Positions 1 through 64,000 of a stretch of DNA of 64,000 nucleotides are shown here, piece by piece. Within the stretch, counting starts at the first letter, position 1. The number at the start of each line of letters is the position of its first letter. This DNA is from Rheinheimera hassiensis. GTDB lineage: Bacteria; Pseudomonadota; Gammaproteobacteria; Enterobacterales; Alteromonadaceae. The stretch is taken from the NCBI RefSeq assembly GCF_022436675.1, contig NZ_JAKUJZ010000002.1, positions 1 to 64,000 on the forward strand, in the 5' to 3' direction. The notes beneath the pieces are model-generated. The model was given only the letters and a program-made list of their open reading frames with translations, was not told where the DNA came from and ran no database searches. Made by a program: the position numbers and the translations under genes.

Positions 1-3
1 AGT

Positions 4-80
4 TGCTAACAAATAATAAACAGAAAGGCCGGAGTAGAAACACTGTGCGTTCAACAGGTTTTTCTACAGGCTCGTTAGCT
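4..80 (+). repeat. attC-like recombination site (divergent)
   Basis: Starts with TGCTAAC and ends with GTTAGCT, the two outer simple sites expected of an integron attC. Between them GTAGAAA (about 32-38) can pair with TTTCTAC (about 61-67), giving an imperfect hairpin. It lies directly upstream of the ankyrin lipoprotein, where the attC of a preceding cassette should lie. The site is more degenerate than the others in the array, so confidence is limited. Confidence 0.42.
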
Positions 81-92
81 GTCAGGTATTCC

Positions 93-626
93 ATGAAAAG
101 TACATTTGTAATTTTGGGCTATATCACTTGCGTCCTCTCGTTTGCGGGGTGCGCCAAGACAGATCCGATTGAAATTGCATCACAAAACGATATTGAAGCA
201 GTAAAAGCTTATGTAGACGAAGGATTTGATATAAACATTATCAACTCCAATGGCACGACGATGCTATTAGCAGCAACCATAGAAGGACACTCAGATTTAG
301 TTGAGTATTTGCTTAAAAGTGGTGCAGACCCAAATTTGAGCAATCTTCAAGGCACGAGCCCACTTTTTGGCGCTTCTCTTTCAGGGTTTAATGAAATTGT
401 TACCCGCTTGCTTGCAAATGGTGCCAATCCTAATATTCGGTTGGACGGTATTTACGTAACACCATTGATGATTGCGATTGCAAATAATAGAACAGAAGTG
501 GTTGCTACTTTGCTTCAATATGGAGTTGACCTCACTATAGAAAACTCCGAAGGAAAAACTGCTGCTGAGCTAGTCGAAAACGAGGAAATCCGTGAGCTTT
601 TTAATAAGTTTGCAAGCGGCAGCTAA
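93..626 (+). CDS. Cassette-borne ankyrin-repeat lipoprotein
   Basis: 177-residue protein. I start it at ATG 93 because upstream codons in this frame run through the attC-like site. The N-terminus (MKSTFVILGYITC, then SFAGC) is a lipoprotein signal with a lipobox ending at Cys. The rest is four to five ankyrin repeats of about 33 residues, recognisable from repeated G-x-T-x-L-x-x-A and VxxLLxxGADPN patterns. Ankyrin proteins bind other proteins; no catalytic motif is visible. It is the first cassette gene of the array and its stop codon lies inside the next attC. The role is unknown; an exported binding or inhibitor protein is only a guess. Confidence 0.8.
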   Translation: MKSTFVILGYITCVLSFAGCAKTDPIEIASQNDIEAVKAYVDEGFDINIINSNGTTMLLAATIEGHSDLVEYLLKSGADPNLSNLQGTSPLFGASLSGFNEIVTRLLANGANPNIRLDGIYVTPLMIAIANNRTEVVATLLQYGVDLTIENSEGKTAAELVENEEIRELFNKFASGS

Positions 627-695
627 CAAGGCAAGTCAGCATCGCACCTGCGGTGCTGGACTCGCTAACGCTCGCCGCTGCTTGCGGCGTTATGT
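621..695 (+). repeat. attC site
   Basis: AGCTAAC at 621-627 overlaps the stop codon of the ankyrin gene, and GTTATGT at 689-695 closes the site. Internal arms (GCACC...GGTGC and CGCCGC...GCGGCG) allow a folded stem. The last 39 bases before the core are identical to those of the next attC. Confidence 0.8.
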
Positions 696-935
696 TTTTC
701 AAAAGATAAATTTTAACACTCATCAGCAAATCTTTTTTCTCAACAATCTGCTCGTCATTACTCGTTAATGTTTAAAATCAAGTTTCACTCTCGGCTCGCA
801 CAATTTGTTGCCAGTCATAAAATATAGGGTACGTTTCTAGTGTATTGGTTGCGTGCTCGTGTTGGTTTTTCATTTTAAAAGCGGCTTGTTCGGTGTTGCA
901 CTTCGGGGTAGTATTTCAGCCAATTTAATAAATAA
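696..935. other. ORF-less integron cassette body
   Basis: This 240-base AT-rich segment lies between two attC sites that share their 3' half. Neither strand has a convincing gene; the longest candidates are under 30 codons or read into the following attC. Gene-less cassettes are known in chromosomal integrons and may carry promoters or small RNAs. Nothing here proves either. Confidence 0.6.
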
Positions 936-994
936 ACATAACAAAGCAATGTTGCTGGACTCGCTAACGCTCGCCGCTGCTTGCGGCGTTAGGC
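936..994 (+). repeat. attC site
   Basis: ACATAAC at 936-942 and GTTAGGC at 988-994 bound a short site. Positions 953-991 are identical to 654-692 of the previous attC, so the two sites are close relatives. Confidence 0.75.
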
Positions 995-997
995 CCT

Positions 998-1333
998 ATG
1001 GAGAGTTACTTGTCAGTTATCGAGTGGAAAGAGCCTTGGCGTGCAATTCAGTTCTCTGCTGAGATTCCAGGGGTACAAAAGCAGTTCGAGCAGGAAATTA
1101 CAAGAAAGCATCCCTTATACGGGAGGGGTGGGAAAGTGATTGGCCGTCGCATTGATTGCGACGACGTAGTTGTCGTTCTTGATGACGGAACTTACGTAAA
1201 CGTCCACCTAGTATGGGGCTCTGGCCCTGGCGCCTACCCAGATAAATGGCCATCGTGGTTTGAGTATGGAGCTCGTGAAGGCTTCATAAAAAGTATGGCT
1301 GAAGATGCTTTGGAATACGGTGATGAAGCCTAA
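998..1333 (+). CDS. Conserved hypothetical cassette protein
   Basis: 111 residues, starting at ATG 998 four bases after the attC core and ending with TAA inside the next attC, the usual tight packing of a cassette. The protein is soluble with no signal peptide. The visible signature is a central stretch with HPLYGR, RRIDCDDVVVVLDDG and VHLVWG, followed by WPSWFEYG. I recognise the pattern DCDD-x-LDDG-x-VHLxW as that of a widespread small uncharacterised family often seen in cassettes, but I know of no function. No neighbour hints at a partner. Confidence 0.72.
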   Translation: MESYLSVIEWKEPWRAIQFSAEIPGVQKQFEQEITRKHPLYGRGGKVIGRRIDCDDVVVVLDDGTYVNVHLVWGSGPGAYPDKWPSWFEYGAREGFIKSMAEDALEYGDEA

Positions 1334-1420
1334 CAAACGGCTGTTGTCGCCCCTGCGGGGCTGGGACGGCCTTTCCGCCGCTGCGCGGCTACAAGTCCGC
1401 CCCAAAGCCGGGCGTTATAC
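1328..1420 (+). repeat. attC site
   Basis: GCCTAAC at 1328-1334 overlaps the preceding stop codon and GTTATAC at 1414-1420 is the core site. The halves TTGTCGCCCC/GGGGC and CCGCCGCTGCGCGG provide internal inverted repeats. Confidence 0.8.
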
Positions 1421-1432
1421 GTATTTATACCT

Positions 1433-1771
1433 ATGCCAAATCTGATTAAAACATTAATATTTTTTGTGCTTACAACAGTTTGCTTCAACACCTATTCTGT
1501 TGAAATAATTGGTGATGTTAGCGAGTCGGCCAAGCGAGAGGTATTCAGTGCATTTAAAGGGGGGCTTCCGGTAACTCATTTGGGCCATGTTATAAAGGTA
1601 TACCCTGAACAAACCGGAGCGACAGTTTACAAAATAGAAGGAAAAGAAGGCATTTTCACTATTTACCATTCGCGCCATGAATATGGATATAAGTATTTCA
1701 ATGCGAAATATAGCTGTCCTGAAGGCGAGTGTTTTTTGGTCTTTTATAATGACAGTCAAGTGTTGTATTAA
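1433..1771 (+). CDS. Small secreted protein of unknown function (cassette)
   Basis: 112 residues from ATG 1433, 13 bases after the attC core. Residues 1-22 (MPNLIKTLIFFVLTTVCFNTYS) are a Sec signal peptide with a likely cut after TYS. The mature part, about 90 residues, is rich in aromatic and charged residues and has two cysteines (SCPEGEC) that may form a disulphide. No family is recognised. It is low in GC compared with the catabolic genes, as expected for a cassette. A periplasmic location is the only supported statement. Confidence 0.65.
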   Translation: MPNLIKTLIFFVLTTVCFNTYSVEIIGDVSESAKREVFSAFKGGLPVTHLGHVIKVYPEQTGATVYKIEGKEGIFTIYHSRHEYGYKYFNAKYSCPEGECFLVFYNDSQVLY

Positions 1772-1780
1772 CTTCAATAC

Positions 1781-1865
1781 GTATAACAAGTTGCTTAATT
1801 TTGTTCCGGCCACAAAAAGCGCGGCCTCCACTGGACTGCGGCAGCCAATTAGCAAAGCGTTATGT
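1781..1865 (+). repeat. attC site
   Basis: GTATAAC at 1781-1787 and GTTATGT at 1859-1865 form the outer pair. The middle carries GGCC/GGCC and TGGACTGCGGCAGCCA pairings. It separates two small secreted-protein cassettes. Confidence 0.75.
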
Positions 1866-1871
1866 AGCCTT

Positions 1872-2201
1872 ATGAAATCATTGATATTTGCTAGCTCAGT
1901 TTTGTTTTCACTCATTTGTTTAGCAAGTGAAGTGGAATTTTCGATAAGCAGCAATGAGCAAGGTAGCGTTCATTTAGTTACCGTATATGGTTCTTCGCAA
2001 TCAGGCGCAGAACTTTTAAATACGTGGCATGATAAAGCCGAAAGTCTATGCCCTGGCGGTATTAGTAAAATAGAACCAAATAGCCGACCGATAGTCAGGG
2101 ATAAAGCCTGTAGCGATGCCATTGAAGTCAAAGATGGTAAACAGCAATGTGAAGAGATTCGGGCAAATGTATTTGGCAAGGTTATCTGTAATGCTACATA
2201 A
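1872..2201 (+). CDS. Small secreted cysteine-containing protein (cassette)
   Basis: 109 residues when started at ATG 1872, seven bases after the attC core. Longer in-frame versions run back through the attC and are rejected. Residues 1-19 (MKSLIFASSVLFSLICLAS) form a signal peptide. The mature part contains four cysteines (SLCPGG, KACSD, QQCEE, VICNA), consistent with two disulphides in the periplasm. No family is recognised. The stop codon TAA overlaps the following attC. Confidence 0.65.
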   Translation: MKSLIFASSVLFSLICLASEVEFSISSNEQGSVHLVTVYGSSQSGAELLNTWHDKAESLCPGGISKIEPNSRPIVRDKACSDAIEVKDGKQQCEEIRANVFGKVICNAT

Positions 2202-2279
2202 CAAGGCGCTGTTGTCGCCACTGTCGTGGCTGGGACGGCTTACGCTGCGCTCCAGCCGCCCCAAAGCTTTGCGTTAGGC
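2196..2279 (+). repeat. attC site
   Basis: ACATAAC at 2196-2202 and GTTAGGC at 2273-2279. The interior (TTGTCGCCACTG...GTGGC and GGACGGC...GCCGCCCC) resembles the site at 1328-1420. Confidence 0.8.
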
Positions 2280-2338
2280 ACTGTCGTTTAGTGCGGCAAG
2301 TCAATCAATAGTTAACTTTCGTAATTTCAAGGTGATCA

Positions 2339-2809
2339 ATGACATCGTCACTAAATTTTGAGGTCTATCGTTCAGACCACGTAGGCATTTCAGTGCCGTC
2401 TCTCGACGACGCCATACTGTTTTGGACCGAAGCCCTGGGCGCTGAACTTATCCGCACCGGTGAAATGGCTGGCGACTTCCTGACGCAGGTGACCGGCGCC
2501 AAGAATTCAACCGTAAAAATGGCAATAGTTGAGCTCGCTGGCCAACAAATCGAATTGCTAGAGTACGACGATGTTACAAAGCGCACGGAGGCTCCCTCCA
2601 GGCCTTACAGTGCCGGGATACTTCACTTGGCCATTCAAGTAAGCAACATTGAGGCAGTGATCGAAAAGGTCGGTTATTATGGCTGGAAAGCTCAAGGTCG
2701 ACCCCAGAAGATCGAAGAAGGCTCGCGTGCTGGTACTCGTGTGATGTATATCGTAGGTCCGTCAGGAACAGCACTTGAACTCATGCAACCGCCGTCCTTG
2801 GATAAATGA
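2339..2809 (+). CDS. VOC/glyoxalase-like protein (cassette)
   Basis: 156 residues of the vicinal oxygen chelate fold. The N-terminal half opens with the typical DHVGISVPSLDDAILFWTEALG. The second half has HLAIQVSNIEAVIEKV and ends VMYIVGPSGTALELMQ. Candidate metal ligands are the His of DHVGIS, the Glu of QIELLEY, the His of LHLAIQ and the Glu of ALELMQ, the usual H/E/H/E layout. Members include lyases, dioxygenases, epimerases and antibiotic-binding proteins, and the substrate cannot be told here. An AAGGTG ribosome site lies a few bases upstream of ATG 2339. It sits about 60 bases beyond the attC core. Confidence 0.85.
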   Translation: MTSSLNFEVYRSDHVGISVPSLDDAILFWTEALGAELIRTGEMAGDFLTQVTGAKNSTVKMAIVELAGQQIELLEYDDVTKRTEAPSRPYSAGILHLAIQVSNIEAVIEKVGYYGWKAQGRPQKIEEGSRAGTRVMYIVGPSGTALELMQPPSLDK

Positions 2810-2875
2810 TTCTATTTTCGGGCATGTTTCACAACTTCATGACGACTCAAACAGTTTACTGAGGTTGCCTTGGGT

Positions 2876-2977
2876 GCCCGACAAATCGCTGCAGTTGACT
2901 GCCCAAAGCGCTCCGCGCTTCGGCTTCCCTCCGCTGCCTTCGGCTGCTCCGGCGGCAACTGAGCCAAGGCGTTAGGC
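2876..2977 (+). repeat. attC site (degenerate 5' end)
   Basis: GCCCGAC at 2876-2882 departs from the usual YYYAAC form, but GTTAGGC at 2971-2977 is standard. Between them GCGCTCCGCGC, CTCCGCTGCCTTCGG and GTTG...CAAC pairings give a long hairpin. Confidence 0.7.
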
Positions 2978-2993
2978 CGCAAGGGAAAAGTTC

Positions 2994-3173
2994 ATGACGC
3001 TTGAGAGGAAGCAAAACGGGCCACTGAGCTGCTAAGTGGAAAAATGGTCGAGACTGTCTGGCCCCACCAACCAGGCGAGGTAGGGATCCGATTCAAGGAT
3101 GGCAGCCGGCCTCTTCGTAGACATCAACGGCAATGCCCTCGAGCTTTCGATTACCAGCTCCACCGATGAATAA
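2994..3173 (+). pseudogene. Frameshifted cassette gene
   Basis: ATG 2994 opens a frame (MTLERKQ) that stops after 13 codons. A different frame from 3008 reads EAKRATELLSGKMVETVW and then VGIRFKDGS. A third frame from 3111 reads LFVDINGNALELSIT and ends at TAA 3173. Joined, these make one plausible protein of about 59 residues whose tail (IRFKDGS-RLFVD-LELSIT) I recognise as a small conserved hypothetical family. Two shifts are needed: one near 3006, and one extra base within 3104-3110. The gene is therefore broken unless the sequence has errors. An attC follows at 3207. Confidence 0.65.
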
Positions 3174-3206
3174 AGAATCGCAGCTAGTGGGATTTCCTTG
3201 CTCGCG

Positions 3207-3282
3207 GCCTAACAAATATGAGCGCTCCCAGAGTAATAGATAAACCGCTGTTCTGGCCGCGCTAGCGGCCAGTCAGTTATCC
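3207..3282 (+). repeat. attC-like site, likely end of array
   Basis: GCCTAAC at 3207-3213 is a good outer site; GTTATCC at 3276-3282 is a weaker core. Inside is a perfect inverted repeat, CTGGCCGC and GCGGCCAG, within 3253-3272. After it come ordinary chromosomal genes on the other strand, so this is probably the last cassette boundary. Confidence 0.6.
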
Positions 3283-3332
3283 ATCAGCAAGATAGACTGC
3301 TTTATCTGTCATCATGGTTAGCTGACGATTTA

Positions 3333-3695
3333 TCAGCGGGTTAACTTGTATTTTCCAATCGGAGTAGCAACTTCTAAACTATGAGCTGCTTCACTGAGTA
3401 TCTGCCAGGTAATTTGCTCATCATCCGCAGTTAACGTAAGCACCTTGTCTTGCCTGGTATAGGGGTACTGTCGGTTGCCAAAGCCCTTAATAACCTCTGT
3501 TATGGTATCCGCATTGATATCAACAAAGTTGCCGGCTTCCAGTTGATTGACACTGCCATCATCATAAACCACTTCTGTCATCACCCAGCGGCCGAAAATA
3601 TCATCACTCTCGCTGGCATTGCTGCAAGAGGACGTGACGAAAGCGAATAGGGTTAGTGCAACTATATTCTTTATTTGTGCCATAGATTTATACAT
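3333..3695 (-). CDS. Small lipoprotein, lipocalin-like
   Basis: 120 residues from ATG 3695, or 116 from the next Met (MAQIK) at 3683. Residues up to VTSSC are a lipoprotein signal ending in a lipobox Cys. The mature part starts SNASESDDIFGRWVM, and the pattern G-x-W followed by alternating short strands (DDGSVNQLEAGNFVDI, YTRQDKVLTLTADDEQITWQIL) resembles the lipocalin-like domains of small outer-membrane lipoproteins. The fold is inferred; no specific family is claimed. It faces the end of the cassette array and has no operon partner. Confidence 0.72.
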   Translation of the reverse strand: MYKSMAQIKNIVALTLFAFVTSSCSNASESDDIFGRWVMTEVVYDDGSVNQLEAGNFVDINADTITEVIKGFGNRQYPYTRQDKVLTLTADDEQITWQILSEAAHSLEVATPIGKYKLTR

Positions 3696-3880
3696 AACCT
3701 GCCGTAGTAAGGACGCTTTGCTGCCACTTTAGTGTTAGCAAAAATTATTGAAATCATATATATAAATTATCTATTTATAAACAAATAATTATCAATTTGG
3801 TTTGTCACTGGTGATTGGGTTGTAAACATACAGCGGCACGCTAACTTGAATTTTATACTCCTTTGGCGTATGGTGCGCTT

Positions 3881-4198
3881 ATGCTGACAATTATTGAATC
3901 ACCGCTATTTACCAAGTTGTGGCCTGATTATTGGACTGAAGAAGAACGAGCCGAATTTGCCGCTTTTTTAGCTGCCACCCCTGAAGCGGGTGACGTGGTG
4001 CCGGGCTCCGGCGGTTGCAGGAAGATCCGCTGGTCGCGCTCAGGAGCCGGAAAACGCGCCGGAGTCAGAGTGATTTACACGACTCAACTTAAAAGCGGGG
4101 CTTTGGTGTTGTTAGTTATTTACGCCAAGAGTGCGCTGGAGAATATCCCTGCTCACTTGCTGAAACAAATAGCACAGGAGATGGGTAATGCCGATTGA
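3881..4198 (+). CDS. RelE/HigB-like toxin
   Basis: 105 residues from ATG 3881; an upstream TTG at 3863 is possible but less likely. The core RKIRWSRSGAGKRAGVRVIYTTQ, then LVLLVIYAKSALENIP, is typical of RelE/HigB-type mRNA interferases: a basic beta strand followed by Y-x-K near the C-terminus. The partner antitoxin starts inside the 3' end of this gene (11-base overlap), so the two are translationally coupled with the toxin first, as in higBA-type and nadS-associated pairs. Such toxins cleave mRNA on the ribosome. The substrate is not shown here. Confidence 0.82.
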   Translation: MLTIIESPLFTKLWPDYWTEEERAEFAAFLAATPEAGDVVPGSGGCRKIRWSRSGAGKRAGVRVIYTTQLKSGALVLLVIYAKSALENIPAHLLKQIAQEMGNAD

Positions 4199-4496
4199 TG
4201 AAAAAGAGCTGCTGAAAAGAGATGCTGGCCGCAACATTGGCGAAGAACTGCTACTGGCGATCCGTGATGTTAAGGCTGGCAGAGTCGGCCAAAGCTATGC
4301 TGTTGAGCCCAACGAGATTATTGCTACGCGGTTAAAGTGTGGCTTGTCACAAACGCAATTTGCTAAGGCATTGCATATTTCACCACGCACATTACAGCAG
4401 TGGGAGCAGGGCCGGCGTCAGCCATCAGGCGCAGCTGAAACTTTGCTGAAAATTGTGTCGAAATACCCGCAAATACTAGAAGAAGTAATGGCTTAA
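4188..4496 (+). CDS. XRE-family antitoxin (HigA/NadS-like)
   Basis: 102 residues. An N-terminal linker (ELLLAIRDVKAGRVGQSY) is followed by a helix-turn-helix at about 45-95: IATRLKCGLSQTQFAKALHISPRTLQQWEQGRRQPSGAA. The motif SQTQFA...SPRTLQQWEQGRR is the hallmark of the NadS/HigA antitoxin group. It would neutralise the toxin encoded just upstream and repress the pair's promoter in the AT-rich gap 3700-3860. The pair lies beside the cassette array but has no attC of its own. Confidence 0.85.
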   Translation: MPIDEKELLKRDAGRNIGEELLLAIRDVKAGRVGQSYAVEPNEIIATRLKCGLSQTQFAKALHISPRTLQQWEQGRRQPSGAAETLLKIVSKYPQILEEVMA

Positions 4497-4531
4497 AATG
4501 TGGCCGGGCAAACAAGCTTGCTGATGCTCAG

Positions 4532-4675
4532 CTAAACAGCATAACTATTTATTAAGTGGCGCATTTCTTCTGTTATCCACTCAGTGATTTCACTGCTCGG
4601 GCTGTCGAGGCGTTTTACTATGCCTATTTCAATTAATATATCGCTTAAAAAGCCCGTTTTACGGCTGTTATTTTC
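4532..4675 (-). pseudogene. Duplicated 3' fragment of a LysR gene
   Basis: Reading the minus strand gives FLSDILIEIGIVKRLDSPSS, then EITEWITEEMRHLIN. This is almost the same as the C-terminus of the complete LysR regulator at 6413-7297, where the corresponding residues end MRHLINNRAV. DNA similarity runs from about 4548 to 4675 against 6427 to 6554 and is roughly nine in ten by eye. There is no start and no DNA-binding domain, so it is a remnant. The two copies are direct repeats flanking the LytTR and cytochrome b561 genes. Confidence 0.85.
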
Positions 4676-4818
4676 TTGTAGAGCTAGAGTGGGTAACGGC
4701 AGAAGTGAGGGACCGATCATTACCTATATCCAAGGCGCAGCAAAAACGCTGAGATCGGTATTGTCGTCTCCGTTGAGGCAATTTAAACTCTTCACCTTAA
4801 GTTGCTATGGAGCTATAC

Positions 4819-5691
4819 ATGTTAGCGATTCGAACTACAAATGCAGTACCTGGTTTATCGGTGCACAGGGATATAGTTTTGTCGTTTTTTGGCTGGGCAG
4901 TATTTCTGACGGCCGCGACTTTGTATTGTATTTTGTATAATCAGTTTGTCGCTGTATCAACAGATACCTTCGTTCATTCCTTTATCTGGGGATTCAGAGA
5001 ATACGCGCCATGGCTAGTTATTACTCCGGTATTGATGATGCAGTTGCGGCGAATACATCAATGCAACAACTCAAACTTTGTTCTTCGCTACGCTGGGCTT
5101 GTTATTTTAATGCTTAGCGCAGCCTTGATTACGCGCGTTGGTGTGGAGATGTACTTTAATTCTGAGTTTGGCTTTGTTGCCGGAGTTGTGGATTTTTTTC
5201 CAATCCAACTTAGCGTGTTAGCATTTTTGGTGATCATCTGGGAATGGTGTTTAGCTCCTGTCAAAGTTGAGAATAGCCAGCAGCTTCCAGCGCCATCAGT
5301 AGATGAGCAAGGTGCGCTAGAATTTTCAGCAGCTGTCGACAGGCCCAAAAGCCACAATGTGTTGGTGATCAAAGGCAATGGAGAGCGCTTGATCCGATGG
5401 GATTCTGTCGAAGTGATTTGTGCTGCAGGGAACTACATCGAACTTTATTGTGCAGATGAGAAATACCTTTTGCGAGCATCGATGAAGCAGCTCGAACAGG
5501 ATTTGCCAACGGGATGCTTTGTGCGTATTCACCGCTCTTACATAGTAAATATTGCAGCAATAGATCGCATCATTACACAAGCAGCTGGCAATGGTGTTGT
5601 CGTTTTACGCAATGCGCAGCAACTGCCCTTAAGCAAAAGCTACAAACAAGCTCTGAAAGCTTATAAGTTTGCCACGTCGCAATCTGCATAA
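4819..5691 (+). CDS. LytTR-family membrane-bound transcriptional regulator
   Basis: 290 residues from ATG 4819, chosen over ATG 4807 because GGAG at 4809-4812 is well placed for it. Four hydrophobic segments fill residues 15-145 (for example VLSFFGWAVFLTAATLYCILY and YAGLVILMLSAALI). A linker follows, then a C-terminal LytTR DNA-binding domain of about 100 residues beginning HNVLVIKGNGERLIRWDSV. The signature CFVRIHRSYIVNIAAIDRI is clear. There is no receiver domain, so the membrane part probably senses the signal directly. The downstream cytochrome b561 gene is the likely target or partner (inference). Confidence 0.88.
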   Translation: MLAIRTTNAVPGLSVHRDIVLSFFGWAVFLTAATLYCILYNQFVAVSTDTFVHSFIWGFREYAPWLVITPVLMMQLRRIHQCNNSNFVLRYAGLVILMLSAALITRVGVEMYFNSEFGFVAGVVDFFPIQLSVLAFLVIIWEWCLAPVKVENSQQLPAPSVDEQGALEFSAAVDRPKSHNVLVIKGNGERLIRWDSVEVICAAGNYIELYCADEKYLLRASMKQLEQDLPTGCFVRIHRSYIVNIAAIDRIITQAAGNGVVVLRNAQQLPLSKSYKQALKAYKFATSQSA

Positions 5692-5800
5692 TTCCATTAA
5701 TCCCTTAAATCGGATACTCACACCATAAAGACTGTTTTTGTGGTCCATTCAGGCTGAAATGAGCTCTACGTCTTACATTGATAACGCAGAGGTATTGCTT

Positions 5801-6349
5801 ATGGACACACAAAGTCATCTTGGTTTAACCAGTCGTAGCCTGCACTGGAGCATTGCTATTGGTTTTATTGCACTTAGCCTGATTGGTATTTATATGGCGA
5901 ATACGGAAACGTTTTCGCTTTATCCGATACATAAATCGACAGGTATCATTCTTTTTGTCGTCATCCTGTTAAGGGTGTGCTGGAGATTAAAACAGGGCTG
6001 GCCAGCACCTGTAGGGCAGTACCAGAAAATTGAACAGTTGTTGGCGAAACTAACTCACTGGATTTTGCTGCTGGGCACCCTGGCTATGCCAATTACCGGC
6101 ATGCTTTATTCAGGAATGAGCGGGCATGGTTTCGGTATCTTTGGCTTGACGCTTGTTAAAAGCAACGACGACCCTGAGCAGCCGGGAGAAGTGATCCCTT
6201 ATAATGAATTGCTGTCGGCAATAGGTGAGCAAAGCCATGAAATTATAGGATACGCCTTAGTTGTTGCTATTGTTTTGCATATTGTGGGCGCATGCAAACA
6301 TCACTTGCTTGATAAAGACCGCACATTACTGCGTATGCTGGGTAAGTAA
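5801..6349 (+). CDS. Cytochrome b561-type membrane protein
   Basis: 182 residues from ATG 5801, which has AGAGG eight bases upstream; an earlier in-frame Met lacks this. Four transmembrane helices carry the expected histidines: SLHWSIA in helix 1, PIHKSTG before helix 2, LTHWILL in helix 3, and QSHEIIGYALVVAIVLHIVG with a trailing KHHLL in helix 4. This is the YodB/CybB group, which binds two b haems and moves electrons between membrane quinones and periplasmic acceptors such as superoxide. It lies 109 bases downstream of the LytTR gene. Confidence 0.87.
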   Translation: MDTQSHLGLTSRSLHWSIAIGFIALSLIGIYMANTETFSLYPIHKSTGIILFVVILLRVCWRLKQGWPAPVGQYQKIEQLLAKLTHWILLLGTLAMPITGMLYSGMSGHGFGIFGLTLVKSNDDPEQPGEVIPYNELLSAIGEQSHEIIGYALVVAIVLHIVGACKHHLLDKDRTLLRMLGK

Positions 6350-6412
6350 CTCTTTTACCACTAACTCTCACTCGTATGATACCGGGGCTGACGGTACTGG
6401 CACTATGCATAG

Positions 6413-7297
6413 TTAAACCGCCCGGTTGTTGATTAAATGGCGCATTTTTTCTGTTATCCATTCTGTGATTTCACTGCTTGGGCTGTCGAGACGTTTTACT
6501 ATGCCTATTTCAACTAATATATCGCTTAAAAAGTCGGTTTTTACCGCTGTTATTTGATCAACAAACCACTGTGCCCCGGCGATATGCTCCGGCACTATTG
6601 CCCAGCCCTGATTTTGGGTTACCAGCTCACAAATTAAATAGTAACTGTCTAAATCCCAGTGGTTTGGGCTTAAGGCATTTTCGCGGTTCTCGCCGGAACG
6701 GTTACACAGCACAAACTGCCGGTACTGCTGCAGTTGCGCCAGACTTAATACACCGGCATTGGCCAGCGGGTGCTTGTTACCGACAATCAGTATTTTTTTA
6801 AAATGCCCTAAAGACTGCAAGGTTAACTCTGCCGGCAGAGCGCTGTTGCTGAGCATAAAACCAATGTCGGCTTTTTGCCTGGCAATGGCCATGGCAATGT
6901 CGTCTTGTGAGCCATTGGTAATAACCAAATGGGTATTTGGAAATAAATCGCCGACGTGAGAAAAAATAGAGTGAATGGTCTCCAGCGGTAAGGCTTCATC
7001 TATCGCAATACGCAGCGAAATGGGCTCTTTGCTGGCCGCCGCCAACGCTCTTGAATTCAGGCGCAGGCATTGGTTAAGCACTGCCCGTGCTTCGGGCAGC
7101 ATTTCTTTACCCAGCGCGGTTAGGGCCGGGAATTTCGAACTGCGGTCAAATAACTCAAAACCTAAATCAAGTTCTAAATTAGCAATGGCACTGCTGATTC
7201 GTGATTGCGCTTTATGCAACTGTCTGGCCGCTGCGGAAAAAGAACCCAGCTCGGCAGCGGTAACAAAGGCCAGTAATTGATCTAAGGTCCAGTTCAT
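6413..7297 (-). CDS. LysR-family transcriptional regulator
   Basis: 294 residues. The N-terminal winged helix-turn-helix starts WTLDQLLAFVTAAELGSFSAAARQLHKAQSRISSAIANLE, with the LysR pattern SFSAAARxLHxxQSxxSxxI. The effector-binding domain fills the rest. It is divergent from the MATE efflux gene, with a 134-base gap between the starts, the classic arrangement of a LysR activator and its target. The last 43 or so codons are duplicated at 4532-4675. Confidence 0.92.
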   Translation of the reverse strand: MNWTLDQLLAFVTAAELGSFSAAARQLHKAQSRISSAIANLELDLGFELFDRSSKFPALTALGKEMLPEARAVLNQCLRLNSRALAAASKEPISLRIAIDEALPLETIHSIFSHVGDLFPNTHLVITNGSQDDIAMAIARQKADIGFMLSNSALPAELTLQSLGHFKKILIVGNKHPLANAGVLSLAQLQQYRQFVLCNRSGENRENALSPNHWDLDSYYLICELVTQNQGWAIVPEHIAGAQWFVDQITAVKTDFLSDILVEIGIVKRLDSPSSEITEWITEKMRHLINNRAV

Positions 7298-7431
7298 TGC
7301 TATCTCCTTAAGCTGCGCGGTTAACAGCCGTTGCCTGGCTTAAACCTATCCGTAAATCAGATGGTAGCTAACTTTAATGTATCTTATTTTTATATATCAT
7401 GCCGGTGTTTTCACACTATGGGTATCAGATC

Positions 7432-8808
7432 ATGCAAGTCGTAACACCCGTTCAGCCGCAGCATTCTGTCGCTGGCGCATTTTGGCGTTTTGCCATTCCG
7501 TCTATCGTGGCCATGTTAGTCAGCGGTTTGTATCAAATTATTGATGGCTTTTTTGTCGGCCACTTTGTTGGTGCCAGCGGGCTGGCAGGCATCAATATGG
7601 CAATACCACTGCTGGGTTTAATTATGGGCTTTGGTTTGCTGGTGGGTATGGGGGGCGGCAGTGTATTGTCTAAATACCGTGGCGAAAACAACCTGGCAGG
7701 CACCCAGGCAACACTGGTTACCGCGCTTGTGTTGGTGGTGTTAATTGGTTTATTCGCCACCCTGGTGTTTATTACCTTTGGTAAAAGCCTGCTAACGCTA
7801 CAAGGCGCAACCGGCATAACGATGGACATGAGCTGGAGCTATGTGCAGATCATGTCGTTTGGGGCGCTTATTTCCATTGGTGCCAGTGCCATGCCGATGC
7901 TGGTACGCAATGACGACAGCCCGAACCTGGCAACGGTATTTATTATCGTCGGTGCCTTAACGAATATTGCGCTGGACTACCTGTTTTTGGCCCATCTGGA
8001 TATGGGATTACAAGGCGCCGCTATCGCTACCTTAATTGCGCAGCTGGCCACCTGTGTGCTGTGCCTGCGGTATTTTATGTCGTCAAAAGCCAAAACCAAA
8101 CTGGCGATAAAGCAATGTGATAAAGCCATTGCCAGCCGTATTGTGCAGTTAGGTTCGTCAAATCTGGTGATGTTTATCTATTTCAGCTTTGTTATGGCGT
8201 TTCATAACAAGCAATTTATGGCCTATGGTGATACCACGCAATTGGCGGCCTTTGCAATTGTCGGTTATTTAGCCAGCTGTTACTACTTCTTTGCCGAGGG
8301 CTTGGTAAGCGGCTTGCAGCCGCCGGTAAGCTACTACTTAGGCGCCAAACAATACAAACGCATTACGCAAACGGTAAAACTGGCGTTTTCTGTCACTGTA
8401 GGCTCGGGTATTGCTATGGTGATACTGCTTAATCTTTTTCCGCAGCTGTTTATCGGCATTTTTACCAGCGGCAACGAGGCATTGCTTGAGGCAAGTAAAA
8501 ACGGTATCCGGCTGCATTTGATGGCACTGTTTTTAGATGGCTTCCTGTTTATGGCTGCTATTTACTTTGTTGCCGTTGGTAAGAGCGGCCAGGCGCTGTT
8601 TGTATCTCTGGGCAATATACTCATTCAGCTGCCATTTTTGTTTATTTTGCCGAAGTTCCTTGGCATTGATGGTGTTTGGCTGGCCGTGCCGTTATCCAAC
8701 ATCGCCTTTGTATTGATTGTACTGCCGATGCTATTGGTTAACCTCAAAGGCCTGATGCAACTGCATAAAAAGCAGAGCAATACAAATAGGCTTGTGGCTC
8801 ATTGCTAA
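7432..8808 (+). CDS. MATE-family multidrug/sodium efflux transporter
   Basis: 458 residues from ATG 7432; an in-frame ATG at 7399 would add 11 residues and neither has a clear ribosome site. Twelve hydrophobic helices form two MatE repeats: the first begins FAIPSIVAMLVSGLYQIIDG with FFVGHFVGASGLAGINMAIP, the second begins VQLGSSNLVMFIYFSFVMAF. MATE proteins export cationic drugs or metabolites using sodium or proton gradients. Expression is probably controlled by the divergent LysR regulator. The substrate cannot be inferred. Confidence 0.92.
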   Translation: MQVVTPVQPQHSVAGAFWRFAIPSIVAMLVSGLYQIIDGFFVGHFVGASGLAGINMAIPLLGLIMGFGLLVGMGGGSVLSKYRGENNLAGTQATLVTALVLVVLIGLFATLVFITFGKSLLTLQGATGITMDMSWSYVQIMSFGALISIGASAMPMLVRNDDSPNLATVFIIVGALTNIALDYLFLAHLDMGLQGAAIATLIAQLATCVLCLRYFMSSKAKTKLAIKQCDKAIASRIVQLGSSNLVMFIYFSFVMAFHNKQFMAYGDTTQLAAFAIVGYLASCYYFFAEGLVSGLQPPVSYYLGAKQYKRITQTVKLAFSVTVGSGIAMVILLNLFPQLFIGIFTSGNEALLEASKNGIRLHLMALFLDGFLFMAAIYFVAVGKSGQALFVSLGNILIQLPFLFILPKFLGIDGVWLAVPLSNIAFVLIVLPMLLVNLKGLMQLHKKQSNTNRLVAHC

Positions 8809-9003
8809 TAAAATACTGCTGGTGCTGCAGCGCTACCAAATAAAACTGACAGCAGAATTGATGAGAACTAGACTAATATAATCACTCAGCGTAAAGTGTC
8901 GGCGAAAATTACGGTTAACAGACGGCCGGAGCTCCCCCTGGCTTATTTTTCGGAATAACCGCAATACGCAGTTGTTATATTAAATAGCTCAGTGAGTAAC
9001 GCT

Positions 9004-9978
9004 ATGATCAATCAGCTACAGCAAAAATATCAACTGTCGTTATTGTTGCTACTGAGTTGTGTAGCGGTGCTGGGCGTTTTTCCGTTTGTAGTTATTCGTT
9101 ATTTTGAAGGCAACATCACTGCTGCGATCATTGATATGACTTTAGTAGTAGGGATGATCGCTTTAGTTGCTTATGCACATTACTCCAAAAAAATCCGTCT
9201 TATTAGCGCTATATTAGCGCTATTTATTAATATTGGTGTTGTAGCAATTGTTGTAGCAAACGGTATAAACAGCTTCCTGTGGGTTTACCCTGTATTTGCA
9301 AGCACCTTTATTCTGGTAAAACCGATGGAGGCCTTTGGCATAAATATGGTCGCTGGAGCTTCTCTGATAGCGCTATCTGATATTTTTGATACCGTTTCAA
9401 TGGGCTCCTTCATTGTAACGATATTGATGTTATCAATAAGCGCCTTTGTTTATGCCAGCCATGGTGTAAAACAGTTTCGTTTGCTCAAAGCGCTAAATAC
9501 TGTTGATGCATTAACCGGTGCATTTAATCGCCGGGCTATGAGTTCAGATATACAAGCCGCTTTATATAATGCCGAGCGTAGCGGTATTAAGCAGTTATTA
9601 GCCATTGTAGATTTAGATCACTTTAAGGCCGTTAATGATAAATACGGCCATGCTGTTGGCGATCAGGTGCTAAAAGACTTTGTTAGCATTACCACATCAC
9701 ATATTCGAAAATACGATCGGCTTTACCGGTTTGGTGGGGAAGAGTTTGTGTTGTTAATGCTTCAAAGCGGTGAGCAACAACATGCGTTTGTTGATAATCT
9801 CAGAGCGGCTATTAGAACAGACCTGAAAACACCAGATGGTGAAGCGATAACGGTGTCATTTGGTGTTGCTGCCTGGGTGCCGGGTACTACAGAGGCTAGT
9901 TGGCTAAAACGTGCAGACGACGCGCTTTATTTGGCAAAAGAAAGTGGTCGTGACCTCGCCGTATTCAGCAATCACTAG
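9004..9978 (+). CDS. Membrane-anchored diguanylate cyclase (GGDEF)
   Basis: 324 residues from ATG 9004; GTG 8992 would add four residues. About six hydrophobic segments fill residues 10-160. The GGDEF domain begins VDALTGAFNRRAM, with VDLDHFKAVNDKYGHAVGD for metal and GTP binding. The active-site loop is GGEEF, preceded by RKYD exactly five residues upstream, so both the catalytic loop and the inhibitory I-site look intact. The enzyme should make cyclic-di-GMP. No EAL domain is present. The N-terminal sensor is of the simple multi-pass type. Confidence 0.93.
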   Translation: MINQLQQKYQLSLLLLLSCVAVLGVFPFVVIRYFEGNITAAIIDMTLVVGMIALVAYAHYSKKIRLISAILALFINIGVVAIVVANGINSFLWVYPVFASTFILVKPMEAFGINMVAGASLIALSDIFDTVSMGSFIVTILMLSISAFVYASHGVKQFRLLKALNTVDALTGAFNRRAMSSDIQAALYNAERSGIKQLLAIVDLDHFKAVNDKYGHAVGDQVLKDFVSITTSHIRKYDRLYRFGGEEFVLLMLQSGEQQHAFVDNLRAAIRTDLKTPDGEAITVSFGVAAWVPGTTEASWLKRADDALYLAKESGRDLAVFSNH

Positions 9979-10100
9979 CCGGCAACCACTAGCCAGTAAC
10001 CATAAAGGGCACCTTGCGCAACGCACAAAGCAAACCCTTAAACCAAAACCTTTCACCTGCAATATAGAGATGTCTGAAACCGCACTGGGTTTTCTGCGCC

Positions 10101-10754
10101 TCAGTTAACAGCTAACTCTGCTAATATCTGCTTAATTTTCGTCATATGCTGAATTTCAATCACTTTGGCTGACGGGCTGGTTTCATTATGCAGGTTATAG
10201 AAAATGGTGGTCATACCGGCGGCGACACCGGCGTTTACGCCCGGCAGGCTGTCTTCAATAACCACACATTGCTCTGGTTTTACGCCTAACCGCGCTGCCG
10301 CGTGCAGGTACAGGCGTGGGTCGGGTTTAAAAATATCAATATCATAAGCACTGTAAATATGGCCGTTAAAAAATGGCAGCAACTGGCAGCGGCTAAGCGC
10401 CTGCTGCAGCTTACTTTGCGGGCCATTGCTTACCACCGCGCATGGCCAGCCCTGTTGTTGCACCCAGGCCAGCAGTTCCGGCACACCTGCTACCGGCTGC
10501 AATTGTTGCTCAAACAATTCGGCTACTTTAGCGCGGTACCAGGCTTCGGCGTCGTTATCCAGCGTTATATTGTGCACAGCAGCTAACTGGTCAAAAATAC
10601 GTTGCAGTTCACCGCCGCGGTAGTCACGCATTAAATCTGCGACATTCAACTGTACATCATAGCGGGCAAATAGCAGTGCCAGTGCCTGGTTACACAACCA
10701 CTCGCTGTCTACTAAGGTGCCGTCGCTGTCAAACAGCAGGCAAAGCTTTGTCAT
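10101..10754 (-). CDS. HAD phosphatase, YieH-like (6-phosphogluconate phosphatase group)
   Basis: 217 residues. Motif I is FDSDGTLVDS (nucleophile Asp and general acid Asp), motif II is VVSNGPQSK, motif III Lys is in FKPDPRLYLHAA, and motif IV is VIEDSLPGV. The arrangement of motifs and phrases such as VVSNGP and FKPDP strongly resemble E. coli YieH, reported to dephosphorylate 6-phosphogluconate. The cap is the small helical type of the beta-phosphoglucomutase subgroup. It lies 9 bases downstream of the GH92 gene on the same strand and so probably belongs to its operon. Confidence 0.85.
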   Translation of the reverse strand: MTKLCLLFDSDGTLVDSEWLCNQALALLFARYDVQLNVADLMRDYRGGELQRIFDQLAAVHNITLDNDAEAWYRAKVAELFEQQLQPVAGVPELLAWVQQQGWPCAVVSNGPQSKLQQALSRCQLLPFFNGHIYSAYDIDIFKPDPRLYLHAAARLGVKPEQCVVIEDSLPGVNAGVAAGMTTIFYNLHNETSPSAKVIEIQHMTKIKQILAELAVN

Positions 10755-10763
10755 TGGTATCCT

Positions 10764-13172
10764 TTAATGCTTAAGGTTCTTGTTCGGTTTGTCCGACATC
10801 ATCAGCTCAAGTTGGCCACCGGCGACAATTTCACTATGGTACAAAAAGCTGCGTGCTAGTGGTTTACCGTTTAGTTTTATACTTTGGATATAAGGCCGGT
10901 CGGCGCCATTTTGCAGGGCTTTAATGACAAATTTCTGGCCGGGGTAGTGGTTTTGGTCCAGTGTAATGCTGATTTCATCAAATAATGGGCTGCCAATATA
11001 GTAGATAGGATCGGCTTCAGTGCCGCCGGTTAGCTGAAACAAGCCAATTTTTAGTAGCACCGCCAGGCTGCCCATTAAGCCCTGATCTTCATCGCCGTTG
11101 TAACCACGCTCTGGCGATAAATCACTGTAAACCGCATCTACCACCCGGCGTGACCAATATTGTGTTAGCCAGGGCGCACCGGCAGCGCTAAAGATAAACG
11201 CTGTTTGCATACTGGGCTGGTTGCCGTAGTTAATCGGAATACGGCGGTACTCCGGGTGGGTTTCATGCGCATGGGCAGTGCCTGCGGTAAAGCCTTGCTG
11301 TTCGGCAATTTCAAAGGCAGTGTTTAATTTGCTAATCAGCTTATCTTTACCGCCCATTAGTTTGGCCAATCCGGCAATATCATGCGGTACAAACCAGGTA
11401 CCCTGGGCGGCATTGGCTTCCACAAAGCCATTTTCATATTCAAAAGGGTCAAACGGTTGCTGCCAGCTGCCGTCAGTATTGCGTGGCCGCATATAGCCGC
11501 TTTGTTGATCAAACTGGTTACGGTAATTCTGAGCCCGAAGGCTGAACACTTTATAATCTGCAGTCTTACCCAGCGCTTTGGCCAGTTGCGCCAGTGCATG
11601 ATCCTGAAAGCTGTATTCCAGAGTTTGGCCCGGGCCACGACGATGGCTGCCATAATTGCTTTCATCGGCTGGCAGCGGATAGGGGATATAACCCTGTTTA
11701 AGATAATAACGCATACCGCCACCCGTGCTGCTGTAATGTTCATAACCGGCGCGGGCCATTACGCCTTCTAAACTGTGGTTTTTCTTTATTGCCTGATAAG
11801 CCAGCTCTACGTCAAAATCGCGCAGACCTTTTTGATAATTAGATACCAGAAACGGTGTAGTAGGCGAGCCTGTCATCACTAACGTATCCTGCCCGCCGGA
11901 GGGGCCGCGGGGAATAAAGCCGCTGTCGTTATAATACTGCAGCAGGCTATTGCCCATATCGGAGGCAATTTGCGGGTAAGCCAGTGGCCACAGCGTGGCA
12001 ATAGTCCATTGTGCACCCCAGAACGAATCGGAATTATGCTGGTTAAATTTAGGCTGGCCCTGCTCGTTTAGCGGTAACTGACCAAGGCGGGTCTGCTGGC
12101 CTGAATTATCCGGATACTGGCCGTTAACGTCAGAAATAGCGCGACGGCCTTGTAAGGCATGCCACAAATCGGTGTAAAAACGCCGTTGCTGCTGCAAACT
12201 GCCGCCTTTAATCTGAATATTGCTAAGCAGGCTATTCCATTGCTGCCTGGCTTCTTGCTGCACGCGGGTAAAATCCCAGTGCGGCAGTTCTGTCGCCATA
12301 TTCAGCTTAGCGTTTTCTGCTGATACGTACGAAATAGCCACTTTCATCAGCGTCGGTGCGCTTTGGCCTGTTAGCTGCACTACAACACCGGCGTTATCAC
12401 CGTTCACGCCTTGTACATTGTTAAATACCATATTGCCACGCCAGGCATCCAGTTTGGCAATAGGTTGATTAAACTGAGCATAGAAATACACTCTGACCGG
12501 TTTGGTACGCCGCTCGGTACCCTGATTAGTAATAAAACCGGCTAAGCTGTTTTCGTCCTGCAGCCAGGCTTCCGCGTGGCCCAGTTGCGAAGGGCCCATC
12601 AGGCCGCCTAATTGAAACAGCACTTGTTGCGGCTGATCGTTGGCATAACGGTACTGATGAAAGCCCACCCGCGAAGTGGCGGTTAAGGCGACATCTAACT
12701 GATAACGCTGCAGATGTAACTGGTGAAAGCCGGGTTGCACCACTTCGCCCTGATGCGAAAATGCTGAGGCGTAGTCCTGTTTTAGCGTGGCAAGCGGTGC
12801 CGTGCTGGACAGCGGCATTACCGATAAACCAGCCAGCTGCCATTCATGAATATGGTTAAAACCCTGCACGGTGTCTGAGTTATAGCGGTAGCCGCTGCCC
12901 CATTCACCCACTTGCTCGGTGTCGGGGAACAGGCTGACCATACCAAAAGGCCGGGCCGCTGAGCTAAAGTAAAACCAGCGGCTGTTAGCGGTGTCCAGAT
13001 AGGGATATACCAGCTCTACCGGCTGCAGCTCTGGCTCTGCCGCACTTGCGGCCAGACAACTGAGCAACCCGGTAGCAAACAGCACCAAGCCCAGTAGCAG
13101 GCTTTGCAATTTGCCAGCAGCAAAGCGGTGACGGTCTGAGTTAAAACTAAACAGCTTACAGCTAAACAACAT
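10764..13172 (-). CDS. GH92 alpha-mannosidase, secreted
   Basis: 802 residues from ATG 13172. A longer frame to 13349 exists but overlaps the gntR gene, and the operator-like site at 13218-13230 favours the shorter start. A signal peptide ends LLSCLAASAAEPE, possibly a lipobox at LLSC. The N-terminal GH92 beta domain shows PYLDTANSRWFYFSSAARPFG and GYRYNSDTVQGFNHIHEWQLAG. The catalytic barrel carries FWGAQWTIATLWPLAYP and GYNGDEDQGLMGSLAVL, then YYIGSPLFDEISI. GH92 enzymes are calcium-dependent exo-alpha-mannosidases, mostly alpha-1,2. The gene faces away from the mannose-use operon and shares its operator type. Confidence 0.88.
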   Translation of the reverse strand: MLFSCKLFSFNSDRHRFAAGKLQSLLLGLVLFATGLLSCLAASAAEPELQPVELVYPYLDTANSRWFYFSSAARPFGMVSLFPDTEQVGEWGSGYRYNSDTVQGFNHIHEWQLAGLSVMPLSSTAPLATLKQDYASAFSHQGEVVQPGFHQLHLQRYQLDVALTATSRVGFHQYRYANDQPQQVLFQLGGLMGPSQLGHAEAWLQDENSLAGFITNQGTERRTKPVRVYFYAQFNQPIAKLDAWRGNMVFNNVQGVNGDNAGVVVQLTGQSAPTLMKVAISYVSAENAKLNMATELPHWDFTRVQQEARQQWNSLLSNIQIKGGSLQQQRRFYTDLWHALQGRRAISDVNGQYPDNSGQQTRLGQLPLNEQGQPKFNQHNSDSFWGAQWTIATLWPLAYPQIASDMGNSLLQYYNDSGFIPRGPSGGQDTLVMTGSPTTPFLVSNYQKGLRDFDVELAYQAIKKNHSLEGVMARAGYEHYSSTGGGMRYYLKQGYIPYPLPADESNYGSHRRGPGQTLEYSFQDHALAQLAKALGKTADYKVFSLRAQNYRNQFDQQSGYMRPRNTDGSWQQPFDPFEYENGFVEANAAQGTWFVPHDIAGLAKLMGGKDKLISKLNTAFEIAEQQGFTAGTAHAHETHPEYRRIPINYGNQPSMQTAFIFSAAGAPWLTQYWSRRVVDAVYSDLSPERGYNGDEDQGLMGSLAVLLKIGLFQLTGGTEADPIYYIGSPLFDEISITLDQNHYPGQKFVIKALQNGADRPYIQSIKLNGKPLARSFLYHSEIVAGGQLELMMSDKPNKNLKH

Positions 13173-13217
13173 GGGAAATCCGGATTTGTTGTAATACAGA
13201 GTGCTATCTATAACAAA

Positions 13218-13230
13218 TTGGCCTGTCCAG
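13218..13230. promoter_or_regulatory. GntR operator-like site upstream of GH92
   Basis: TTGGCCTGTCCAG matches the pattern TTGGxCxGxCCA of the three sites in front of manD. It lies 46 bases upstream of the GH92 start and just beyond the gntR stop, so GH92 probably has its own promoter under the same regulator. Confidence 0.6.
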
Positions 13231-13252
13231 TTGCAAGTGTGGTTTGTCCGCT

Positions 13253-14002
13253 TTAGTCTGAAATCAGCAGTAAATAAGCCTGAGTTACTTCGCTGATATG
13301 CGCTTGCATAGCAGATCTGGCGCCGTCTGCGTCGCGCCGGCTGATGCACTGATAAATTTTTTCATGCGCCAGAATATTGGGCCCGGCTACCTGTTGCTGA
13401 ATTTTTCGTGCAAATAACCGGCTTAGTTCTGAGCTTTCACGCAGTTGCCACAGCCATTCAATCATCGATTGCAGCGCGCTGTTGCGGGTGGCACTGGCAA
13501 TTAACTGATGAAATTTGCCGTCATAAGCTTCGGCCTCACTGCTTTTTTGTGCCTGTACCAGCAGTGTCATCTGTTGCAGGTAAGCCTTGAGTTTTTGCAG
13601 CTCTTCATTGCTGATGCGTTCAGCTGCCAGCGCAGCGGCATCGCCTTCCAGTAGTAAGCGCGCCTCCATAATTTCCAGTGGGCCGGGGGCGTCGTCAGCC
13701 ACTATTGAGCTTTTCAGACCGTGGCGTTTTTCTGCCGCTTTTTGCACATAAATACCTGACCCTGGACGTATTTCTACCAGACCGGATACCTCCAGCGCGA
13801 TCAGAGCTTCGCGCACTGTCTGGCGGCTTACGTCATAACTTTGTGCCAGATCGCGCTCGGCTGGCAAGCGGGTGCCCGGCTGAAGTTCGCCGGCGCTGAT
13901 CCGCCCGGCCAGCTTTTCGGCAATTTGCAGGTAAAGCCTTGAGCCTACGGGTGTTGAACGCTGTGGGCTGGTATTGGGTGTTAGCTGTACAGTTTTTGTC
14001 AT
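13253..14002 (-). CDS. FadR-type GntR regulator of the mannose/mannonate module
   Basis: 249 residues. The N-terminal winged helix reads LAGRISAGELQPGTRLPAER, then DLAQSYDVSRQTVREALIAL with GLVEIRPGSGIYV, the standard GntR domain. The C-terminal FCD domain has the metal-ligand pattern in DGKFHQLIASATRN, LAHEKIYQ and MQAHISEV. The overall style resembles UxuR/ExuR, which respond to sugar acids. It is divergent from manD, and three TTGGxCxGxCCA sites lie in the gap, consistent with repression relieved by a sugar acid such as mannonate (inference). Confidence 0.9.
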   Translation of the reverse strand: MTKTVQLTPNTSPQRSTPVGSRLYLQIAEKLAGRISAGELQPGTRLPAERDLAQSYDVSRQTVREALIALEVSGLVEIRPGSGIYVQKAAEKRHGLKSSIVADDAPGPLEIMEARLLLEGDAAALAAERISNEELQKLKAYLQQMTLLVQAQKSSEAEAYDGKFHQLIASATRNSALQSMIEWLWQLRESSELSRLFARKIQQQVAGPNILAHEKIYQCISRRDADGARSAMQAHISEVTQAYLLLISD

Positions 14003-14053
14003 CGTACTCTTTCAACAAAATTGGCTTTCAAAAAAATGGGCTTTAAAAAAAAT

Positions 14054-14126
14054 TTGGCCAGACCAATTATTTTTTATTGTAAATTGGACAGTCCAGATGC
14101 TAATGTCTATAAATCGGCCAGACCAA
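14054..14126. promoter_or_regulatory. Three phased GntR operator-like sites
   Basis: TTGGCCAGACCAA at 14054-14066, TTGGACAGTCCAG at 14084-14096 and TCGGCCAGACCAA at 14114-14126. Their starts are exactly 30 bp apart, about three helical turns. A TTGGTC half-site follows at 14136. They lie between the divergent gntR and manD starts. Confidence 0.72.
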
Positions 14127-14173
14127 TTTAGTCGGTTGGTCAGCACTATTCAAGTTTTTAGTTGAGGAACAAT

Positions 14174-15382
14174 ATGAAAATCATTGATGCCAAAGTCATT
14201 GTAACCTGTCCGGGCAGAAATTTTGTTACGCTGAAGATCACCACTGATCAGGGCTTGTATGGTATCGGTGATGCTACCCTTAACGGCCGCGAGCTGGCCG
14301 TTGCCAGTTATTTGCAGGACCATCTGGTGCCGTGTCTGATTGGCCGCGATGCCAGCCAGATTGAGGATATCTGGCAGTTTTTTTACCGTGGTGCTTACTG
14401 GCGCCGTGGCCCGGTGGGCATGACCGCCATCGCGGCTATCGATGTGGCGCTGTGGGATATTAAAGCCAAAGCGGCAGGTATGCCGCTGTATCAGTTGCTT
14501 GGAGGTCGTAGCCGCGATGGCGTTATGGTGTATGGCCATGCCAATGGTCGCGATATTGCTGAAACGGTAGCAGAAGTAGGCAAATACATTGACCTGGGTT
14601 ACAAGGCTATCCGCGCGCAAACCGGCATACCGGGTCTGGCCAGCACTTATGGTGTATCAAAAGACAAAATGTACTACGAACCGGCAGATAATGATTTGCC
14701 GTCAGAAAACCTGTGGTCTACCAGCAAATACCTGAACAGCGTACCCAAGCTGTTTGAAACACTACGCGATACCTATGGTTATGAGCATCATCTGCTGCAC
14801 GACACCCACCACCGCTTAACGCCCATTGAAGCAGCGCAGCTGGGTAAATCGCTGGAGCCCTACAAACTGTTCTGGCTGGAAGATGCCGTTCCGGCAGAGC
14901 TGCAGGAAGGTTTCCGGTTATTCCGCCACCATACCACTACGCCCATAGCGGTGGGTGAGGTGTTTGCCTCTATTCATGATTGTCAGCAACTGATCAGCGA
15001 GCAGCTGATTGACTATATCCGTACCACCATAGTGCACGCCGGCGGTATTACCCATTTGCGCCGCATTGCGCACCTGGCCGAGTTATACCATGTGCGTACC
15101 GGCTTCCATGGTGCTACCGACTTAAGCCCGGTAACCATGGGCGCGGCGCTGCATTTTGATACCTGGGTGCCAAATTTTGGTATTCAGGAATATATGCGCC
15201 ATACCGATGAAACCGACGAGGTGTTCCCGCACGATTACCATTTTGATAATGGCTATCTGAAGGTGGGCGATACCCCGGGCCATGGTGTCGATATCGACGA
15301 AGCCAAAGCGGCGAAATATCCCTACAAACGTGCCTATCTGCCGGTAAACCGGTTAGAAGATGGCACCATGTTTAACTGGTAA
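14174..15382 (+). CDS. manD: D-mannonate dehydratase, enolase superfamily (ManD)
   Basis: 402 residues from ATG 14174; GAGGA just upstream is the ribosome site, so the earlier TTG is not used. The enolase-superfamily barrel carries metal ligands in [17 protein letters not shown] and AVGEVFAS. The ManD-type active-site loop is present: [14 protein letters not shown], with the Arg and Tyr used as catalytic bases in characterised ManDs, and the His of HDTHH. It dehydrates D-mannonate to 2-keto-3-deoxygluconate. First gene of an operon with a fructokinase, an AGE isomerase and an MFS permease. Confidence 0.9.
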
Positions 15383-15388
15383 CCGGCC

Positions 15389-16384
15389 ATGAACAGCAGT
15401 AATAGCGCCACCCGCGCTGTAGTTTGTTTTGGCGAAGCGTTGATTGATTTTATCAGCCAGAGCCAAATACAGTCTGATGGCCTGAGTATTCCATTGTTTG
15501 CCCAGTACCCCGGTGGTGCACCGGCTAATGCTGCTGTGGCAGTGGCGAAGCTGGGCGGTAACGCCCGCTTTGCCGGTCAGGTAGGGCAGGATAGCTTTGG
15601 TTATTTTTTACAACAGGCGCTGCAGCACTATGGGGTGTGTACCGAGCATCTTGTGCTACACCCTACAGCGAAAACCGCACTGGCTTTTGTATCGCATGAC
15701 AGCCATGGCGAGCGCAGTTTCAGCTTTTACCGCGATCAATCTGCTGACCTACTGTATAGCAGTGCGCAAATCCGGCCTGCGTTATTCAGTGCTGCCAGCC
15801 TGCTGCATTTTTGTAGCAACACCTTAGTAGAGCCGGGCATTGCCGGTGTAACAGCAGAGTTACTGCAACAAGCGCGTAATAACGGTTTGTGGCTTAGTTT
15901 TGACGTTAACCTGCGGCACAACCTCTGGCCTGCCGGGCTGGCGGATAAAGAGGTGGTGCGTGGCTTTGTTAACAAAGCGCAGTTACTGAAGTTTTCTCAT
16001 GACGAATTGGCCTACCTGAGCGATAACCCAGAGCAGTATATTCAGCAATTACTGGCGGCAGAGGCGCATCTGGTGGTGATTACCCATGATGACAAACCCG
16101 TACGCTATTTTAGCCGCCATACCCACGGCAGCCTGGCGGTGCCGCGGGTACTGGCGGTAGATACCACCGCTGGCGGTGATGCCTTCATTGGTGGCTTGTT
16201 ATATCAGTTAAGTTTACAGCCGGAGTTGGCGGCTTTTTGCCGTGAAACTGCCGCTATAGAGGCTGCCTTAGCCTTTGCTGCGCGCTGCGGTGCCCATGCC
16301 GTGACCCGTACGGGGGCGTTTCCTGCTTTACCGGTGCTGACCGATGTTGCCGGTGCAGCCTCTGTTGAAGGAACTCAGCTATGA
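15389..16384 (+). CDS. PfkB-family fructokinase/mannokinase
   Basis: 331 residues, 6 bases after manD. The opening VVCFGEALIDFISQ and YPGGAPANAAVAVAKLGG are typical of fructokinases. The anion-hole motif near residue 260 reads DTTAGGDAFIGGLL; the usual form is DTTGAGDAF, so the third Gly and Ala are swapped while the catalytic Asp is kept. It would phosphorylate fructose made from mannose by the next gene's product, giving fructose-6-phosphate. The product overlaps the next gene by four bases (ATGA), indicating coupling. Confidence 0.87.
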   Translation: MNSSNSATRAVVCFGEALIDFISQSQIQSDGLSIPLFAQYPGGAPANAAVAVAKLGGNARFAGQVGQDSFGYFLQQALQHYGVCTEHLVLHPTAKTALAFVSHDSHGERSFSFYRDQSADLLYSSAQIRPALFSAASLLHFCSNTLVEPGIAGVTAELLQQARNNGLWLSFDVNLRHNLWPAGLADKEVVRGFVNKAQLLKFSHDELAYLSDNPEQYIQQLLAAEAHLVVITHDDKPVRYFSRHTHGSLAVPRVLAVDTTAGGDAFIGGLLYQLSLQPELAAFCRETAAIEAALAFAARCGAHAVTRTGAFPALPVLTDVAGAASVEGTQL

Positions 16385-17592
16385 GCCTTATTTCTGTTGT
16401 GCCACTGCAACAAAGTTATAACCGGGATTTTTTACTGACGCATTGTCGCGATATTCTGGCGTTTTACACTCCCCGGTTAATAGATAGCAGCGGCGGCTTT
16501 TTCCATAATTATCTGGATGATGGCAGCCTGTTTAACCCCGGCTTTCGCCAGTTGGTCAGCAGCACGCGGCTGATTGTTAACTATGCCCGTGCATCGGTAG
16601 AGCTTAATCAGCCGGAGTATAAAGACGTGGTACTGCATGGCCTGCAGTATTTAGAGCAGGTGCATTACCAAAACGATAGCCAGTGCTACGCCTGGACGTT
16701 GCAGGATCATCAGCCGCTGGATATGACGCAGCAAGCCTATGGTTATGCTTTTGTGTTGCTGGCATACAGTGCAGTGCAGCAGGCAGGTATTGCACAGCGG
16801 CGCGCCAAAATTGCCGAAACCTATGACTTACTGGAACAGCGCTTCTGGCAGGCAGAATATGGCCTGTACGCCGATGAAATAAGCAGCGCTGGTGTGCTTA
16901 GCCCTTATCGTGGCCAAAACGCCAATATGCATCTGTGTGAGGCAATGCTGGCGGCTTATCAGGCCACTAATGAGCCGCGCTATTTAGCCCGGGCCAAATT
17001 GCTGGCTAACAATATTACCGTGCGCCAGGCCGCGCTTACCGGCGGCCAGGTGTGGGAGCATTACACTGAAAACTTCCTGCCCGATTGGGATTGCAACAAA
17101 GACGATCCGAAAAACCTGTACCGGCCCTGGGGCTTTCAGCCCGGCCATCAAACCGAGTGGGCCAAGTTGTTACTGCAGTTAAACCGGCTGGACACCGATC
17201 CTGCTCTTGTGACCAAAGCCCGTAGCCTGTTTGATATCGCTTTTAAAACCGCCTGGGATAGCGAATTCGGCGGCCTGGTCTATGGCTACGATGCGCAGGG
17301 TAACTGGTGTGACGACGACAAATACTTCTGGGTGCAAGCCGAAAGCTTCGCTGCCGCTGCCTTGCTGTACCAAACCACCGGCGCAGCGCAATACCTGAGC
17401 GCCTATCAGCAGCTTTGGCAGTACAGCTGGCAGCATATGGTTGACCATCGGTATGGCGCCTGGTACCGCTTGTTAAACCGGCAAAACCAGCGTTACAGCA
17501 ATGAAAAAAGCAGTGCCGGTGCCAAGTGTGATTATCACACTCTATGTGCCTGTTTTGATGTATTGGCAGCGATGCCAGCAGGGAGTAACTAA
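16381..17592 (+). CDS. AGE-family isomerase, probably mannose isomerase
   Basis: 403 residues forming the alpha6/alpha6 barrel of the N-acylglucosamine 2-epimerase family. Visible features include SSGGFFHNYLDDGS near residue 38, RLIVNYARA near 63, GQNANMHLCEAMLAAYQAT near 178 and WGFQPGHQTEWAKLLLQL near 243. The histidines in NMHLCE and PGHQTEW match the catalytic pair of YihS and mannose isomerases. Between a fructokinase and a sugar permease, and near a GH92 mannosidase, mannose to fructose isomerisation is the best reading; a cellobiose-epimerase-like role is less likely. Confidence 0.85.
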   Translation: MSLISVVPLQQSYNRDFLLTHCRDILAFYTPRLIDSSGGFFHNYLDDGSLFNPGFRQLVSSTRLIVNYARASVELNQPEYKDVVLHGLQYLEQVHYQNDSQCYAWTLQDHQPLDMTQQAYGYAFVLLAYSAVQQAGIAQRRAKIAETYDLLEQRFWQAEYGLYADEISSAGVLSPYRGQNANMHLCEAMLAAYQATNEPRYLARAKLLANNITVRQAALTGGQVWEHYTENFLPDWDCNKDDPKNLYRPWGFQPGHQTEWAKLLLQLNRLDTDPALVTKARSLFDIAFKTAWDSEFGGLVYGYDAQGNWCDDDKYFWVQAESFAAAALLYQTTGAAQYLSAYQQLWQYSWQHMVDHRYGAWYRLLNRQNQRYSNEKSSAGAKCDYHTLCACFDVLAAMPAGSN

Positions 17593-18836
17593 TGCAATTA
17601 TCCGGTTCTGCCTCATTAAAAACCAATCAATCAGCGATGAATGTCCGGCTGGCATTTTGGGCGATGACATCGCTGTTTTTTATCTGGGGTTTTATTACTG
17701 CGCTAAATGATATTTTGCTGCCATACCTCAAAGGCGCCTTTGCGCTGAGCTATCTGCAGGCGGGTTTAGTGCAGTTTTGCTTTTTTGGTGCCTATTTTGT
17801 CGTATCGCCACTGGCCGGAATATTACTGGAGCGTATTGGTTTTCAGCGCGGCATGGTGGTAGGGCTGCTAACTATGGCCGCCGGGGCGGCATTGTTTTAC
17901 CCGGCGGCGGCTCTGGGCTGGTATTGGTTTTTTCTGCTGGCGCTGTTTGTGCTGGCGGCGGGTATTACCGTGCTACAGGTGTCGGCCAACCCTTATGTGG
18001 CTGTGCTGGGCGATGAACGCCATGCTGCCAGCCGGCTTAATCTGGCGCAGGCGCTTAATTCGCTGGGCCATACCGCAGGGCCCTGGTTTGGCGCGGTGCT
18101 TATTTTATCGGCAGGTACAGTGGTTGGCGACGCCAGCTCGGTGCAGGGGCCTTACTTATTGCTGGCGGTAATACTTGTACTGGTGGCGTTATTGTTTATC
18201 TGGCTGCGTTTACCGGCACTGCAACAAAACGACACCAGCAGCAAAGCCGGTTTTGTCAGTCTTATGCGCACTTATCCGCAGCTACGTTTTGGTGTGGTGG
18301 CTATTTTTCTTTATGTTGGTGCTGAAGTGGCAGTAGGCAGCTATCTGGTCAGCTTGTTTATGCAGCTGGATATTGCGGGGATGGACAGAGTTGCCGCGGG
18401 CAAAATGGTGTCTTATTACTGGGGCGCGGCTATGGTGGGGCGTTTTATTGGCGCCGGCTTAATGCGCTTTATTGCGCCTGGTTACCTGTTGGCGGCTAAC
18501 GCCGTATTGGCCGTACTGATGATTATACTGGCGGTGAATAGTAATGGCGAAATCGCGATGTGGGCCATTCTGTCAGTGGGGCTGTTCAATTCTATTATGT
18601 TTCCAACTATTTTTACGCTGGCAATTCGTGGCCTGGGTGTACATACCGGCCGCGCTTCCGGCTATTTGTGTCAGGGCATTGTGGGGGGCGCGTTAATGCC
18701 GTTGCTGCAGGCCGGTGTAGCCGATGTATGGTCGTTGCAATGGAGTTTTCTGGTACCGGCCTGTGCTTATGTGTATATCGGCTGGTACGCCCTGGCAGGC
18801 AGTAAAGTCAAGGCTGTGCCGGACGCTAAAGCATAG
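17592..18836 (+). CDS. FucP-type MFS sugar:proton symporter
   Basis: 414 residues. The start overlaps the isomerase stop (TAATG), with AGGGAG upstream. Twelve transmembrane helices. The opening TSLFFIWGFITALNDILLPYLKG is the FucP-family signature, and VLQVSANPYVAVLG is the second landmark. FucP relatives carry fucose, galactose, glucose, mannose or GlcNAc across the inner membrane; here mannose is favoured by the operon. It is related to, but distinct from, the NagP-like permease at 32404. Confidence 0.88.
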   Translation: MQLSGSASLKTNQSAMNVRLAFWAMTSLFFIWGFITALNDILLPYLKGAFALSYLQAGLVQFCFFGAYFVVSPLAGILLERIGFQRGMVVGLLTMAAGAALFYPAAALGWYWFFLLALFVLAAGITVLQVSANPYVAVLGDERHAASRLNLAQALNSLGHTAGPWFGAVLILSAGTVVGDASSVQGPYLLLAVILVLVALLFIWLRLPALQQNDTSSKAGFVSLMRTYPQLRFGVVAIFLYVGAEVAVGSYLVSLFMQLDIAGMDRVAAGKMVSYYWGAAMVGRFIGAGLMRFIAPGYLLAANAVLAVLMIILAVNSNGEIAMWAILSVGLFNSIMFPTIFTLAIRGLGVHTGRASGYLCQGIVGGALMPLLQAGVADVWSLQWSFLVPACAYVYIGWYALAGSKVKAVPDAKA

Positions 18837-18858
18837 ATAGACAACTGTGCTGAATACT

Positions 18859-18872
18859 TGATACCGGTGTCA
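18859..18872. promoter_or_regulatory. Imperfect CCGG-type LacI operator-like site
   Basis: TGATACCGGTGTCA differs by one base from the palindrome TGACACCGGTGTCA found at 19005. It lies about 145 bp upstream of the perfect site and could serve as an auxiliary operator. Confidence 0.45.
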
Positions 18873-19002
18873 TTTATGTGGCTTGTCAGCTGGGAAAGCC
18901 AGCGTTACCGGGCAGTAAGATGGCAGTAACCGGGGAGTTACTGCGTTGTTCAGCAAGTTTGACAGATTTTTGCTTAGATATTTAAGTAAAAAACGATAAC
19001 TA

Positions 19003-19020
19003 ATTGACACCGGTGTCAAT
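19003..19020. promoter_or_regulatory. CCGG-type LacI operator upstream of the first TonB receptor
   Basis: ATTGACACCGGTGTCAAT is a perfect 18-bp palindrome 47 bases before the receptor start. It contains TTGACA, which may double as a -35 element. The same core occurs at 52242-52257 and 57303-57318. Confidence 0.75.
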
Positions 19021-19067
19021 GGTTGTTTAAGGTGAAAACGCTCGTAAAATAATCAACAGGGGTAGAC

Positions 19068-21773
19068 ATGAAAAATTATAAAAAAAGCACCATGTCGCTG
19101 GCCATCCTGGCGGCATTAACCGCAAGTATGCACAGCACGGTGTTAGCACAAGAAGCAGAACAGGCAACTAATGAAGAAGTTGAAATTATTGCCGTTAAAG
19201 GTTTTCGCAGCTCGGTGATCCGGGCAAAAGATATCAAACGCGATTCGATGATTGCGCAGGATTCGATAGTGGCAGAAGATATTGCCGACTTTCCGGATCT
19301 GAACCTGGCCGACTCACTGCAGCGGGTGCCGGGTGTGGCCATTACCCGCGAAGGTGGCGAAGGGCGGCAGATTTCACTGCGGGGCCTGGGGCCGGATTTT
19401 ACCCGGGTGCAGGTAAATGGCATGGAGGCGTTGGGTATTTCGTCGTCGCCAATGGACAGCCGCGGTGCAGTTGGCCGCTCAAGGGCTTTCGACTTTAATA
19501 TTTTCGCCTCAGAGCTGTTTAACCAAATTGATGTGAAAAAATCTTACTCTGCCGATCAGGAAGAAGGCGGCATTGGTGGTACGGTAAATTTACGCACTGC
19601 CAAACCGTTTGATTATGATGGTTTTCAGGGCGCAGTAGCCGGGCAGTTAGGCACCAACACTAATACCGACAGTAAAGATCCGCGTTTTGCCGGTATGTTA
19701 TCCAACACCTGGGGCAACTTTGGTGCGCTGGCTTCTGTAGCCTACAGTAAAAAAGAATCACGCGAGATGGGGTATAACACCTATCGCTGGCGCAAAGTCA
19801 GAGCAGCCAATATCAGCGACAGCGTTGACGCGGGCGATGCCGCAGAAGCGGCTAATGGTAATGTCTGGTTTGCCCGAGGTAACCGTTATTCAGTATGGGA
19901 CAACGAGCAACAGCGTTTGGGCGTAACCACTGCGCTGCAATACCGGCCAAGTAATGATCTGAAGTTTGCACTGGAATATATGTACGGCAAGCTGGAAAAC
20001 GAGCTGGACGAGCATCATATTTCTACCGGTGGTACCAGCAGCACTGCGCTGGGCCGGATTGAGGAGCTGGAAGTTCTCGACAATAACGGCGATCTGGAGG
20101 CGGTATATGCCCGCTTCAGTAACTCGACTGTCCGCACGGAAAACCGCTCAGACTACAACGAGTCTATTTTTCAGCAACTGACATTTAATACCGACTGGCA
20201 AATTACCGATAATCTTGGTGTTAAGTTTCAGCTGGGTACCAGCACCTCTGACTACAACCAACCCAGATTAGACAAAGTTAACTTAACCCGCCGCGGCGGT
20301 ATTACCACCGACTTTACTCAGGATCGGTTTTACGGTGTTAATACCTACGACTTTGACCCGACAGCGCTGGATGGCTGGACAGTAAAAGATCTGTACTTCC
20401 GTGAAGATTATATCGCCACCGATTTTGACAATGCCAAAGCAGATTTTGATTATGCCTTTGATAACGGCGGCATTTTAACTTTTGGTGCCAATTACAAAAA
20501 GTTTAAAAACAGCGGTAACATGCGTGAAGACGGCGGTTATGCTGAAAATAAAGCCACACCGCTAAATAACGGTATCAATACCATTTCTGATGCTGTCACC
20601 AGTGTTTACTCTGAGCACCCGAATATGTCGTGGTTGCAGGCAGATGTACGGGCATTGCAGGCATTTTATGGCCTGGAAGATTTAAAGCTGGGTGAAGATA
20701 AAATTATCCAGACTAACTCTTACACGGTAGAAGAAGAAACCAGCAGTTTATACACCCAGTATTACTGGGAATCGCTGATTGGCGGTAAAACATTACGCGG
20801 TACTGTTGGTGCGCGTTACTATGAAACCACGCTGACATCCAGCGGTGTGTCTAACGGACAGGATATCGTTATTGAGCGCGATTACTCAGGTGTGCTGCCA
20901 ACATTAAACCTGGTGTACGAGCTGGGCGATGATTTACTGTTGCGCTTCAGCGCAGGTAAAAACCTGACGCGGCCTGCATTAAGTGCCATTTCGGTGTCGG
21001 CCAATGTGGCACAAATGACGGGTTCTCCGGGCGAAGTGGGCCGTATCGCCATTGGTAACCCTGATTTAAAGCCGTTTGAATCGACCAACTTCGATTTAGC
21101 GCTGGAATATTACTTTGAAGGTGTCGGCTCGTTATCAGCGGCGGTATTTCATAAAGATATTGAAAACTTTATTGTGACTGAATCCGTAACCGTGCCATAC
21201 AGTGAACTGGGCTTGCCGGCGTCACTGCTGCCTACCGGCGCGACAGTGGATTCACTGTTTAACGTTACCTCACCGCAAAACTCTGATGCGTCAAAAATTA
21301 AAGGTGCAGAGTTAGCGTTTCAGCGCGATCTGGACTTTTTACCGGCGCCGTTCAACCAGTTGGGTGTTATTGCAAACTATACCTGGGTAGATGGCACTAC
21401 GCTGTACCGCAACGTGCAGGGCTCGGGTGAGAACCAGGAGAAAAGCTTCCCGGGCCTGTCGAAACAGAGCTACAACTTTACGCTGTATTATGAATCTGAC
21501 AGCTGGGGCGCCCGTATTGCCGCTGCACACCGCAGTAAATACATCAGCGCAGTTGAAGGCGGCTTAGCTGACGAAGATGAGCGTGGTTTCCATGACACCA
21601 CCTACTTCGATTTCTCAGCATTTTACCAAATCACTGACTCGCTGAAATTTACTCTGGAAGCGATTAACCTGACTAACCAACGTGAAGTGCAGTACAGTGA
21701 TTCCAGTGAACGGCCTTACAACACCACCACCAGCGGCCGCACTTACATGGCGGGTTTAAGCTATAAGTTTTGA
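19068..21773 (+). CDS. TonB-dependent outer-membrane receptor
   Basis: 901 residues. A signal peptide (about 1-28, ending TVLAQE) is followed by a TonB-box-like region (EEVEIIAVKGFRSS). The plug domain has IADFPDLNLADSLQRVPGVAITREGGEGRQISLRGLGPDFTRVQVNG, and the 22-strand barrel ends with the terminal aromatic YMAGLSYKF. This is the carbohydrate-type receptor group common in Alteromonadales, taking up oligosaccharides with TonB energy. It has its own operator of the CCGG type and a strong terminator after it. The substrate may be that of the ABC/ThuA loci carrying the same operator (inference). Confidence 0.9.
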   Translation: MKNYKKSTMSLAILAALTASMHSTVLAQEAEQATNEEVEIIAVKGFRSSVIRAKDIKRDSMIAQDSIVAEDIADFPDLNLADSLQRVPGVAITREGGEGRQISLRGLGPDFTRVQVNGMEALGISSSPMDSRGAVGRSRAFDFNIFASELFNQIDVKKSYSADQEEGGIGGTVNLRTAKPFDYDGFQGAVAGQLGTNTNTDSKDPRFAGMLSNTWGNFGALASVAYSKKESREMGYNTYRWRKVRAANISDSVDAGDAAEAANGNVWFARGNRYSVWDNEQQRLGVTTALQYRPSNDLKFALEYMYGKLENELDEHHISTGGTSSTALGRIEELEVLDNNGDLEAVYARFSNSTVRTENRSDYNESIFQQLTFNTDWQITDNLGVKFQLGTSTSDYNQPRLDKVNLTRRGGITTDFTQDRFYGVNTYDFDPTALDGWTVKDLYFREDYIATDFDNAKADFDYAFDNGGILTFGANYKKFKNSGNMREDGGYAENKATPLNNGINTISDAVTSVYSEHPNMSWLQADVRALQAFYGLEDLKLGEDKIIQTNSYTVEEETSSLYTQYYWESLIGGKTLRGTVGARYYETTLTSSGVSNGQDIVIERDYSGVLPTLNLVYELGDDLLLRFSAGKNLTRPALSAISVSANVAQMTGSPGEVGRIAIGNPDLKPFESTNFDLALEYYFEGVGSLSAAVFHKDIENFIVTESVTVPYSELGLPASLLPTGATVDSLFNVTSPQNSDASKIKGAELAFQRDLDFLPAPFNQLGVIANYTWVDGTTLYRNVQGSGENQEKSFPGLSKQSYNFTLYYESDSWGARIAAAHRSKYISAVEGGLADEDERGFHDTTYFDFSAFYQITDSLKFTLEAINLTNQREVQYSDSSERPYNTTTSGRTYMAGLSYKF

Positions 21774-21801
21774 TTTACTGAACTAAGCTTTCATCGCTGC
21801 T

Positions 21802-21859
21802 AAAGCCTGCACCAGAGCCAGATAAAATGATCTCGGCACTGGTTCAGGCTTTGTTTTTT
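21802..21859 (+). terminator. Intrinsic terminator after the first TonB receptor
   Basis: AAAGCCTG plus CACCAG pair with CTGGTT plus CAGGCTTT across a loop of about 23 bases, followed by TTTTTT. It separates the receptor from the LacI gene. Confidence 0.8.
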
Positions 21860-21955
21860 GTGTAACTTAAGCTGTTGTAAGCAGAAAGATATTTGGACAG
21901 CTGGCGGGCACCGGTATACAGTCGGTTAATCACGCTGCATGCTTAGTTAATCTTA

Positions 21956-22987
21956 ATGGACGCTATGTCGAGCAAAAAACCTACCATCAAAGATGTGGCC
22001 CGCCTCGCCGGGGTGTCGTTTAAAACGGTGTCCCGGGTGGTCAATAACGAAGCCTGGGTCAGTGATGACATTAAAACCAGAGTGCAGGCAGTTATTGCCC
22101 AGCTGAATTATCAGCCCAACCGCACGGCGCGGCTAATGCGCACAGCGCCGTTTTCGCTGGCGTTTGTTTACGATAACCCCAACAGCCACTACGTAATAGA
22201 AATGCAAAACGGCATTTTATCGCAGTGCCGCCAGAAGGGCTTTGAGCTGGTTATCCACCCGACAGATTCTCATTCTGGCCAGGTGCTGCAGGAGCTAACC
22301 ACCATTATTGGCAGTAATCAGGTTGGTGGAGTGATTTTGACGCCGCCACTGTCAGAAAACCGTGAGCTGGTGCAGCAACTGCTGGCCCAACAGGCCAAAG
22401 TAGTGCGTATAGTGTCAGGCTCTGCACCACCGGATGATCTGTGTCCGACAATTTATGTCGACGATGAACAAGCCGGTTTTAGTATCACCCGGCATTTGCT
22501 GACACAAGGCCACCGGCGCATTGCTTTTTTGGGCTATCACAAAGATCACCAGTCTTCACTGGGCCGCTATCGTGGTTATTGCGCCGCGCTGCACGAGGCC
22601 GGGTTAACAGTGTCAGAGCAACTGGTGATCACCGGTGATTTTACCTTTGACTCCGGTGTCGCCATGACCGAACAGCTATTACAACGCGGCGACAAGCCCA
22701 GCGCATTGTTTGGCTGTAATGATGAAATTGCCGCCGGTGCTTTATTTACCGCCCGTATGCACCAACTTGCGGTACCACAAGACTTATCGATAGTGGGCTT
22801 TGAAAACAGCCCGTTCTCGCGCCAAACCTGGCCAAGGTTAACCACAGTGCATCAACCCAATGCAGAAATAGCGGCCAAAGCTGCTGATTTACTGATTGGC
22901 TTAATGCTGGAATCGGAACAGCACAGTGAACATTGCGGCTTTGAGCTGCAGTTGGTATTACGTGACTCTGTATCTTTGTTGTCATAA
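21956..22987 (+). CDS. LacI-family regulator, probably of the GlcNAc genes (NagR-like)
   Basis: 343 residues from ATG 21956 (ATG 21965 is also possible; no strong ribosome site for either). The helix-turn-helix is TIKDVARLAGVSFKTVSRVVNNE and the hinge helix region follows with YQPNRTARLMRT. A periplasmic-binding-protein-like effector domain fills the rest (GSNQVGGVILTPPL, RIAFLGY, PSALFGCNDEIAAGAL). It sits immediately upstream of the second TonB receptor and the GlcNAc operon, with two ACGT-centred operators in the gap, so it most likely controls them. Confidence 0.88.
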   Translation: MDAMSSKKPTIKDVARLAGVSFKTVSRVVNNEAWVSDDIKTRVQAVIAQLNYQPNRTARLMRTAPFSLAFVYDNPNSHYVIEMQNGILSQCRQKGFELVIHPTDSHSGQVLQELTTIIGSNQVGGVILTPPLSENRELVQQLLAQQAKVVRIVSGSAPPDDLCPTIYVDDEQAGFSITRHLLTQGHRRIAFLGYHKDHQSSLGRYRGYCAALHEAGLTVSEQLVITGDFTFDSGVAMTEQLLQRGDKPSALFGCNDEIAAGALFTARMHQLAVPQDLSIVGFENSPFSRQTWPRLTTVHQPNAEIAAKAADLLIGLMLESEQHSEHCGFELQLVLRDSVSLLS

Positions 22988-23026
22988 CCTGTCATTTTTA
23001 AAGTAAAAACAAGGGCTTAAAATTCA

Positions 23027-23064
23027 TGTCAACGTTGTCATATTTTTAATTGACAACGTTGACA
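23027..23064. promoter_or_regulatory. Paired ACGT-type LacI operators
   Basis: TGTCAACGTTGTCA at 23027-23040 and its exact reverse complement TGACAACGTTGACA at 23051-23064. Starts are 24 bp apart. The second contains a TTGACA hexamer (23050-23055) usable as -35. They precede the second TonB receptor by about 110 bp. Confidence 0.75.
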
Positions 23065-23173
23065 GTGCGATGCTAATTTGAACTCAGAGTGATGAATAAA
23101 TCACCGCTCAGTAAGCTCTGGAACATAGGAAAAACGTTCAACAAACTATAATTAGCAACGAGAGAGCGCAGGT

Positions 23174-25834
23174 ATGAACAGGTTGAAGCAGCACAAATTA
23201 GGTAAAAAAACAGTTATTGCATCGATTCTGGCGTCGTTATTATTTCCGGCGGTGGCACAGGAGCAAGTAGAAGATAAACCATCCGACGACGATAATTATG
23301 AAGTTATTTCTGTCACTTTCCGTGGCAGTTTAGTTGCGGCGGCAGATATTAAACGTCAGGACACCAAAGTAACTGATGCTATTACTACTGAAGACATCGG
23401 TAAATTCCCCAGCGAAAACATTGCTGAAGCTATTCAGCGTATTCCTGGTGTGCAAATTTCTAACGTAAACGGTCGTGGCTCAACAATCAGTGTGCGTGGC
23501 CTGGGTTCGCAATATGCACGCACCACCCTGAACGGCCAGACAATGGCCAGCGCCGATTTTACCAGTGGTTTTCGGTTTGACATTATTCAGACTGAACTGG
23601 CATCGTTGATTGAGGTAATCAAATCTCCTACAGCTGACATGGACACCGGCGGTTTATCCGGCACCATTAATATTGATACCGCCTCGCCTTTGTCTTTCAG
23701 AGAGCAAAAAATTCTGGTCTCGGCCAACGGCCAGTATTCAGAATTTTCACCCAGCGGTGATGTTACACCCAAAGCCAATTTTACCTATATTGACCAGTTT
23801 GCCGATAACACCGTGGGTGTGTTGCTGAATATGGGGTATCAGCAGTTAGACGACCGGGTAGATAACCTCTGGATGGACCGCTGGTTCGTTGATGCACAGG
23901 ACGATGTTACGCCGCGCCGGCCACGGTATCGCCGCATTGACCGTGAAACCGACCGCACGCTGTTTAATGGTACCCTGCAGTGGCGGCCCGGCAACGAATT
24001 TGAAGCTAAATTTACAGCCGTGTATGCCGGCGATGACACCAAACAGGATCTGAACCAGCAGGTGTTTTTGTTCAATGAAAACCAGATCACCCGTTTAGGT
24101 GCTGCTGAAAATGGCGTGTATAACCAGATCCAAATTAATAACTTTACCACGGAAAATAACCGCCAGTTGGAAGAGAAAGACGCAAAATCAGAGGCTTACA
24201 CCCTTGAATTGGATTACGACTGGAACGACTGGGCCTTTAGCAGCGTGCTGCATTACACCGCAGGCAAAGCGGTACATGATGAAGAAGCGGCGATATTAGC
24301 GACGGTAATTTCCCAGGCTACGCTGGATATCTCGAACCCGTCGAACGTGGTGTTTAATGTTGCTGAAAACTTAGCCGATCCGGCGCTGTATCCTGCGGTA
24401 ATGCCGCGTAATGAATACCCCAATGGTGCCAGCCGTCAGATGGAGTCAGACGAAACCGCAGTGCAGTTTGATGCCACCCGTCTGCTGGATTGGCACGGTT
24501 TTACCAGTATTTCTACCGGCGTGAAATACCGTAAAGAAACACTGGAGCGTGAAGTTTACCGTACCGACCGTGCTGCAATTGGTGATGCCGATCCGGCAGA
24601 TTTACCGTCGATGGCTGAGTATGGTTATCTGGTAACGGATTTTCTTGATAACCAGATGAGTATCCCGCACAGCTGGATAGCACCCAATATTCAGGCCTAC
24701 CGTGATGCACTGGTGGCAGAAGGCGTAACAGTACCAACATTGTTTGCTGCTCAGTCCAGCTATTCAATGGAGCGGCAAATTACCTCGGCCTATCTGATGG
24801 CTAATTTTGAAACCGAAGTATTTGGTTTGGCACTGCGCGGCAATTTTGGTGGCCGTTACGAGCAAACCAAGCGTGATGTAAACACTTATCTGACCGGTGA
24901 CACTCACCCGGATAACGAAGAAATTAAACTGGCGATAGGTGAAATTACCCAAAGCTATGATTACAACAACTTCCTGCCAAGTGCTAACTTTGTGCTGGCA
25001 CTGAACGATGATATGCAGGTGCGTCTGGCTGCTGCCAAGGTATTGGTAAGGCCCATTTTAACCTCCAGCACCCAATTAGCTCCGTCGGAAACCTCCGGGG
25101 CAAACTCGGTTGGCAGCCGCACTTACACGGTAAACCTGGGCCAGCCAGAGCTAAAAGCTCTGACGGCGAATCAGCTGGATTTAGGCTGGGAGTGGTATTA
25201 CAGCGAGGGTGATTCGTTAACGGTAAACCTGTTTCAGAAAGATATTAAAAACGGCACCGTCAGTGAGCTGGTGTGTCCGGCGCAATACAATGGTACAGCA
25301 CTGGGTATGGCCGGTTCAGAATGCGTTGACAACAGCGGCAATATTTATGACATCACCGCCATTTACAACGACAGCTCAACGCTGACGGTAAAAGGCTACG
25401 AAATTGGCTGGAACCAGGGGCTGGATAACCTGTTACCGGTGGCCGGTTTTGGTTTAAGTTCTAACTATACCCGCATTCTGGTAGACGAAAGCGAAGGTTT
25501 TACCCTGAGCAATTCCTCTGAGCAAACCTGGAATATTACCGCCTACTGGGAAAACGAGGAATTCAGTGCCCGCGTAGCACTGAACCATCGTAGCCCTTAT
25601 GTTCAGGACAGCAGCGATGCATTTTTTGCCCGTGAAGGCCGGGTGGTAAACGGCCGTAATCAGGTAGATTTGCTGTTAGGCTGGACCATCAGCGATCAGT
25701 GGTCGATGCGTTTTGGCGCACTTAACGTAACCGGTAAAGATGAAGAAGCCTACCGCGATGAGCAAACCCGTGCCTGGCAAACCACCAGTGTTATCGGCCG
25801 CAGCTACTATCTGGGTGTAAGCTTTAACCTGTAA
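23174..25834 (+). CDS. TonB-dependent receptor, probably for GlcNAc oligosaccharides
   Basis: 886 residues. Signal peptide to about residue 28 (LFPAVAQEQ). The plug shows ITTEDIGKFPSENIAEAIQRIPGVQISNVNGRG, then STISVRGLGSQYARTTLNGQ. A large beta-barrel ends RSYYLGVSFNL with C-terminal aromatic and Leu. Position ahead of GH89, NagX, GlcNAc kinase, NagB-II, NagA and NagP, and under GlcNAc-type operators, makes uptake of a GlcNAc-containing glycan the best guess. Related to but clearly different from the receptor at 19068. Confidence 0.9.
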   Translation: MNRLKQHKLGKKTVIASILASLLFPAVAQEQVEDKPSDDDNYEVISVTFRGSLVAAADIKRQDTKVTDAITTEDIGKFPSENIAEAIQRIPGVQISNVNGRGSTISVRGLGSQYARTTLNGQTMASADFTSGFRFDIIQTELASLIEVIKSPTADMDTGGLSGTINIDTASPLSFREQKILVSANGQYSEFSPSGDVTPKANFTYIDQFADNTVGVLLNMGYQQLDDRVDNLWMDRWFVDAQDDVTPRRPRYRRIDRETDRTLFNGTLQWRPGNEFEAKFTAVYAGDDTKQDLNQQVFLFNENQITRLGAAENGVYNQIQINNFTTENNRQLEEKDAKSEAYTLELDYDWNDWAFSSVLHYTAGKAVHDEEAAILATVISQATLDISNPSNVVFNVAENLADPALYPAVMPRNEYPNGASRQMESDETAVQFDATRLLDWHGFTSISTGVKYRKETLEREVYRTDRAAIGDADPADLPSMAEYGYLVTDFLDNQMSIPHSWIAPNIQAYRDALVAEGVTVPTLFAAQSSYSMERQITSAYLMANFETEVFGLALRGNFGGRYEQTKRDVNTYLTGDTHPDNEEIKLAIGEITQSYDYNNFLPSANFVLALNDDMQVRLAAAKVLVRPILTSSTQLAPSETSGANSVGSRTYTVNLGQPELKALTANQLDLGWEWYYSEGDSLTVNLFQKDIKNGTVSELVCPAQYNGTALGMAGSECVDNSGNIYDITAIYNDSSTLTVKGYEIGWNQGLDNLLPVAGFGLSSNYTRILVDESEGFTLSNSSEQTWNITAYWENEEFSARVALNHRSPYVQDSSDAFFAREGRVVNGRNQVDLLLGWTISDQWSMRFGALNVTGKDEEAYRDEQTRAWQTTSVIGRSYYLGVSFNL

Positions 25835-25847
25835 TACTTCGTAAAAA

Positions 25848-25876
25848 CAGCAGCCTGCCGCCTGGGGCAGGCGCTG
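25848..25876 (+). terminator. Hairpin between TonB receptor and GH89 (attenuator-like)
   Basis: CAGC-GCCTGCC pairs with GGCAGGC-GCTG around a six-base loop, immediately downstream of the receptor stop. No long T-run follows, so it may stabilise or attenuate the transcript rather than end it, leaving the receptor more abundant than the downstream enzymes. Confidence 0.55.
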
Positions 25877-25914
25877 TGTTGTGCATTATAACGATGATAA
25901 TAAAAGGACATCCC

Positions 25915-28212
25915 ATGCATTTATCCCCGCTAAATTTATCGCCGCTAAATTTGTCTCAGTTTCGCCGCAAGCTACTGGCATCCTGTCTGTTGGCAGGTGC
26001 GCTGTTAAGCGGTTGCAGCCCGGCAGTTGAGCAAGCGCAAACCGCAGTGGCAGAACAACCAAACAGCGCAGGCGCTGAACCAGTGCGGCAACTGTTTGAG
26101 CGGGTGGCAGGCCATGCTGTACCGCATGTGCATTTTTCGCTGGTTAACGATGAGCAGCCAGATTGGTATCAGGTTGAGGCGCACGGCGGCCAGCTTTATG
26201 TCAGTGCCAATGCGTTAACGGCGCTAAGTTATGGTACTTATGAATATCTGCGCCAGATTGGCGCTATGTCAGTAAGCTGGGAGGGCAACCGGGTGCAGTT
26301 GCCACAGCAGTTTGCCGATTACCCGGCCGAGCGGGTTACAGCATTATTTCAACAGCGCGCTTACTTAAATGTTTGTGCTTATGGTTACACCACGCCGTGG
26401 TGGAGCTGGGATCGCTGGGAGCAGGAACTGGACTGGATGGCATTGCACGGGGTAAATAATCCGGTAGCGATGGAAGGCCAGGAATATATCTGGCAGCAGC
26501 TGTGGCGTGAGTTTGGTGTGTCAGATGAAGATCTGGCCGCTTATTTCTCTGGCCCGGCGTTTACCCCCTGGCAGCGGATGGGCAATATTGAAGGCCACGA
26601 AGGCCCGTTGCCACAGGCTTATATCGATAAAAAGCACCAGTTACAAAAGCAGATCCTGCAAAAAATGACCAGCTACAACATGAAACCGGTAGTACCGGCG
26701 TTTTCCGGTTATGTGCCGGAGCAATTTGTTAAAATGTTCCCCGACGCCAGAATTATTGAAATGAAAGCCTGGAGTGGCTTTCCTAAACCCACCTATTGGC
26801 TGGACCCTGCCGATCCGCTGTTTGCCAAAGTGGCCAAACGCTTTATTGAGCTTTATAACGCCGAATATGGTGAGCAGCAGTACTACCTGATGGATGCCTT
26901 TAACGAAATGCTGCCGCCGGTATCAAGCGATAACCGCTATCAGGATCTGGCCGGTTATGGCGAGGCACTTTACCAATCATTGGCGCAGGTTGTGCCCAAC
27001 GCCACCTGGGTTATGCAGGGCTGGATGTTTGGCTCCGATCAGCATTTTTGGGATCTGCCCTCCATCGAAGCATTTTTAAGCAAGATACCTGATGACAAAA
27101 TGATGATCCACGATATCGGTAATGACCGTTTCGATGTCTGGCAAAAAGCCAAAGGCTTTTACAACAAGCAGTGGGTATTTGGTTTTATCCATAACTATGG
27201 CGGCAGCAACCCGGTATATGCCGATTTTGACTACTACCGTGAAAAAGTGTCCGGCGTGTTGCAGCATGAAGATAAAGGCAATCTGACCGGTTACGGCGTT
27301 TTCCCTGAGGGGATACACGGCACATCGTCGGCATACGAATATATGTTCGATGTGGCCTGGCAGGGGCAGGCCACTGCCACCGGCGAATGGCTGCAACATT
27401 ACCTGAATGCCCGTTATGGCAGCACCAGCCCGGCACTATTGTCGGCCTGGAACAAACTGTACAAATCTACGCTCAGCACTAAGTATTGGGAGCCACGCTG
27501 GTGGGAAGGCTCGGCCGGTGCTTATCTGTTATTTAAACGGCCATCTATCGAATACCTGCGTTACACCGGTGCGCCGGGCGATTTAACCATGCTGGATCAG
27601 GCATTGCAGCAATTGGTCGCGCTGCCGGCGAAAGAGCAAAGTACGACGTTATTCCGCTATGATTTGGTCGATTTTTCCCGCCATTCGACTACCCAACATA
27701 TTGATATGCTGCTCCAACATACCATGCTGGCGTATCAGCAGGGCAAAGTGGAGCAGGGCGATAATTTCCGCCGCCAGGCCGGGCAACTGATACTGGGGGT
27801 GGATGCATTGATTGGTGGCCAGCAGGAAACGCTTTACAGCTGGGTTAATGATGCCCGCGCCTATGGAGACACGCCGGAATTGGCAGCGTTTTATGAGCGC
27901 AATGCCCGCAAGCAGGTAACCAGTTGGGGCGGCAGCAGCTTAAAAGACTATGCCTCTAAAGCCTGGCAGGGTATGTACGCGCACTTTTATCTGCCGCGCT
28001 GGCAGGTGTTTTTCGATGCCCAGCGCCAGGCCGCAGTAAGCGGTAAGCCACTGGATACTGCCGCACTGGAGCAGCAATTAATTGCCTGGGAAAACGCCTG
28101 GCTGGATCAGCCGTTACCGCCTGCATCAGCAGTACCGGATGATGTGGTGTCTGCAGTAAAAGCACTGCAGCAACTGGTGAAAGCCAGTAAAGCGCCACCG
28201 TCAAACCTTTAA
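25915..28212 (+). CDS. GH89 alpha-N-acetylglucosaminidase lipoprotein
   Basis: 765 residues from ATG 25915 (AAAGGA upstream). A lipoprotein signal ends LLAGALLSGC. The N-terminal small domain is followed by the GH89 catalytic barrel with RAYLNVCAYGYTTPWWSWDRWEQELDWMALHGVNNPVAMEGQEYIW in register, then PVVPAFSGYVPEQFVKMFP and YYLMDAFNEMLPP (a catalytic Glu candidate). These are hallmark segments of human NAGLU and bacterial GH89. It releases terminal alpha-linked GlcNAc. Anchoring by lipid suggests action at the periplasmic or outer face. It starts the GlcNAc operon after the receptor. Confidence 0.93.
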   Translation: MHLSPLNLSPLNLSQFRRKLLASCLLAGALLSGCSPAVEQAQTAVAEQPNSAGAEPVRQLFERVAGHAVPHVHFSLVNDEQPDWYQVEAHGGQLYVSANALTALSYGTYEYLRQIGAMSVSWEGNRVQLPQQFADYPAERVTALFQQRAYLNVCAYGYTTPWWSWDRWEQELDWMALHGVNNPVAMEGQEYIWQQLWREFGVSDEDLAAYFSGPAFTPWQRMGNIEGHEGPLPQAYIDKKHQLQKQILQKMTSYNMKPVVPAFSGYVPEQFVKMFPDARIIEMKAWSGFPKPTYWLDPADPLFAKVAKRFIELYNAEYGEQQYYLMDAFNEMLPPVSSDNRYQDLAGYGEALYQSLAQVVPNATWVMQGWMFGSDQHFWDLPSIEAFLSKIPDDKMMIHDIGNDRFDVWQKAKGFYNKQWVFGFIHNYGGSNPVYADFDYYREKVSGVLQHEDKGNLTGYGVFPEGIHGTSSAYEYMFDVAWQGQATATGEWLQHYLNARYGSTSPALLSAWNKLYKSTLSTKYWEPRWWEGSAGAYLLFKRPSIEYLRYTGAPGDLTMLDQALQQLVALPAKEQSTTLFRYDLVDFSRHSTTQHIDMLLQHTMLAYQQGKVEQGDNFRRQAGQLILGVDALIGGQQETLYSWVNDARAYGDTPELAAFYERNARKQVTSWGGSSLKDYASKAWQGMYAHFYLPRWQVFFDAQRQAAVSGKPLDTAALEQQLIAWENAWLDQPLPPASAVPDDVVSAVKALQQLVKASKAPPSNL

Positions 28213-28225
28213 GCAGGAATACACT

Positions 28226-29302
28226 ATGCAATCACAACGTTTGCTGGCTTTAGATTTATTCCGTGGTTTAACCATTCTGTTTATGATTATGGTTAACAGC
28301 CCGAACACCTATGGTGAGTTTTCCCATGCCTACTGGGATGGCGTTACCTTTGCCGATTTTATTTTCCCGTTTTTTCTGATCATTGTCGGTGTGGCCGTGG
28401 CTATCGGTTTACAACCGGTAGCGCGCACCGCAGAGCAGCTAAGCGCTGCGCGGGTAAAAATTTTGCGCCGTACCCTGATCCTGTTTGGCCTTGGCATCTT
28501 TGTTAACCTGATTTACCTGAAATTTGCCGAGCTGCGCATTCTTGGCGTACTGCAACGTATTGCGCTGGTATATCTGGTGTGCTCGCTGCTGTCGATGCAC
28601 TGCCGCACTAAGCGTCTGGTGCAAATCACGGTGTTTATTCTGCTGAGTTATTGGCTGCTGATTTTACTGGTACCAGCCCCTGGGCTGCCTGCCGGGCAAC
28701 TGCAGCGTGATGCCAACCTGATCAACTGGTTCGACAGCCAATTTCTGCCTGGCATGTTGTGGCGTGGCAGCTGGGATCCGGAAGGCATACTCAGCACTTA
28801 TCCTGCCATTGCCAGCGGTTTATTTGGCGTCATTATGGGCCGGCTGGTGCTGTTGCACAAACAACAGTTACCAACACTGGTAATGCTGCTGTTTGTGCTG
28901 GGTTTTAGCAGCTTTTTGCTCGGTTGCCTGTGGAGCTTGTGGTTTCCGCTGATTAAGCAAATCTGGAGCAGTTCTTTTGTTCTGGTAACCAGCGGTATGG
29001 CCAGCATGGTACTGGCATTACTGATTTGGTACACCGATGTACAGCAATACCGCAAGTTCAGCCATATTTCACTGGTGTTTGGCGCCAATGCCATTGTGGC
29101 TTATGTGCTGCATGTCGCGCTGGAAAAACTGCTGGAACTGCAAATTGCAGGTGTGTCGGTACATGGCAGTTATTTACAGTTGGCAGAGCAACTTGGCTTA
29201 AGCCGGTTTTTCAGTGCCGGGCTCTGGATACTTGCCTTTCTGGCCTTGTGTTACGTGCCGGTATGGTGGATGTATCAGCGCAAAATCTTCGTAAAAATTT
29301 AA
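28226..29302 (+). CDS. nagX: NagX, HGSNAT-like transmembrane acyltransferase family
   Basis: 358 residues, starting 14 bases after GH89 with AGGA upstream. About ten transmembrane helices. The opening LLALDLFRGLTILFMIMVN and DFIFPFFLIIVGVAVAI are the signature of the NagX/DUF5009 group, related to human heparan-alpha-glucosaminide N-acetyltransferase. NagX is a regular member of GlcNAc clusters in Alteromonadales, but its reaction there is not established. Direct adjacency to GH89 suggests it may modify alpha-linked glucosamine so that GH89 can act (inference). The stop overlaps the next gene (TAATG). Confidence 0.85.
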   Translation: MQSQRLLALDLFRGLTILFMIMVNSPNTYGEFSHAYWDGVTFADFIFPFFLIIVGVAVAIGLQPVARTAEQLSAARVKILRRTLILFGLGIFVNLIYLKFAELRILGVLQRIALVYLVCSLLSMHCRTKRLVQITVFILLSYWLLILLVPAPGLPAGQLQRDANLINWFDSQFLPGMLWRGSWDPEGILSTYPAIASGLFGVIMGRLVLLHKQQLPTLVMLLFVLGFSSFLLGCLWSLWFPLIKQIWSSSFVLVTSGMASMVLALLIWYTDVQQYRKFSHISLVFGANAIVAYVLHVALEKLLELQIAGVSVHGSYLQLAEQLGLSRFFSAGLWILAFLALCYVPVWWMYQRKIFVKI

Positions 29303-30225
29303 TGACATCAGTAGTGCAGTCTGAGGAGATTTTAGTGCAGCAAAGCGAACCACTTTTTATCGGGGTTGATGGCGGTGGCAGCAAATGTAAAGCCCGGCTG
29401 GAAAATGCCAATGGCCAATTGCTGGCTGAAGCAGTAGCAGGGCCGGCCAACCCGGCGACAGACTTTGTCCAGACAACCGACTCGATACTCAGCGCCTGTC
29501 AGCGCGTGCTGCAGCAAGCCGGTTACGCCAGTGCCATGTTAGCGCAAAGCCATGTGGTGCTGGGGCTGGCCGGGGTAAATGTACCGCGGGTACAACGGCA
29601 AATGCAAAACTGGCAGCACCCTTTTGCCAGCATGCAGGTAACTACCGATTTACATATTGCGTGTGCCGGTGCCCATGGCGGGCACGATGGCGCTATTTTA
29701 ATTACCGGTACCGGTACTGCGGCTTTTGCCAGTGTTAATGGCGAGCAATGCTTGTTTAGTGCGCAGGGCTTTCCGCTGGGCGATCGTGGCAGCGGCGCCT
29801 GGCTTGGCTGGCAGGGCGTGTGCGCCACGCTGGACGTGCTGGATGGCCTGCAACCGGCAACAGAGCTTACGCGCAGTATTTGCCGTCGTTTGGCGGTAAG
29901 CAGCAATACCGATCTGATCAGCTGCTGTATAGGTTACAAAGCGGCAGATTACGGCCAGCTGGCGCCGTTGGTATTGCAACAGCAGCAGGCTGGTGATCCC
30001 TATGCCAGCGATATTCTGGCCAGAGGGCTGGGTTATATTCAGGCGTTATTGCAACGCCTGCAGGATAGCGGCGCAACACGCATTGCCATGATTGGCGGGC
30101 TGGCGCCGCAGTTGGCTGCGCTTTTACCTACTGCATTACAACAGCAACTTAGCCTGGTGCGGGGCTCACCGGAAGCGGGTGCTACAGCACTGGCACGGCA
30201 ATATTTTTTGGAGAAAGTAACATGA
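29302..30225 (+). CDS. nagK: N-acetylglucosamine kinase (BadF/BadG family)
   Basis: 307 residues if started at ATG 29302, which overlaps the nagX stop. GTG 29335 has a better ribosome site (GAGGAG at 29323-29328) and would give 296 residues; both keep the whole domain. The ATPase starts FIGVDGGGSKCKARL, with ILITGTGTAAFA and GDRGSGAWLGWQG for phosphate binding and MIGGLAPQLAALLP near the end. This is the GlcNAc kinase type of Alteromonadales, making GlcNAc-6-phosphate in the cytoplasm. Overlaps the next gene. Confidence 0.87.
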   Translation: MTSVVQSEEILVQQSEPLFIGVDGGGSKCKARLENANGQLLAEAVAGPANPATDFVQTTDSILSACQRVLQQAGYASAMLAQSHVVLGLAGVNVPRVQRQMQNWQHPFASMQVTTDLHIACAGAHGGHDGAILITGTGTAAFASVNGEQCLFSAQGFPLGDRGSGAWLGWQGVCATLDVLDGLQPATELTRSICRRLAVSSNTDLISCCIGYKAADYGQLAPLVLQQQQAGDPYASDILARGLGYIQALLQRLQDSGATRIAMIGGLAPQLAALLPTALQQQLSLVRGSPEAGATALARQYFLEKVT

Positions 30226-31214
30226 CATTAATGCAGCAGGAAGCCAGAGAAACCTGGCAACGTATTCAACAGCAAATCGACAGCAACGGCAGCTTATACG
30301 CAGAACTGGCAGAGCGCATTCGCAGCTTTGATCCGGCCTTTGTTTATATTGTTGGCCGTGGTACTTCTGATCATGCCGGTGTATTTGCCCGCTATCTGAT
30401 TGAGGTAGAGCTGGGGGTGGTGGTGGCTGCCGCTGCGCCGTCGGTGGCCAGTTTATTTTCGCGCCAGCTTAAGTTACAGCGCGCGCTGGTGCTGCTTATC
30501 TCGCAGTCTGGCCGCAGTGAAGACATACTGGCACAGGCCCGCGCCGCCAAACAAAGCGGGGCTTTGGTGGTGGCGTTGGTAAACGATATCAGCTCACCGC
30601 TGGCAGCGCTGGCCGACTACGCAGTGCCGTTGCTGGCCGGGCCGGAAAAAGCCGTAGCGGCAACCAAAAGTTATTTGTGTACGCTGGCGGCGATATTACA
30701 GCTGGTTGCGCACTGGAAGCAGGATGCCGCGTTGCTTGGCGCATTAACCAGCTTGCCGCAAGCGCTGCAAAGCGTACTGGCACAACCGGCGCAGTTACAA
30801 CTGCCGCACCTGCAACAACTGCGGCATTGTGTGGTGTTGGGGCGGGCTTTCGGTTATGCCATCAGCCGCGAAATTGCGCTTAAAATTAAAGAGGTATGCG
30901 GTATTCAGGCCGAAGCTTTTAGCAGCGCCGAGTTTTTACACGGCCCGGTATCCTTACTAAACCAGCCACTGACTTTGTTAAATGTGGCGCTTGAGGATGA
31001 AAGCGCCGGCGCGCATCAAACGCAAATTACCGAAGTAAAAAAACGCGGTGGTGAAGTAGTAACTTTGCAAATTGCGTTGCCGGGCATTCACCCGCGCCTG
31101 CAGCCATTATTGCTGATGCAGCGCTTTTATCTGGATATTGAAGCCATTGCTGTCGCGATGGGCAAAAACCCGGATGCCCCAACCGGGCTGAATAAAGTGA
31201 CCATCACACTATGA
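30222..31214 (+). CDS. nagB-II: Glucosamine-6-phosphate deaminase, SIS type (NagB-II)
   Basis: 330 residues, with two SIS domains and no glutaminase domain. Visible elements are FVYIVGRGTSDHAGVFARYL, LVLLISQSGRSEDI, PEKAVAATKSYLCTLAA and EAFSSAEFLHGPVSLL. The layout matches the isomerase half of glucosamine-fructose-6-phosphate synthase, which in GlcNAc clusters works as a deaminase replacing NagB. It converts GlcN-6-P to fructose-6-P and ammonia. Start overlaps the kinase stop (ATGA), with GGAG upstream. Confidence 0.88.
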   Translation: MTLMQQEARETWQRIQQQIDSNGSLYAELAERIRSFDPAFVYIVGRGTSDHAGVFARYLIEVELGVVVAAAAPSVASLFSRQLKLQRALVLLISQSGRSEDILAQARAAKQSGALVVALVNDISSPLAALADYAVPLLAGPEKAVAATKSYLCTLAAILQLVAHWKQDAALLGALTSLPQALQSVLAQPAQLQLPHLQQLRHCVVLGRAFGYAISREIALKIKEVCGIQAEAFSSAEFLHGPVSLLNQPLTLLNVALEDESAGAHQTQITEVKKRGGEVVTLQIALPGIHPRLQPLLLMQRFYLDIEAIAVAMGKNPDAPTGLNKVTITL

Positions 31215-31237
31215 GTAATAATTGTGAGTGTTAAATT

Positions 31238-32407
31238 ATGAGTTTGGCTAATAACCCTGCACAAAGCCTGTATGTGGCGCAGTGCTTTGATGGCAGGCAG
31301 CAACTTAACGATGTCCGGCTAGACTGGCAAAATGGCCGTATCAGCGCTATTCAGGCCGGGGTTAAACCGGCACAATCCGGCCAACAGTTGCCGGGGCTGC
31401 TTTGCCCCGGTTTTTTTGACATTCAGGTAAATGGCGGCGGGGGCGTTTTATTTAACCAGCAGCCGGATATTGCCGCACTGCGCACTATCAGCCAGGCGCA
31501 TTTGCAGTTTGGCACTACCGCTATGCTGCCTACAGTTATTACCGATGAGTTGCCGGTAATGCAGCGCTCTGCCGACGCGGTGGCGGCTTTGTTACCACAA
31601 ACCGGGCATACGATAGTAGGTATTCACTTTGAAGGCCCGCACCTTTCAACCGCCCGGCGGGGTATTCACCCGGCTGCGTGTATCCGGCCACTGTCTGATG
31701 CCGAGATGACACTGTTTTGCCGTAAAGATCTGGGTATTGTTATGGTAACACTGGCACCGGAAACAGTGCCGGTAGCGCAAATTCGTGCGTTATGTGCAGC
31801 AGGCGTTATTGTCAGCCTGGGCCATTCTGCCGCAACGGCAGAACAAGCGCTGGCAGCCATTGACGCCGGAGCCCGCTGTTTTACCCATTTATTTAATGCT
31901 ATGTCGCCGCTTACCAGCCGCGAACCCGGTATGGTGGGAGCGGCATTGGCAAGCAAAGATGTGTATTGTGGTCTTATTCTCGATCATCTGCATGTACATC
32001 CGCTGTCGGCCCGAATTGCTGCGCAATGTAAAGGTGAAGACAAACTGATCCTGGTCACCGATGCGATGGCACATACCGGCAGTGAGCTACAAACCTTAGC
32101 CTATCATGATACCGAAATTCGCCGCGACGGCTTAAAGCTTACACTACCCGACGGCACGCTGGCTGGCTCGGCGCTGGACATGCACACGGCACTACGGCAC
32201 TACCACCATGATTTAGCATTGCCGCTTGGCAGCGGTTTAAAAGCGCTTAGCACCAACCCGGCAGTTTTGTGTGGCCTGCATACTGACATGGGTTACCTGC
32301 AACAGGGCGCGCTGGCTAATATGGTGCTGCTTAATGCAGATCTACAGTTACAACAGTGCTGGCTACAAGGCAGCCAAATTAATAACAATAACAGGAGAGT
32401 TGTATGA
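31238..32407 (+). CDS. nagA: N-acetylglucosamine-6-phosphate deacetylase
   Basis: 389 residues. Amidohydrolase barrel with GFFDIQVNGGGGVLF near residue 60, GIHFEGPHLSTARRG (metal Glu), SLGHSAATAEQALAA (metal His), CFTHLFNAMSPLTSREPG (metal His) and ILVTDAMAHTGS (catalytic Asp). This is the full NagA set with the single-metal QVNG form rather than HxH. It removes acetate from GlcNAc-6-P. It overlaps the nagP start by four bases. Confidence 0.94.
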   Translation: MSLANNPAQSLYVAQCFDGRQQLNDVRLDWQNGRISAIQAGVKPAQSGQQLPGLLCPGFFDIQVNGGGGVLFNQQPDIAALRTISQAHLQFGTTAMLPTVITDELPVMQRSADAVAALLPQTGHTIVGIHFEGPHLSTARRGIHPAACIRPLSDAEMTLFCRKDLGIVMVTLAPETVPVAQIRALCAAGVIVSLGHSAATAEQALAAIDAGARCFTHLFNAMSPLTSREPGMVGAALASKDVYCGLILDHLHVHPLSARIAAQCKGEDKLILVTDAMAHTGSELQTLAYHDTEIRRDGLKLTLPDGTLAGSALDMHTALRHYHHDLALPLGSGLKALSTNPAVLCGLHTDMGYLQQGALANMVLLNADLQLQQCWLQGSQINNNNRRVV

Positions 32408-33720
32408 CGCAGAGCAAAGCCGCAGGCAGCCTGCAACCGATTATTATTATCGGTGTGCTGTTTTTTATGTTTGGTTTTATTACCTGGCTAAACGGTGCTT
32501 TAATCCCGTTTTTACAACTGGTATGCCAGTTGGGTGAAGTAGAAGCCTTACTCATTGCTTTCAGTTTTTATATTGCCTACGTGGTAATGGCGCTGCCAAT
32601 GGCGCGGGTGTTGATATGGTCCGGTTATAAAAATGCCATGTCAATTGGTCTTGGCCTGATAGCGCTGGGCTGTGCGCTGTTTATTCCGGCGGCGCTAAGC
32701 CAGCAATTTGGTGTGTTTTTGCTGGCACAATTTGTCGTGGGCTCGGGGCTTACTTTATTGCAAACTGCGTCTAACCCTTATCTGGTCAGGGTAGGGCCGG
32801 AGCAATCTGCCGCCGCGCGTATTTCGCTAATGGGTATTTTAAATAAAAGTGCCGGTGTGCTGGCACCTTTGGTATTTACCTGGCTGGTGCTGCAGGATCT
32901 GGGGCATATCACCGCTGAAAGCCTCGCCTTGCTGGACGAAGCACAGCGCCAGCAACAGCTGGAAATGCTGTCATTGCAGCTGATCACGCCTTATGCCGGC
33001 ATTGCTGTGGCCATGTTGCTGCTGGCGGTGGCACTGCGCTTTTCTGCCTTACCTGATTTACCCGCCGAGCCTGCACCGGTTAGCACTGGCAAGGGCAAGG
33101 GCGATGCGTCGGTATGGCAGCACCGCCATCTGGTGCTGGGCGTTATTACGCTGTTTTGTTATGTTGGCGTTGAAGTCATCGCCGGTGACACTATCGGCTT
33201 GCTGGGGTCGGCATTAAAAGTACCGGGCGCCACTACGCTAACCTCTTACACGCTGGCATTTATGGTGCTGGGTTACAGTTTAGGTTTATTACTGGTACCA
33301 CGGTTGTTATCACAGCGTCAGGCTTTAGCAACATCAGCCGCTTTGGGCCTGGTATTGTCGTTGGGTATTCTGCTGGCTGATGTACAAAGCACGGCTATCG
33401 CTGCAGTGCTGTGGGGCTGGGCGGGTATTCCGCTGTTGCCAGATCCGGTTAGCCTGGTGGCGTTATTGGGCCTGGCTAATGCGCTGGTATGGCCGGCGGT
33501 GTGGCCACTGGCGTTAGCGGGCTTAGGCTCGTTAACCCCAAAAGGCTCAGCCTTGTTGATTATGGGTATTGCCGGTGGTGCAGCATTACCGCTGATTTAC
33601 GGCGTGCTGTCTGAACAAACCGGACCAATCAACGCTTACATGGTACTTTTACCCTGTTATGCGATGATTTTGTATTATGCGCTGCACGGCTGTAAGCGCA
33701 CAGCAGCTAAACCGATATAG
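32404..33720 (+). CDS. nagP: FucP-type N-acetylglucosamine permease (NagP-like)
   Basis: 438 residues, AGGAGAG ribosome site inside the nagA end. Twelve transmembrane helices. The opening IIIIGVLFFMFGFITWLNGALIPFLQLVC and LTLLQTASNPYLVRVGPE are the NagP/FucP landmarks. It moves free GlcNAc across the inner membrane by proton symport. Last gene of the core GlcNAc run; a 41-base gap leads to the PHP lipoprotein on the same strand. Confidence 0.88.
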   Translation: MTQSKAAGSLQPIIIIGVLFFMFGFITWLNGALIPFLQLVCQLGEVEALLIAFSFYIAYVVMALPMARVLIWSGYKNAMSIGLGLIALGCALFIPAALSQQFGVFLLAQFVVGSGLTLLQTASNPYLVRVGPEQSAAARISLMGILNKSAGVLAPLVFTWLVLQDLGHITAESLALLDEAQRQQQLEMLSLQLITPYAGIAVAMLLLAVALRFSALPDLPAEPAPVSTGKGKGDASVWQHRHLVLGVITLFCYVGVEVIAGDTIGLLGSALKVPGATTLTSYTLAFMVLGYSLGLLLVPRLLSQRQALATSAALGLVLSLGILLADVQSTAIAAVLWGWAGIPLLPDPVSLVALLGLANALVWPAVWPLALAGLGSLTPKGSALLIMGIAGGAALPLIYGVLSEQTGPINAYMVLLPCYAMILYYALHGCKRTAAKPI

Positions 33721-33761
33721 CTACAGTGCAAGCCGCAATAAATAAGTAAAAGAGGTAAATA

Positions 33762-35246
33762 ATGAAGTTGTCTGTATGTGCATTAGGTCTGAGCATGGCT
33801 GTACTGGCCGGTTGTAACAGCAGCCCGCTGGTAACCGAAGCAAGCGATGCCACCGCCAACATCATCGACACCCGGCAGTGGCTGGCGGGCGATCACCATG
33901 TGCACACCCATTACAGCGTGCGCTGGGATACCACGGTGTTTCCACCCACGCCGATTATTGGCGGAGATGCTATTTATTCTATTCCGGTTAATGCCCAGAT
34001 GGCGGCGCATCATGGTTTAAGCTGGATGGTTATTACCGATCACGGTGGGCCAAACCGCGCCAAACTGGCGCTGGAACAGGCTTATCCTGAATTACAGGCG
34101 TCACGTAAAGCGTTACCGCATATTTTGCAATTTTACGGCATGGAGTTTGACGTACCCGGCAACAGCCCCGGCGGCCGTCATGCCACCTTTATTATGCCTA
34201 AGCGGCCAACTGAAGCGCAGCAACTGTATGATATAGAAAGCAAATATAATGGTCGCCAGGGCATGCCACCGTCGGCTGATAAAGCCGATGACGCTTATAT
34301 GCTGCTGGCGTTAAAAGCGATGGACGCGTTGCCCGACAAACCGTTGCTGCTTTCTAATCACCCCGGCCGGCTGGCAACCGGGTTTCGCAAATATAATAAA
34401 GTTACGCCAAAGCAATTACGAGACTGGCAAGACACTGCACCAGATGTAGTAATTGGTATGAGTGGCGCCGAAGGCCATCAGGCCGCCGTATTTAACCGTG
34501 ACGGCAGTATCAAGCCAGACGGCGTGCGCGGTGAATACCCCGGTTATCCCACCATGGGCGGTTACGATCAGATGACTGCCCGTTTAGGTGGGGTGTGGGA
34601 CAGCCTGCTTAGTGAAGGCCGCAAATGGTGGGTTACCGCAGTATCCGACAGTCATGGCCACTACACTGACGGCTGGGCTGACTTTTGGCCTGGCGAATAT
34701 GCCAAAACCTATGTGTATGCCGATAACAATTACGACAGCATCTTCGACAATTTAAAAGCCGGGCGTGTATTTGCCGTTACCGGCGATTTAATTGACGCCC
34801 TGTTTGTTGAAGTGGCGGTAAAAGGCTCAGACCGCAGCGCCGGTATGGGTGAAACCTTAAGTGTAACGCCACAGGATGAACTGGTACTGCGGGTACGCTT
34901 TCGCGACCCGGATACCTTAAACGCCGGCGGCGATAACCCGCAGGTGGCACGGGTTGATGCCATTATCGGCCAAATCAGCGGCCCGGTCGCCGATCGTAAT
35001 AGCGATGAAACCGCTACTACCCGGGTATTGCAGCGTTTTTACCAGCAAGACTGGCAACAACAAAACGGCTTTAGCGTATTGGAACTGCCACTTGGCAAGG
35101 TAACGGCCGATCAATACCTGCGCCTGCGCGGTACTAATCAGCGCGACGAGCTGGAACCGCAGCCGGATGAAAAAGGCGAAAACCCCTGGCATGATCTGTG
35201 GTTTTACAGCAATCCGGTGTTTATCAACGTTAGTAAAGTGCTGTAA
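33762..35246 (+). CDS. PHP-domain metallohydrolase lipoprotein (CehA/McbA family)
   Basis: 494 residues with a good ribosome site (GAGG). A lipoprotein signal ends AVLAGC. The PHP metal site is visible as DHHVHTHYS near residue 44, VITDHGGPN near 92, GMEFDVPG near 126, LLSNHPGRL near 197 and SDSHGHYTDGW near 290. CehA/McbA relatives hydrolyse carbamate esters and, in other members, probably phosphoesters. The substrate here is unknown. The location after nagP suggests it removes a non-sugar substituent from the incoming glycan (inference). Confidence 0.82.
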   Translation: MKLSVCALGLSMAVLAGCNSSPLVTEASDATANIIDTRQWLAGDHHVHTHYSVRWDTTVFPPTPIIGGDAIYSIPVNAQMAAHHGLSWMVITDHGGPNRAKLALEQAYPELQASRKALPHILQFYGMEFDVPGNSPGGRHATFIMPKRPTEAQQLYDIESKYNGRQGMPPSADKADDAYMLLALKAMDALPDKPLLLSNHPGRLATGFRKYNKVTPKQLRDWQDTAPDVVIGMSGAEGHQAAVFNRDGSIKPDGVRGEYPGYPTMGGYDQMTARLGGVWDSLLSEGRKWWVTAVSDSHGHYTDGWADFWPGEYAKTYVYADNNYDSIFDNLKAGRVFAVTGDLIDALFVEVAVKGSDRSAGMGETLSVTPQDELVLRVRFRDPDTLNAGGDNPQVARVDAIIGQISGPVADRNSDETATTRVLQRFYQQDWQQQNGFSVLELPLGKVTADQYLRLRGTNQRDELEPQPDEKGENPWHDLWFYSNPVFINVSKVL

Positions 35247-35266
35247 TCATAAGAAGTTTTGTGTAA

Positions 35267-35372
35267 GCAGAAATCACCTTGCTCACGCTAACACGCCGTA
35301 AATACATCCCTGTAGGCTCGATTCAGCCCATCCAGGGCTTCAACGGTTAGCTTAGAGCAAGCCGATTTCTGC
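35267..35372. repeat. Intergenic inverted-repeat element
   Basis: GCAGAAATC at 35267-35275 pairs with GATTTCTGC at 35364-35372; inside, CTTGCTC and GAGCAAG pair again, enclosing a GC-rich middle with CCCTG/CAGGG. It fills most of the 159-base gap between the PHP and GH115-like genes. It resembles the mobile intergenic repeat elements of gammaproteobacteria. No second copy was noticed in this window. Confidence 0.6.
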
Positions 35373-35405
35373 TTCGGCGGTTATCGTATCCGTCATAAAT
35401 CTATT

Positions 35406-37448
35406 TTGTGGAGCGACAATATGAATTTGCGACTAATACTGGCTGGCATTTTATGGTTGGGTCTGGCCTCCTGTGGTGCTGTACCTGCAAAGCCCAATCT
35501 GAAACACATTCATATTTTATATCCGGCCGGTTCGCCCAGGGCAATACAACTGGCTGCCACTGATTTACAGCAGGATCTGGCCGTGGTGCCGGGCGCAGAG
35601 GTTACCGTTAGCCCGCAACCGGATACTGCTGCCGATTTAACTATTATTATTGGCCAGCGAGAGTTGTTAGCGGCGCATCCGCTGCTAAATGAACACAGCC
35701 GCAGTGTGCTGCAGCACATTTCAGGCGCCCGTGGCGGGGTAATGCACCAGCAACCCGGTACCACACCGCTAATTATGCTGGCGGGGGCCGACGTACAAGG
35801 CACCCAGTACAGTGTGTACGATTTTAGCCAGCAGTTTTTGGGAGCAGATCCACTGGCATACTGGACCGGCAGCAAAGCCGCACCGGTGCCGTTTAGCAGC
35901 TTGCTAACCCTGACCACGCAGCAAATTGCTCCGCCGGTAGTACCGCTGCTGGTGTATTTTGAAAACGATGTTGACGAGCTGGCCAACTTTCGCGGCAACA
36001 GCCTGCAATACGACTGGCAAAGCTTTACCGCCATGATCGACAGCCTGGTACGGCTGCGCTACAACGGCATTGAACTGTTCGATATGCTTGGGCGGATCGA
36101 GTTTTACCAGCGGCCGGAATATACCGCCCGCTACCCGGATTACCAGCTGGACACCGCCTATTTGCAGCGGATGGTCGACTACATTCACGACAAAGGTATG
36201 CTACTGCAAATTGATATGATGATGGGGCGACAGCTGGGATCGCTGCCTGAAGAAGCAGCAAACTGCTGGTCGTCGCATAAAGACGAGTGGCTAAGCACCT
36301 GGCGTTATTATTTGCAGCATACGCCGATAAAACACGCCGACATTTTCGCCCTGCGCCCGCGTCACCAGATTTGGGATTGGGCCTACCAAAGCAGTTGCGG
36401 TGAAGACAAAGCCGAGGTATTTAATCAGGTATATGCTGCGCTTGGGCAATTAATTGACCAGTACAAACCCGGCGCCACTAAAGTGTGTACCTGCTACCAC
36501 GATGGTATGGCGCTGTTTAACGGTAAATTTAACCCACCAAAAGATTTTATTGTCGCCTGGTCTGATGATGGCTGGGGCGATTTTGCAGAATTACCGGCTT
36601 CCTCTAAAGGCCACGCCATGGGCACCTATGTGCATGCCGGTTTCTGGCTAAACCATGATGTCGCCGATCCATACCCGCAACGTATTGAAGAGGTAATGCG
36701 CCGCATGTATCAGCAGCATCAGGCCGACCGCTATATGATGGTAAACGGCCAAACCTTCCGGCCATTTTTGCTTAATATAGAGGCCTATGCCGAAGCGGCC
36801 CGCTTGGGTAGTGCTTTTAATGGCGAGCAATTTTACCAGCAATGGCTAAGCCGCTATTTTGGTGATGCCGCCGCACCGCATGCACAGCAGGCATTGCAGC
36901 AGTTGCACCTGGCTCATAACGGCCATACCGGCTATGTTGAAATTCTGTGGCAAATTAAAGTGCTGCACGGCTTTTTGGCCAACCAACCGGTACAGCAACC
37001 CGGCCGCCATCATTTTGAGGTAACAGCAGCGCATATTCTGCCGTGGCTGGAAGCAACCCAGCCGCGTATTCAGGCGCTGCAGTTAGGCCAGCAATACGCA
37101 ATACAAGGGCAAAAACTGTTGCAGCGTAATAATGTGTTCTACTACGACCATATTCAGCTACCGCTGCAGCTATACCTGGACTTACTGCAATATAACCAGC
37201 TGTTACTGCAACTGGCACAGCTAAAAATACAGGCACCGGCAGATTGGTTTAAAGCGTTGGGGCAGGGCTTATTACAACAGGCGCAGCAGCAGTTAACTAC
37301 GCTGTACCAGCGCCGGTTGCAGGGCGATGAAGACCCCCGCTGGGCAGGCTGGTATCACCCCGACAACCGCCGGCCAAATAACGGCTTCCCGGCTGAGGCC
37401 GATCTGGCGGCTATAGCAAAAGCAATGCAGCAAGCCAGCAGCAAATAA
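35406..37448 (+). CDS. GH115-like glycoside hydrolase lipoprotein
   Basis: The reading frame is 680 codons from 35406; the first ATG with a ribosome site (GGAGCGAC) is at 35421, giving 675 residues. The signal ends LASCG, a lipobox. Residues about 30-175 form an N-terminal beta domain (LAATDLQQDL, LTIIIGQRELL, IMLAGADVQGTQYSVYDFSQ) like that of GH67, GH84 and GH115. The barrel includes RLRYNGIELFDMLGRIEFYQ, IVAWSDDGWGDFAEL, GTYVHAGFWLNHDVADPYPQR and YMMVNGQTFRPFLLNIEAYAEA, which parallels GH115 alpha-glucuronidases. Family placement rests on pattern memory; activity is not proven. Confidence 0.62.
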   Translation: MWSDNMNLRLILAGILWLGLASCGAVPAKPNLKHIHILYPAGSPRAIQLAATDLQQDLAVVPGAEVTVSPQPDTAADLTIIIGQRELLAAHPLLNEHSRSVLQHISGARGGVMHQQPGTTPLIMLAGADVQGTQYSVYDFSQQFLGADPLAYWTGSKAAPVPFSSLLTLTTQQIAPPVVPLLVYFENDVDELANFRGNSLQYDWQSFTAMIDSLVRLRYNGIELFDMLGRIEFYQRPEYTARYPDYQLDTAYLQRMVDYIHDKGMLLQIDMMMGRQLGSLPEEAANCWSSHKDEWLSTWRYYLQHTPIKHADIFALRPRHQIWDWAYQSSCGEDKAEVFNQVYAALGQLIDQYKPGATKVCTCYHDGMALFNGKFNPPKDFIVAWSDDGWGDFAELPASSKGHAMGTYVHAGFWLNHDVADPYPQRIEEVMRRMYQQHQADRYMMVNGQTFRPFLLNIEAYAEAARLGSAFNGEQFYQQWLSRYFGDAAAPHAQQALQQLHLAHNGHTGYVEILWQIKVLHGFLANQPVQQPGRHHFEVTAAHILPWLEATQPRIQALQLGQQYAIQGQKLLQRNNVFYYDHIQLPLQLYLDLLQYNQLLLQLAQLKIQAPADWFKALGQGLLQQAQQQLTTLYQRRLQGDEDPRWAGWYHPDNRRPNNGFPAEADLAAIAKAMQQASSK

Positions 37449-37516
37449 GGTAAAGCTATTAAACGGATTCGTAACAGGATCAACGTTCCGTTATGCGAAA
37501 AATTTATACACACTGT

Positions 37517-37548
37517 TGCGTATCCCATGATGATTGTAAGGATACGCA
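37517..37548 (+). promoter_or_regulatory. Leader hairpin covering the GH43 ribosome site
   Basis: TGCGTATCC at 37517-37525 and GGATACGCA at 37540-37548 form a perfect nine-base inverted repeat. The AAGGA ribosome site of the GH43 gene lies in the right arm, so folding would hide it. It could equally be a DNA operator. Confidence 0.5.
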
Positions 37549-37551
37549 GCA

Positions 37552-38718
37552 ATGCTTACCGCCAAAAGTATTAGAAACAGTAGAAATCCCTTTGCGCCTC
37601 GGTTTTTGGTGGTATATCTGAGCCTGGTTATATCACTGTTGGCATCATTTGCCAGCAGTGCAAAAATAGCAGAATCTGCTGACAGCAATACTACAACTGT
37701 TGCCCCCGCAAGCTTTGACAACCCTGTAATTAAATACGATACAAAAGACCCGACCAACCAGGTGGGTGAGTTTATCTATACCGCAGATCCCGCCGTTATG
37801 GTGCTGGATGACACGGTGTACCTTTATAGCACGCACGACGAGCAGTCAGTCGACGGCAAAGATTATCGCATGTACGACTACCGGCTATGGACCAGTAAAG
37901 ACATGGTTAACTGGCAAAATAAAGGCGCCGTATTTCGCTACTCTGATTTTAAGTGGGCCAGAGGCGATCAAAAAACCGGCAACGCCTACGCCCATCATGT
38001 TATCCAGCAAAAAGATCCGTCGGGTAAGCCACGCTATTATTTTTATGCCGCCGTAGAAGGCGGCCAAACTGAAGGCAAATTTGGTTTTTCGATTGGCGTG
38101 GCTGTATCCGACAGCCCTGCAGGGCCCTTTACCGATCCCCGCGGCATGCCAATGATTTTGCTGGAAGACACCGCCAGAGATAAAGAGCACAGCTGGCGCA
38201 ATATCGACCCTGCAGTCTTTATTGATGATGATGGCAAAGCCTACCTGTATTGGGGTAATAAGCAGTTATGGTGGGTTGAGCTTGAGCCAGATTTAATCCA
38301 TCTGAAAGGCGAAAGCTACACGCTGGATGCGGCTGGAAATATGCAAAACCGCGATACCAGCAAAGTCAAAATTCATACAGTCGATACCTTGCCTGATTTT
38401 GAAGAAGGGCCTTACCTGTCAAAGCACCACGGTATCTATTATTTGGTCTATGCAGCGGGTTTTCCGGAAAGCCTTGCTTATGCCACCAGCACATCCGCAA
38501 CCGGGCCCTGGCAGTACCAGGGCATCATTATGGAACCGCTACCTGGCACCACCACCATTCACCCGGCGATGTTTGATTTTAACGGCAACACCTATCTGGC
38601 CTATCACAGCGCCGACCTTCCCGGAGGTGGCAATTACCGCAGATCAGTGTGCGTGGACAGAGTGTACTTTAATGCAGATGGCACTATTAAACCTATTGTC
38701 AGGACGTTTAAAAAATAG
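37552..38718 (+). CDS. GH43 glycoside hydrolase, secreted
   Basis: 388 residues with a signal peptide to about residue 39 (LLASFASSAKIAES). The five-bladed propeller carries the three family carboxylates: base Asp in FIYTADPAVMVLDD, pKa-setting Asp in RNIDPAVFIDDDGKAYLYWG, and acid Glu in PDFEEGPYLSKHHGIYYLVYA. The conserved His is in TTIHPAMFDFNGNTYLAYHS. GH43 enzymes act mostly on arabinofuranosides and beta-xylosides, some on galactans. Followed within 76 bases by an esterase gene on the same strand, suggesting a plant or algal polysaccharide side chain. Confidence 0.9.
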   Translation: MLTAKSIRNSRNPFAPRFLVVYLSLVISLLASFASSAKIAESADSNTTTVAPASFDNPVIKYDTKDPTNQVGEFIYTADPAVMVLDDTVYLYSTHDEQSVDGKDYRMYDYRLWTSKDMVNWQNKGAVFRYSDFKWARGDQKTGNAYAHHVIQQKDPSGKPRYYFYAAVEGGQTEGKFGFSIGVAVSDSPAGPFTDPRGMPMILLEDTARDKEHSWRNIDPAVFIDDDGKAYLYWGNKQLWWVELEPDLIHLKGESYTLDAAGNMQNRDTSKVKIHTVDTLPDFEEGPYLSKHHGIYYLVYAAGFPESLAYATSTSATGPWQYQGIIMEPLPGTTTIHPAMFDFNGNTYLAYHSADLPGGGNYRRSVCVDRVYFNADGTIKPIVRTFKK

Positions 38719-38739
38719 CGCGTTTAACAGCCCTATTCT

Positions 38740-38781
38740 GATGATACAGCTTAGATGACACAGCTCAGATGATACAAAAAG
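38740..38781 (+). repeat. Three imperfect 14-bp tandem repeats
   Basis: GATGATACAGCTTA, GATGACACAGCTCA and GATGATACAAAAAG follow each other between the GH43 stop and the esterase start. Confidence 0.6.
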
Positions 38782-38793
38782 GAACCCCATTGT

Positions 38794-39753
38794 ATGCAAA
38801 AGATAATAAAACCAAGGTATGACAGCATCCGGCTGAGCTTGCTGCTGGCCGCGTGCTTATTTACGGTGCAGGCTGTTGCGCAGGCAAACGATGTAATGAC
38901 GCCCATTGCGACGCCGAAACAAAACAATGCAATCGACATCGGTACCGGCCCATTGCCTGGCGCTAAAACACCAGAGACATGGCATTCTCAGTATGGCAGC
39001 CGCTTTGTCCGCAATGTTACCCTTGCCACGCTGACACCCTTTTTGCCTGATCCGAAAAAGGCCAGCGGAGCCGCTGTGATCATTGCACCCGGTGGCGGTT
39101 TTCGCACCCTGTCGATGGATAACGAAGGCTGGGAGGTTGCTCAGGCCCTGGCCGATAAAGGCATTGCAGCCTTTGTGCTTAAGTATCGTTTAAATCAAAC
39201 TCCGGCGGATATGGCTGAATTTAAGCGTTCGATGGACGAGATGTTTTCGGCAACCGGGCGCCGGCCGCCGCGGCCTGATCCGGCACAAATGAAAGCTAGT
39301 CTCGCGCCGCAACTGGAAGACTCCCGTGCAGCCTTCGCGCTGATCCGCAGCCGCGCAGTAGAGTGGAACATCGACCCGGACCGTATTGGTATGCTAGGTT
39401 TTTCTGCCGGTGCTATGCTTACCATGGCAACAACGCTGGTTGATAAAGACGTTGATAAAGAGGCTAGGCCCGCCTTTATTGGCAATATCTACGGTCCGAT
39501 AGATGCGGTAGAAGTACCAGCCGATGCGCCACCGCTGTTTGTTGCACTGGCCGCAGACGACCCATTCTTCGCCAATGGTGAATTCGGTTTGATTAAGAGC
39601 TGGCATGCCGCCAAAAAGCCGGTCGAGTTTCATTTTTACGAGCAGGGCGGTCACGGCTTTGGTATGTACCCCAAAGAAACCACCAGTACCGGCTGGTTTA
39701 ATGCCTTCACAAGCTGGCTAACAATGCATGGGATGTTCAAAGTTAAAGAGTAA
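38794..39753 (+). CDS. Secreted alpha/beta-hydrolase esterase
   Basis: 319 residues. Signal peptide ends TVQAVAQAND. The fold shows VIIAPGGGFRTLSMDNEGWEVA (oxyanion region with GGG), nucleophile in GMLGFSAGAMLTMA (GFSAG), acid Asp in LFVALAADDPFF and His in EQGGHGFGMYP. This BD-FAE/acetylxylan-esterase-like group removes acetyl or feruloyl groups from polysaccharides. It pairs with the GH43 gene upstream. A 10-bp perfect hairpin follows its stop codon. Confidence 0.85.
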   Translation: MQKIIKPRYDSIRLSLLLAACLFTVQAVAQANDVMTPIATPKQNNAIDIGTGPLPGAKTPETWHSQYGSRFVRNVTLATLTPFLPDPKKASGAAVIIAPGGGFRTLSMDNEGWEVAQALADKGIAAFVLKYRLNQTPADMAEFKRSMDEMFSATGRRPPRPDPAQMKASLAPQLEDSRAAFALIRSRAVEWNIDPDRIGMLGFSAGAMLTMATTLVDKDVDKEARPAFIGNIYGPIDAVEVPADAPPLFVALAADDPFFANGEFGLIKSWHAAKKPVEFHFYEQGGHGFGMYPKETTSTGWFNAFTSWLTMHGMFKVKE

Positions 39754-39755
39754 GC

Positions 39756-39778
39756 ACCAGGCGGCTAAGCCGCCTGGT
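39756..39778 (+). terminator. Strong hairpin after the esterase
   Basis: ACCAGGCGGC and GCCGCCTGGT pair perfectly around TAA. No long T-tract follows, so termination efficiency is uncertain; it marks the end of the catabolic run before the cassette array. Confidence 0.6.
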
Positions 39779-39884
39779 TACTTCATGTGTATATGCTGCA
39801 CTTAATACCTAGTCTGATAAGCTGTACCGATAAGTTATTGTAAGTTTTAAAGAAGCGGTGTAGTGTCTTGTACATTAAATTTAC

Positions 39885-39938
39885 AAAGGCAGGCGAGCGT
39901 GTTTAAGTACGGGCCGACCCGTCGAATAAGCGTTAACT
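39885..39938 (+). repeat. Possible attC or attC remnant at the start of array 2
   Basis: GTTAACT at 39932-39938, preceded by GC, looks like an attC core just upstream of the first cassette gene. GGGCCGACCC nearby could be part of the stem. The left outer site is not clear, so this may be a remnant. Confidence 0.35.
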
Positions 39939-39957
39939 TTTCTCGGAGCGTGTGCCA

Positions 39958-40590
39958 TTGGTAGAAGAATCTTGTAGTTTAATTGGGGCTTGGGTAGAGC
40001 CCAAATATATCATTCCAGCTGCCATGGTATTGCTTTCATCCGGACTTTTTCCGTTCCTTCTTCATAAATATAAAATAGCTAGAGAGCGTGAAGAAAAGCT
40101 GTTCGACACTAGAAAATCCGAGTATCAAGAGTATTTTAAGGTAATGGAAAAAGCTGCACGTTTGGCTGGTCAGGATTATGACAAATTTTTGTCTAGCACA
40201 TTACCTGAAGCTTCGTTGCGTTTGTATAAGGAGGAATCCTCGCCCGAATCGATAGTTCATTATCAGAATACAATGAGTGAATTTACTAAAGGCATTCAGG
40301 AAGGCTTTCAGAAAGCAACGCATGAGCTGGTTGGGTTGCGGATCGTGTGTTCTGATGCACTTGCTGAGCTACTTGATAAGTTTGAGTCGTTGTACAAGGA
40401 AATTCTTGCTCTCCAGCCAATGATGCTTCATGAAATAAAAGAGTCTATGACGCCAGAGTCGTTTATTTCTGGTGAGTTTAATTTCGAAACTCCCACACAA
40501 GTAAAAATGGTAGAGATGGGCAAGGATCTAGGCTTGCTCCGAGATGCAATAATTAAGCAGATGAGGAGCGAGCTTGGTTATAAAAGTTAA
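39958..40590 (+). CDS. Membrane-anchored coiled protein of unknown function (cassette)
   Basis: 210 residues from TTG 39958, which sits nine bases after GGAG; GTG 39952 would add two residues. One transmembrane segment near the N-terminus (YIIPAAMVLLSSGLFPFLL) precedes a long charged helical region (KIAREREEKLFDTRKSEYQEYFKVMEKAARL), and the rest is helical. No family is recognised. It is the first cassette gene of the second array; its stop lies within the following attC. Membrane-tethered helical proteins of this kind are frequent in cassettes, without assigned roles. Confidence 0.68.
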   Translation: MVEESCSLIGAWVEPKYIIPAAMVLLSSGLFPFLLHKYKIAREREEKLFDTRKSEYQEYFKVMEKAARLAGQDYDKFLSSTLPEASLRLYKEESSPESIVHYQNTMSEFTKGIQEGFQKATHELVGLRIVCSDALAELLDKFESLYKEILALQPMMLHEIKESMTPESFISGEFNFETPTQVKMVEMGKDLGLLRDAIIKQMRSELGYKS

Positions 40591-40668
40591 CAAACGCAGG
40601 CACGGCGACGGCTTTTACGTTGCGGCGTTGCCTTCACTTCAAAGCCGCACATGCTGCGGGCGTTAGTT
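40585..40668 (+). repeat. attC site
   Basis: AGTTAAC at 40585-40591 overlaps the previous stop codon; GTTAGTT at 40662-40668 is the core. The interior CGGC/GCCG and GCGGCGTTG segments form the stem. Confidence 0.78.
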
Positions 40669-40688
40669 TTAGGAACCAAGGGGTAGTC

Positions 40689-41162
40689 ATGATTATTGAT
40701 TTTACATCATGGGAGGCAAGTGATTATGCCGCTTGGTGGGGAGCGATAATTGCTTCTTTTGCTCTTATTTGGAATGTGGTTGTTTTTCTTCGGTCTGGAG
40801 CGAGGATTAAAATTGTTGTGACGCCAAATATGGAATTGCAACCTCCTATTCCGGGAAGCGAGGGGCAAAAATATATATTTGTTAAAGCCGTTAATACAGG
40901 TAGCTCAGCAACAACGATTACACATTTTTATGGATTTACTGCATCGAGTCACTTTGAACGGTTCAGAAAGAGAATTAATCAATTTATTATCAATGGTGAT
41001 GGCAGTTACAACAAATTACCAGCCAAGCTTGAACCAGGTGAAGAATGGATTGGATTGGCTATTCAAGACGACGAATTGTTAAAAGAAAAATTGGTTTACT
41101 ATGGCATCTACCATAATCAAAAAGATAAACCAGTTTGCAAGAAGGTTAAATTTGGTTCCTAA
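40689..41162 (+). CDS. Single-pass membrane protein of unknown function (cassette)
   Basis: 157 residues from ATG 40689, preceded by AAGGGG; a longer frame from 40620 runs through the attC. One transmembrane helix (YAAWWGAIIASFALIWNVVVF) near the N-terminus, then an immunoglobulin-like beta region (ARIKIVVTPN, YIFVKAVNTGSSATTITHFYGF, KLEPGEEWIGLAI). This topology, membrane anchor plus a soluble beta domain with the VxNxGxxxxTI pattern, is common among uncharacterised small membrane proteins. No function is claimed. The stop overlaps the next attC. Confidence 0.7.
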   Translation: MIIDFTSWEASDYAAWWGAIIASFALIWNVVVFLRSGARIKIVVTPNMELQPPIPGSEGQKYIFVKAVNTGSSATTITHFYGFTASSHFERFRKRINQFIINGDGSYNKLPAKLEPGEEWIGLAIQDDELLKEKLVYYGIYHNQKDKPVCKKVKFGS

Positions 41163-41237
41163 CAATCGCCATCAAAAACGCGCCCTTTGGGCGCTCGACT
41201 CGCAACAAGTTGCTCGCGTGTGTGGTGGGCGTTAGGT
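41157..41237 (+). repeat. attC site
   Basis: TCCTAAC at 41157-41163 overlaps the previous stop; GTTAGGT at 41231-41237 is the core. CGCGCCC...GGGCGC and GCAACAAGTTGC give internal stems. Confidence 0.8.
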
Positions 41238-41252
41238 AAGAGTGCCGATCGA

Positions 41253-42224
41253 ATGTATATATTTGAAATGAATTTTCTTAAACCTGGGGACATTATCCTG
41301 ACTTCTCAGGTAGGGGCTATCAGCAAAGCGGTTCGCTTATCCACTTTTAGTAAATTTTCTCATGCAATACTCTATGTCGGAGATGGAAGTTTTATTCACT
41401 CTGACGGGCAGGGAGTTCATTCAAATAATATTCAGCGATTGCTCTTTGACAATAAAAAACATGCTGAGGTATGCCGAGTATTAGACGGAAATTATGTGGA
41501 TCAAGCAATAATGTTTGCTCGCTCTCAAATAGGAACGTCGTATTCAGTGAAAGAGGCTGTAAGAACGAGAAATCCTCTTTACCGTGGTGAGAAACTAAAT
41601 AGGCAGTTTTGCTCACGTTTAGTAGCACAATCTTATGAGTATGCCGGTTTGCGACTCGTTAACAATTCGGATTACTGCACACCTAAGGACTTACAGCAGT
41701 CTTTGCATACAAGCATCGTAGATGGCTGCCTTCGGATTGCAGAGGAACATGAAGTCGAGTTCGCAAGGAGTGATAGCCCGATCCAAAGACAAACGGACAT
41801 AACAAATTATATTCTAAAAGCAGTTAGGGAGCTTACACGAAGCGATATACAAAGCTTTGAAAACTTGGATCAATTTGTAATTGATAACCAAGCCTATGAT
41901 GCGGAGATAACTAACATTGTAGTGAAATCGGGCTATCTAACTATGTTTGATTATGAACTAAAAAGAAATCCTTGGCGGTACAATGGGCAGCTGTTCTTGT
42001 CTTTGGGTATAGACGGTGCATATAAAAATGAGCGAGCTGAATTCGAATTAGAAAGTGCTGAAAAACAGGCTCAGCTCTATAGTCACAACTATCTAATGTG
42101 TCAGAATATTCTGGGCCGTTTCCCTCTCAGATATTTTGAGATGAAAATGGATCTATATAAGAAATTAATTGATTTTATGAATAAGCGAATTGAAGCCGCA
42201 AAGTATGTCATTAAAAATACCTAA
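41253..42224 (+). CDS. YiiX-like permuted NlpC/P60 peptidase with helical C-terminus (cassette)
   Basis: 323 residues from ATG 41253; ATG 41268 (MNFLKPGD) is equally credible. The N-terminal 150 residues look like the YiiX/YaeF permuted papain-like fold: LKPGDIILTSQ, then FSHAILYVGDGSFIHSDGQG with the catalytic His, then RQFCSRLVAQSYEYAGL with the catalytic Cys, in the His-before-Cys order of permuted enzymes. Residues about 165-323 are a helical extension not recognised. No signal peptide, so a cytoplasmic cysteine hydrolase is likely. It is the third cassette of array 2. Confidence 0.72.
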   Translation: MYIFEMNFLKPGDIILTSQVGAISKAVRLSTFSKFSHAILYVGDGSFIHSDGQGVHSNNIQRLLFDNKKHAEVCRVLDGNYVDQAIMFARSQIGTSYSVKEAVRTRNPLYRGEKLNRQFCSRLVAQSYEYAGLRLVNNSDYCTPKDLQQSLHTSIVDGCLRIAEEHEVEFARSDSPIQRQTDITNYILKAVRELTRSDIQSFENLDQFVIDNQAYDAEITNIVVKSGYLTMFDYELKRNPWRYNGQLFLSLGIDGAYKNERAEFELESAEKQAQLYSHNYLMCQNILGRFPLRYFEMKMDLYKKLIDFMNKRIEAAKYVIKNT

Positions 42225-42372
42225 CAAACCGCTGCACGCCGATACATACTGCTACGCTCGTTTTTGTGTGTCGCTGCGCGGCACTTTACACAAAAACGCT
42301 CTCCGCAGTATGTACGGCACAATGGTTTAAGTATGGTGGTGGCGTTGCTCACTACTTAACGCGGCGTTAATG
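42219..42372 (+). repeat. Long attC site
   Basis: ACCTAAC at 42219-42225 overlaps the stop of the YiiX-like gene; GTTAATG at 42366-42372 is the core. At about 150 bases it is longer than the others. ACATACTGC pairs with GCAGTATGT and CGTTTTTGTGT with ACACAAAAACG, a very long stem. Confidence 0.72.
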
Positions 42373-42503
42373 TCCGCTTTCGCTCTTAACAGACGGACAG
42401 AGTAGTCACCTTCTGTTATCAAAGTCTGTTTGACTCAGTGCAGGCATTAGTTAATGTTCAGTCAGATAACGAAATAAACACTGGTTCACGTTTTTGAGAG
42501 TGT

Positions 42504-43268
42504 TCAACCTTCACTTAACTTCGTTGACGCCTGCAGTTCTGCTCTGGCTTCTGGCTGGGTGATATATCTTTCTATTGCCGCCATTAGCACTGGCGCATCA
42601 ATACCGTATGTAGACGTCATAATGACAAAATCAGCACCGGTCCATTTGCGGGATGACGCCATTTGCTTATTCACTTTAGCCAGATACGACGCCGGTTCGA
42701 CTAAAATATGTTCCGGTGCAACCGACAGAAATACCGCCTGATTATTGTGGATTTCACCGCGGGATAAATCGGTAATCGCCTCCCAGGGAATGCAAACTTT
42801 GCTTTTGGGGTAGCCAAAGGTAAAACCTGACGGGTCGAACTGGATATAGGTTTTCGCCAGGCGGCCGCTAAATAAACCAACCAGCAACACAGCGCCGGTA
42901 AGGGCAATCAGCAGGGTAATGCCATAAAAAATCTTATTATCGTCAGGCTGAAACAGCATAAGGGTGCTGCCAAATGCCAGCATGCCAATACCGAGCAAAG
43001 CGATGCGCTTTTTAGATGCGTGGATAGGTTCACCGCCTACAACCGTTACAGCCCGTAATGACTGGCGCTGTAAGCGCAATTTGCGAACAATAGTGTGAGC
43101 CGCCACCGCGAAGCAGGCGCCAAAAAACACCAGTGTTGTAATACCGGTATTAAAATCTTTCTGAATAATCAGCAAGCCACTTAAGGTAAAAAGCAGGCCA
43201 ATCAGGGCAAAGAGCCAGTCTTTGAAAGTGATTTTATCCAATGTGGATCCCGTAGCAGGTTGTGCCAT
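42504..43268 (-). CDS. Membrane protein of unknown function with PH-like C-terminus
   Basis: 254 residues. Four hydrophobic segments in pairs (FALIGLLFTLSGLLII, LVFFGACFAVAAHTIV, IALLGIGMLAFGSTLMLF, IFYGITLLIALTGAVLLVGLF). Then comes a soluble C-terminal domain of about 110 residues (YIQFDPSGFTFGYPKSKVCIPWEAITDLSRGEI), which reads like the PH-like module of STM3941-type membrane proteins. Role unknown. It directly precedes the end of array 2 on the opposite strand. Confidence 0.7.
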   Translation of the reverse strand: MAQPATGSTLDKITFKDWLFALIGLLFTLSGLLIIQKDFNTGITTLVFFGACFAVAAHTIVRKLRLQRQSLRAVTVVGGEPIHASKKRIALLGIGMLAFGSTLMLFQPDDNKIFYGITLLIALTGAVLLVGLFSGRLAKTYIQFDPSGFTFGYPKSKVCIPWEAITDLSRGEIHNNQAVFLSVAPEHILVEPASYLAKVNKQMASSRKWTGADFVIMTSTYGIDAPVLMAAIERYITQPEARAELQASTKLSEG

Positions 43269-43277
43269 TTAAGCGGC

Positions 43278-43541
43278 TTAGTTACTTTGATATACATCAG
43301 AACGATGGCCGATTTTAATTACGCTGATTACCAGTTGATCGTCCCTTATTTGGTAAATAATGCGGTATATTCCCTGACGTACACGGTATTTGTCTACCCC
43401 GGATAACTTAATGCAGCCCTCAGCTCTTGGGTTGAGCGTTAAGGTATCAATTTTCGCCAGTATTTTTTTAACGTCAGTATTAGGGATGCTTCGCAGATCT
43501 TTTGCAACCGACTTTTTAAACACCAGCTTATATTTTGCCAT
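43278..43541 (-). CDS. RelE/ParE-family toxin
   Basis: 87 residues. The sequence KYKLVFKKSVAKDLRSIP, then CIKLSGVDKYRVRQGIYRIIYQI and LVISVIKIGHRSDVY, is the textbook RelE outline: basic central strand YRVRQGxYRIIY and the C-terminal H-R-x-x-V-Y. Such proteins inhibit translation by mRNA cleavage. The gene overlaps the 3' end of its antitoxin by 14 bases, antitoxin first. Confidence 0.9.
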   Translation of the reverse strand: MAKYKLVFKKSVAKDLRSIPNTDVKKILAKIDTLTLNPRAEGCIKLSGVDKYRVRQGIYRIIYQIRDDQLVISVIKIGHRSDVYQSN

Positions 43542-43761
43542 GCGCTTTTAAGTCATTAAGTAAGGCTTCATAGCTTATTTCCGGTTCGGCTACTCTGTCG
43601 GCGATGGCGGCTAAATCTTGCTGATCTTCGGCAATTAATAAACGCACTGCTTCGTCGATAATTTCGGACACCGAGCTATCGGTTGCTGCCGCGCGTAGCT
43701 TTAAAGCCTGATGAATTGCCGGTGCAAAATATACGGTCGATCTTTTAGACAGCGAACTCAT
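43528..43761 (-). CDS. Ribbon-helix-helix antitoxin
   Basis: 77 residues from ATG 43761 (MSSLSKRSTVYF). An in-frame ATG at 43785 would add eight residues without a family match. Residues 5-45 are a MetJ/Arc-type ribbon-helix-helix (STVYFAPAIHQALKLRAAATDSSVSEIIDEAVRLLI), followed by an acidic toxin-binding tail. It should bind the 20-bp palindrome upstream and neutralise the RelE toxin. Confidence 0.88.
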   Translation of the reverse strand: MSSLSKRSTVYFAPAIHQALKLRAAATDSSVSEIIDEAVRLLIAEDQQDLAAIADRVAEPEISYEALLNDLKAHGKI

Positions 43762-43799
43762 ATCACTACCCGTTGCAATGTACACATACTGACATTATA

Positions 43800-43819
43800 G
43801 CGCTATAACGTTATAGCGC
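43800..43819. promoter_or_regulatory. Palindromic operator of the RHH/RelE pair
   Basis: GCGCTATAACGTTATAGCGC is a perfect 20-bp palindrome 39 bases upstream of the antitoxin start, with overlapping TATAGCGCTATA. It is the expected type of site for an RHH autorepressor. Confidence 0.7.
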
Positions 43820-43850
43820 CATAAGGAACACCGATGCCAATTAGCGCTTA

Positions 43851-45350
43851 TCAGCGCATAGTCGGCATCGAGAACTGGTTAGTTGTTGCCTGGCCGGTAG
43901 GCCAGCGGGCGGTGATGGTTTTCATCCGGGTGTAAAAACGTACGCCGTCGGGGCCGTGCATATTGAGCGGGCCGAATACACTGCGCTTCCAGCCGCCAAA
44001 ACTATGAAATGCCATAGGTACCGGAATAGGCACGTTTACGCCGACCATACCCACTTGCACCTGGGCAGCAAATTCGCGCGCGGCTTCGCCACTGGCGGTA
44101 AAAATGGCGGTGCCGTTGCCAAATTCGTGCTCGTTAATCAGTTTAAGGCCGTCAGCAAAAGACGGCACCCGCACTACGGCTAGCACCGGGCCGAAGATTT
44201 CTTCTCGGTAAATGCGCATACCGGGCTTAACGTGATCAAACAGTGTTGGCCCAACGAAATAACCCTGCGGATGGTTGGCCACCTGCAGTTTGCGGCCATC
44301 GGCCAGCAAGGTAGCGCCTTCGGCGACGCCGGCATCAATGTAGCTGCGCACCTTATCGGCATGCGGCTGGCTAATCAGCGGGCCCATATGTGGCTCTGGC
44401 GAACCTGTGCCGGGGCCGGTTTGCAGGGTGGCAATTTCCTGTTGCAGGCGTTCTGTTAAGGCATCGGCAACATCGTCACCTACGCACAGTGCTACAGAAA
44501 TCGCCATACAGCGCTCACCGGCTGAGCCATAAGCGGCGCCCATCAGCGCACTGGTAACCTGGCCTAAATCGGCGTCGGGCATTACCAGCATATGGTTTTT
44601 AGCGCCGCCCAATGCCTGCACCCGTTTACCGTGCGCGCTGCCGGTGGCATAGACATATTCGGCAATCGGAGTTGAACCGACAAAGCTCACGGCCTGCACC
44701 CGTGAGTCGGTTAACAGCACATCTACTGCTTCTTTATCACCGTTAACCACGTTAAACACGCCTGCCGGTAAACCAGCCTCCAGCAGCAATTCTGCCAGAC
44801 GCAGCGGTACAGATGGGTCTTTTTCAGACGGTTTAAGAATAAAGCTATTACCGCAGGCCAGCGCGATAGGGAACATCCATAAAGGCACCATGGCCGGGAA
44901 GTTAAATGGCGTAATACCGGCACAAACGCCTAAGGGCTGCATCAGGCTGAAACTGTCGACACCGCGGCCGACATTCATCGAGTGCTCGCCTTTAAGCAGA
45001 TGCGGAATACCACAGGCAAATTCAACGACTTCCAACCCGCGGGTCAGCTCGCCCTGTGCATCAGAGAAGACCTTGCCATGCTCCTGGCTTATCAGTGTTG
45101 CCAGCTCGTCGCGGTGTTGCTCCAGCAAGGTTTTAAAGTTAAACATTACCCGGGCACGGTTAAGCGGGGTTACCTGGCTCCAGCTTTTAAAGGCGGTTTC
45201 TGCTACCGCTATAGCGCTGCGGGTTTCGTCGGCACTGGCCAGGCTAACCTGTGCCTGCGCTTCGCCGGTGGCCGGGTTATACACCGGCTGGCTGCGGCCG
45301 CTGTTGCTGGGCTGGTGCTGACCATTGATAAAATTACTTAGGGTTTTCAT
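43851..45350 (-). CDS. mmsA: Methylmalonate-semialdehyde dehydrogenase (acylating)
   Basis: 499 residues from ATG 45350, with AAGGA eight bases upstream; the frame extends further 5' into iolD and is trimmed. NAD-aldehyde dehydrogenase fold with GITPFNFPAMVPLWMFP, SFVGSTPIAEYVY (cofactor loop), ALGGAKNHMLVMPDAD and catalytic Cys in GSAGERCMAISV. This is the CoA-acylating MmsA/IolA group, last step of inositol breakdown (malonic semialdehyde to acetyl-CoA), also used in valine breakdown. Third gene of the iolC-iolD-mmsA run. Confidence 0.94.
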   Translation of the reverse strand: MKTLSNFINGQHQPSNSGRSQPVYNPATGEAQAQVSLASADETRSAIAVAETAFKSWSQVTPLNRARVMFNFKTLLEQHRDELATLISQEHGKVFSDAQGELTRGLEVVEFACGIPHLLKGEHSMNVGRGVDSFSLMQPLGVCAGITPFNFPAMVPLWMFPIALACGNSFILKPSEKDPSVPLRLAELLLEAGLPAGVFNVVNGDKEAVDVLLTDSRVQAVSFVGSTPIAEYVYATGSAHGKRVQALGGAKNHMLVMPDADLGQVTSALMGAAYGSAGERCMAISVALCVGDDVADALTERLQQEIATLQTGPGTGSPEPHMGPLISQPHADKVRSYIDAGVAEGATLLADGRKLQVANHPQGYFVGPTLFDHVKPGMRIYREEIFGPVLAVVRVPSFADGLKLINEHEFGNGTAIFTASGEAAREFAAQVQVGMVGVNVPIPVPMAFHSFGGWKRSVFGPLNMHGPDGVRFYTRMKTITARWPTGQATTNQFSMPTMR

Positions 45351-45366
45351 CGGTAAATCCTTGCTA

Positions 45367-47208
45367 TTAATACGGTTGTTGTTGCTGTTTACGCTGATAA
45401 TCCTCAAGTGCCTGCTGCACTGTGGCCTCGTTTGATACCTGTGGTATTGCCACATCCCACCAGGTGCTATTGTCGGTGCTTTGCTGTGGATCGGTTTTTA
45501 TTTCAATCAGGTAACTGCGCTTTGCCGCGCGGGCACGTTGCAGTGCCTGCTCCAGTGCGGCAATGTCGGCTACCCGTTCGCTTAGCGCGCCCAAGGCTTT
45601 GGCATGGGCTGCAAAGTCGATATCCGGCGCATCGGCTGCACAGTCGTCCCACAGGTTGTTAAAGGCGGCATTGCCGGTGCCGCGTTGCAGCCGGTTAATA
45701 CAGCCAAAACCACGGTTATCCAGCAGTACCACGATAATTTTTTGTTTTAGCAACACTGAGGTAGCCAGTTCAGAATTCAGCATCAGGTAGGAGCCGTCTC
45801 CCACCACCACTATGACTTCGCGTTCTGGCTGCGCCAGTTTTACACCGAGGCCACCGGCAATTTCGTAGCCCATACAGGAAAAACCATATTCAACGTGGTA
45901 GCTGCCGGGCCCCTCAGCGCGCCACAGTTTATGCAACTCGCCCGGCAAACCACCGGCAGCACAAACAATCACATCGCTTTTTGCCGACTGGCGTTTAACT
46001 GCGCCCAGCACCTGGGCATCGCTGGGCAATACTGCGCTGACGGGTGCTTTGGTCAGCTGGTCGTAACGCTGCTGCCATTGCTGGTTTAGCTGCTGGGCAT
46101 GCGCCAGCCAGCCGTTTTCGCTTTGCCAAAGGGGCAGTGCTTTATGCAGCTGCGTGAGCAGCAGGGCAGCATCACCCACCAGCGGTACGGCATGGTGTTT
46201 GGCGGCGTCAAAGGCAGCAATATTAAGCTGCAGCAGAGGTTTACCGGCAAAGCCGGTGCGGGACTGGGTGGTAAAATCCTGCAGGCGACTGCCGACAGCC
46301 AGAATAACATCGGCTTCGGCTGCCAGTTGGTTGGCGGCTGCTGAACCGGTAACGCCAATACCGCCGACGGCACAAGGATGCTGCCAGGGTAGGGCGCCTT
46401 TACCGGCCTGAGTTTCGGCAACCGGGATCTGATGCTGCTCAGCAAACTCGGCCAGTGCCCGGCATGCTCCGCTGTAATGAACGCCGCCTCCGGCAATAAT
46501 CAGTGGTTTGCGGGCCTTTAGTAACTGTATCAGCGCATCGGCCAGTTCATGTTCGTCGGCAGCGGGGCGGCGGATGCGGTGTACGCGTTTTGTAAACAGC
46601 GACGCGGGGTAATCAAAGGCTTCGGCCTGCACATCTTGCGGCAGTGCCAGTGTGACCGGGCCACAATTAACTGGATCAAGCAGGGTTTGTATCGCTACCG
46701 GTAAAGAGTGAATAAGCTGCTCTGGCCGGTTGATGCGATCAAAATAACGGCTAACCGGAATAAAGCAGTCGGTAGCGGCAATCATGGGGTTACTAAAGTT
46801 TTCAATTTGCTGCAACACCGGATCGGGTTTGCGGTTGGCAAAGTGATCACCGGCTAAAAACAGCACCGGTAAGCGGTTGGCATGGGCCAGGGCGGCGGCG
46901 GTAACCATATTGGTAGCGCCGGGGCCGACCGATGAGGTACAGGCCATTAGCCGCTGGCGGTTATTGGCTTTAGCAAAGGCGATGGCGGCATGTGCCATAC
47001 CCTGTTCGTTATGGGCGCGCAGCGTGGGTAACTGCTCACGTACCTGATACAACGCTTCCCCCAGGCCAGCCACATTACCGTGACCGAAAATAGCAAATAC
47101 GCCAGCAAATAGCGGTTTGGGCTCAGTGCTGTCTGGCGTGACGATATATTGCGCTGCCAGAAACTTTACCAGTGCCTGGGCGGCGGTTAAACGGATTTTG
47201 TCTGTCAT
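45367..47208 (-). CDS. iolD: 3D-(3,5/4)-trihydroxycyclohexane-1,2-dione hydrolase
   Basis: 613 residues. Thiamine-diphosphate enzyme with the N-terminal PYR domain (FAIFGHGNVAGLGEALY, LRAHNEQGMAHAAIAFAKA with the catalytic Glu) and the C-terminal PP domain (VVVGDGSYLMLNSELATSVL, VVLLDNRGFGCINRLQR). Length and motifs fit IolD, which hydrolytically opens the inositol-derived ring diketone to 5-deoxyglucuronate. AAGGA precedes the start, inside a run of short tandem repeats. Confidence 0.95.
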   Translation of the reverse strand: MTDKIRLTAAQALVKFLAAQYIVTPDSTEPKPLFAGVFAIFGHGNVAGLGEALYQVREQLPTLRAHNEQGMAHAAIAFAKANNRQRLMACTSSVGPGATNMVTAAALAHANRLPVLFLAGDHFANRKPDPVLQQIENFSNPMIAATDCFIPVSRYFDRINRPEQLIHSLPVAIQTLLDPVNCGPVTLALPQDVQAEAFDYPASLFTKRVHRIRRPAADEHELADALIQLLKARKPLIIAGGGVHYSGACRALAEFAEQHQIPVAETQAGKGALPWQHPCAVGGIGVTGSAAANQLAAEADVILAVGSRLQDFTTQSRTGFAGKPLLQLNIAAFDAAKHHAVPLVGDAALLLTQLHKALPLWQSENGWLAHAQQLNQQWQQRYDQLTKAPVSAVLPSDAQVLGAVKRQSAKSDVIVCAAGGLPGELHKLWRAEGPGSYHVEYGFSCMGYEIAGGLGVKLAQPEREVIVVVGDGSYLMLNSELATSVLLKQKIIVVLLDNRGFGCINRLQRGTGNAAFNNLWDDCAADAPDIDFAAHAKALGALSERVADIAALEQALQRARAAKRSYLIEIKTDPQQSTDNSTWWDVAIPQVSNEATVQQALEDYQRKQQQQPY

Positions 47209-47215
47209 TAAGTTT

Positions 47216-47275
47216 TTCCTTACGAGCTTAGTCCTTACGAGCCTCGTCGTTACGAGCTTAACTCTTACGCGCCAG
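47216..47275 (-). repeat. 15-bp imperfect tandem repeats between iolC and iolD
   Basis: About four units with the core TTACGAG at 15-base spacing span the iolC stop and the iolD leader. On the coding strand each unit reads CTCGTAAGGA or a variant, so the ribosome-binding sequence of iolD is repeated. Confidence 0.7.
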
Positions 47276-49165
47276 CCAGGCCTGGGTTAGCGCCCGGTAA
47301 TTGTGGCGGATTTGCTGCTGCAAGCCTGCATCATCCAGCTTGCCGGCCAGCCAGTCCTGACTGGCTTTGGCAAAAATAGTGCGGCCAATGGCAAAGCCGC
47401 GGCAAATCGGAAAAGCCGCGCTGTTGCGAAAGGCCTGCATCAATTCGTTAGCGGGGGCGTCCAGCCCCAGCAGTATCACGCCGCGGCAATGTGGTGACTC
47501 TTTGGCGATAAGCTCTGATACCAACTGCCAACCCGCCGGGCTTTGTGACGGAAGTTTCCACCAATCTGGCTTTATGCCTTGTTGATAAATCAGCTGCATG
47601 GCTTCAGCCACCGTGCTATCGCTGCAGGCCGAACCGGCCGGTGGGATCACTTCAAGCAGCAGTTCATGACCTGACACACAACAGGCCCGGTACAGTTCGT
47701 CCAGCTGGCGGCATTGTTGCTGCCAAAGTGCCGCTTCATCCTGCGGGTGCATAAACACCAGGCATTTAACAATATGCGAGCGCGGCCAACTGACTAAGCG
47801 TGAGCCGATAGAGCGGCCGCCTTCGAGTTCCAACGGGCGTGATGCCGGTACTTCAACCGGGCGGCCAATCCACCAGCCGGTGCCGGTAACATCGTTCAAT
47901 GCATCCTGGCCGAAGGTATCGTCAATCAGTACTCCGGCCTGCACCGGCAGTTGCTGCTGCGCAACTTCCTGCTGGTAAGCAGCAAGAATAAGTTGCTTTA
48001 ATTTAGGCAGGCGCGACAGCGGCGCCGCGGCAGCTTCGGCCATGTCGACAAACTGCTTGCGGTGATCAAAGGCCAGAATACAAAGTTCCGGCCAGCTGAC
48101 CGGGTAACGGGTGGTTACCCGGTGCAGGTAGTTCAGTTGTGGATCAAGATCCGGCCGGCTAATGTTGTGTTGCTGCGCCAGATAATAATCCAGCTCTTCC
48201 GGCGTGGGTATGGCAGGGGCGCAGCCATGGCGCGACACCACTAAAGCACCACAGGCATTGGCGCAGGCACAGCAGCGTTCGTAACTTTCATCGCGCAGCC
48301 AGCCGCGTAAAAAGCCGGCCATAAAAGCATCGCCGGCACCTAATACATTTAATACCTCTACCTGCACGCCCTGGGCAAAAAAGGCATCGTCCAGCGAGTT
48401 GGGGATCTGGCCTTCAAAAATGCTGCAGCCCTGAGCGCCACGTTTTAGCACGATAACGGCGTCAGTGAGCTGGCGCAGCGTTTTTAAACAGGCGATGGTA
48501 TCGGTGCTGCCACCGGCGATATGCACCTCTTCTTCGGTGCCGACAATTAAATCGCACAGCGGCACTATAGATTGCAGATGGGCGGTGACATTGTCATTGG
48601 ACACAAAGCGGTTGTCGCCTTCGCCGGGCCGCGCCAGGCCCCACAGTACCGGCCGGTAGTCGATATCCAGAATTACTTTAGTCTGGTTGCGGCGGGCATA
48701 ATTGATAGCGTGGCGCGCCACCTTATCAACATGGACAGTAGAAAAGTGGGTGCCGGTGATCAACAGCGCTTTGCTGGAGGCGATATAGGCCTCGTCAAAA
48801 TCGCTGACATCAATAGCCATATCAGCGCAGTCGGCCCGGTAAAACAACAGCGGAAACTGCTGTTTGGTTTTAATCGACAAAATTGCCAGCGCGGTTAGCC
48901 GCTCTGGATCGGTAACCACATGGCTGGTATCACAGCCGGCGCGGGCCAGTTCTTCGCGGATAAACTGGCCGAACTGTTCGTCGCCAACCCGGGTAAGCAT
49001 TGAGGCTTTAAGCCCTAAGCGGGCGGCGCCAAAGGCGATATTACATGACGAACCGCCAAGCGATTTGGCAAAAGAAGCGATATCCTGCAACCGGTCGCCA
49101 ATTTGCTGGCCGTACAAATCAACTGAGGCCCGGCCTAAACAGATGACATCCAGAGTTTTATTCAC
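47258..49165 (-). CDS. iolC: 5-dehydro-2-deoxygluconokinase fused to DUF2090 domain
   Basis: 635 residues. Residues 1-325 are a PfkB kinase: ICLGRASVDLYGQQIGDRL, SLGGSSCNIAFGAARLGL and the motif NVLGAGDAFMAGFLRGWL with catalytic Asp. Residues about 340-635 are the DUF2090 domain, an aldolase-like barrel (LCILAFDHRKQFVDMAE, VKCLVFMHPQD, GVILLGLDAPANELMQAF) often fused to IolC in proteobacteria. The kinase phosphorylates 5-dehydro-2-deoxygluconate; the second domain may be the aldolase of the next step (inference). First gene of the minus-strand iol run. Confidence 0.93.
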   Translation of the reverse strand: MNKTLDVICLGRASVDLYGQQIGDRLQDIASFAKSLGGSSCNIAFGAARLGLKASMLTRVGDEQFGQFIREELARAGCDTSHVVTDPERLTALAILSIKTKQQFPLLFYRADCADMAIDVSDFDEAYIASSKALLITGTHFSTVHVDKVARHAINYARRNQTKVILDIDYRPVLWGLARPGEGDNRFVSNDNVTAHLQSIVPLCDLIVGTEEEVHIAGGSTDTIACLKTLRQLTDAVIVLKRGAQGCSIFEGQIPNSLDDAFFAQGVQVEVLNVLGAGDAFMAGFLRGWLRDESYERCCACANACGALVVSRHGCAPAIPTPEELDYYLAQQHNISRPDLDPQLNYLHRVTTRYPVSWPELCILAFDHRKQFVDMAEAAAAPLSRLPKLKQLILAAYQQEVAQQQLPVQAGVLIDDTFGQDALNDVTGTGWWIGRPVEVPASRPLELEGGRSIGSRLVSWPRSHIVKCLVFMHPQDEAALWQQQCRQLDELYRACCVSGHELLLEVIPPAGSACSDSTVAEAMQLIYQQGIKPDWWKLPSQSPAGWQLVSELIAKESPHCRGVILLGLDAPANELMQAFRNSAAFPICRGFAIGRTIFAKASQDWLAGKLDDAGLQQQIRHNYRALTQAWLARKS

Positions 49166-49213
49166 ACCACATCTCCCAAGAATTTTTCTGGTGAGGAAAT
49201 AATCAACCTAGAT

Positions 49214-49229
49214 TAGAATGAATTTTCTA
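49214..49229. promoter_or_regulatory. Possible IolR-type operator
   Basis: TAGAATGAATTTTCTA has inverted TAGAA/TTCTA arms separated by six bases, the spacing reported for rhizobial IolR (GGAA-N6-TTCC type). It lies 49 bases upstream of iolC in the gap divergent with the RpiR gene. Confidence 0.4.
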
Positions 49230-49307
49230 TTTATACAATACTTGGAATATTTGTTTTATTGAGTTAGACTCGATTCATCAGCAAATCGCCGTCACAGAGG
49301 TAACAGG

Positions 49308-50165
49308 GTGGAAGCACCGGTGTGTAATAGCCAGCAGGAACTGGAACAACTAATTGAGCAACGTTTTCAGCTGCTGAGTAACCGGCTGCAGCTGGTTGCG
49401 CGTTATTTGCTGGCGCACCCCGACACTGTTGCCTTTGGCACTACAGCAACCATTGCGCAAGGTGCTGGTGTGCATGCCTCGGCGTTGGTGCGTTTTGCTA
49501 ATGCTTTTGGTTTTTCTGGTTTTACTGAAATGCAAAAGCTGTTTAAAAACCGTTTGCTGCAAACCAGCCCGGATTACCAAAGCCGCATAGTGGCTGTGCA
49601 GCAGGACCAGTCTGTACCGGTGACTCAAGCCGGGGTGCGTTATTTGCAGCAAATTGCCGCGGCAAATGAAGCGGCTATGGTGCAGTTGTGTGATGAGCTG
49701 GACGCTGGCTTATTGCAACAAGCCTGCGAGCTGCTGGCCAAAGCCCGGCTTATTCATATACAGGGCGCAAGACGCTCTTACCCGGTAGCCAGTTACGCCG
49801 GTTATTTGCTAAGCAATACCGGTTTGCCGGTGCATTTGCTCGATGGTGTAGGTTATATGCAAACCGGCCCGCTGAATTTACTCGGTGCCGATGACGTGCT
49901 GCTAGCCATCAGTTTTGCGCCTTACGCGGCAGAAACCCAGCAGGTAATCAGCCGGGCGGCGGCAGCGGGTTGCCGCATTATTGTGATTACCGATCACCGG
50001 TTAAGCCCTTTAACCGCGCAGGCTGACGTTGCCCTGCTGGTACGCGAAGCCGAAGTGCATTCGTTTCGGTCATTAAATGCCAGCATGAGCCTGATCCAGG
50101 CCCTGGTGCTGGCGCTTATTCACGATGCTGAAGCTCTGGCTGCAGCAGCAAAACCTGCCGGCTAA
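49308..50165 (+). CDS. iolR: MurR/RpiR-family regulator of inositol genes (IolR-like)
   Basis: 285 residues from GTG 49308 (GAGG upstream). N-terminal RpiR helix-turn-helix at about 30-75 (VARYLLAHPDTVAFGTTATI, then AQGAGVHASALVRFANAFGF) and a SIS domain (LIHIQGARRSYPVASYAGYLLS, VLLAISFAPYAAETQQVI, IIVITDHRLSPL). It is divergent from iolC and directly upstream of iolB. RpiR-type IolR proteins repress inositol genes in many proteobacteria. Confidence 0.87.
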   Translation: MEAPVCNSQQELEQLIEQRFQLLSNRLQLVARYLLAHPDTVAFGTTATIAQGAGVHASALVRFANAFGFSGFTEMQKLFKNRLLQTSPDYQSRIVAVQQDQSVPVTQAGVRYLQQIAAANEAAMVQLCDELDAGLLQQACELLAKARLIHIQGARRSYPVASYAGYLLSNTGLPVHLLDGVGYMQTGPLNLLGADDVLLAISFAPYAAETQQVISRAAAAGCRIIVITDHRLSPLTAQADVALLVREAEVHSFRSLNASMSLIQALVLALIHDAEALAAAAKPAG

Positions 50166-50175
50166 GGAGCTCACT

Positions 50176-50982
50176 ATGTCCTATTTACACCGTAAACCTA
50201 TGGCGGCTGATGCCAGCGGTGTGATTCAGCATATTACACCGCAAAACGCCCATTGGGATTACGTGGGTTTTGATGTAGTGCTACTTAAACCGGGCCAGAG
50301 TGCAAAGTTTATCAGCGGCCACAGCACCGAGCTGTGCGCTGTGCTGTTATCCGGCCGCGCTGATTTAGCCACGCTGGAACAGCGTTTTACCAGCGTTGGG
50401 GCACGTAACAGCGTATTTGATGCTGTGCCACCTTATGCACTGTATTTACCGCCGGGCGAAACACTTACGGTAACTGCGATCACAGAGTTGGAACTGGCAC
50501 TTTGCCGGGCACCGGCGCAGGGGGGGTTGCCGGTACGGCTTATTACGCCGGATGACTGTGTGCAGGAAACCCGTGGCCAGGGCACTAATACCCGCCAGGT
50601 ATGTAATATTTTATTTGGCAATTTACCGGCTGAGCGGCTGCTGATTACTGAAGTGATTACGCCGCCGGGACACTGGTCGAGCTATCCGCCGCATAAGCAT
50701 GATACCGATGCTATTCCACAGGAAAGTGCATTGGAAGAAACCTACTACCATAAGCTTAACCCCAGCCAGGGCTTTGCCTTTCAGCGGGTGTATACCGATG
50801 ATCGGCGTATAGATGAAACCATTTGCGTAGAGCATAACAGCGTGGTGCTGGTGCCGGAAGGCTATCATCCGGTTGGCGCACCGCACGGTTACGAGCTGTA
50901 TTATCTGAATGTGATGGCGGGCCCAAGCCGGCAGTGGGTGTTTAAAAATGATCCGCAACATGAATGGATCATAAAAAAATGA
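50176..50982 (+). CDS. iolB: 5-deoxy-glucuronate isomerase
   Basis: 268 residues from ATG 50176, with AAGGAG at 50164-50169; the longer frame overlaps the regulator. Bicupin fold. The metal site is in SSYPPHKHDTDAIPQESALEETYYHK, with the HKHD and Glu pattern of IolB, plus VPEGYHPVGAPHGYELYYLNVMAG. It converts 5-deoxyglucuronate to 5-dehydro-2-deoxygluconate, the substrate of IolC. Ends 32 bases from the convergent LacI gene. Confidence 0.94.
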   Translation: MSYLHRKPMAADASGVIQHITPQNAHWDYVGFDVVLLKPGQSAKFISGHSTELCAVLLSGRADLATLEQRFTSVGARNSVFDAVPPYALYLPPGETLTVTAITELELALCRAPAQGGLPVRLITPDDCVQETRGQGTNTRQVCNILFGNLPAERLLITEVITPPGHWSSYPPHKHDTDAIPQESALEETYYHKLNPSQGFAFQRVYTDDRRIDETICVEHNSVVLVPEGYHPVGAPHGYELYYLNVMAGPSRQWVFKNDPQHEWIIKK

Positions 50983-51014
50983 CAACACTGCGCTCAGCTT
51001 TAGTGCAGGTTATT

Positions 51015-52037
51015 TCACCGGCCAGGTTGGCTGGTCGATTCCCGTACGATCAGTTCGCAGTCAAATATATCCGCGCCGCCGTCATTGCCCGCTGCCGTTT
51101 CGCCTTTAAGTTTTTTAATCAGTTTAAACGCCGCCCGGTAACCAATGGCATTAATGGGTTGGCGCATCGACGTCAGGTTTGGCCACACTTTGGTGGTAAG
51201 CGAGATATCGTCAATACCACAAACCGACAGCTCTTCCGGTATTTTGATACCGCGACGGTGAGCTTCGTACAATACACCCACCGCCATTTCATCGTTGGCC
51301 GCCAAAATAGCGGTAGGGCGGGGCGTGCGGCTAAGCAGTGTGGCAGCGGCGTCTACGCCCGACTGATGCGTGTAATAGCCTTGCACAACCAGCTGTTCAT
51401 TCAGCGTGATACCGGCATCGGCGATGGCATTACGAAAGCCCCTTTCACAGCGGTGGCTGGATTCCTGATCCGGATGGCCCAGCACAAAAGCAATGTCTTT
51501 GTGGTGCAGGCGCAGCAGATATTGCGTCATCTCGTAAGCGGCTTTGACACCGTTAAAACTTACGCAATCGCCACTGTCCTGATCTTTAGGCCCAATGCGG
51601 ATATAGCGCACCCTTTTGCGCTGCAGCATGTCCAGCAGGTCTTGCTTGTCGCTAAGCGGCGGCACCAGGATCAGGCCATCGGCCAGGGTGTTATCAATAA
51701 ATTCTTCAATTTCATACACCAATGTTGGCGAGCGGTAATTGCAGTCGTAAAGAAACAGCCCCATATGTTCTTCGCTACAGCATTGCAGAATGCCTTTTTG
51801 CAGTTTTTGCAAATAGCCGGGGCTGGGGTTGTCGGCCAGCAAGGCAATAAACAGCGAACGGTTTTTGGCCAGTGCCATACCCAGTGGGTTGCGCTTAAAC
51901 CCCAGTTGGTGAATAACTGCCATCACCTTAGTGCGGGTTTCTTCCGACACATTAATTTCATTGTTGATCACGCGCGACACGGTTTTTTTCGATACACCGG
52001 CATGACGCGCCACATCGTTAATGGTTACTGATGACAT
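51015..52037 (-). CDS. LacI-family regulator, probable owner of the CCGG operators
   Basis: 340 residues from ATG 52037 (MSSVTINDVARHAGVSKKTVSRVINNE). An upstream extension of 52 residues has no family likeness and is trimmed. HTH, hinge helix (LGFKRNPLGMALAKNRS) and effector domain (LADGLILVPPLSDK, IAFVLGHPDQES, PTAILAANDEMAVGVL) are complete. A perfect 38-bp palindrome lies about 190 bases upstream and also drives the divergent thuA pair, so autoregulation is likely. The helix-turn-helix differs from the other LacI at VSKK versus VSFK, in line with a different operator centre. Confidence 0.88.
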   Translation of the reverse strand: MSSVTINDVARHAGVSKKTVSRVINNEINVSEETRTKVMAVIHQLGFKRNPLGMALAKNRSLFIALLADNPSPGYLQKLQKGILQCCSEEHMGLFLYDCNYRSPTLVYEIEEFIDNTLADGLILVPPLSDKQDLLDMLQRKRVRYIRIGPKDQDSGDCVSFNGVKAAYEMTQYLLRLHHKDIAFVLGHPDQESSHRCERGFRNAIADAGITLNEQLVVQGYYTHQSGVDAAATLLSRTPRPTAILAANDEMAVGVLYEAHRRGIKIPEELSVCGIDDISLTTKVWPNLTSMRQPINAIGYRAAFKLIKKLKGETAAGNDGGADIFDCELIVRESTSQPGR

Positions 52038-52230
52038 GTTTTGGCAACACCTCTGTTCTGGAGCAAGCAAATGAATACTACTTAGCCTTAAGCCGTAATA
52101 AGTTGCCGGTATAACTGCACCACCCTGTCTCTGGTGGTTAAATTGGCACAGGCTACTGCGCTGTATATTCTGGCGGGTAAAACCCGCTGGCACAGTGACT
52201 TATTGCGGTCAGCTTGACAAAGGTTCTAGC

Positions 52231-52268
52231 TATAATGCAAATTGACACCGGTGTCAATTTGCATTATA
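52231..52268. promoter_or_regulatory. 38-bp perfect palindrome: LacI operator with overlapping divergent promoters
   Basis: The left arm 52231-52249 (TATAATGCAAATTGACACC) is the exact reverse complement of 52250-52268. On the plus strand TTGACA (52242-52247), a 17-base spacer and TATAAA (52265-52270) form a near-consensus sigma-70 promoter. On the minus strand TTGACA (52257-52252) with 17 bases to TATAGC serves the LacI gene. The centre is TTGACACCGGTGTCAA. Confidence 0.82.
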
Positions 52269-52341
52269 AAATTTATTATTGCCAATAGCCCGGCTGGTCT
52301 GTTGCTATTGGGTTTATTTATGCTTGGCAGGAGTACTTTTG

Positions 52342-53001
52342 GTGACTGAAGTTGACCCTATTAAACAGGCCAGCCCACAGCTGCTGCATGGTGCCTATAC
52401 AGCTTTGGCCTATGCCGGAACGCTGGCTGGTTACAGTTATGTGCATCAGGCGCTGGCTAATCCGCTGTTTGCCCGTTATCTACAGCATTTATTGCACTAT
52501 GAACTGGCAACGGCACCCATGCTGGCGGATACCGCAGCCGTGCTGCAGCAACTGGCCACAGTGGCGGACGAAAAAAGTTTACTGCAACTTACGCAAAACG
52601 GTTCACAGCAATTATTGCCCGGGATTCTGGCCACTGCAGAGCAGCGGCTGGCAACCGGGCAGGGCATTGAGGCGTTGTGTTTTACTCTGGCAGCCTGGCT
52701 GCGCTTTAGCATGGGGTTTGATGCTAAAGGCGATACGCTGGATGTGATTGATCCGTTGGCTGAGCGCTTGATGCAAATACGGCTGCAGCACTGGGATCAT
52801 ATCGACGAGCTGGTTGCACAGTATCTGCTGGTTACTCCGCTGTTTTCAGCTACGCTGCGCGACAATGCAGTGTTTCGCGACCGGCTAACCTACTGGCTAA
52901 GTTATATTTTGGCAAACGGCGTGGTAACGGCGCTGCAAACTTTAGTTTTGGAAGTGCAGGATTACTCAGCTGCGCCGCGTTTAGCCGGAGGACAAGTATG
53001 A
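52342..53001 (+). CDS. Mannitol-dehydrogenase C-terminal domain homologue without Rossmann domain
   Basis: 219 residues from GTG 52342, which has AGGAG eight bases upstream. A TTG at 52279 lies at the predicted transcript start and is unlikely. The whole protein matches the C-terminal helical domain of the mannitol dehydrogenase/fructuronate reductase family: LLHGAYTALAYAGTLAGYSYVHQALANP, NGSQQLLPGILATAEQRL, ALCFTLAAWLRFSMGFDAKGD and DVIDPLAERLMQ. No NAD-binding half exists upstream. In active members the catalytic set is K-x4-N-x2-H; here the aligned residues are Ser, His and Tyr. It overlaps thuA by four bases, so it is expressed and probably not an enzyme. Confidence 0.8.
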   Translation: MTEVDPIKQASPQLLHGAYTALAYAGTLAGYSYVHQALANPLFARYLQHLLHYELATAPMLADTAAVLQQLATVADEKSLLQLTQNGSQQLLPGILATAEQRLATGQGIEALCFTLAAWLRFSMGFDAKGDTLDVIDPLAERLMQIRLQHWDHIDELVAQYLLVTPLFSATLRDNAVFRDRLTYWLSYILANGVVTALQTLVLEVQDYSAAPRLAGGQV

Positions 53002-53801
53002 TTAAGGTTACGGTGTGGAATGAGTGCCGTCATGAAAAAGAAGACGCCGACGTGCAGGAAGTGTACCCCGAGACGATTGGTGGCTGTATTGTCGATAATT
53101 TAGCGCCCTACGGTTTTGATTTAACGCTGGCAACCTTAGACGACCCTGAACAAGGCTGGCCGGCAGAGCGTATTGAGCAAACTGAAGTGGCGATTTGGTG
53201 GGGCCACAGATACCACGATGAGCTGAGCGATGCACTGATTGATCAATTACAGGCGCGGGTATTGGCCGGTATGGGCTTGATAGTGCTACACAGCGGCCAT
53301 CATGCCAAGTTATTTAAACGGCTGATGGGCACCAGTTGTAACCTGAGCTGGCGTGAGGCAGAAGGCGGCGAACGGGAGCGGGTGTGGTGTCTGAAACCGT
53401 CGCATCCTATTGCTTATAATATTCCACCGCAAATTGAGCTGCCACAGTCAGAAATGTACGGTGAGCCTTTTGATATCCCTGAGCCGGACGAGCTGATTTT
53501 TAACTCCTGGTATCAGGGCGGTGAAGTACTGCGCAGTGGCTGTACCTTTCAGCGTGGGCGCGGGCGGATTTTTTTCTTCTCACCGGGACATGAAACCTTC
53601 CCGATTTACCGCAACCCACATATTATCCAAATTCTGGCCAATGCCATTCAGTGGGCGCATCAGCCGCATCAAAGTGGCTGGATGCTGGGCAACTGGGGCC
53701 GGCCGGTGCCATTGGAAGAGGGGGCACCGAAACAAACTTACTTTAAAAAGCCGCGTAAGTTGATGCTGGCGGAGAAGGCTGCGAAGAAGGCAGAAAAATA
53801 G
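52998..53801 (+). CDS. thuA: ThuA-family protein
   Basis: 267 residues, ATG overlapping the previous stop (ATGA). Glutamine-amidotransferase-like ThuA fold: IKVTVWNECRHEKEDADVQEVYP at the N-terminus, EVAIWWGHRYHDELSDALI, GMGLIVLHSGHHAKLFKRLMGT, MYGEPFDIPEPDELIFNSWY and GRIFFFSPGHETFPIYRNP. ThuA proteins act with Gfo/Idh/MocA oxidoreductases in trehalose and other 3-keto-sugar pathways, although the exact reaction is poorly defined. An oxidoreductase with the same operator type lies 2.3 kb downstream. Confidence 0.88.
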   Translation: MIKVTVWNECRHEKEDADVQEVYPETIGGCIVDNLAPYGFDLTLATLDDPEQGWPAERIEQTEVAIWWGHRYHDELSDALIDQLQARVLAGMGLIVLHSGHHAKLFKRLMGTSCNLSWREAEGGERERVWCLKPSHPIAYNIPPQIELPQSEMYGEPFDIPEPDELIFNSWYQGGEVLRSGCTFQRGRGRIFFFSPGHETFPIYRNPHIIQILANAIQWAHQPHQSGWMLGNWGRPVPLEEGAPKQTYFKKPRKLMLAEKAAKKAEK

Positions 53802-53837
53802 CCACGCCAGGATGGCGTACAAGTGACTTTGTAAAAC

Positions 53838-53862
53838 TTAATGGGTCAGAGCTTTGGCTCTG
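53838..53862 (+). repeat. 25-bp repeat with terminator hairpin, left copy
   Basis: Its exact reverse complement lies at 56113-56137. It contains CAGAGC-TTTG-GCTCTG, a hairpin followed by GCTTTT, so it can also end thuA transcription. Together the copies frame the ParA/PrlF segment. Confidence 0.78.
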
Positions 53863-54216
53863 GCTTTTATTGCTTTCAGCTTGTTCTCCCATAGTAAATG
53901 TATAGAAAATTACCCCATTTCTGTTGCCTGACACTTTATATAAGATTTCAGCATGGCTGAAATCTTCAGCTGCCGCGCATGAGTTTATTTAATAGCAACT
54001 CATGCGCCTTGCGACTAACTTTTCAGGTTAGACACACAATTAGGTGAGAGTGAACTAGTGATAAATTTTTATTAATTAGGCAATTTTTGTTTGATTCTGA
54101 TTTCTCGGAAAAAGGGCAGGCCTTAACCCTGAGAGATATTTCATACGCATTGACTAATACTGGGCTCTTATTGATATACTGTTTACATCGACACTTGGCT
54201 TGATGAGTAAACATTA
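53863..54216. other. Gene-free region with two stem-loops ahead of the ParA operon
   Basis: No credible gene on either strand; composition turns AT-rich. GATTTCAGC-ATG-GCTGAAATC at 53944-53964 is a perfect nine-pair hairpin. It is followed by GCGCATGAGTT (53975-53985) pairing with AACTCATGCGC (53997-54007), eleven pairs with an eleven-base loop. The ParA promoter should be in the last 150 bases. The paired hairpins could be a binding site for the partner protein, an RNA element or element-end repeats. Confidence 0.6.
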
Positions 54217-55170
54217 ATGGCGATAAAGATTTCCATAATTAACTTCAAGGGTGGGGTGGGTAAAACAACTCTTGCCTTTCATCTTGCTACTCATCTCGCC
54301 GAAAAAGCGAAGGTCTTGGTTGTAGACATTGACCATCAATCTAGCATGTCCATAGCTCTACTCGGAGGTACATTGTGGGAAGAATGCAGGAACTCCGGAA
54401 AGACGTGTAACCGAATTTTTGAGTCTTTCTGTAACCGAAAAATATCTATGCCGGGTCCAGAGATTATCATTGGTAATGTTCTCCATCAAAGACAGCCTAA
54501 TTACAATCTCTATCCAAACCTTGATCTTTTGCCTGCTCAATTTGAACTGGACGACACTGAAATCGAGATGGCATCCACTACGATGGGAGGACCTACGGTC
54601 TCTGAGTGGACGAAGAGGACATTGTTGGCGGAATGGCTAGACGCAGTAGAAGCAAACACGAAATACGACTATATCGTTTTTGACTGTCCTCCGGCGACTA
54701 AGCTGGTAAGCCAAAATGCTCTCGCTGCAAGCGACTACTTTGTAATACCTGTGATACCAGACGAGTTATCGAGTCGAGGCGTTACTCACTTCAAGAATCT
54801 GGTCACCGAAAAAATCGATAAGAAACTCGCTTTTCTTAAAGATGCGGCAGGCATTACTGCAAACGATGTCCCCAAAGCCTTCGTTCCAACAACTAAATTA
54901 GCTGGCATTGTTCCATTCATGGCAAAGACTGCCGGGAATGCTGCTTCTGGGCTAACTAATATACATACCGAGCAAATTGCAGCACTGAGAAAACAATGGA
55001 AAAGTGATGTCCTTAAATCTGTTGTGAAGCACTTAACAGGTGTTCCAGAATCAATAAATGCTGGTTGGCCGGTATGGAACCAGCAAGGCATCCAGGCAAA
55101 CGTATCGGATCAGGTTGTAAGTATGATGCAAGAAGTTTGTGTCGAAATTGAAAGCAGGATAAAGCAGTGA
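54217..55170 (+). CDS. ParA/Soj-type partition ATPase
   Basis: 317 residues from ATG 54217. Deviant Walker A KGGVGKTTLAFHLATHLA starts near residue 11, with both lysines of the ParA family. Walker A' is VLVVDIDHQSSMSIALLGG. Walker B is YDYIVFDCPPATKLVSQNAL, followed by YFVIPVIPDELSSRGVTHF. No N-terminal DNA-binding extension, as in Soj-type and McdA-type proteins. Such ATPases position cargo on the nucleoid through a small partner. The next gene overlaps by four bases and is the probable partner. No ParB-like protein is nearby. Codon style and low GC differ from flanking catabolic genes. Confidence 0.9.
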   Translation: MAIKISIINFKGGVGKTTLAFHLATHLAEKAKVLVVDIDHQSSMSIALLGGTLWEECRNSGKTCNRIFESFCNRKISMPGPEIIIGNVLHQRQPNYNLYPNLDLLPAQFELDDTEIEMASTTMGGPTVSEWTKRTLLAEWLDAVEANTKYDYIVFDCPPATKLVSQNALAASDYFVIPVIPDELSSRGVTHFKNLVTEKIDKKLAFLKDAAGITANDVPKAFVPTTKLAGIVPFMAKTAGNAASGLTNIHTEQIAALRKQWKSDVLKSVVKHLTGVPESINAGWPVWNQQGIQANVSDQVVSMMQEVCVEIESRIKQ

Positions 55171-55628
55171 AAAGCAGAGAAGTTAAAAATGATGAGATCA
55201 GACCGAATTTTCAACAGTTGGTCAAATCAGTTAACAACACTTTGCGAGGATTACAAATCGCTGATGCTGATCCTGCGCTGCTATTAGCCTATCAGAAGTT
55301 GCTTGACCATCTGAATAGTTGCAACCCAGAGCTTTTAAATCAAATATTCGGCTCATCTTTCTCTGCGAAACGAGAGGCTCGGAGAGCTCGAATCAGCATG
55401 TCGGATAGCGAGATTCATAAACTCAGCAATGAGGATTTAGAAAAACTTTTGGCTTTGGAAGATTCTACAAAAGTGCAGCTGGCTAAAATTGCTGAAATTC
55501 GATTCAGTGTCACAAAAGGGACTATTTCAAAACTATCGAAGGAGGCATTGCGCTTAAAACTTCAGAATCTTATTGATAACGAGAAAACACACCAAGCAAT
55601 AGGAAGGGTCGCACGTAGTTCAAGTTGA
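55167..55628 (+). CDS. Putative partner of the ParA ATPase, unknown family
   Basis: 153 residues, ATGA overlap with the ATPase gene. It is highly charged and mostly helical, with no signal or membrane segment. An N-terminal basic stretch (MKSREVKNDEIRPNFQQLVK) could stimulate ATPase activity, as the basic N-termini of ParB-like partners do. A middle segment has AKREARRARISMSDSEIHKLSNEDLEKLLALED, and the end is ISKLSKEALRLKLQNLIDNEKTHQAIGRVA. No helix-turn-helix or ParB motif is seen. The function is unknown; coupling to ParA is the main evidence for its role. Confidence 0.7.
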   Translation: MKSREVKNDEIRPNFQQLVKSVNNTLRGLQIADADPALLLAYQKLLDHLNSCNPELLNQIFGSSFSAKREARRARISMSDSEIHKLSNEDLEKLLALEDSTKVQLAKIAEIRFSVTKGTISKLSKEALRLKLQNLIDNEKTHQAIGRVARSSS

Positions 55629-55711
55629 AAAGTGTAACGAATGTAGTAGGCGCAATTTTATCGCTCGCCCGAAATTGCTTTAGAGTATGAGATTCACACA
55701 GGAGATCAGAG

Positions 55712-56032
55712 ATGCCTGCCATACATCAGCTTGCGACCCTTACCTCTAAAGGCCAGATCACCCTGCCTAAACACATCCGGCAAGCACTGGGAGTTGATAT
55801 AGGCGGTAAGATTGCGTTTGATTTGCATGAAGATGGCAATATTACCGTGCGCCGGGCAGAGCACGAACATCAGGATCCGGCTATCGGCGCTTTTCTTAAT
55901 CTGTTAACGCAGGACATTCAGGCAGGCAAACATATTCAGTCTCTTCCTGCTGAATTAGTTCAGGCTATGGAAAAGCAATCCTTGTATAAAGCCTGTCTGG
56001 ACGACAGTATTGATGGCGATGTTGTTATCTGA
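55712..56032 (+). CDS. prlF: Orphan PrlF/SohA-type AbrB antitoxin
   Basis: 106 residues. N-terminal SpoVT/AbrB swapped-hairpin domain (ATLTSKGQITLPKHIRQALGV, then GGKIAFDLHEDGNITVRRA) followed by the PrlF-specific part (DPAIGAFLNLLTQDIQAGKHIQSLP). PrlF normally precedes and neutralises the YhaV ribonuclease. Only 108 bases follow before the convergent oxidoreductase, and no YhaV is there. It may protect against YhaV toxins elsewhere, regulate its own locus, or be a leftover. Confidence 0.82.
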   Translation: MPAIHQLATLTSKGQITLPKHIRQALGVDIGGKIAFDLHEDGNITVRRAEHEHQDPAIGAFLNLLTQDIQAGKHIQSLPAELVQAMEKQSLYKACLDDSIDGDVVI

Positions 56033-56112
56033 TTTATCAATGATTTGCAGCAATGGGTTACAGCGTGATGACCAGAGTCTGTAAGCCGTTATCTAACTAA
56101 CAATCATGAGGT

Positions 56113-56137
56113 CAGAGCCAAAGCTCTGACCCATTAA
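56113..56137 (-). repeat. 25-bp repeat with terminator hairpin, right copy
   Basis: Exact reverse complement of 53838-53862, within a perfect 22-base hairpin GGTCAGAGC-CAAA-GCTCTGACC at 56110-56131. It lies just after the oxidoreductase stop on the minus strand and can terminate that gene. Confidence 0.78.
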
Positions 56138-56140
56138 TTT

Positions 56141-57130
56141 TTATAGCGTTACCGGCACGCCATGCTGGCTGGCGGATAATTTTATCGCATCCCATAACTG
56201 GGCCATGCGCAGGCCTTGTTGGACGTCGGATGGGTTTTCTATTTCGCCGTTACGACTTTGCATAAATACATTCATCAGGTTGTTGGCGGCTTCTTGATCT
56301 TTACGTACCACGTTACCCTGTGCATCCTCTATTTCCATCCAGCGGCCCCAGGCGCAAATGCGCACTATGGCTTGTGGGAAGAAGCACTCGATACGGGATA
56401 CACAGCGGATGCTGCGGCCGCAGGCATGCAGGTTAAACAGGGTGCCGTCATTTAATTCGCCTGAAACGCTTGTCACTACATCCACCGGAAAGCCGTGGTT
56501 ATGCATAATGGCGCTGATGCGGGAGAAGGGTTTACTGGTGATTTTAGATACCGTGTTCATCATATGGGCGCCGGTATCAAACATAAAACCGCCGCCGGAA
56601 ATTTCAGGTACTTGTTTCCAGTGGCCTTGGTATTTGTCGGCCCAGTCTTCCCAAATTGCTGCATTAATGCTAACTAAAGCGCCGTATTTTTGGTTGGCAA
56701 TGGCATCTTTCAGCTCTTGCACCAGCGGTGATAAACCGCCCTGATAAGCCACCACCAGAGTTTTAGCGGATTTTTGCTGTGCAGCCGCTAAAGCTTCAGC
56801 TTCAGCCACACTGGTTACCATAGGTTTTTCCAGCAGTACGTCCAACCCTAACTCCAGCGCCAGCAAGGCTTGTTCGGCGTGATTGGCATGCGGAGTACAG
56901 ATATAGACGGCATCCAGTTGCTGGTGCTGGTCTTTTAACAACGTTTGCCAGCTATCAAAACAGAGTGGGGCAGTTTTGCCTGCTTCAGCTGCGATGTGGC
57001 AGACGTTGTCCATGGCTTTACCATTGGGGTCCATCACGCCAAGCAACTGAATATCAGAACGCACTATCCAGGTTTGAATATATTGAGTGGCTTTGGTGCC
57101 ACAGCCGATAATTGCCAGTTTTAATTCCAC
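56141..57130 (-). CDS. Gfo/Idh/MocA-family oxidoreductase
   Basis: 329 residues from GTG 57130, which has GGGAG six bases upstream; the longer frame from 57193 adds residues with no family match. Rossmann start KLAIIGCGTKATQYI, then AVYICTPHANHAEQALLALELGLDVLLEKPMV with the catalytic Lys of EKP. The substrate domain has GGGFMFDTGAHMMNTVS, containing the D-x-x-x-H pair. Members oxidise sugar or inositol hydroxyls. The shared CCGG operator and the ThuA gene upstream point to a keto-sugar pathway; inositol dehydrogenase is possible but unproven. Confidence 0.87.
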   Translation of the reverse strand: MELKLAIIGCGTKATQYIQTWIVRSDIQLLGVMDPNGKAMDNVCHIAAEAGKTAPLCFDSWQTLLKDQHQQLDAVYICTPHANHAEQALLALELGLDVLLEKPMVTSVAEAEALAAAQQKSAKTLVVAYQGGLSPLVQELKDAIANQKYGALVSINAAIWEDWADKYQGHWKQVPEISGGGFMFDTGAHMMNTVSKITSKPFSRISAIMHNHGFPVDVVTSVSGELNDGTLFNLHACGRSIRCVSRIECFFPQAIVRICAWGRWMEIEDAQGNVVRKDQEAANNLMNVFMQSRNGEIENPSDVQQGLRMAQLWDAIKLSASQHGVPVTL

Positions 57131-57300
57131 TTCGCTCTCCCAGATGCTGCAAGGATAGTTGCCATTGCACGGCAGCATCATTTTGTCGTGCATTGCTGAT
57201 CAAATTCTGCGCTTTATGCATTAGCCTGCAACACCTGTTGTTACACAATCTGCCTTAGATTAGTGCGCTTTGCTATGCCTAACTGCACCATTAAATTGCA

Positions 57301-57330
57301 TATTGACACCGGTGTCAATAAGCGTATTAT
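57301..57330. promoter_or_regulatory. CCGG-type LacI operator with divergent promoters
   Basis: TATTGACACCGGTGTCAATA (57301-57320) is a perfect 20-bp palindrome. On the plus strand TTGACA (57303-57308), a 16-base spacer and TATTAT (57325-57330) face the ABC operon. On the minus strand TTGACA with 17 bases to TTTAAT (57295-57290) faces the oxidoreductase. The rest of the 316-base gap 57131-57446 shows nothing else. Confidence 0.78.
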
Positions 57331-57446
57331 CAAAACAGACAGGGTAATTAGTACAAAAAATAGTCGTGTTAGTGTAGCTCCTCAGGGGCACAGATAACCG
57401 GCAAACAGAAATGCACTAAAGTGCAACAAAATTAAAGAGCTAGACT

Positions 57447-58832
57447 ATGAGCTGGACGACTAAATCTCTGGTACTGCTGCCTTTGGGTGCAGTGCTCGTC
57501 GCAGCTGTTGGCTGGTGGTGGGGGGAGTCTCCATCAGCTCAACGGCAAGATCTGCCCACGCTGGTAATTGCTGAACACCGTACTGCACGGATACAGGCAT
57601 TACAGCAGCTAAAACCGGCACTTGAGGCCGAATTGGGTGTGTACCTGAAAATAGTGGAATATCCGGCACCGCCGCAGGATTATTTCACTAAGCTGGTGAC
57701 TGAACTACGCGCTGGCAATGCGCCCGATGTGTTTACTATTCCCCGTGATTTACAAATGGACGATCTGGCTGCTGCCGGATATCTGGCCAACCTTACAGAC
57801 GCTGTTGAACAGTGGCCTGGGTATCAGCATTTGCCTGAGCTGGTTAAACAGCTAACCCGTGCCAGCTTTGATGAGCAGGTGTATGTGGTGCCTTCTATCG
57901 TGGCGGTAGAACAACTGTACTACCGGCATGATTTACTGACGGCAGCAGGTATCAGCACCGCACAGCCGCAAAGCTGGCAGGATTTACTGTCACGCAGCCA
58001 GCAAATTAAACAGCAACTGGGCCAGTACCCGTTGTTAATTCCAGCGGGGCTAACCTGGGGCATGGGTAGCTATACCGAAGGCTTTCGCTATTTACTGGCC
58101 AGCTTCAGCGATTACCAGTTACTGAATGTGGATAATCAGTATGTGTTGGCAGGTGAGGCGGTGCGTGCGTCCTTTGATTTTTACCAAACCCTGGTACAAC
58201 AACAGTTGATGCCGGTAAAACCCTTACTTAACCCTGAACCCTGGGTTATCCCGAAATATGAAATGTTTCCCAAAGGCCAGTTGCTGATTACCACCTGTGG
58301 TAGCTGGTGCAAAGTATTCGACTGGGGGCCGGACAGCCGTAACCCGATCCCTAATGTGGACAAGGCAGTGCAAACCTGGAAATTTCCCAGTGCCGATGGT
58401 GGCGAGCCTTTTGCGTTGGCCTCGGTAGTGTATTCCTGGGGCGTTAATGCTAAATCACGCCAGCAGCAACTGGCACAGCAACTGGTGCTGGCGCTGGGCG
58501 AGGTTGATGTGGCGCTGGTTTATGCAGAAAAATTGGGCAATGTGCCGGCCCGTCTGGACGCGGCGCAGCATCCGGGTTTTGCGGCGCTGGGCAGCCGGAT
58601 GGAAGATCATGCGTTGTTACCGCAAGCGCGTGCGCTGCGCACTACGGTGGGTGCCAATGCGATGATGGCCGGCGTAGCGCAAGCCTCTGAAGCTGTGCTT
58701 ACCGGCCGTTCAGACGCCGGCCAGGCGCAACAACAACTGATTGATTATGTAACCAATGTATTAGGTGATCAGCAGGTAAAGCCACAGCTGACGGTGGCAG
58801 CGCTGCCAAAAGGAGGTAAGCAGCATGATTAA
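57447..58832 (+). CDS. ABC transporter sugar-binding protein (family 1)
   Basis: 461 residues. N-terminal hydrophobic segment (SLVLLPLGAVLVAAVGWWWGE) acts as signal or anchor; no lipobox is seen. The mature part has the family-1 pattern: ELRAGNAPDVFTIPRDLQMDDLAAAGYLANLT, YVVPSIVAVEQLYYRHDLLTAAGI and LTWGMGSYTEGFRYLLASF. It captures a sugar or polyol in the periplasm for the permeases that follow. It overlaps the first permease by eight bases. Confidence 0.87.
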   Translation: MSWTTKSLVLLPLGAVLVAAVGWWWGESPSAQRQDLPTLVIAEHRTARIQALQQLKPALEAELGVYLKIVEYPAPPQDYFTKLVTELRAGNAPDVFTIPRDLQMDDLAAAGYLANLTDAVEQWPGYQHLPELVKQLTRASFDEQVYVVPSIVAVEQLYYRHDLLTAAGISTAQPQSWQDLLSRSQQIKQQLGQYPLLIPAGLTWGMGSYTEGFRYLLASFSDYQLLNVDNQYVLAGEAVRASFDFYQTLVQQQLMPVKPLLNPEPWVIPKYEMFPKGQLLITTCGSWCKVFDWGPDSRNPIPNVDKAVQTWKFPSADGGEPFALASVVYSWGVNAKSRQQQLAQQLVLALGEVDVALVYAEKLGNVPARLDAAQHPGFAALGSRMEDHALLPQARALRTTVGANAMMAGVAQASEAVLTGRSDAGQAQQQLIDYVTNVLGDQQVKPQLTVAALPKGGKQHD

Positions 58833-59712
58833 ACTGACTTACGAAAACCGCCGTCAGCTTGGTTACCGTTTTATGATGGCTCCGGCTTTATTGCTGATGG
58901 CGGCTTTTATTGTATTTCCAGCCTTTTATGCTTTTAGCTTAAGCCTTACTGACGATGCTTTACTGGGTTTTGCTGCGCAAGAATCTTCTTTTGTTGGCCT
59001 GCGCAATTTCAGCCGTTTATTTGGTGATCCGCTGTTTTGGAACTCACTGAAAGTGACATTGATTTTTGTCATTGGCTCTGCCGTTATCGGCCAGTTTGTG
59101 CTGGGGTTTTTATCTGCCCTGGCGCTACAACGGCCGGTACGTTATAAGCCCATTTTTAATGCCATTATCTGCCTGCCCAATGCCGTGCCGGAAATGGTAG
59201 TGGGCTTTTTATGGATCTCAATGTTTGCCAGCGGTGAGTACGGTACATTAAATCGTTTTGTTGCCTGGTTTGGTGTCGATCCGCAGCAATGGCTGTATAC
59301 CTTCCCGCTACTGTCGATCATTATCGTCAATACCTGGCGCGGTATTGCCTTCGCCATGATCTTGTTAACGTCGGGTTTAGCGGCAATCCCTAAAGATATT
59401 TATGAAGCGGCGAGGGTTGATGGTGCTACTGATACCCAGGTGTTTTGGCGTATTACTGTGCCCATGATGATGCCTACAATCTTCCTCTATATGTTTATTT
59501 CTACGGTAACCACCTTTGCTATTTTCGGCTTGGTGTACACCCTTAGCCGCGGTGGACCTGCTAACAGCACCGAAATACTGGGTATTTATATTTACAATCA
59601 GTCGTTTACTGCATTTCAACTGGGCTATGGTGCCGCTGTGGCTGTGGTGAGTTTAGTGGTGTCGATGATCCTTGGGATTATTTATGTTAAAGCCCTGAAG
59701 GTGGAGGTTTAG
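58825..59712 (+). CDS. ABC transporter permease 1 (MalF/UgpA type)
   Basis: 295 residues with six transmembrane helices. Opening LGYRFMMAPALLLMAAFIVFPAFYAFSLSLTD is typical of the sugar-permease family, and the EAA loop is IPKDIYEAARVDGATDTQVFWRITVPMMMP, which contacts the ATPase. GGAGG upstream inside the binding-protein gene. Forms a heterodimer with the next product. Confidence 0.92.
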   Translation: MIKLTYENRRQLGYRFMMAPALLLMAAFIVFPAFYAFSLSLTDDALLGFAAQESSFVGLRNFSRLFGDPLFWNSLKVTLIFVIGSAVIGQFVLGFLSALALQRPVRYKPIFNAIICLPNAVPEMVVGFLWISMFASGEYGTLNRFVAWFGVDPQQWLYTFPLLSIIIVNTWRGIAFAMILLTSGLAAIPKDIYEAARVDGATDTQVFWRITVPMMMPTIFLYMFISTVTTFAIFGLVYTLSRGGPANSTEILGIYIYNQSFTAFQLGYGAAVAVVSLVVSMILGIIYVKALKVEV

Positions 59713-60642
59713 ATGGTTGCTGTTGTCCGGTCTTCCTCTGAAGACGTTACTGTAACGCATCATGCATCACAGCGGCGGGCGTATCTGACGCTGGTGCTGA
59801 TTTCGCTGTTTTGTATGATGCCGTTTTTCTGGGTAGTGCTGGCGGCCTTTGATCCCAAAGCCAGCCAGTTTTTACAAATTCCGCAGGGCGTTACGCTGGA
59901 TCATTTCAAAAATATTTTTGCTAACGAAAGTGGTATGCGCTGGGTGCTTAACTCTGTGGTGATTGTTGGCAGTGCCACTATTTTAACCCTGATTTTTGCC
60001 GGCTTTGGCGGCTATGCGTTGTCGCGTACTCAGGCCTGGTGGAAGCGGCCGCTGCTGTACGGCATTATTCTGGTGCGGATAGTGCCACCACCAGCACTGA
60101 TAGTGCCGGTGTACAAAGTGATGCTGTTTTTAAATGACTGGATAAATGGCCTGATTAACCAGTTTACCGCCGATGTAGAGCAACAACAGATGCTAAGCCG
60201 GATGTTCTCTTTTATTGACGGTTATTTGGGCTTAATTCTGATCCACTGCGCCATGCAATTACCGCTGGCTATCTGGATTATGAAAACCTTCTTTGATGCT
60301 ATCCCGAAAGACTATGAGGAAGCCGCTGCGCTTGATGGCGCCAGTCAGTGGCAAACCGTGCGCCATGTGCTAATACCACTGGCGTTACCGGGTTTTGCCG
60401 CTGCTGGCTTATTTGCCTTTATTAACGCCTGGGGCGATTTTTTAATGCCACTGATGTTTACCTCGTCACCAGAGCTGCAAACATTGCCACTGGGCATGTT
60501 CCGCGCTTTCTTGCGGGTAGACGCTATTGATTACGGCTTTTTAACCGCGCTGGCTGTTATTTATACTCTGCCGGCTGTTATTGCATTTGCTTTTGCCAGA
60601 AAGTTCCTGACTCAGACTTTCTCTGGCGGCGTGAAAGGTTAA
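59713..60642 (+). CDS. ABC transporter permease 2 (MalG/UgpE type)
   Basis: 309 residues starting immediately after the permease 1 stop. Six transmembrane helices and the EAA loop IPKDYEEAAALDGASQWQTVRHVLIPLALPG. Contains FALIWIMK-like IWIMKTFFDA just before the loop, typical of the MalG branch. A stretch of about 20 residues near 150 (NQFTADVEQQQMLSRMFSFI) looks like an extra periplasmic loop. Confidence 0.92.
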   Translation: MVAVVRSSSEDVTVTHHASQRRAYLTLVLISLFCMMPFFWVVLAAFDPKASQFLQIPQGVTLDHFKNIFANESGMRWVLNSVVIVGSATILTLIFAGFGGYALSRTQAWWKRPLLYGIILVRIVPPPALIVPVYKVMLFLNDWINGLINQFTADVEQQQMLSRMFSFIDGYLGLILIHCAMQLPLAIWIMKTFFDAIPKDYEEAAALDGASQWQTVRHVLIPLALPGFAAAGLFAFINAWGDFLMPLMFTSSPELQTLPLGMFRAFLRVDAIDYGFLTALAVIYTLPAVIAFAFARKFLTQTFSGGVKG

Positions 60643-60654
60643 CAGGATTTTGTT

Positions 60655-61740
60655 ATGTCTCATATTGAACTAATTGATATAAAAAAGAATTACCTTGGCA
60701 CCGAAGTAGTCAAAGGTATTAGTGTCACTATTGATCAAGGCGAGTTTGCCGTTATTGTCGGGCCGTCTGGTTGCGGTAAATCGACCTTGCTACGCATGAT
60801 AGCGGGGCTGGAAGATATCAGCAGCGGTGAGCTGCGCATTGGCGGCAAAGTGATGAACCATGTGTCGCCGGATCAGCGTGAAATTGCCATGGTGTTTCAG
60901 TCTTATGCGCTGTATCCGCACATGACGGTAGAAGAAAATATAGGTTTTGCTCTGGCATTAAAAAAAGTAGATAAAGCTGAAATTAAACGGCGGGTAATGG
61001 AGGCGGCCCAAATGCTGGAACTGGAGCATTTGCTGGAGCGTAAACCTGCTGCCCTGTCTGGCGGGCAGCGCCAGCGGGTGGCGATTGGCCGGGCTATTGT
61101 TAAGCGACCAAAAGTGATTTTGTTTGATGAGCCATTATCTAATCTGGATGCAAAATTACGCGTACAAATGCGCACTGAGCTAATGCGGTTGCACCGCGAG
61201 TTCGGTTCTACGGTGGTATATGTGACTCATGATCAGGTAGAAGCGATGACCATGGCACAGAAAATTATTGTACTGCACAACGGTTATGTATCTCAGTTGG
61301 GTAAGCCGATGCAGTTGTATCGTGAGCCGGAAAATACTTTTGTCGCGCAGTTTATCGGTGTGCCTAAAATGAACCTGCTCCGTGGCAAATTACAGGGCAA
61401 CAACTTTTATTTGCAGTCTGGTCAGGTGGTAGACATTGGTAATGGCTATACCAGTGGCAACGATTTGCAATTGGGTATCCGGCCAGAGCATTTAAAACTG
61501 CAGGCTACCAGCACTCAGGGAGGGTGGACTGTTGATGTGGTTGAACGCTTAGGAGTGGAAAGCTTTGTACACCTGCATAATGCCACCATGGAACAACTGG
61601 TAGTAAGGGTTGAAGGCGACTGCGAGTTGGCTGCAGATATACAGGTAAACCTGCAATTTGATGCCGCCAGTTGCTTTCTGTTTAGTGACAAAGGCCAGCG
61701 GCTGCTGCGTAAACCTGCGATAGAGCAAGCAGCGGGGTAG
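60655..61740 (+). CDS. ABC transporter ATPase (MalK/UgpC/MsmK type)
   Basis: 361 residues. Walker A GPSGCGKST near residue 37, Q-loop MVFQSYALYPHMTVEENI, signature LSGGQRQRVAIGRAI, Walker B VILFDEPLSNLD and switch His in VYVTHDQVEAMTMA. The C-terminal TOBE/MalK domain (NDLQLGIRPEHLKL) is present. It powers the importer. Such ATPases can be shared between sugar importers. Confidence 0.94.
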   Translation: MSHIELIDIKKNYLGTEVVKGISVTIDQGEFAVIVGPSGCGKSTLLRMIAGLEDISSGELRIGGKVMNHVSPDQREIAMVFQSYALYPHMTVEENIGFALALKKVDKAEIKRRVMEAAQMLELEHLLERKPAALSGGQRQRVAIGRAIVKRPKVILFDEPLSNLDAKLRVQMRTELMRLHREFGSTVVYVTHDQVEAMTMAQKIIVLHNGYVSQLGKPMQLYREPENTFVAQFIGVPKMNLLRGKLQGNNFYLQSGQVVDIGNGYTSGNDLQLGIRPEHLKLQATSTQGGWTVDVVERLGVESFVHLHNATMEQLVVRVEGDCELAADIQVNLQFDAASCFLFSDKGQRLLRKPAIEQAAG

Positions 61741-61750
61741 GCCCCGCTGC
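61729..61750. terminator. Hairpin between the ABC operon and folD
   Basis: GCAGCGGGG pairs with CCCCGCTGC around TAGG, overlapping the ATPase stop codon. It sits between convergent genes and may serve both directions, though T-runs are weak. Confidence 0.6.
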
Positions 61751-61773
61751 ATTAGGATGCCTGCTATGACAAG

Positions 61774-62631
61774 TTATCTGTCGTGATACAGCTCACAGGC
61801 TTCCAGTGTATTCTCAACTAAACTGGCCACCGTCATCGGGCCTACACCGCCTGGCACCGGAGTGATATAGCGCGCATGCTTTACCGCTGCGCCGTATTCC
61901 ACATCGCCTACCAGTTTACCGCTGTCCAGCCGGTTAATACCCACATCAATAACCAGGGCGCCCGGTTTTACCCAGTCGCCCGGAATAAATTCCGGCCGGC
62001 CTACAGCTACAACCAGCAAATCAGCACGGCGTACCTGCGCTTCCAGGTTTTTGGTAAATTTGTGGCAAACCGTTGTAGTACAACCTGCCAGTAATAGCTC
62101 CAGCGCCATTGGCCGGCCAACAATGTTGGAGGCACCCACGACAACTGCATCCATACCTTTTACATTAACACCGGTGCTTTGCAGCAGTGTCATAATGCCT
62201 TTAGGCGTGCAGGAGCGCAGCGCTGGCATGCGCTGGGCTAAACGTCCAATATTGTATGGGTGAAAGCCGTCGACGTCTTTGTGCGGGTTTATGCGCTCTA
62301 AAATGGCGGATGAATCTAAGCCGGCAGGTAACGGCAGCTGCACCAGAATACCGTCTACAGTGTTGTCGTTATTTAATTTATCAATTAATTCCAGCAGCTG
62401 TTGTTCAGTGGTATCAGAGGGTAAGTCGTAAGATACAGAATGAAAGCCAACTTCTTCACAAGCCTTGCGCTTGCTGCCTACATAAACCTGGGACGCCGGG
62501 TTTACCCCTACCAGCACTACGGCTAAGCCCGGTGCTCTTTTACCTGCTGCAACCCGGGCGCGAACCTGAGCGGCAACTTTATCTTTTGTTGCCTGGGCAA
62601 CGGCTTTGCCATCAATAATTTGTGCTGTCAT
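61774..62631 (-). CDS. folD: Methylene-THF dehydrogenase/cyclohydrolase
   Basis: 285 residues from ATG 62631 ([16 protein letters not shown]). The open frame continues upstream to 62991 through the tRNA-Pro and is not real coding. Motifs: [15 protein letters not shown] (Tyr and catalytic Lys), [50 protein letters not shown] (NADP site) and [17 protein letters not shown]. Bifunctional enzyme of one-carbon metabolism. Housekeeping gene; marks the end of the accessory region. Confidence 0.97.
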
Positions 62632-62820
62632 TTGCTTACGTCTCTGCCATGATTTTACTGTGTTATATTTTCGCACAGCTACCAGCAGAACTCCATCCTG
62701 CAATGGGCACGGCACAATAGGTTCAAATAATAGGCAATCAGTTGATTTGTGCAAAAAAAGGTTTGACGCTATTGCTGGGCGGCTGTAATATTCCGCCCCG
62801 TTGCAGCAGTGCAGCAAAGT

Positions 62821-62897
62821 CGGTGATTGGCGCAGCTTGGTAGCGCACTTGGTTTGGGTCCAAGGGGTCGCAGGTTCAAATCCTGCATCACCGACCA
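62821..62897 (+). tRNA. tRNA-Pro (anticodon TGG)
   Basis: 77 bases with encoded CCA. Acceptor CGGTGAT pairs with ATCACCG; anticodon loop TTTGGGT gives TGG; T arm GCAGG-TTCAAAT-CCTGC. Identical to the copy at 63164. Confidence 0.97.
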
Positions 62898-62963
62898 ATT
62901 TTAAAATGGTTTGGTATACAACATACCTGTCATTAAATTTATAGCTTGGTAGGGCTTCGATTT

Positions 62964-63040
<77 letters not shown>

Positions 63041-63064
63041 TAACAAGCGCAAAACAGTTTCAGT

Positions 63065-63141
63065 GGTGGTTGTAGCTCAGTTGGTAGAGCCCCGGATTGT
63101 GATTCCGGTTGTCGTGGGTTCGAACCCCATCATCCACCCCA
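63065..63141 (+). tRNA. tRNA-His (anticodon GTG)
   Basis: 77 bases including the encoded extra G at -1 (GGTGGTT opening) and CCA end. Anticodon stem CCGGA/TCCGG with loop TTGTGAT gives GTG; very close to E. coli hisR. Confidence 0.97.
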
Positions 63142-63163
63142 TCTTTCTTTGAGTTCATATAGT

Positions 63164-63240
63164 CGGTGATTGGCGCAGCTTGGTAGCGCACTTGGTTTGG
63201 GTCCAAGGGGTCGCAGGTTCAAATCCTGCATCACCGACCA
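63164..63240 (+). tRNA. tRNA-Pro (anticodon TGG), second copy
   Basis: Base-for-base the same as 62821-62897. Encoded CCA end at 63238-63240. Confidence 0.97.
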
Positions 63241-63260
63241 TTCTCCCTTAAGTTAAATAA

Positions 63261-63292
63261 GCTCACTTGGTTTAGATTCTGCATCTCGGATA
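63261..63292 (+). pseudogene. Decayed 3' fragment of tRNA-Pro
   Basis: GCTCACTTGGTTTAG resembles GCGCACTTGGTTTGG, and ATTCTGCATCTCGGATAA resembles ATCCTGCATCACCGACCA of the intact tRNA, with the middle deleted. TCTCCCTT follows both this fragment and the intact copy, which supports a tandem duplication that decayed. Confidence 0.6.
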
Positions 63293-63426
63293 AATCTCCC
63301 TTCTTTAGAGTAAATGCTTTTTTACAGCAATTATCCACAGTCAGTTATTAAACAATAAAATCCAGTTCCCAAATCCTTAAATCTTATTGTATGCTGCTAT
63401 TTAATATCAGATTAAGGATGATTATC

Positions 63427-63927
63427 TTGATAATTGCTGAAACCCCACGCTTGCGTATCCGGCATCTTACGGCTGCAGATGCTGCCTTTACTTGCCAGCT
63501 GTTAAATGAACCCTCTTTTATTGAAAATATTGCTGATCGTGGTGTGCGCTCCAAGTTAGACGCTCTGCATTATTTGGCCGAGGGGCCAATTAAAAGTTAT
63601 CAGCAACATGGCTACGGCTTATTTCTGGTAGAAACCAGCGATAATAAAATACCGATTGGGTTTTGCGGACTGCTGTTTCGCGACTATCTGCAAGAAACAG
63701 ATATCGGCTTTGCGTTTGCACCTCAGTTCTGGGGCAAGGGCTATGCGCTTGAGGCGGCTTCTGCAGTGCTGCATTTTGGCTACCAGAAGGCTAAACTCAG
63801 ACGTATTGTTGGCCTGGTCAGTGCCGGTAATCTCCCGTCAATTAAAGTATTAACCCGCTTAGGTCTGAGTTTTGAGAAAGTAGTGCAAGTTCAGCCGTCA
63901 TTAAAAGATGTTCAGCTGTATTCCTAA
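63427..63927 (+). CDS. GNAT-family N-acetyltransferase
   Basis: 166 residues if started at TTG 63427, which has AAGGA eight bases upstream. ATG 63391 (178 residues) and ATG 63418 lack a placed ribosome site. The RimJ-like GNAT pattern is ETPRLRIRHLTAADAAFTCQLLNEPSFIENI, then DIGFAFAPQFWGKGYALEAASAVLHFGY (acetyl-CoA binding loop QFWGKGYA) and GLVSAGNLPSIKVLTRLGLSFE. Substrate unknown: alpha-amino groups of proteins or small amines are the common choices. Confidence 0.87.
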   Translation: MIIAETPRLRIRHLTAADAAFTCQLLNEPSFIENIADRGVRSKLDALHYLAEGPIKSYQQHGYGLFLVETSDNKIPIGFCGLLFRDYLQETDIGFAFAPQFWGKGYALEAASAVLHFGYQKAKLRRIVGLVSAGNLPSIKVLTRLGLSFEKVVQVQPSLKDVQLYS

Positions 63928-64000
63928 ACGCTGACAGAAATGTAATTAAATTACAGCTTTAGTCGTTTTTGTAGGCTGCGCTTTGTGAATGGTAGGTATT

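Follow-up and report, generated by a model that had tools for sequence, protein, structure and literature searches.

A gene that encodes only the C-terminal domain of a mannitol dehydrogenase-type enzyme, placed directly in front of thuA, raises the question of whether it is the remnant of a lost enzyme or a protein kept for another role. We addressed this question for a 64,000-nt stretch of DNA from Rheinheimera hassiensis (NZ_JAKUJZ010000002.1, positions 1 to 64,000; hereafter the window). An earlier note, made from the sequence of the window, had proposed that the gene is not debris and that its product is a non-catalytic subunit that binds a polyol or keto sugar and acts with ThuA. Many sugar-catabolic clusters include a protein of the ThuA type, whose exact function is, to our knowledge, poorly established. 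It is known that pseudoenzymes can be retained as accessory or scaffold proteins. A full-text search of the open-licence literature found no paper title pointing to this pair of a stand-alone C-domain and thuA.

Results

The window gene encodes a C-terminal domain without the catalytic residues

The gene (52342-53001, + strand) starts with GTG and has 219 codons followed by TGA. Its sole Pfam match at E <=1 is Mannitol_dh_C (PF08125; residues 13-184), with a score of 62.4 bits against a cut-off of 30.7, and no N-terminal NAD-binding Rossmann domain (PF01232) was found in the protein; the profile search thus bears out the earlier description of a C-terminal domain lacking the Rossmann half. The fructuronate reductase/mannitol dehydrogenase family (polyol-specific long-chain dehydrogenases with PF01232 and PF08125, such as 4im7, 1lj8 and 7rk4) has the C-terminal helical domain in common with the window protein, but the latter lacks the Rossmann domain, the catalytic Lys/Asn/His and the substrate Lys, and has 219 amino acids instead of 492-523. 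In the phmmer alignment with 1lj8, Lys295, Asn300 and His303 are replaced with Ser, His and Tyr, exactly as had been read by eye, and Lys381 of the GSxK loop (1lj8 numbering) is replaced with Gln. We take the roles of the catalytic Lys/Asn/His and of the substrate Lys to be those known from work on the Pseudomonas enzyme. With the whole set lost, the protein is expected to be non-catalytic, as the note had held.

The best NCBIfam model for the gene is NF011611, at 57 bits, far below its curated cut-off of 603. A structure model of the protein, built from seven sequences, was of moderate quality (mean pLDDT 64.9), with block means of 64-89 for residues 91-200, 66 for residues 201-210 and 31-68 for residues 1-90. 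Used as a Foldseek query, it matched six chains at E <0.001, all mannitol dehydrogenases apart from a fructuronate reductase, with E values of 4e-7 to 1e-5.

Relatives carry a full-length reductase at the same locus

A scan of genome contigs gave six relatives with the corresponding locus, L033-L038: a gammaproteobacterial MAG (L033), Rheinheimera pacifica BIGb0367 (L034), two further Rheinheimera strains (L035 and L036), a MAG (L037) and Alteromonas lipotrueae (L038). Several of these also have a genome label used below (G014 is L034, G029 is L033, G626 is L035, G501 is L036 and G715 is L037); L059 is the same record as L035, and L038 is a further full-length genome beyond the 14 of the family survey. 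L033 and L034 carry the same stand-alone gene as the window (92% and 84% identical, respectively), with Ser, His, Tyr and Gln at the catalytic and GSxK positions in all three. In L035, L036, L037 and L038, the interval from the LacI regulator gene to thuA encodes a protein of 507-523 amino acids in which the whole catalytic set is retained. A gene of 476-484 codons precedes the full-length reductase in L035, L036 and L038. In L036, Pfam identified this gene as uxaC and found both the Rossmann and the C-terminal domain in the reductase; the preceding gene of L035 encodes a protein 96% like L036 UxaC, and that of L038 was assigned by its first residues only. We call the enzyme a putative fructuronate reductase on two grounds: among NCBIfam models, the window gene scores best against NF011611, and uxaC neighbours the full-length gene.

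When a full-length relative was compared with the window region by tblastn, the single significant match covered residues 278-505 of the relative, and no significant match to remnants of uxaC or of the N-terminal domain was detected in window positions 51901-53100. Because relatives keep the full-length gene at the same locus, the window gene can be regarded as what remained after loss of uxaC and the enzyme half, and the comparison shows a gene that evidently arose by deletion. The earlier note had taken an intact N-terminal domain in close relatives at this locus as the mark of a deletion remnant: such relatives do exist, but the shortened gene is conserved outside the strain.

At least one copy of uxaC is present in all 14 genomes with this ThuA. 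All five truncated genomes have one uxaC elsewhere, close to a full-length reductase gene; in the genome of the window, these other UxaC and reductase proteins share 61% and 42% identity, respectively, with those of L036. Since the truncated genomes keep both genes elsewhere, the lost activities are probably backed up.

The start signals align to codons of the old gene, behind a probable shared operator

The ribosome-binding site ascribed to the gene in the earlier note was confirmed at 52329-52333 (+ strand; AGGAG, 8 nt before GTG). It aligns gap-free to Ala-Gly-Val codons within the full-length gene: the boundary reads GCA GGA GTA CTT TTG/GTG in the window and GCC GGA GTG ATG CTG/GTG in L036. 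Because these codons align gap-free, the ribosome-binding site and the start codon would have been nearly pre-existing inside the old gene. In the full-length reductase gene of L036, GGAG and an in-frame GTG with 8-nt spacing are found exactly at the domain boundary (7989-8003). They occur at the same place in L059, L061 and L062 and are absent from L063, L065, L066 and L067. In these four close relatives, the boundary GGAG and GTG are a possible internal start, and the full-length gene may also make a short form.

The note had also given the gene its own promoter. A TTGACA-17-TATAAA pair can be read directly from the sequence (52242-52270, + strand), but this exact pair was absent from the list of a consensus promoter scan, which demands T at the last position of the -10 hexamer; the scan returned four other matches, compared with a mean of 2.7 in shuffled sequence. 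Because the scan missed the pair and its other matches were near the shuffled mean, we treat the promoter as putative.

The promoter-like pair lies within a perfect 38-bp palindrome (52231-52268), likely the operator of the divergent LacI-type regulator. Within the 4.7-Mb genome (78 contigs), its core, TGACACCGGTGTCA, is found exactly three times, always in the window: before the stand-alone gene (52242-52257), before the TonB-dependent receptor gene that starts at 19068 (19004-19019), and between the gfo/idh and ABC transporter genes (57303-57318). A degenerate copy is present at 18858. The three perfect sites define a putative small LacI regulon of the TonB receptor gene, the stand-alone gene with thuA, and gfo/idh with the ABC importer genes. 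L035 and L036 have the identical full palindrome in front of uxaC, and the core is located upstream of the reductase gene or the stand-alone gene in all 14 loci of the family.

The stand-alone form was seen only at this locus and may have arisen twice

We examined 395 genomes of the family, an even sample of the larger group, with a ThuA threshold of E <=1e-40. This ThuA was found in 14 of them, and in every case the C-domain was encoded directly upstream. The window's genome, G014 and G029 (three species) have the stand-alone form; G086 and G637 have a second, more diverged one. The recurrence of stand-alone C-domain and thuA pairs that the earlier note had looked to a neighbourhood survey to reveal was thus found, with the same residues lost in the window, L033 and L034. 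In the G086 and G637 proteins, PF08125 scores about 27 bits, below the cut-off, with about the second half of the model matching; in the alignment, the Lys column is gapped, Asn is replaced with Ser and the GSxK Lys with Arg, and the His column is kept.

The other nine loci have the full-length gene, with uxaC in seven. In G715 (L063) and G649 (L068), the full-length reductase is kept without uxaC at the locus, a possible intermediate to the stand-alone C-domain. The stop-start overlap with thuA was 4 nt in 12 of the 14 loci by script, and in 13 counting G637, in which the thuA frame (L064, 9112-9936) starts at an upstream ATG, giving a short N-terminal extension with the 4-nt overlap kept. 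In G649, a 113-nt gap separates the reductase gene from thuA, and the reductase is without the last residues of the tail.

Outside the family, none of 25 unlinked ThuA loci had a match to this reductase at E 1e-5 in flanks of up to 1.5 kb. Among 398 genomes of the phylum (151 with a match), the PF08125 frames were all at least 387 amino acids long among the matches listed. A stand-alone C-domain as a common architecture is thereby ruled out among these matches; it was seen only at this locus. Two further PF08125-type matches in G030 (L012 and L030) are 238-aa frames on partial loci, probably genes cut by contig ends rather than stand-alone genes.

The two stand-alone groups fall apart in a tree of the cluster proteins; uniting them costs 14 log units and is marginally rejected (AU p 0.0488), and 12% of bootstrap trees from the larger gene set unite them. 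A single origin was not rejected with a smaller gene set (AU p 0.144) or with the C-domain alone (AU p 0.279). G086 and G637 share a genus code with the full-length genomes G501, G589, G626, G687 and G715, which points to two truncation events. Two events therefore appear more likely than one.

The stand-alone gene is under purifying selection

We estimated dN/dS by the Nei-Gojobori method with bootstrap 95% intervals. Among the genes of the window, L033 and L034, the ratios were 0.145, 0.159 and 0.150 (intervals within 0.075-0.258), and that between the stand-alone genes of G086 and G637 was 0.152 (0.091-0.238). For the 45 codons upstream of the start in the latter pair, the ratio was 1.27, on nine changes only. 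In neutral simulations with the observed transition bias (3 x 1000 runs), the median ratio was 0.73-0.75, the 0.1% point lay at 0.35-0.47, and the frame stayed open in 0-0.5% of the runs. For scale, the ratios within the window's clade were 0.007-0.013 for ThuA, 0.025-0.042 for LacI and about 0.07 for Gfo/Idh; those between G086 and G637 were 0.046, 0.046 and 0.037, respectively; and those of the C-domain of full-length genes were 0.035-0.076. By these measures, the stand-alone gene appears relaxed relative to its neighbours, yet clearly selected as a protein. With the frame open in five genomes and ratios of 0.145-0.159, the proposal that the gene is not debris gains support.

Homology to an enzyme, absence of the catalytic residues and purifying selection come together in the window gene. 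Like known pseudoenzymes, it has lost catalytic residues and encodes a protein still under selection; it differs from them in that the whole cofactor domain is lost and the C-terminal part alone is retained. That it is a real, selected, non-catalytic enzyme derivative, a pseudoenzyme made by domain loss, is well supported by these comparisons.

Conservation in the window's clade lies mainly in the C-terminal subdomain and tail

Substitution ratios, block identities and pLDDT together delimit a strongly conserved C-terminal subdomain and tail at codons 96-208 (52627-52965, + strand). In the two pairs that contain R. pacifica, dN/dS was 0.078-0.081 for these codons, with high dS (0.73-0.85), versus 0.29-0.32 for codons 2-95. 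Between G086 and G637, the ratio was 0.191 in the first part, where alignment to the enzyme is barely possible, versus 0.128 in the later part; the gradient of the window's clade is not general, because the first part of the G086/G637 form is also under selection.

The block identities turned over between the enzyme and its derivatives. Residues 191-208 of the tail are 87% identical among the nine full-length linked enzymes and 13% identical between these and 12 other members of the family; to the full-length proteins, the window form is 78% and the G086/G637 form 59% identical in this block. For the active-site block (residues 1-20), the corresponding values are 83%, 64%, 41% and 20%. This turnover suggests that the part common to the enzymes decayed and the part specific to the thuA-linked branch was kept in both stand-alone forms. 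Binding of a polyol or keto sugar is not supported by this pattern, the active-site blocks being the least conserved.

ThuA and the neighbouring genes

thuA (52998-53801, + strand) encodes 267 amino acids with a full-length match to PF06283 (99.9 bits, profile positions 1-209 of 209), and phmmer aligned the product to the ThuA-like protein 1t0b with E 1.4e-90. The gene overlaps the preceding stand-alone gene by the 4 nt ATGA, as noted earlier, and its GGAGG site (52987-52991, + strand) lies inside the end of that gene. Linked ThuAs have a C-terminal extension, read from the sequence ends, which in the window runs from NWGRP to PRKLM (53691-53765, + strand). It is present with small changes in 14 of 14 ThuAs linked to this C-domain and absent in 25 of 25 unlinked ones, among which that of L075 has a partial, divergent NWHRA. 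Both the C-domain protein and the linked ThuA therefore carry lineage-specific tails. Because the linked ThuAs look like one clade, the shared extension may reflect one event rather than independent evidence. That the stand-alone protein acts with ThuA is plausible.

The divergent LacI-family regulator gene (51015-52037, - strand; Pfam LacI and Peripla_BP_3) and a Gfo/Idh/MocA oxidoreductase gene (56141-57193, - strand; PF01408) belong to the same cluster. The latter lies downstream of thuA in 13 of the 14 family loci, with a distance that varies between them, and in G626 only in a wider stretch. By these counts, LacI and Gfo/Idh appear about as well linked to the stand-alone gene as ThuA. A ParA-like ATPase gene and a small gene are found between thuA and gfo/idh (54217-55628); this interval is a variable insertion point, because L033 has different genes there and L034 none. 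A folD-type tetrahydrofolate dehydrogenase/cyclohydrolase gene (61774-62991) follows the ABC transporter genes in the window, G014 and G029, and was not found in the available stretches of the other relatives' loci.

Directly adjoining the thuA cluster (43851-50982) are inositol-catabolism-type genes and the gene for an RpiR-type regulator. The genes there include one for an aldehyde dehydrogenase, recognized by Pfam, and others that we take from their sequences to be iolD, iolC and iolB; iolC, iolB and the regulator gene are present in 11 of the 14 loci. These genes may hint at an inositol glycoside as the substrate. The cluster is predicted to combine an uptake route with ThuA and Gfo/Idh. 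In both this cluster and the thuEFGKAB system, ThuA is encoded together with a Gfo/Idh protein and an ABC sugar importer; this cluster differs in that the gene for the reductase or the stand-alone C-domain overlaps thuA and in that ThuA has the extra conserved C-terminal extension. Published work connects ThuA-ThuB pairs with 3-keto sugars (PMC4765114). The thuEFGKAB system serves the assimilation of 3-keto glycosides in rhizobia and Agrobacterium.

Discussion

We propose that the window gene encodes a non-catalytic accessory protein freed from a reductase with two jobs, most likely as a partner of ThuA; we put the probability of this explanation at about 45%. By comparison, relatives carry operator, uxaC, full-length reductase gene and thuA in this order, whereas in the window uxaC and the NAD-binding half have been lost, and the boundary GTG and the Ala-Gly-Val codons have taken on the roles of start codon and ribosome-binding site. 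In this branch, the C-terminal subdomain and tail of the reductase may have served a second job. Reduction of fructuronate by this enzyme would have become redundant given the other uxaC and full-length reductase gene in each truncated genome, and because of the second job the tail would have been preserved as an accessory protein that stands alone and has no catalytic activity. The likeliest job would be binding ThuA, made adjacent by coupled translation, either stabilising it or holding a complex. The imported glycoside would be the substrate of ThuA together with the Gfo/Idh protein, by analogy with the action proposed for ThuA and ThuB. In a bolder version, the C-terminal ~110 residues of this reductase branch would be a dedicated ThuA subunit, and the enzyme half would have been lost independently in two lineages, each time at the domain boundary; we consider this possible but doubtful.

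The protein may instead be selected and non-catalytic but work alone, or with a partner other than ThuA: the Gfo/Idh protein, the LacI regulator or the paralogous full-length reductase. The LacI and Gfo/Idh genes are found as regularly as thuA, and the three operator sites join the TonB receptor, stand-alone-thuA and ABC/Gfo genes in one putative regulon; thuA, however, is the only one of these genes to overlap the stand-alone gene, and 13 of the 14 loci retain this overlap, so that we judge such a role unlikely, though deserving real weight. That same overlap, and the position of the window's thuA ribosome-binding site inside the stand-alone gene, would also be expected if translation of the open frame, not the protein, were kept, for the translation of thuA and the avoidance of transcription termination. 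Such a need would not lower dN/dS to 0.15 overall and to 0.08 in codons 96-208 at high dS, and the deletion could equally have fused the promoter directly to thuA; this makes the explanation quite improbable.

If selection acted solely to prevent the toxic misfolding of a fragment that is well expressed but useless, this would account for uneven substitution and for constraint weaker than in the neighbouring genes. The conservation is sequence-specific, with the tail 78% and 59% identical to full-length orthologues, which goes beyond fold-compatible character and renders this account very improbable. Still less probable is the polyol or keto-sugar binding subunit acting with ThuA, despite the derivation of the domain from a sugar-acid reductase: the window's form has other residues in place of Lys295, Asn300, His303 and Lys381, and in G086 and G637 the domain cannot be aligned over most of its first half. 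A pseudogene in decay would fit the origin by deletion and the fast decay of the active-site block. It is rejected by the substitution ratios and the neutral simulation, since dN/dS lies below the neutral 0.1% point in four of four comparisons and the frame is open in five genomes, and it can be considered close to refuted.

The locus is a clean example, possibly in duplicate, of a domain that was released from its enzyme and then retained by selection, and living relatives show possible intermediates: the full operon, the operon without uxaC, and the locus with neither uxaC nor the enzyme half. If the C-terminal part is indeed a ThuA subunit, the reductase would be a two-job protein, of which the ThuA-binding half survived as a separate gene. 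One branch of ThuA is accompanied by a small protein that has outlived its own enzyme, and this protein offers a direct way to learn what ThuA needs.
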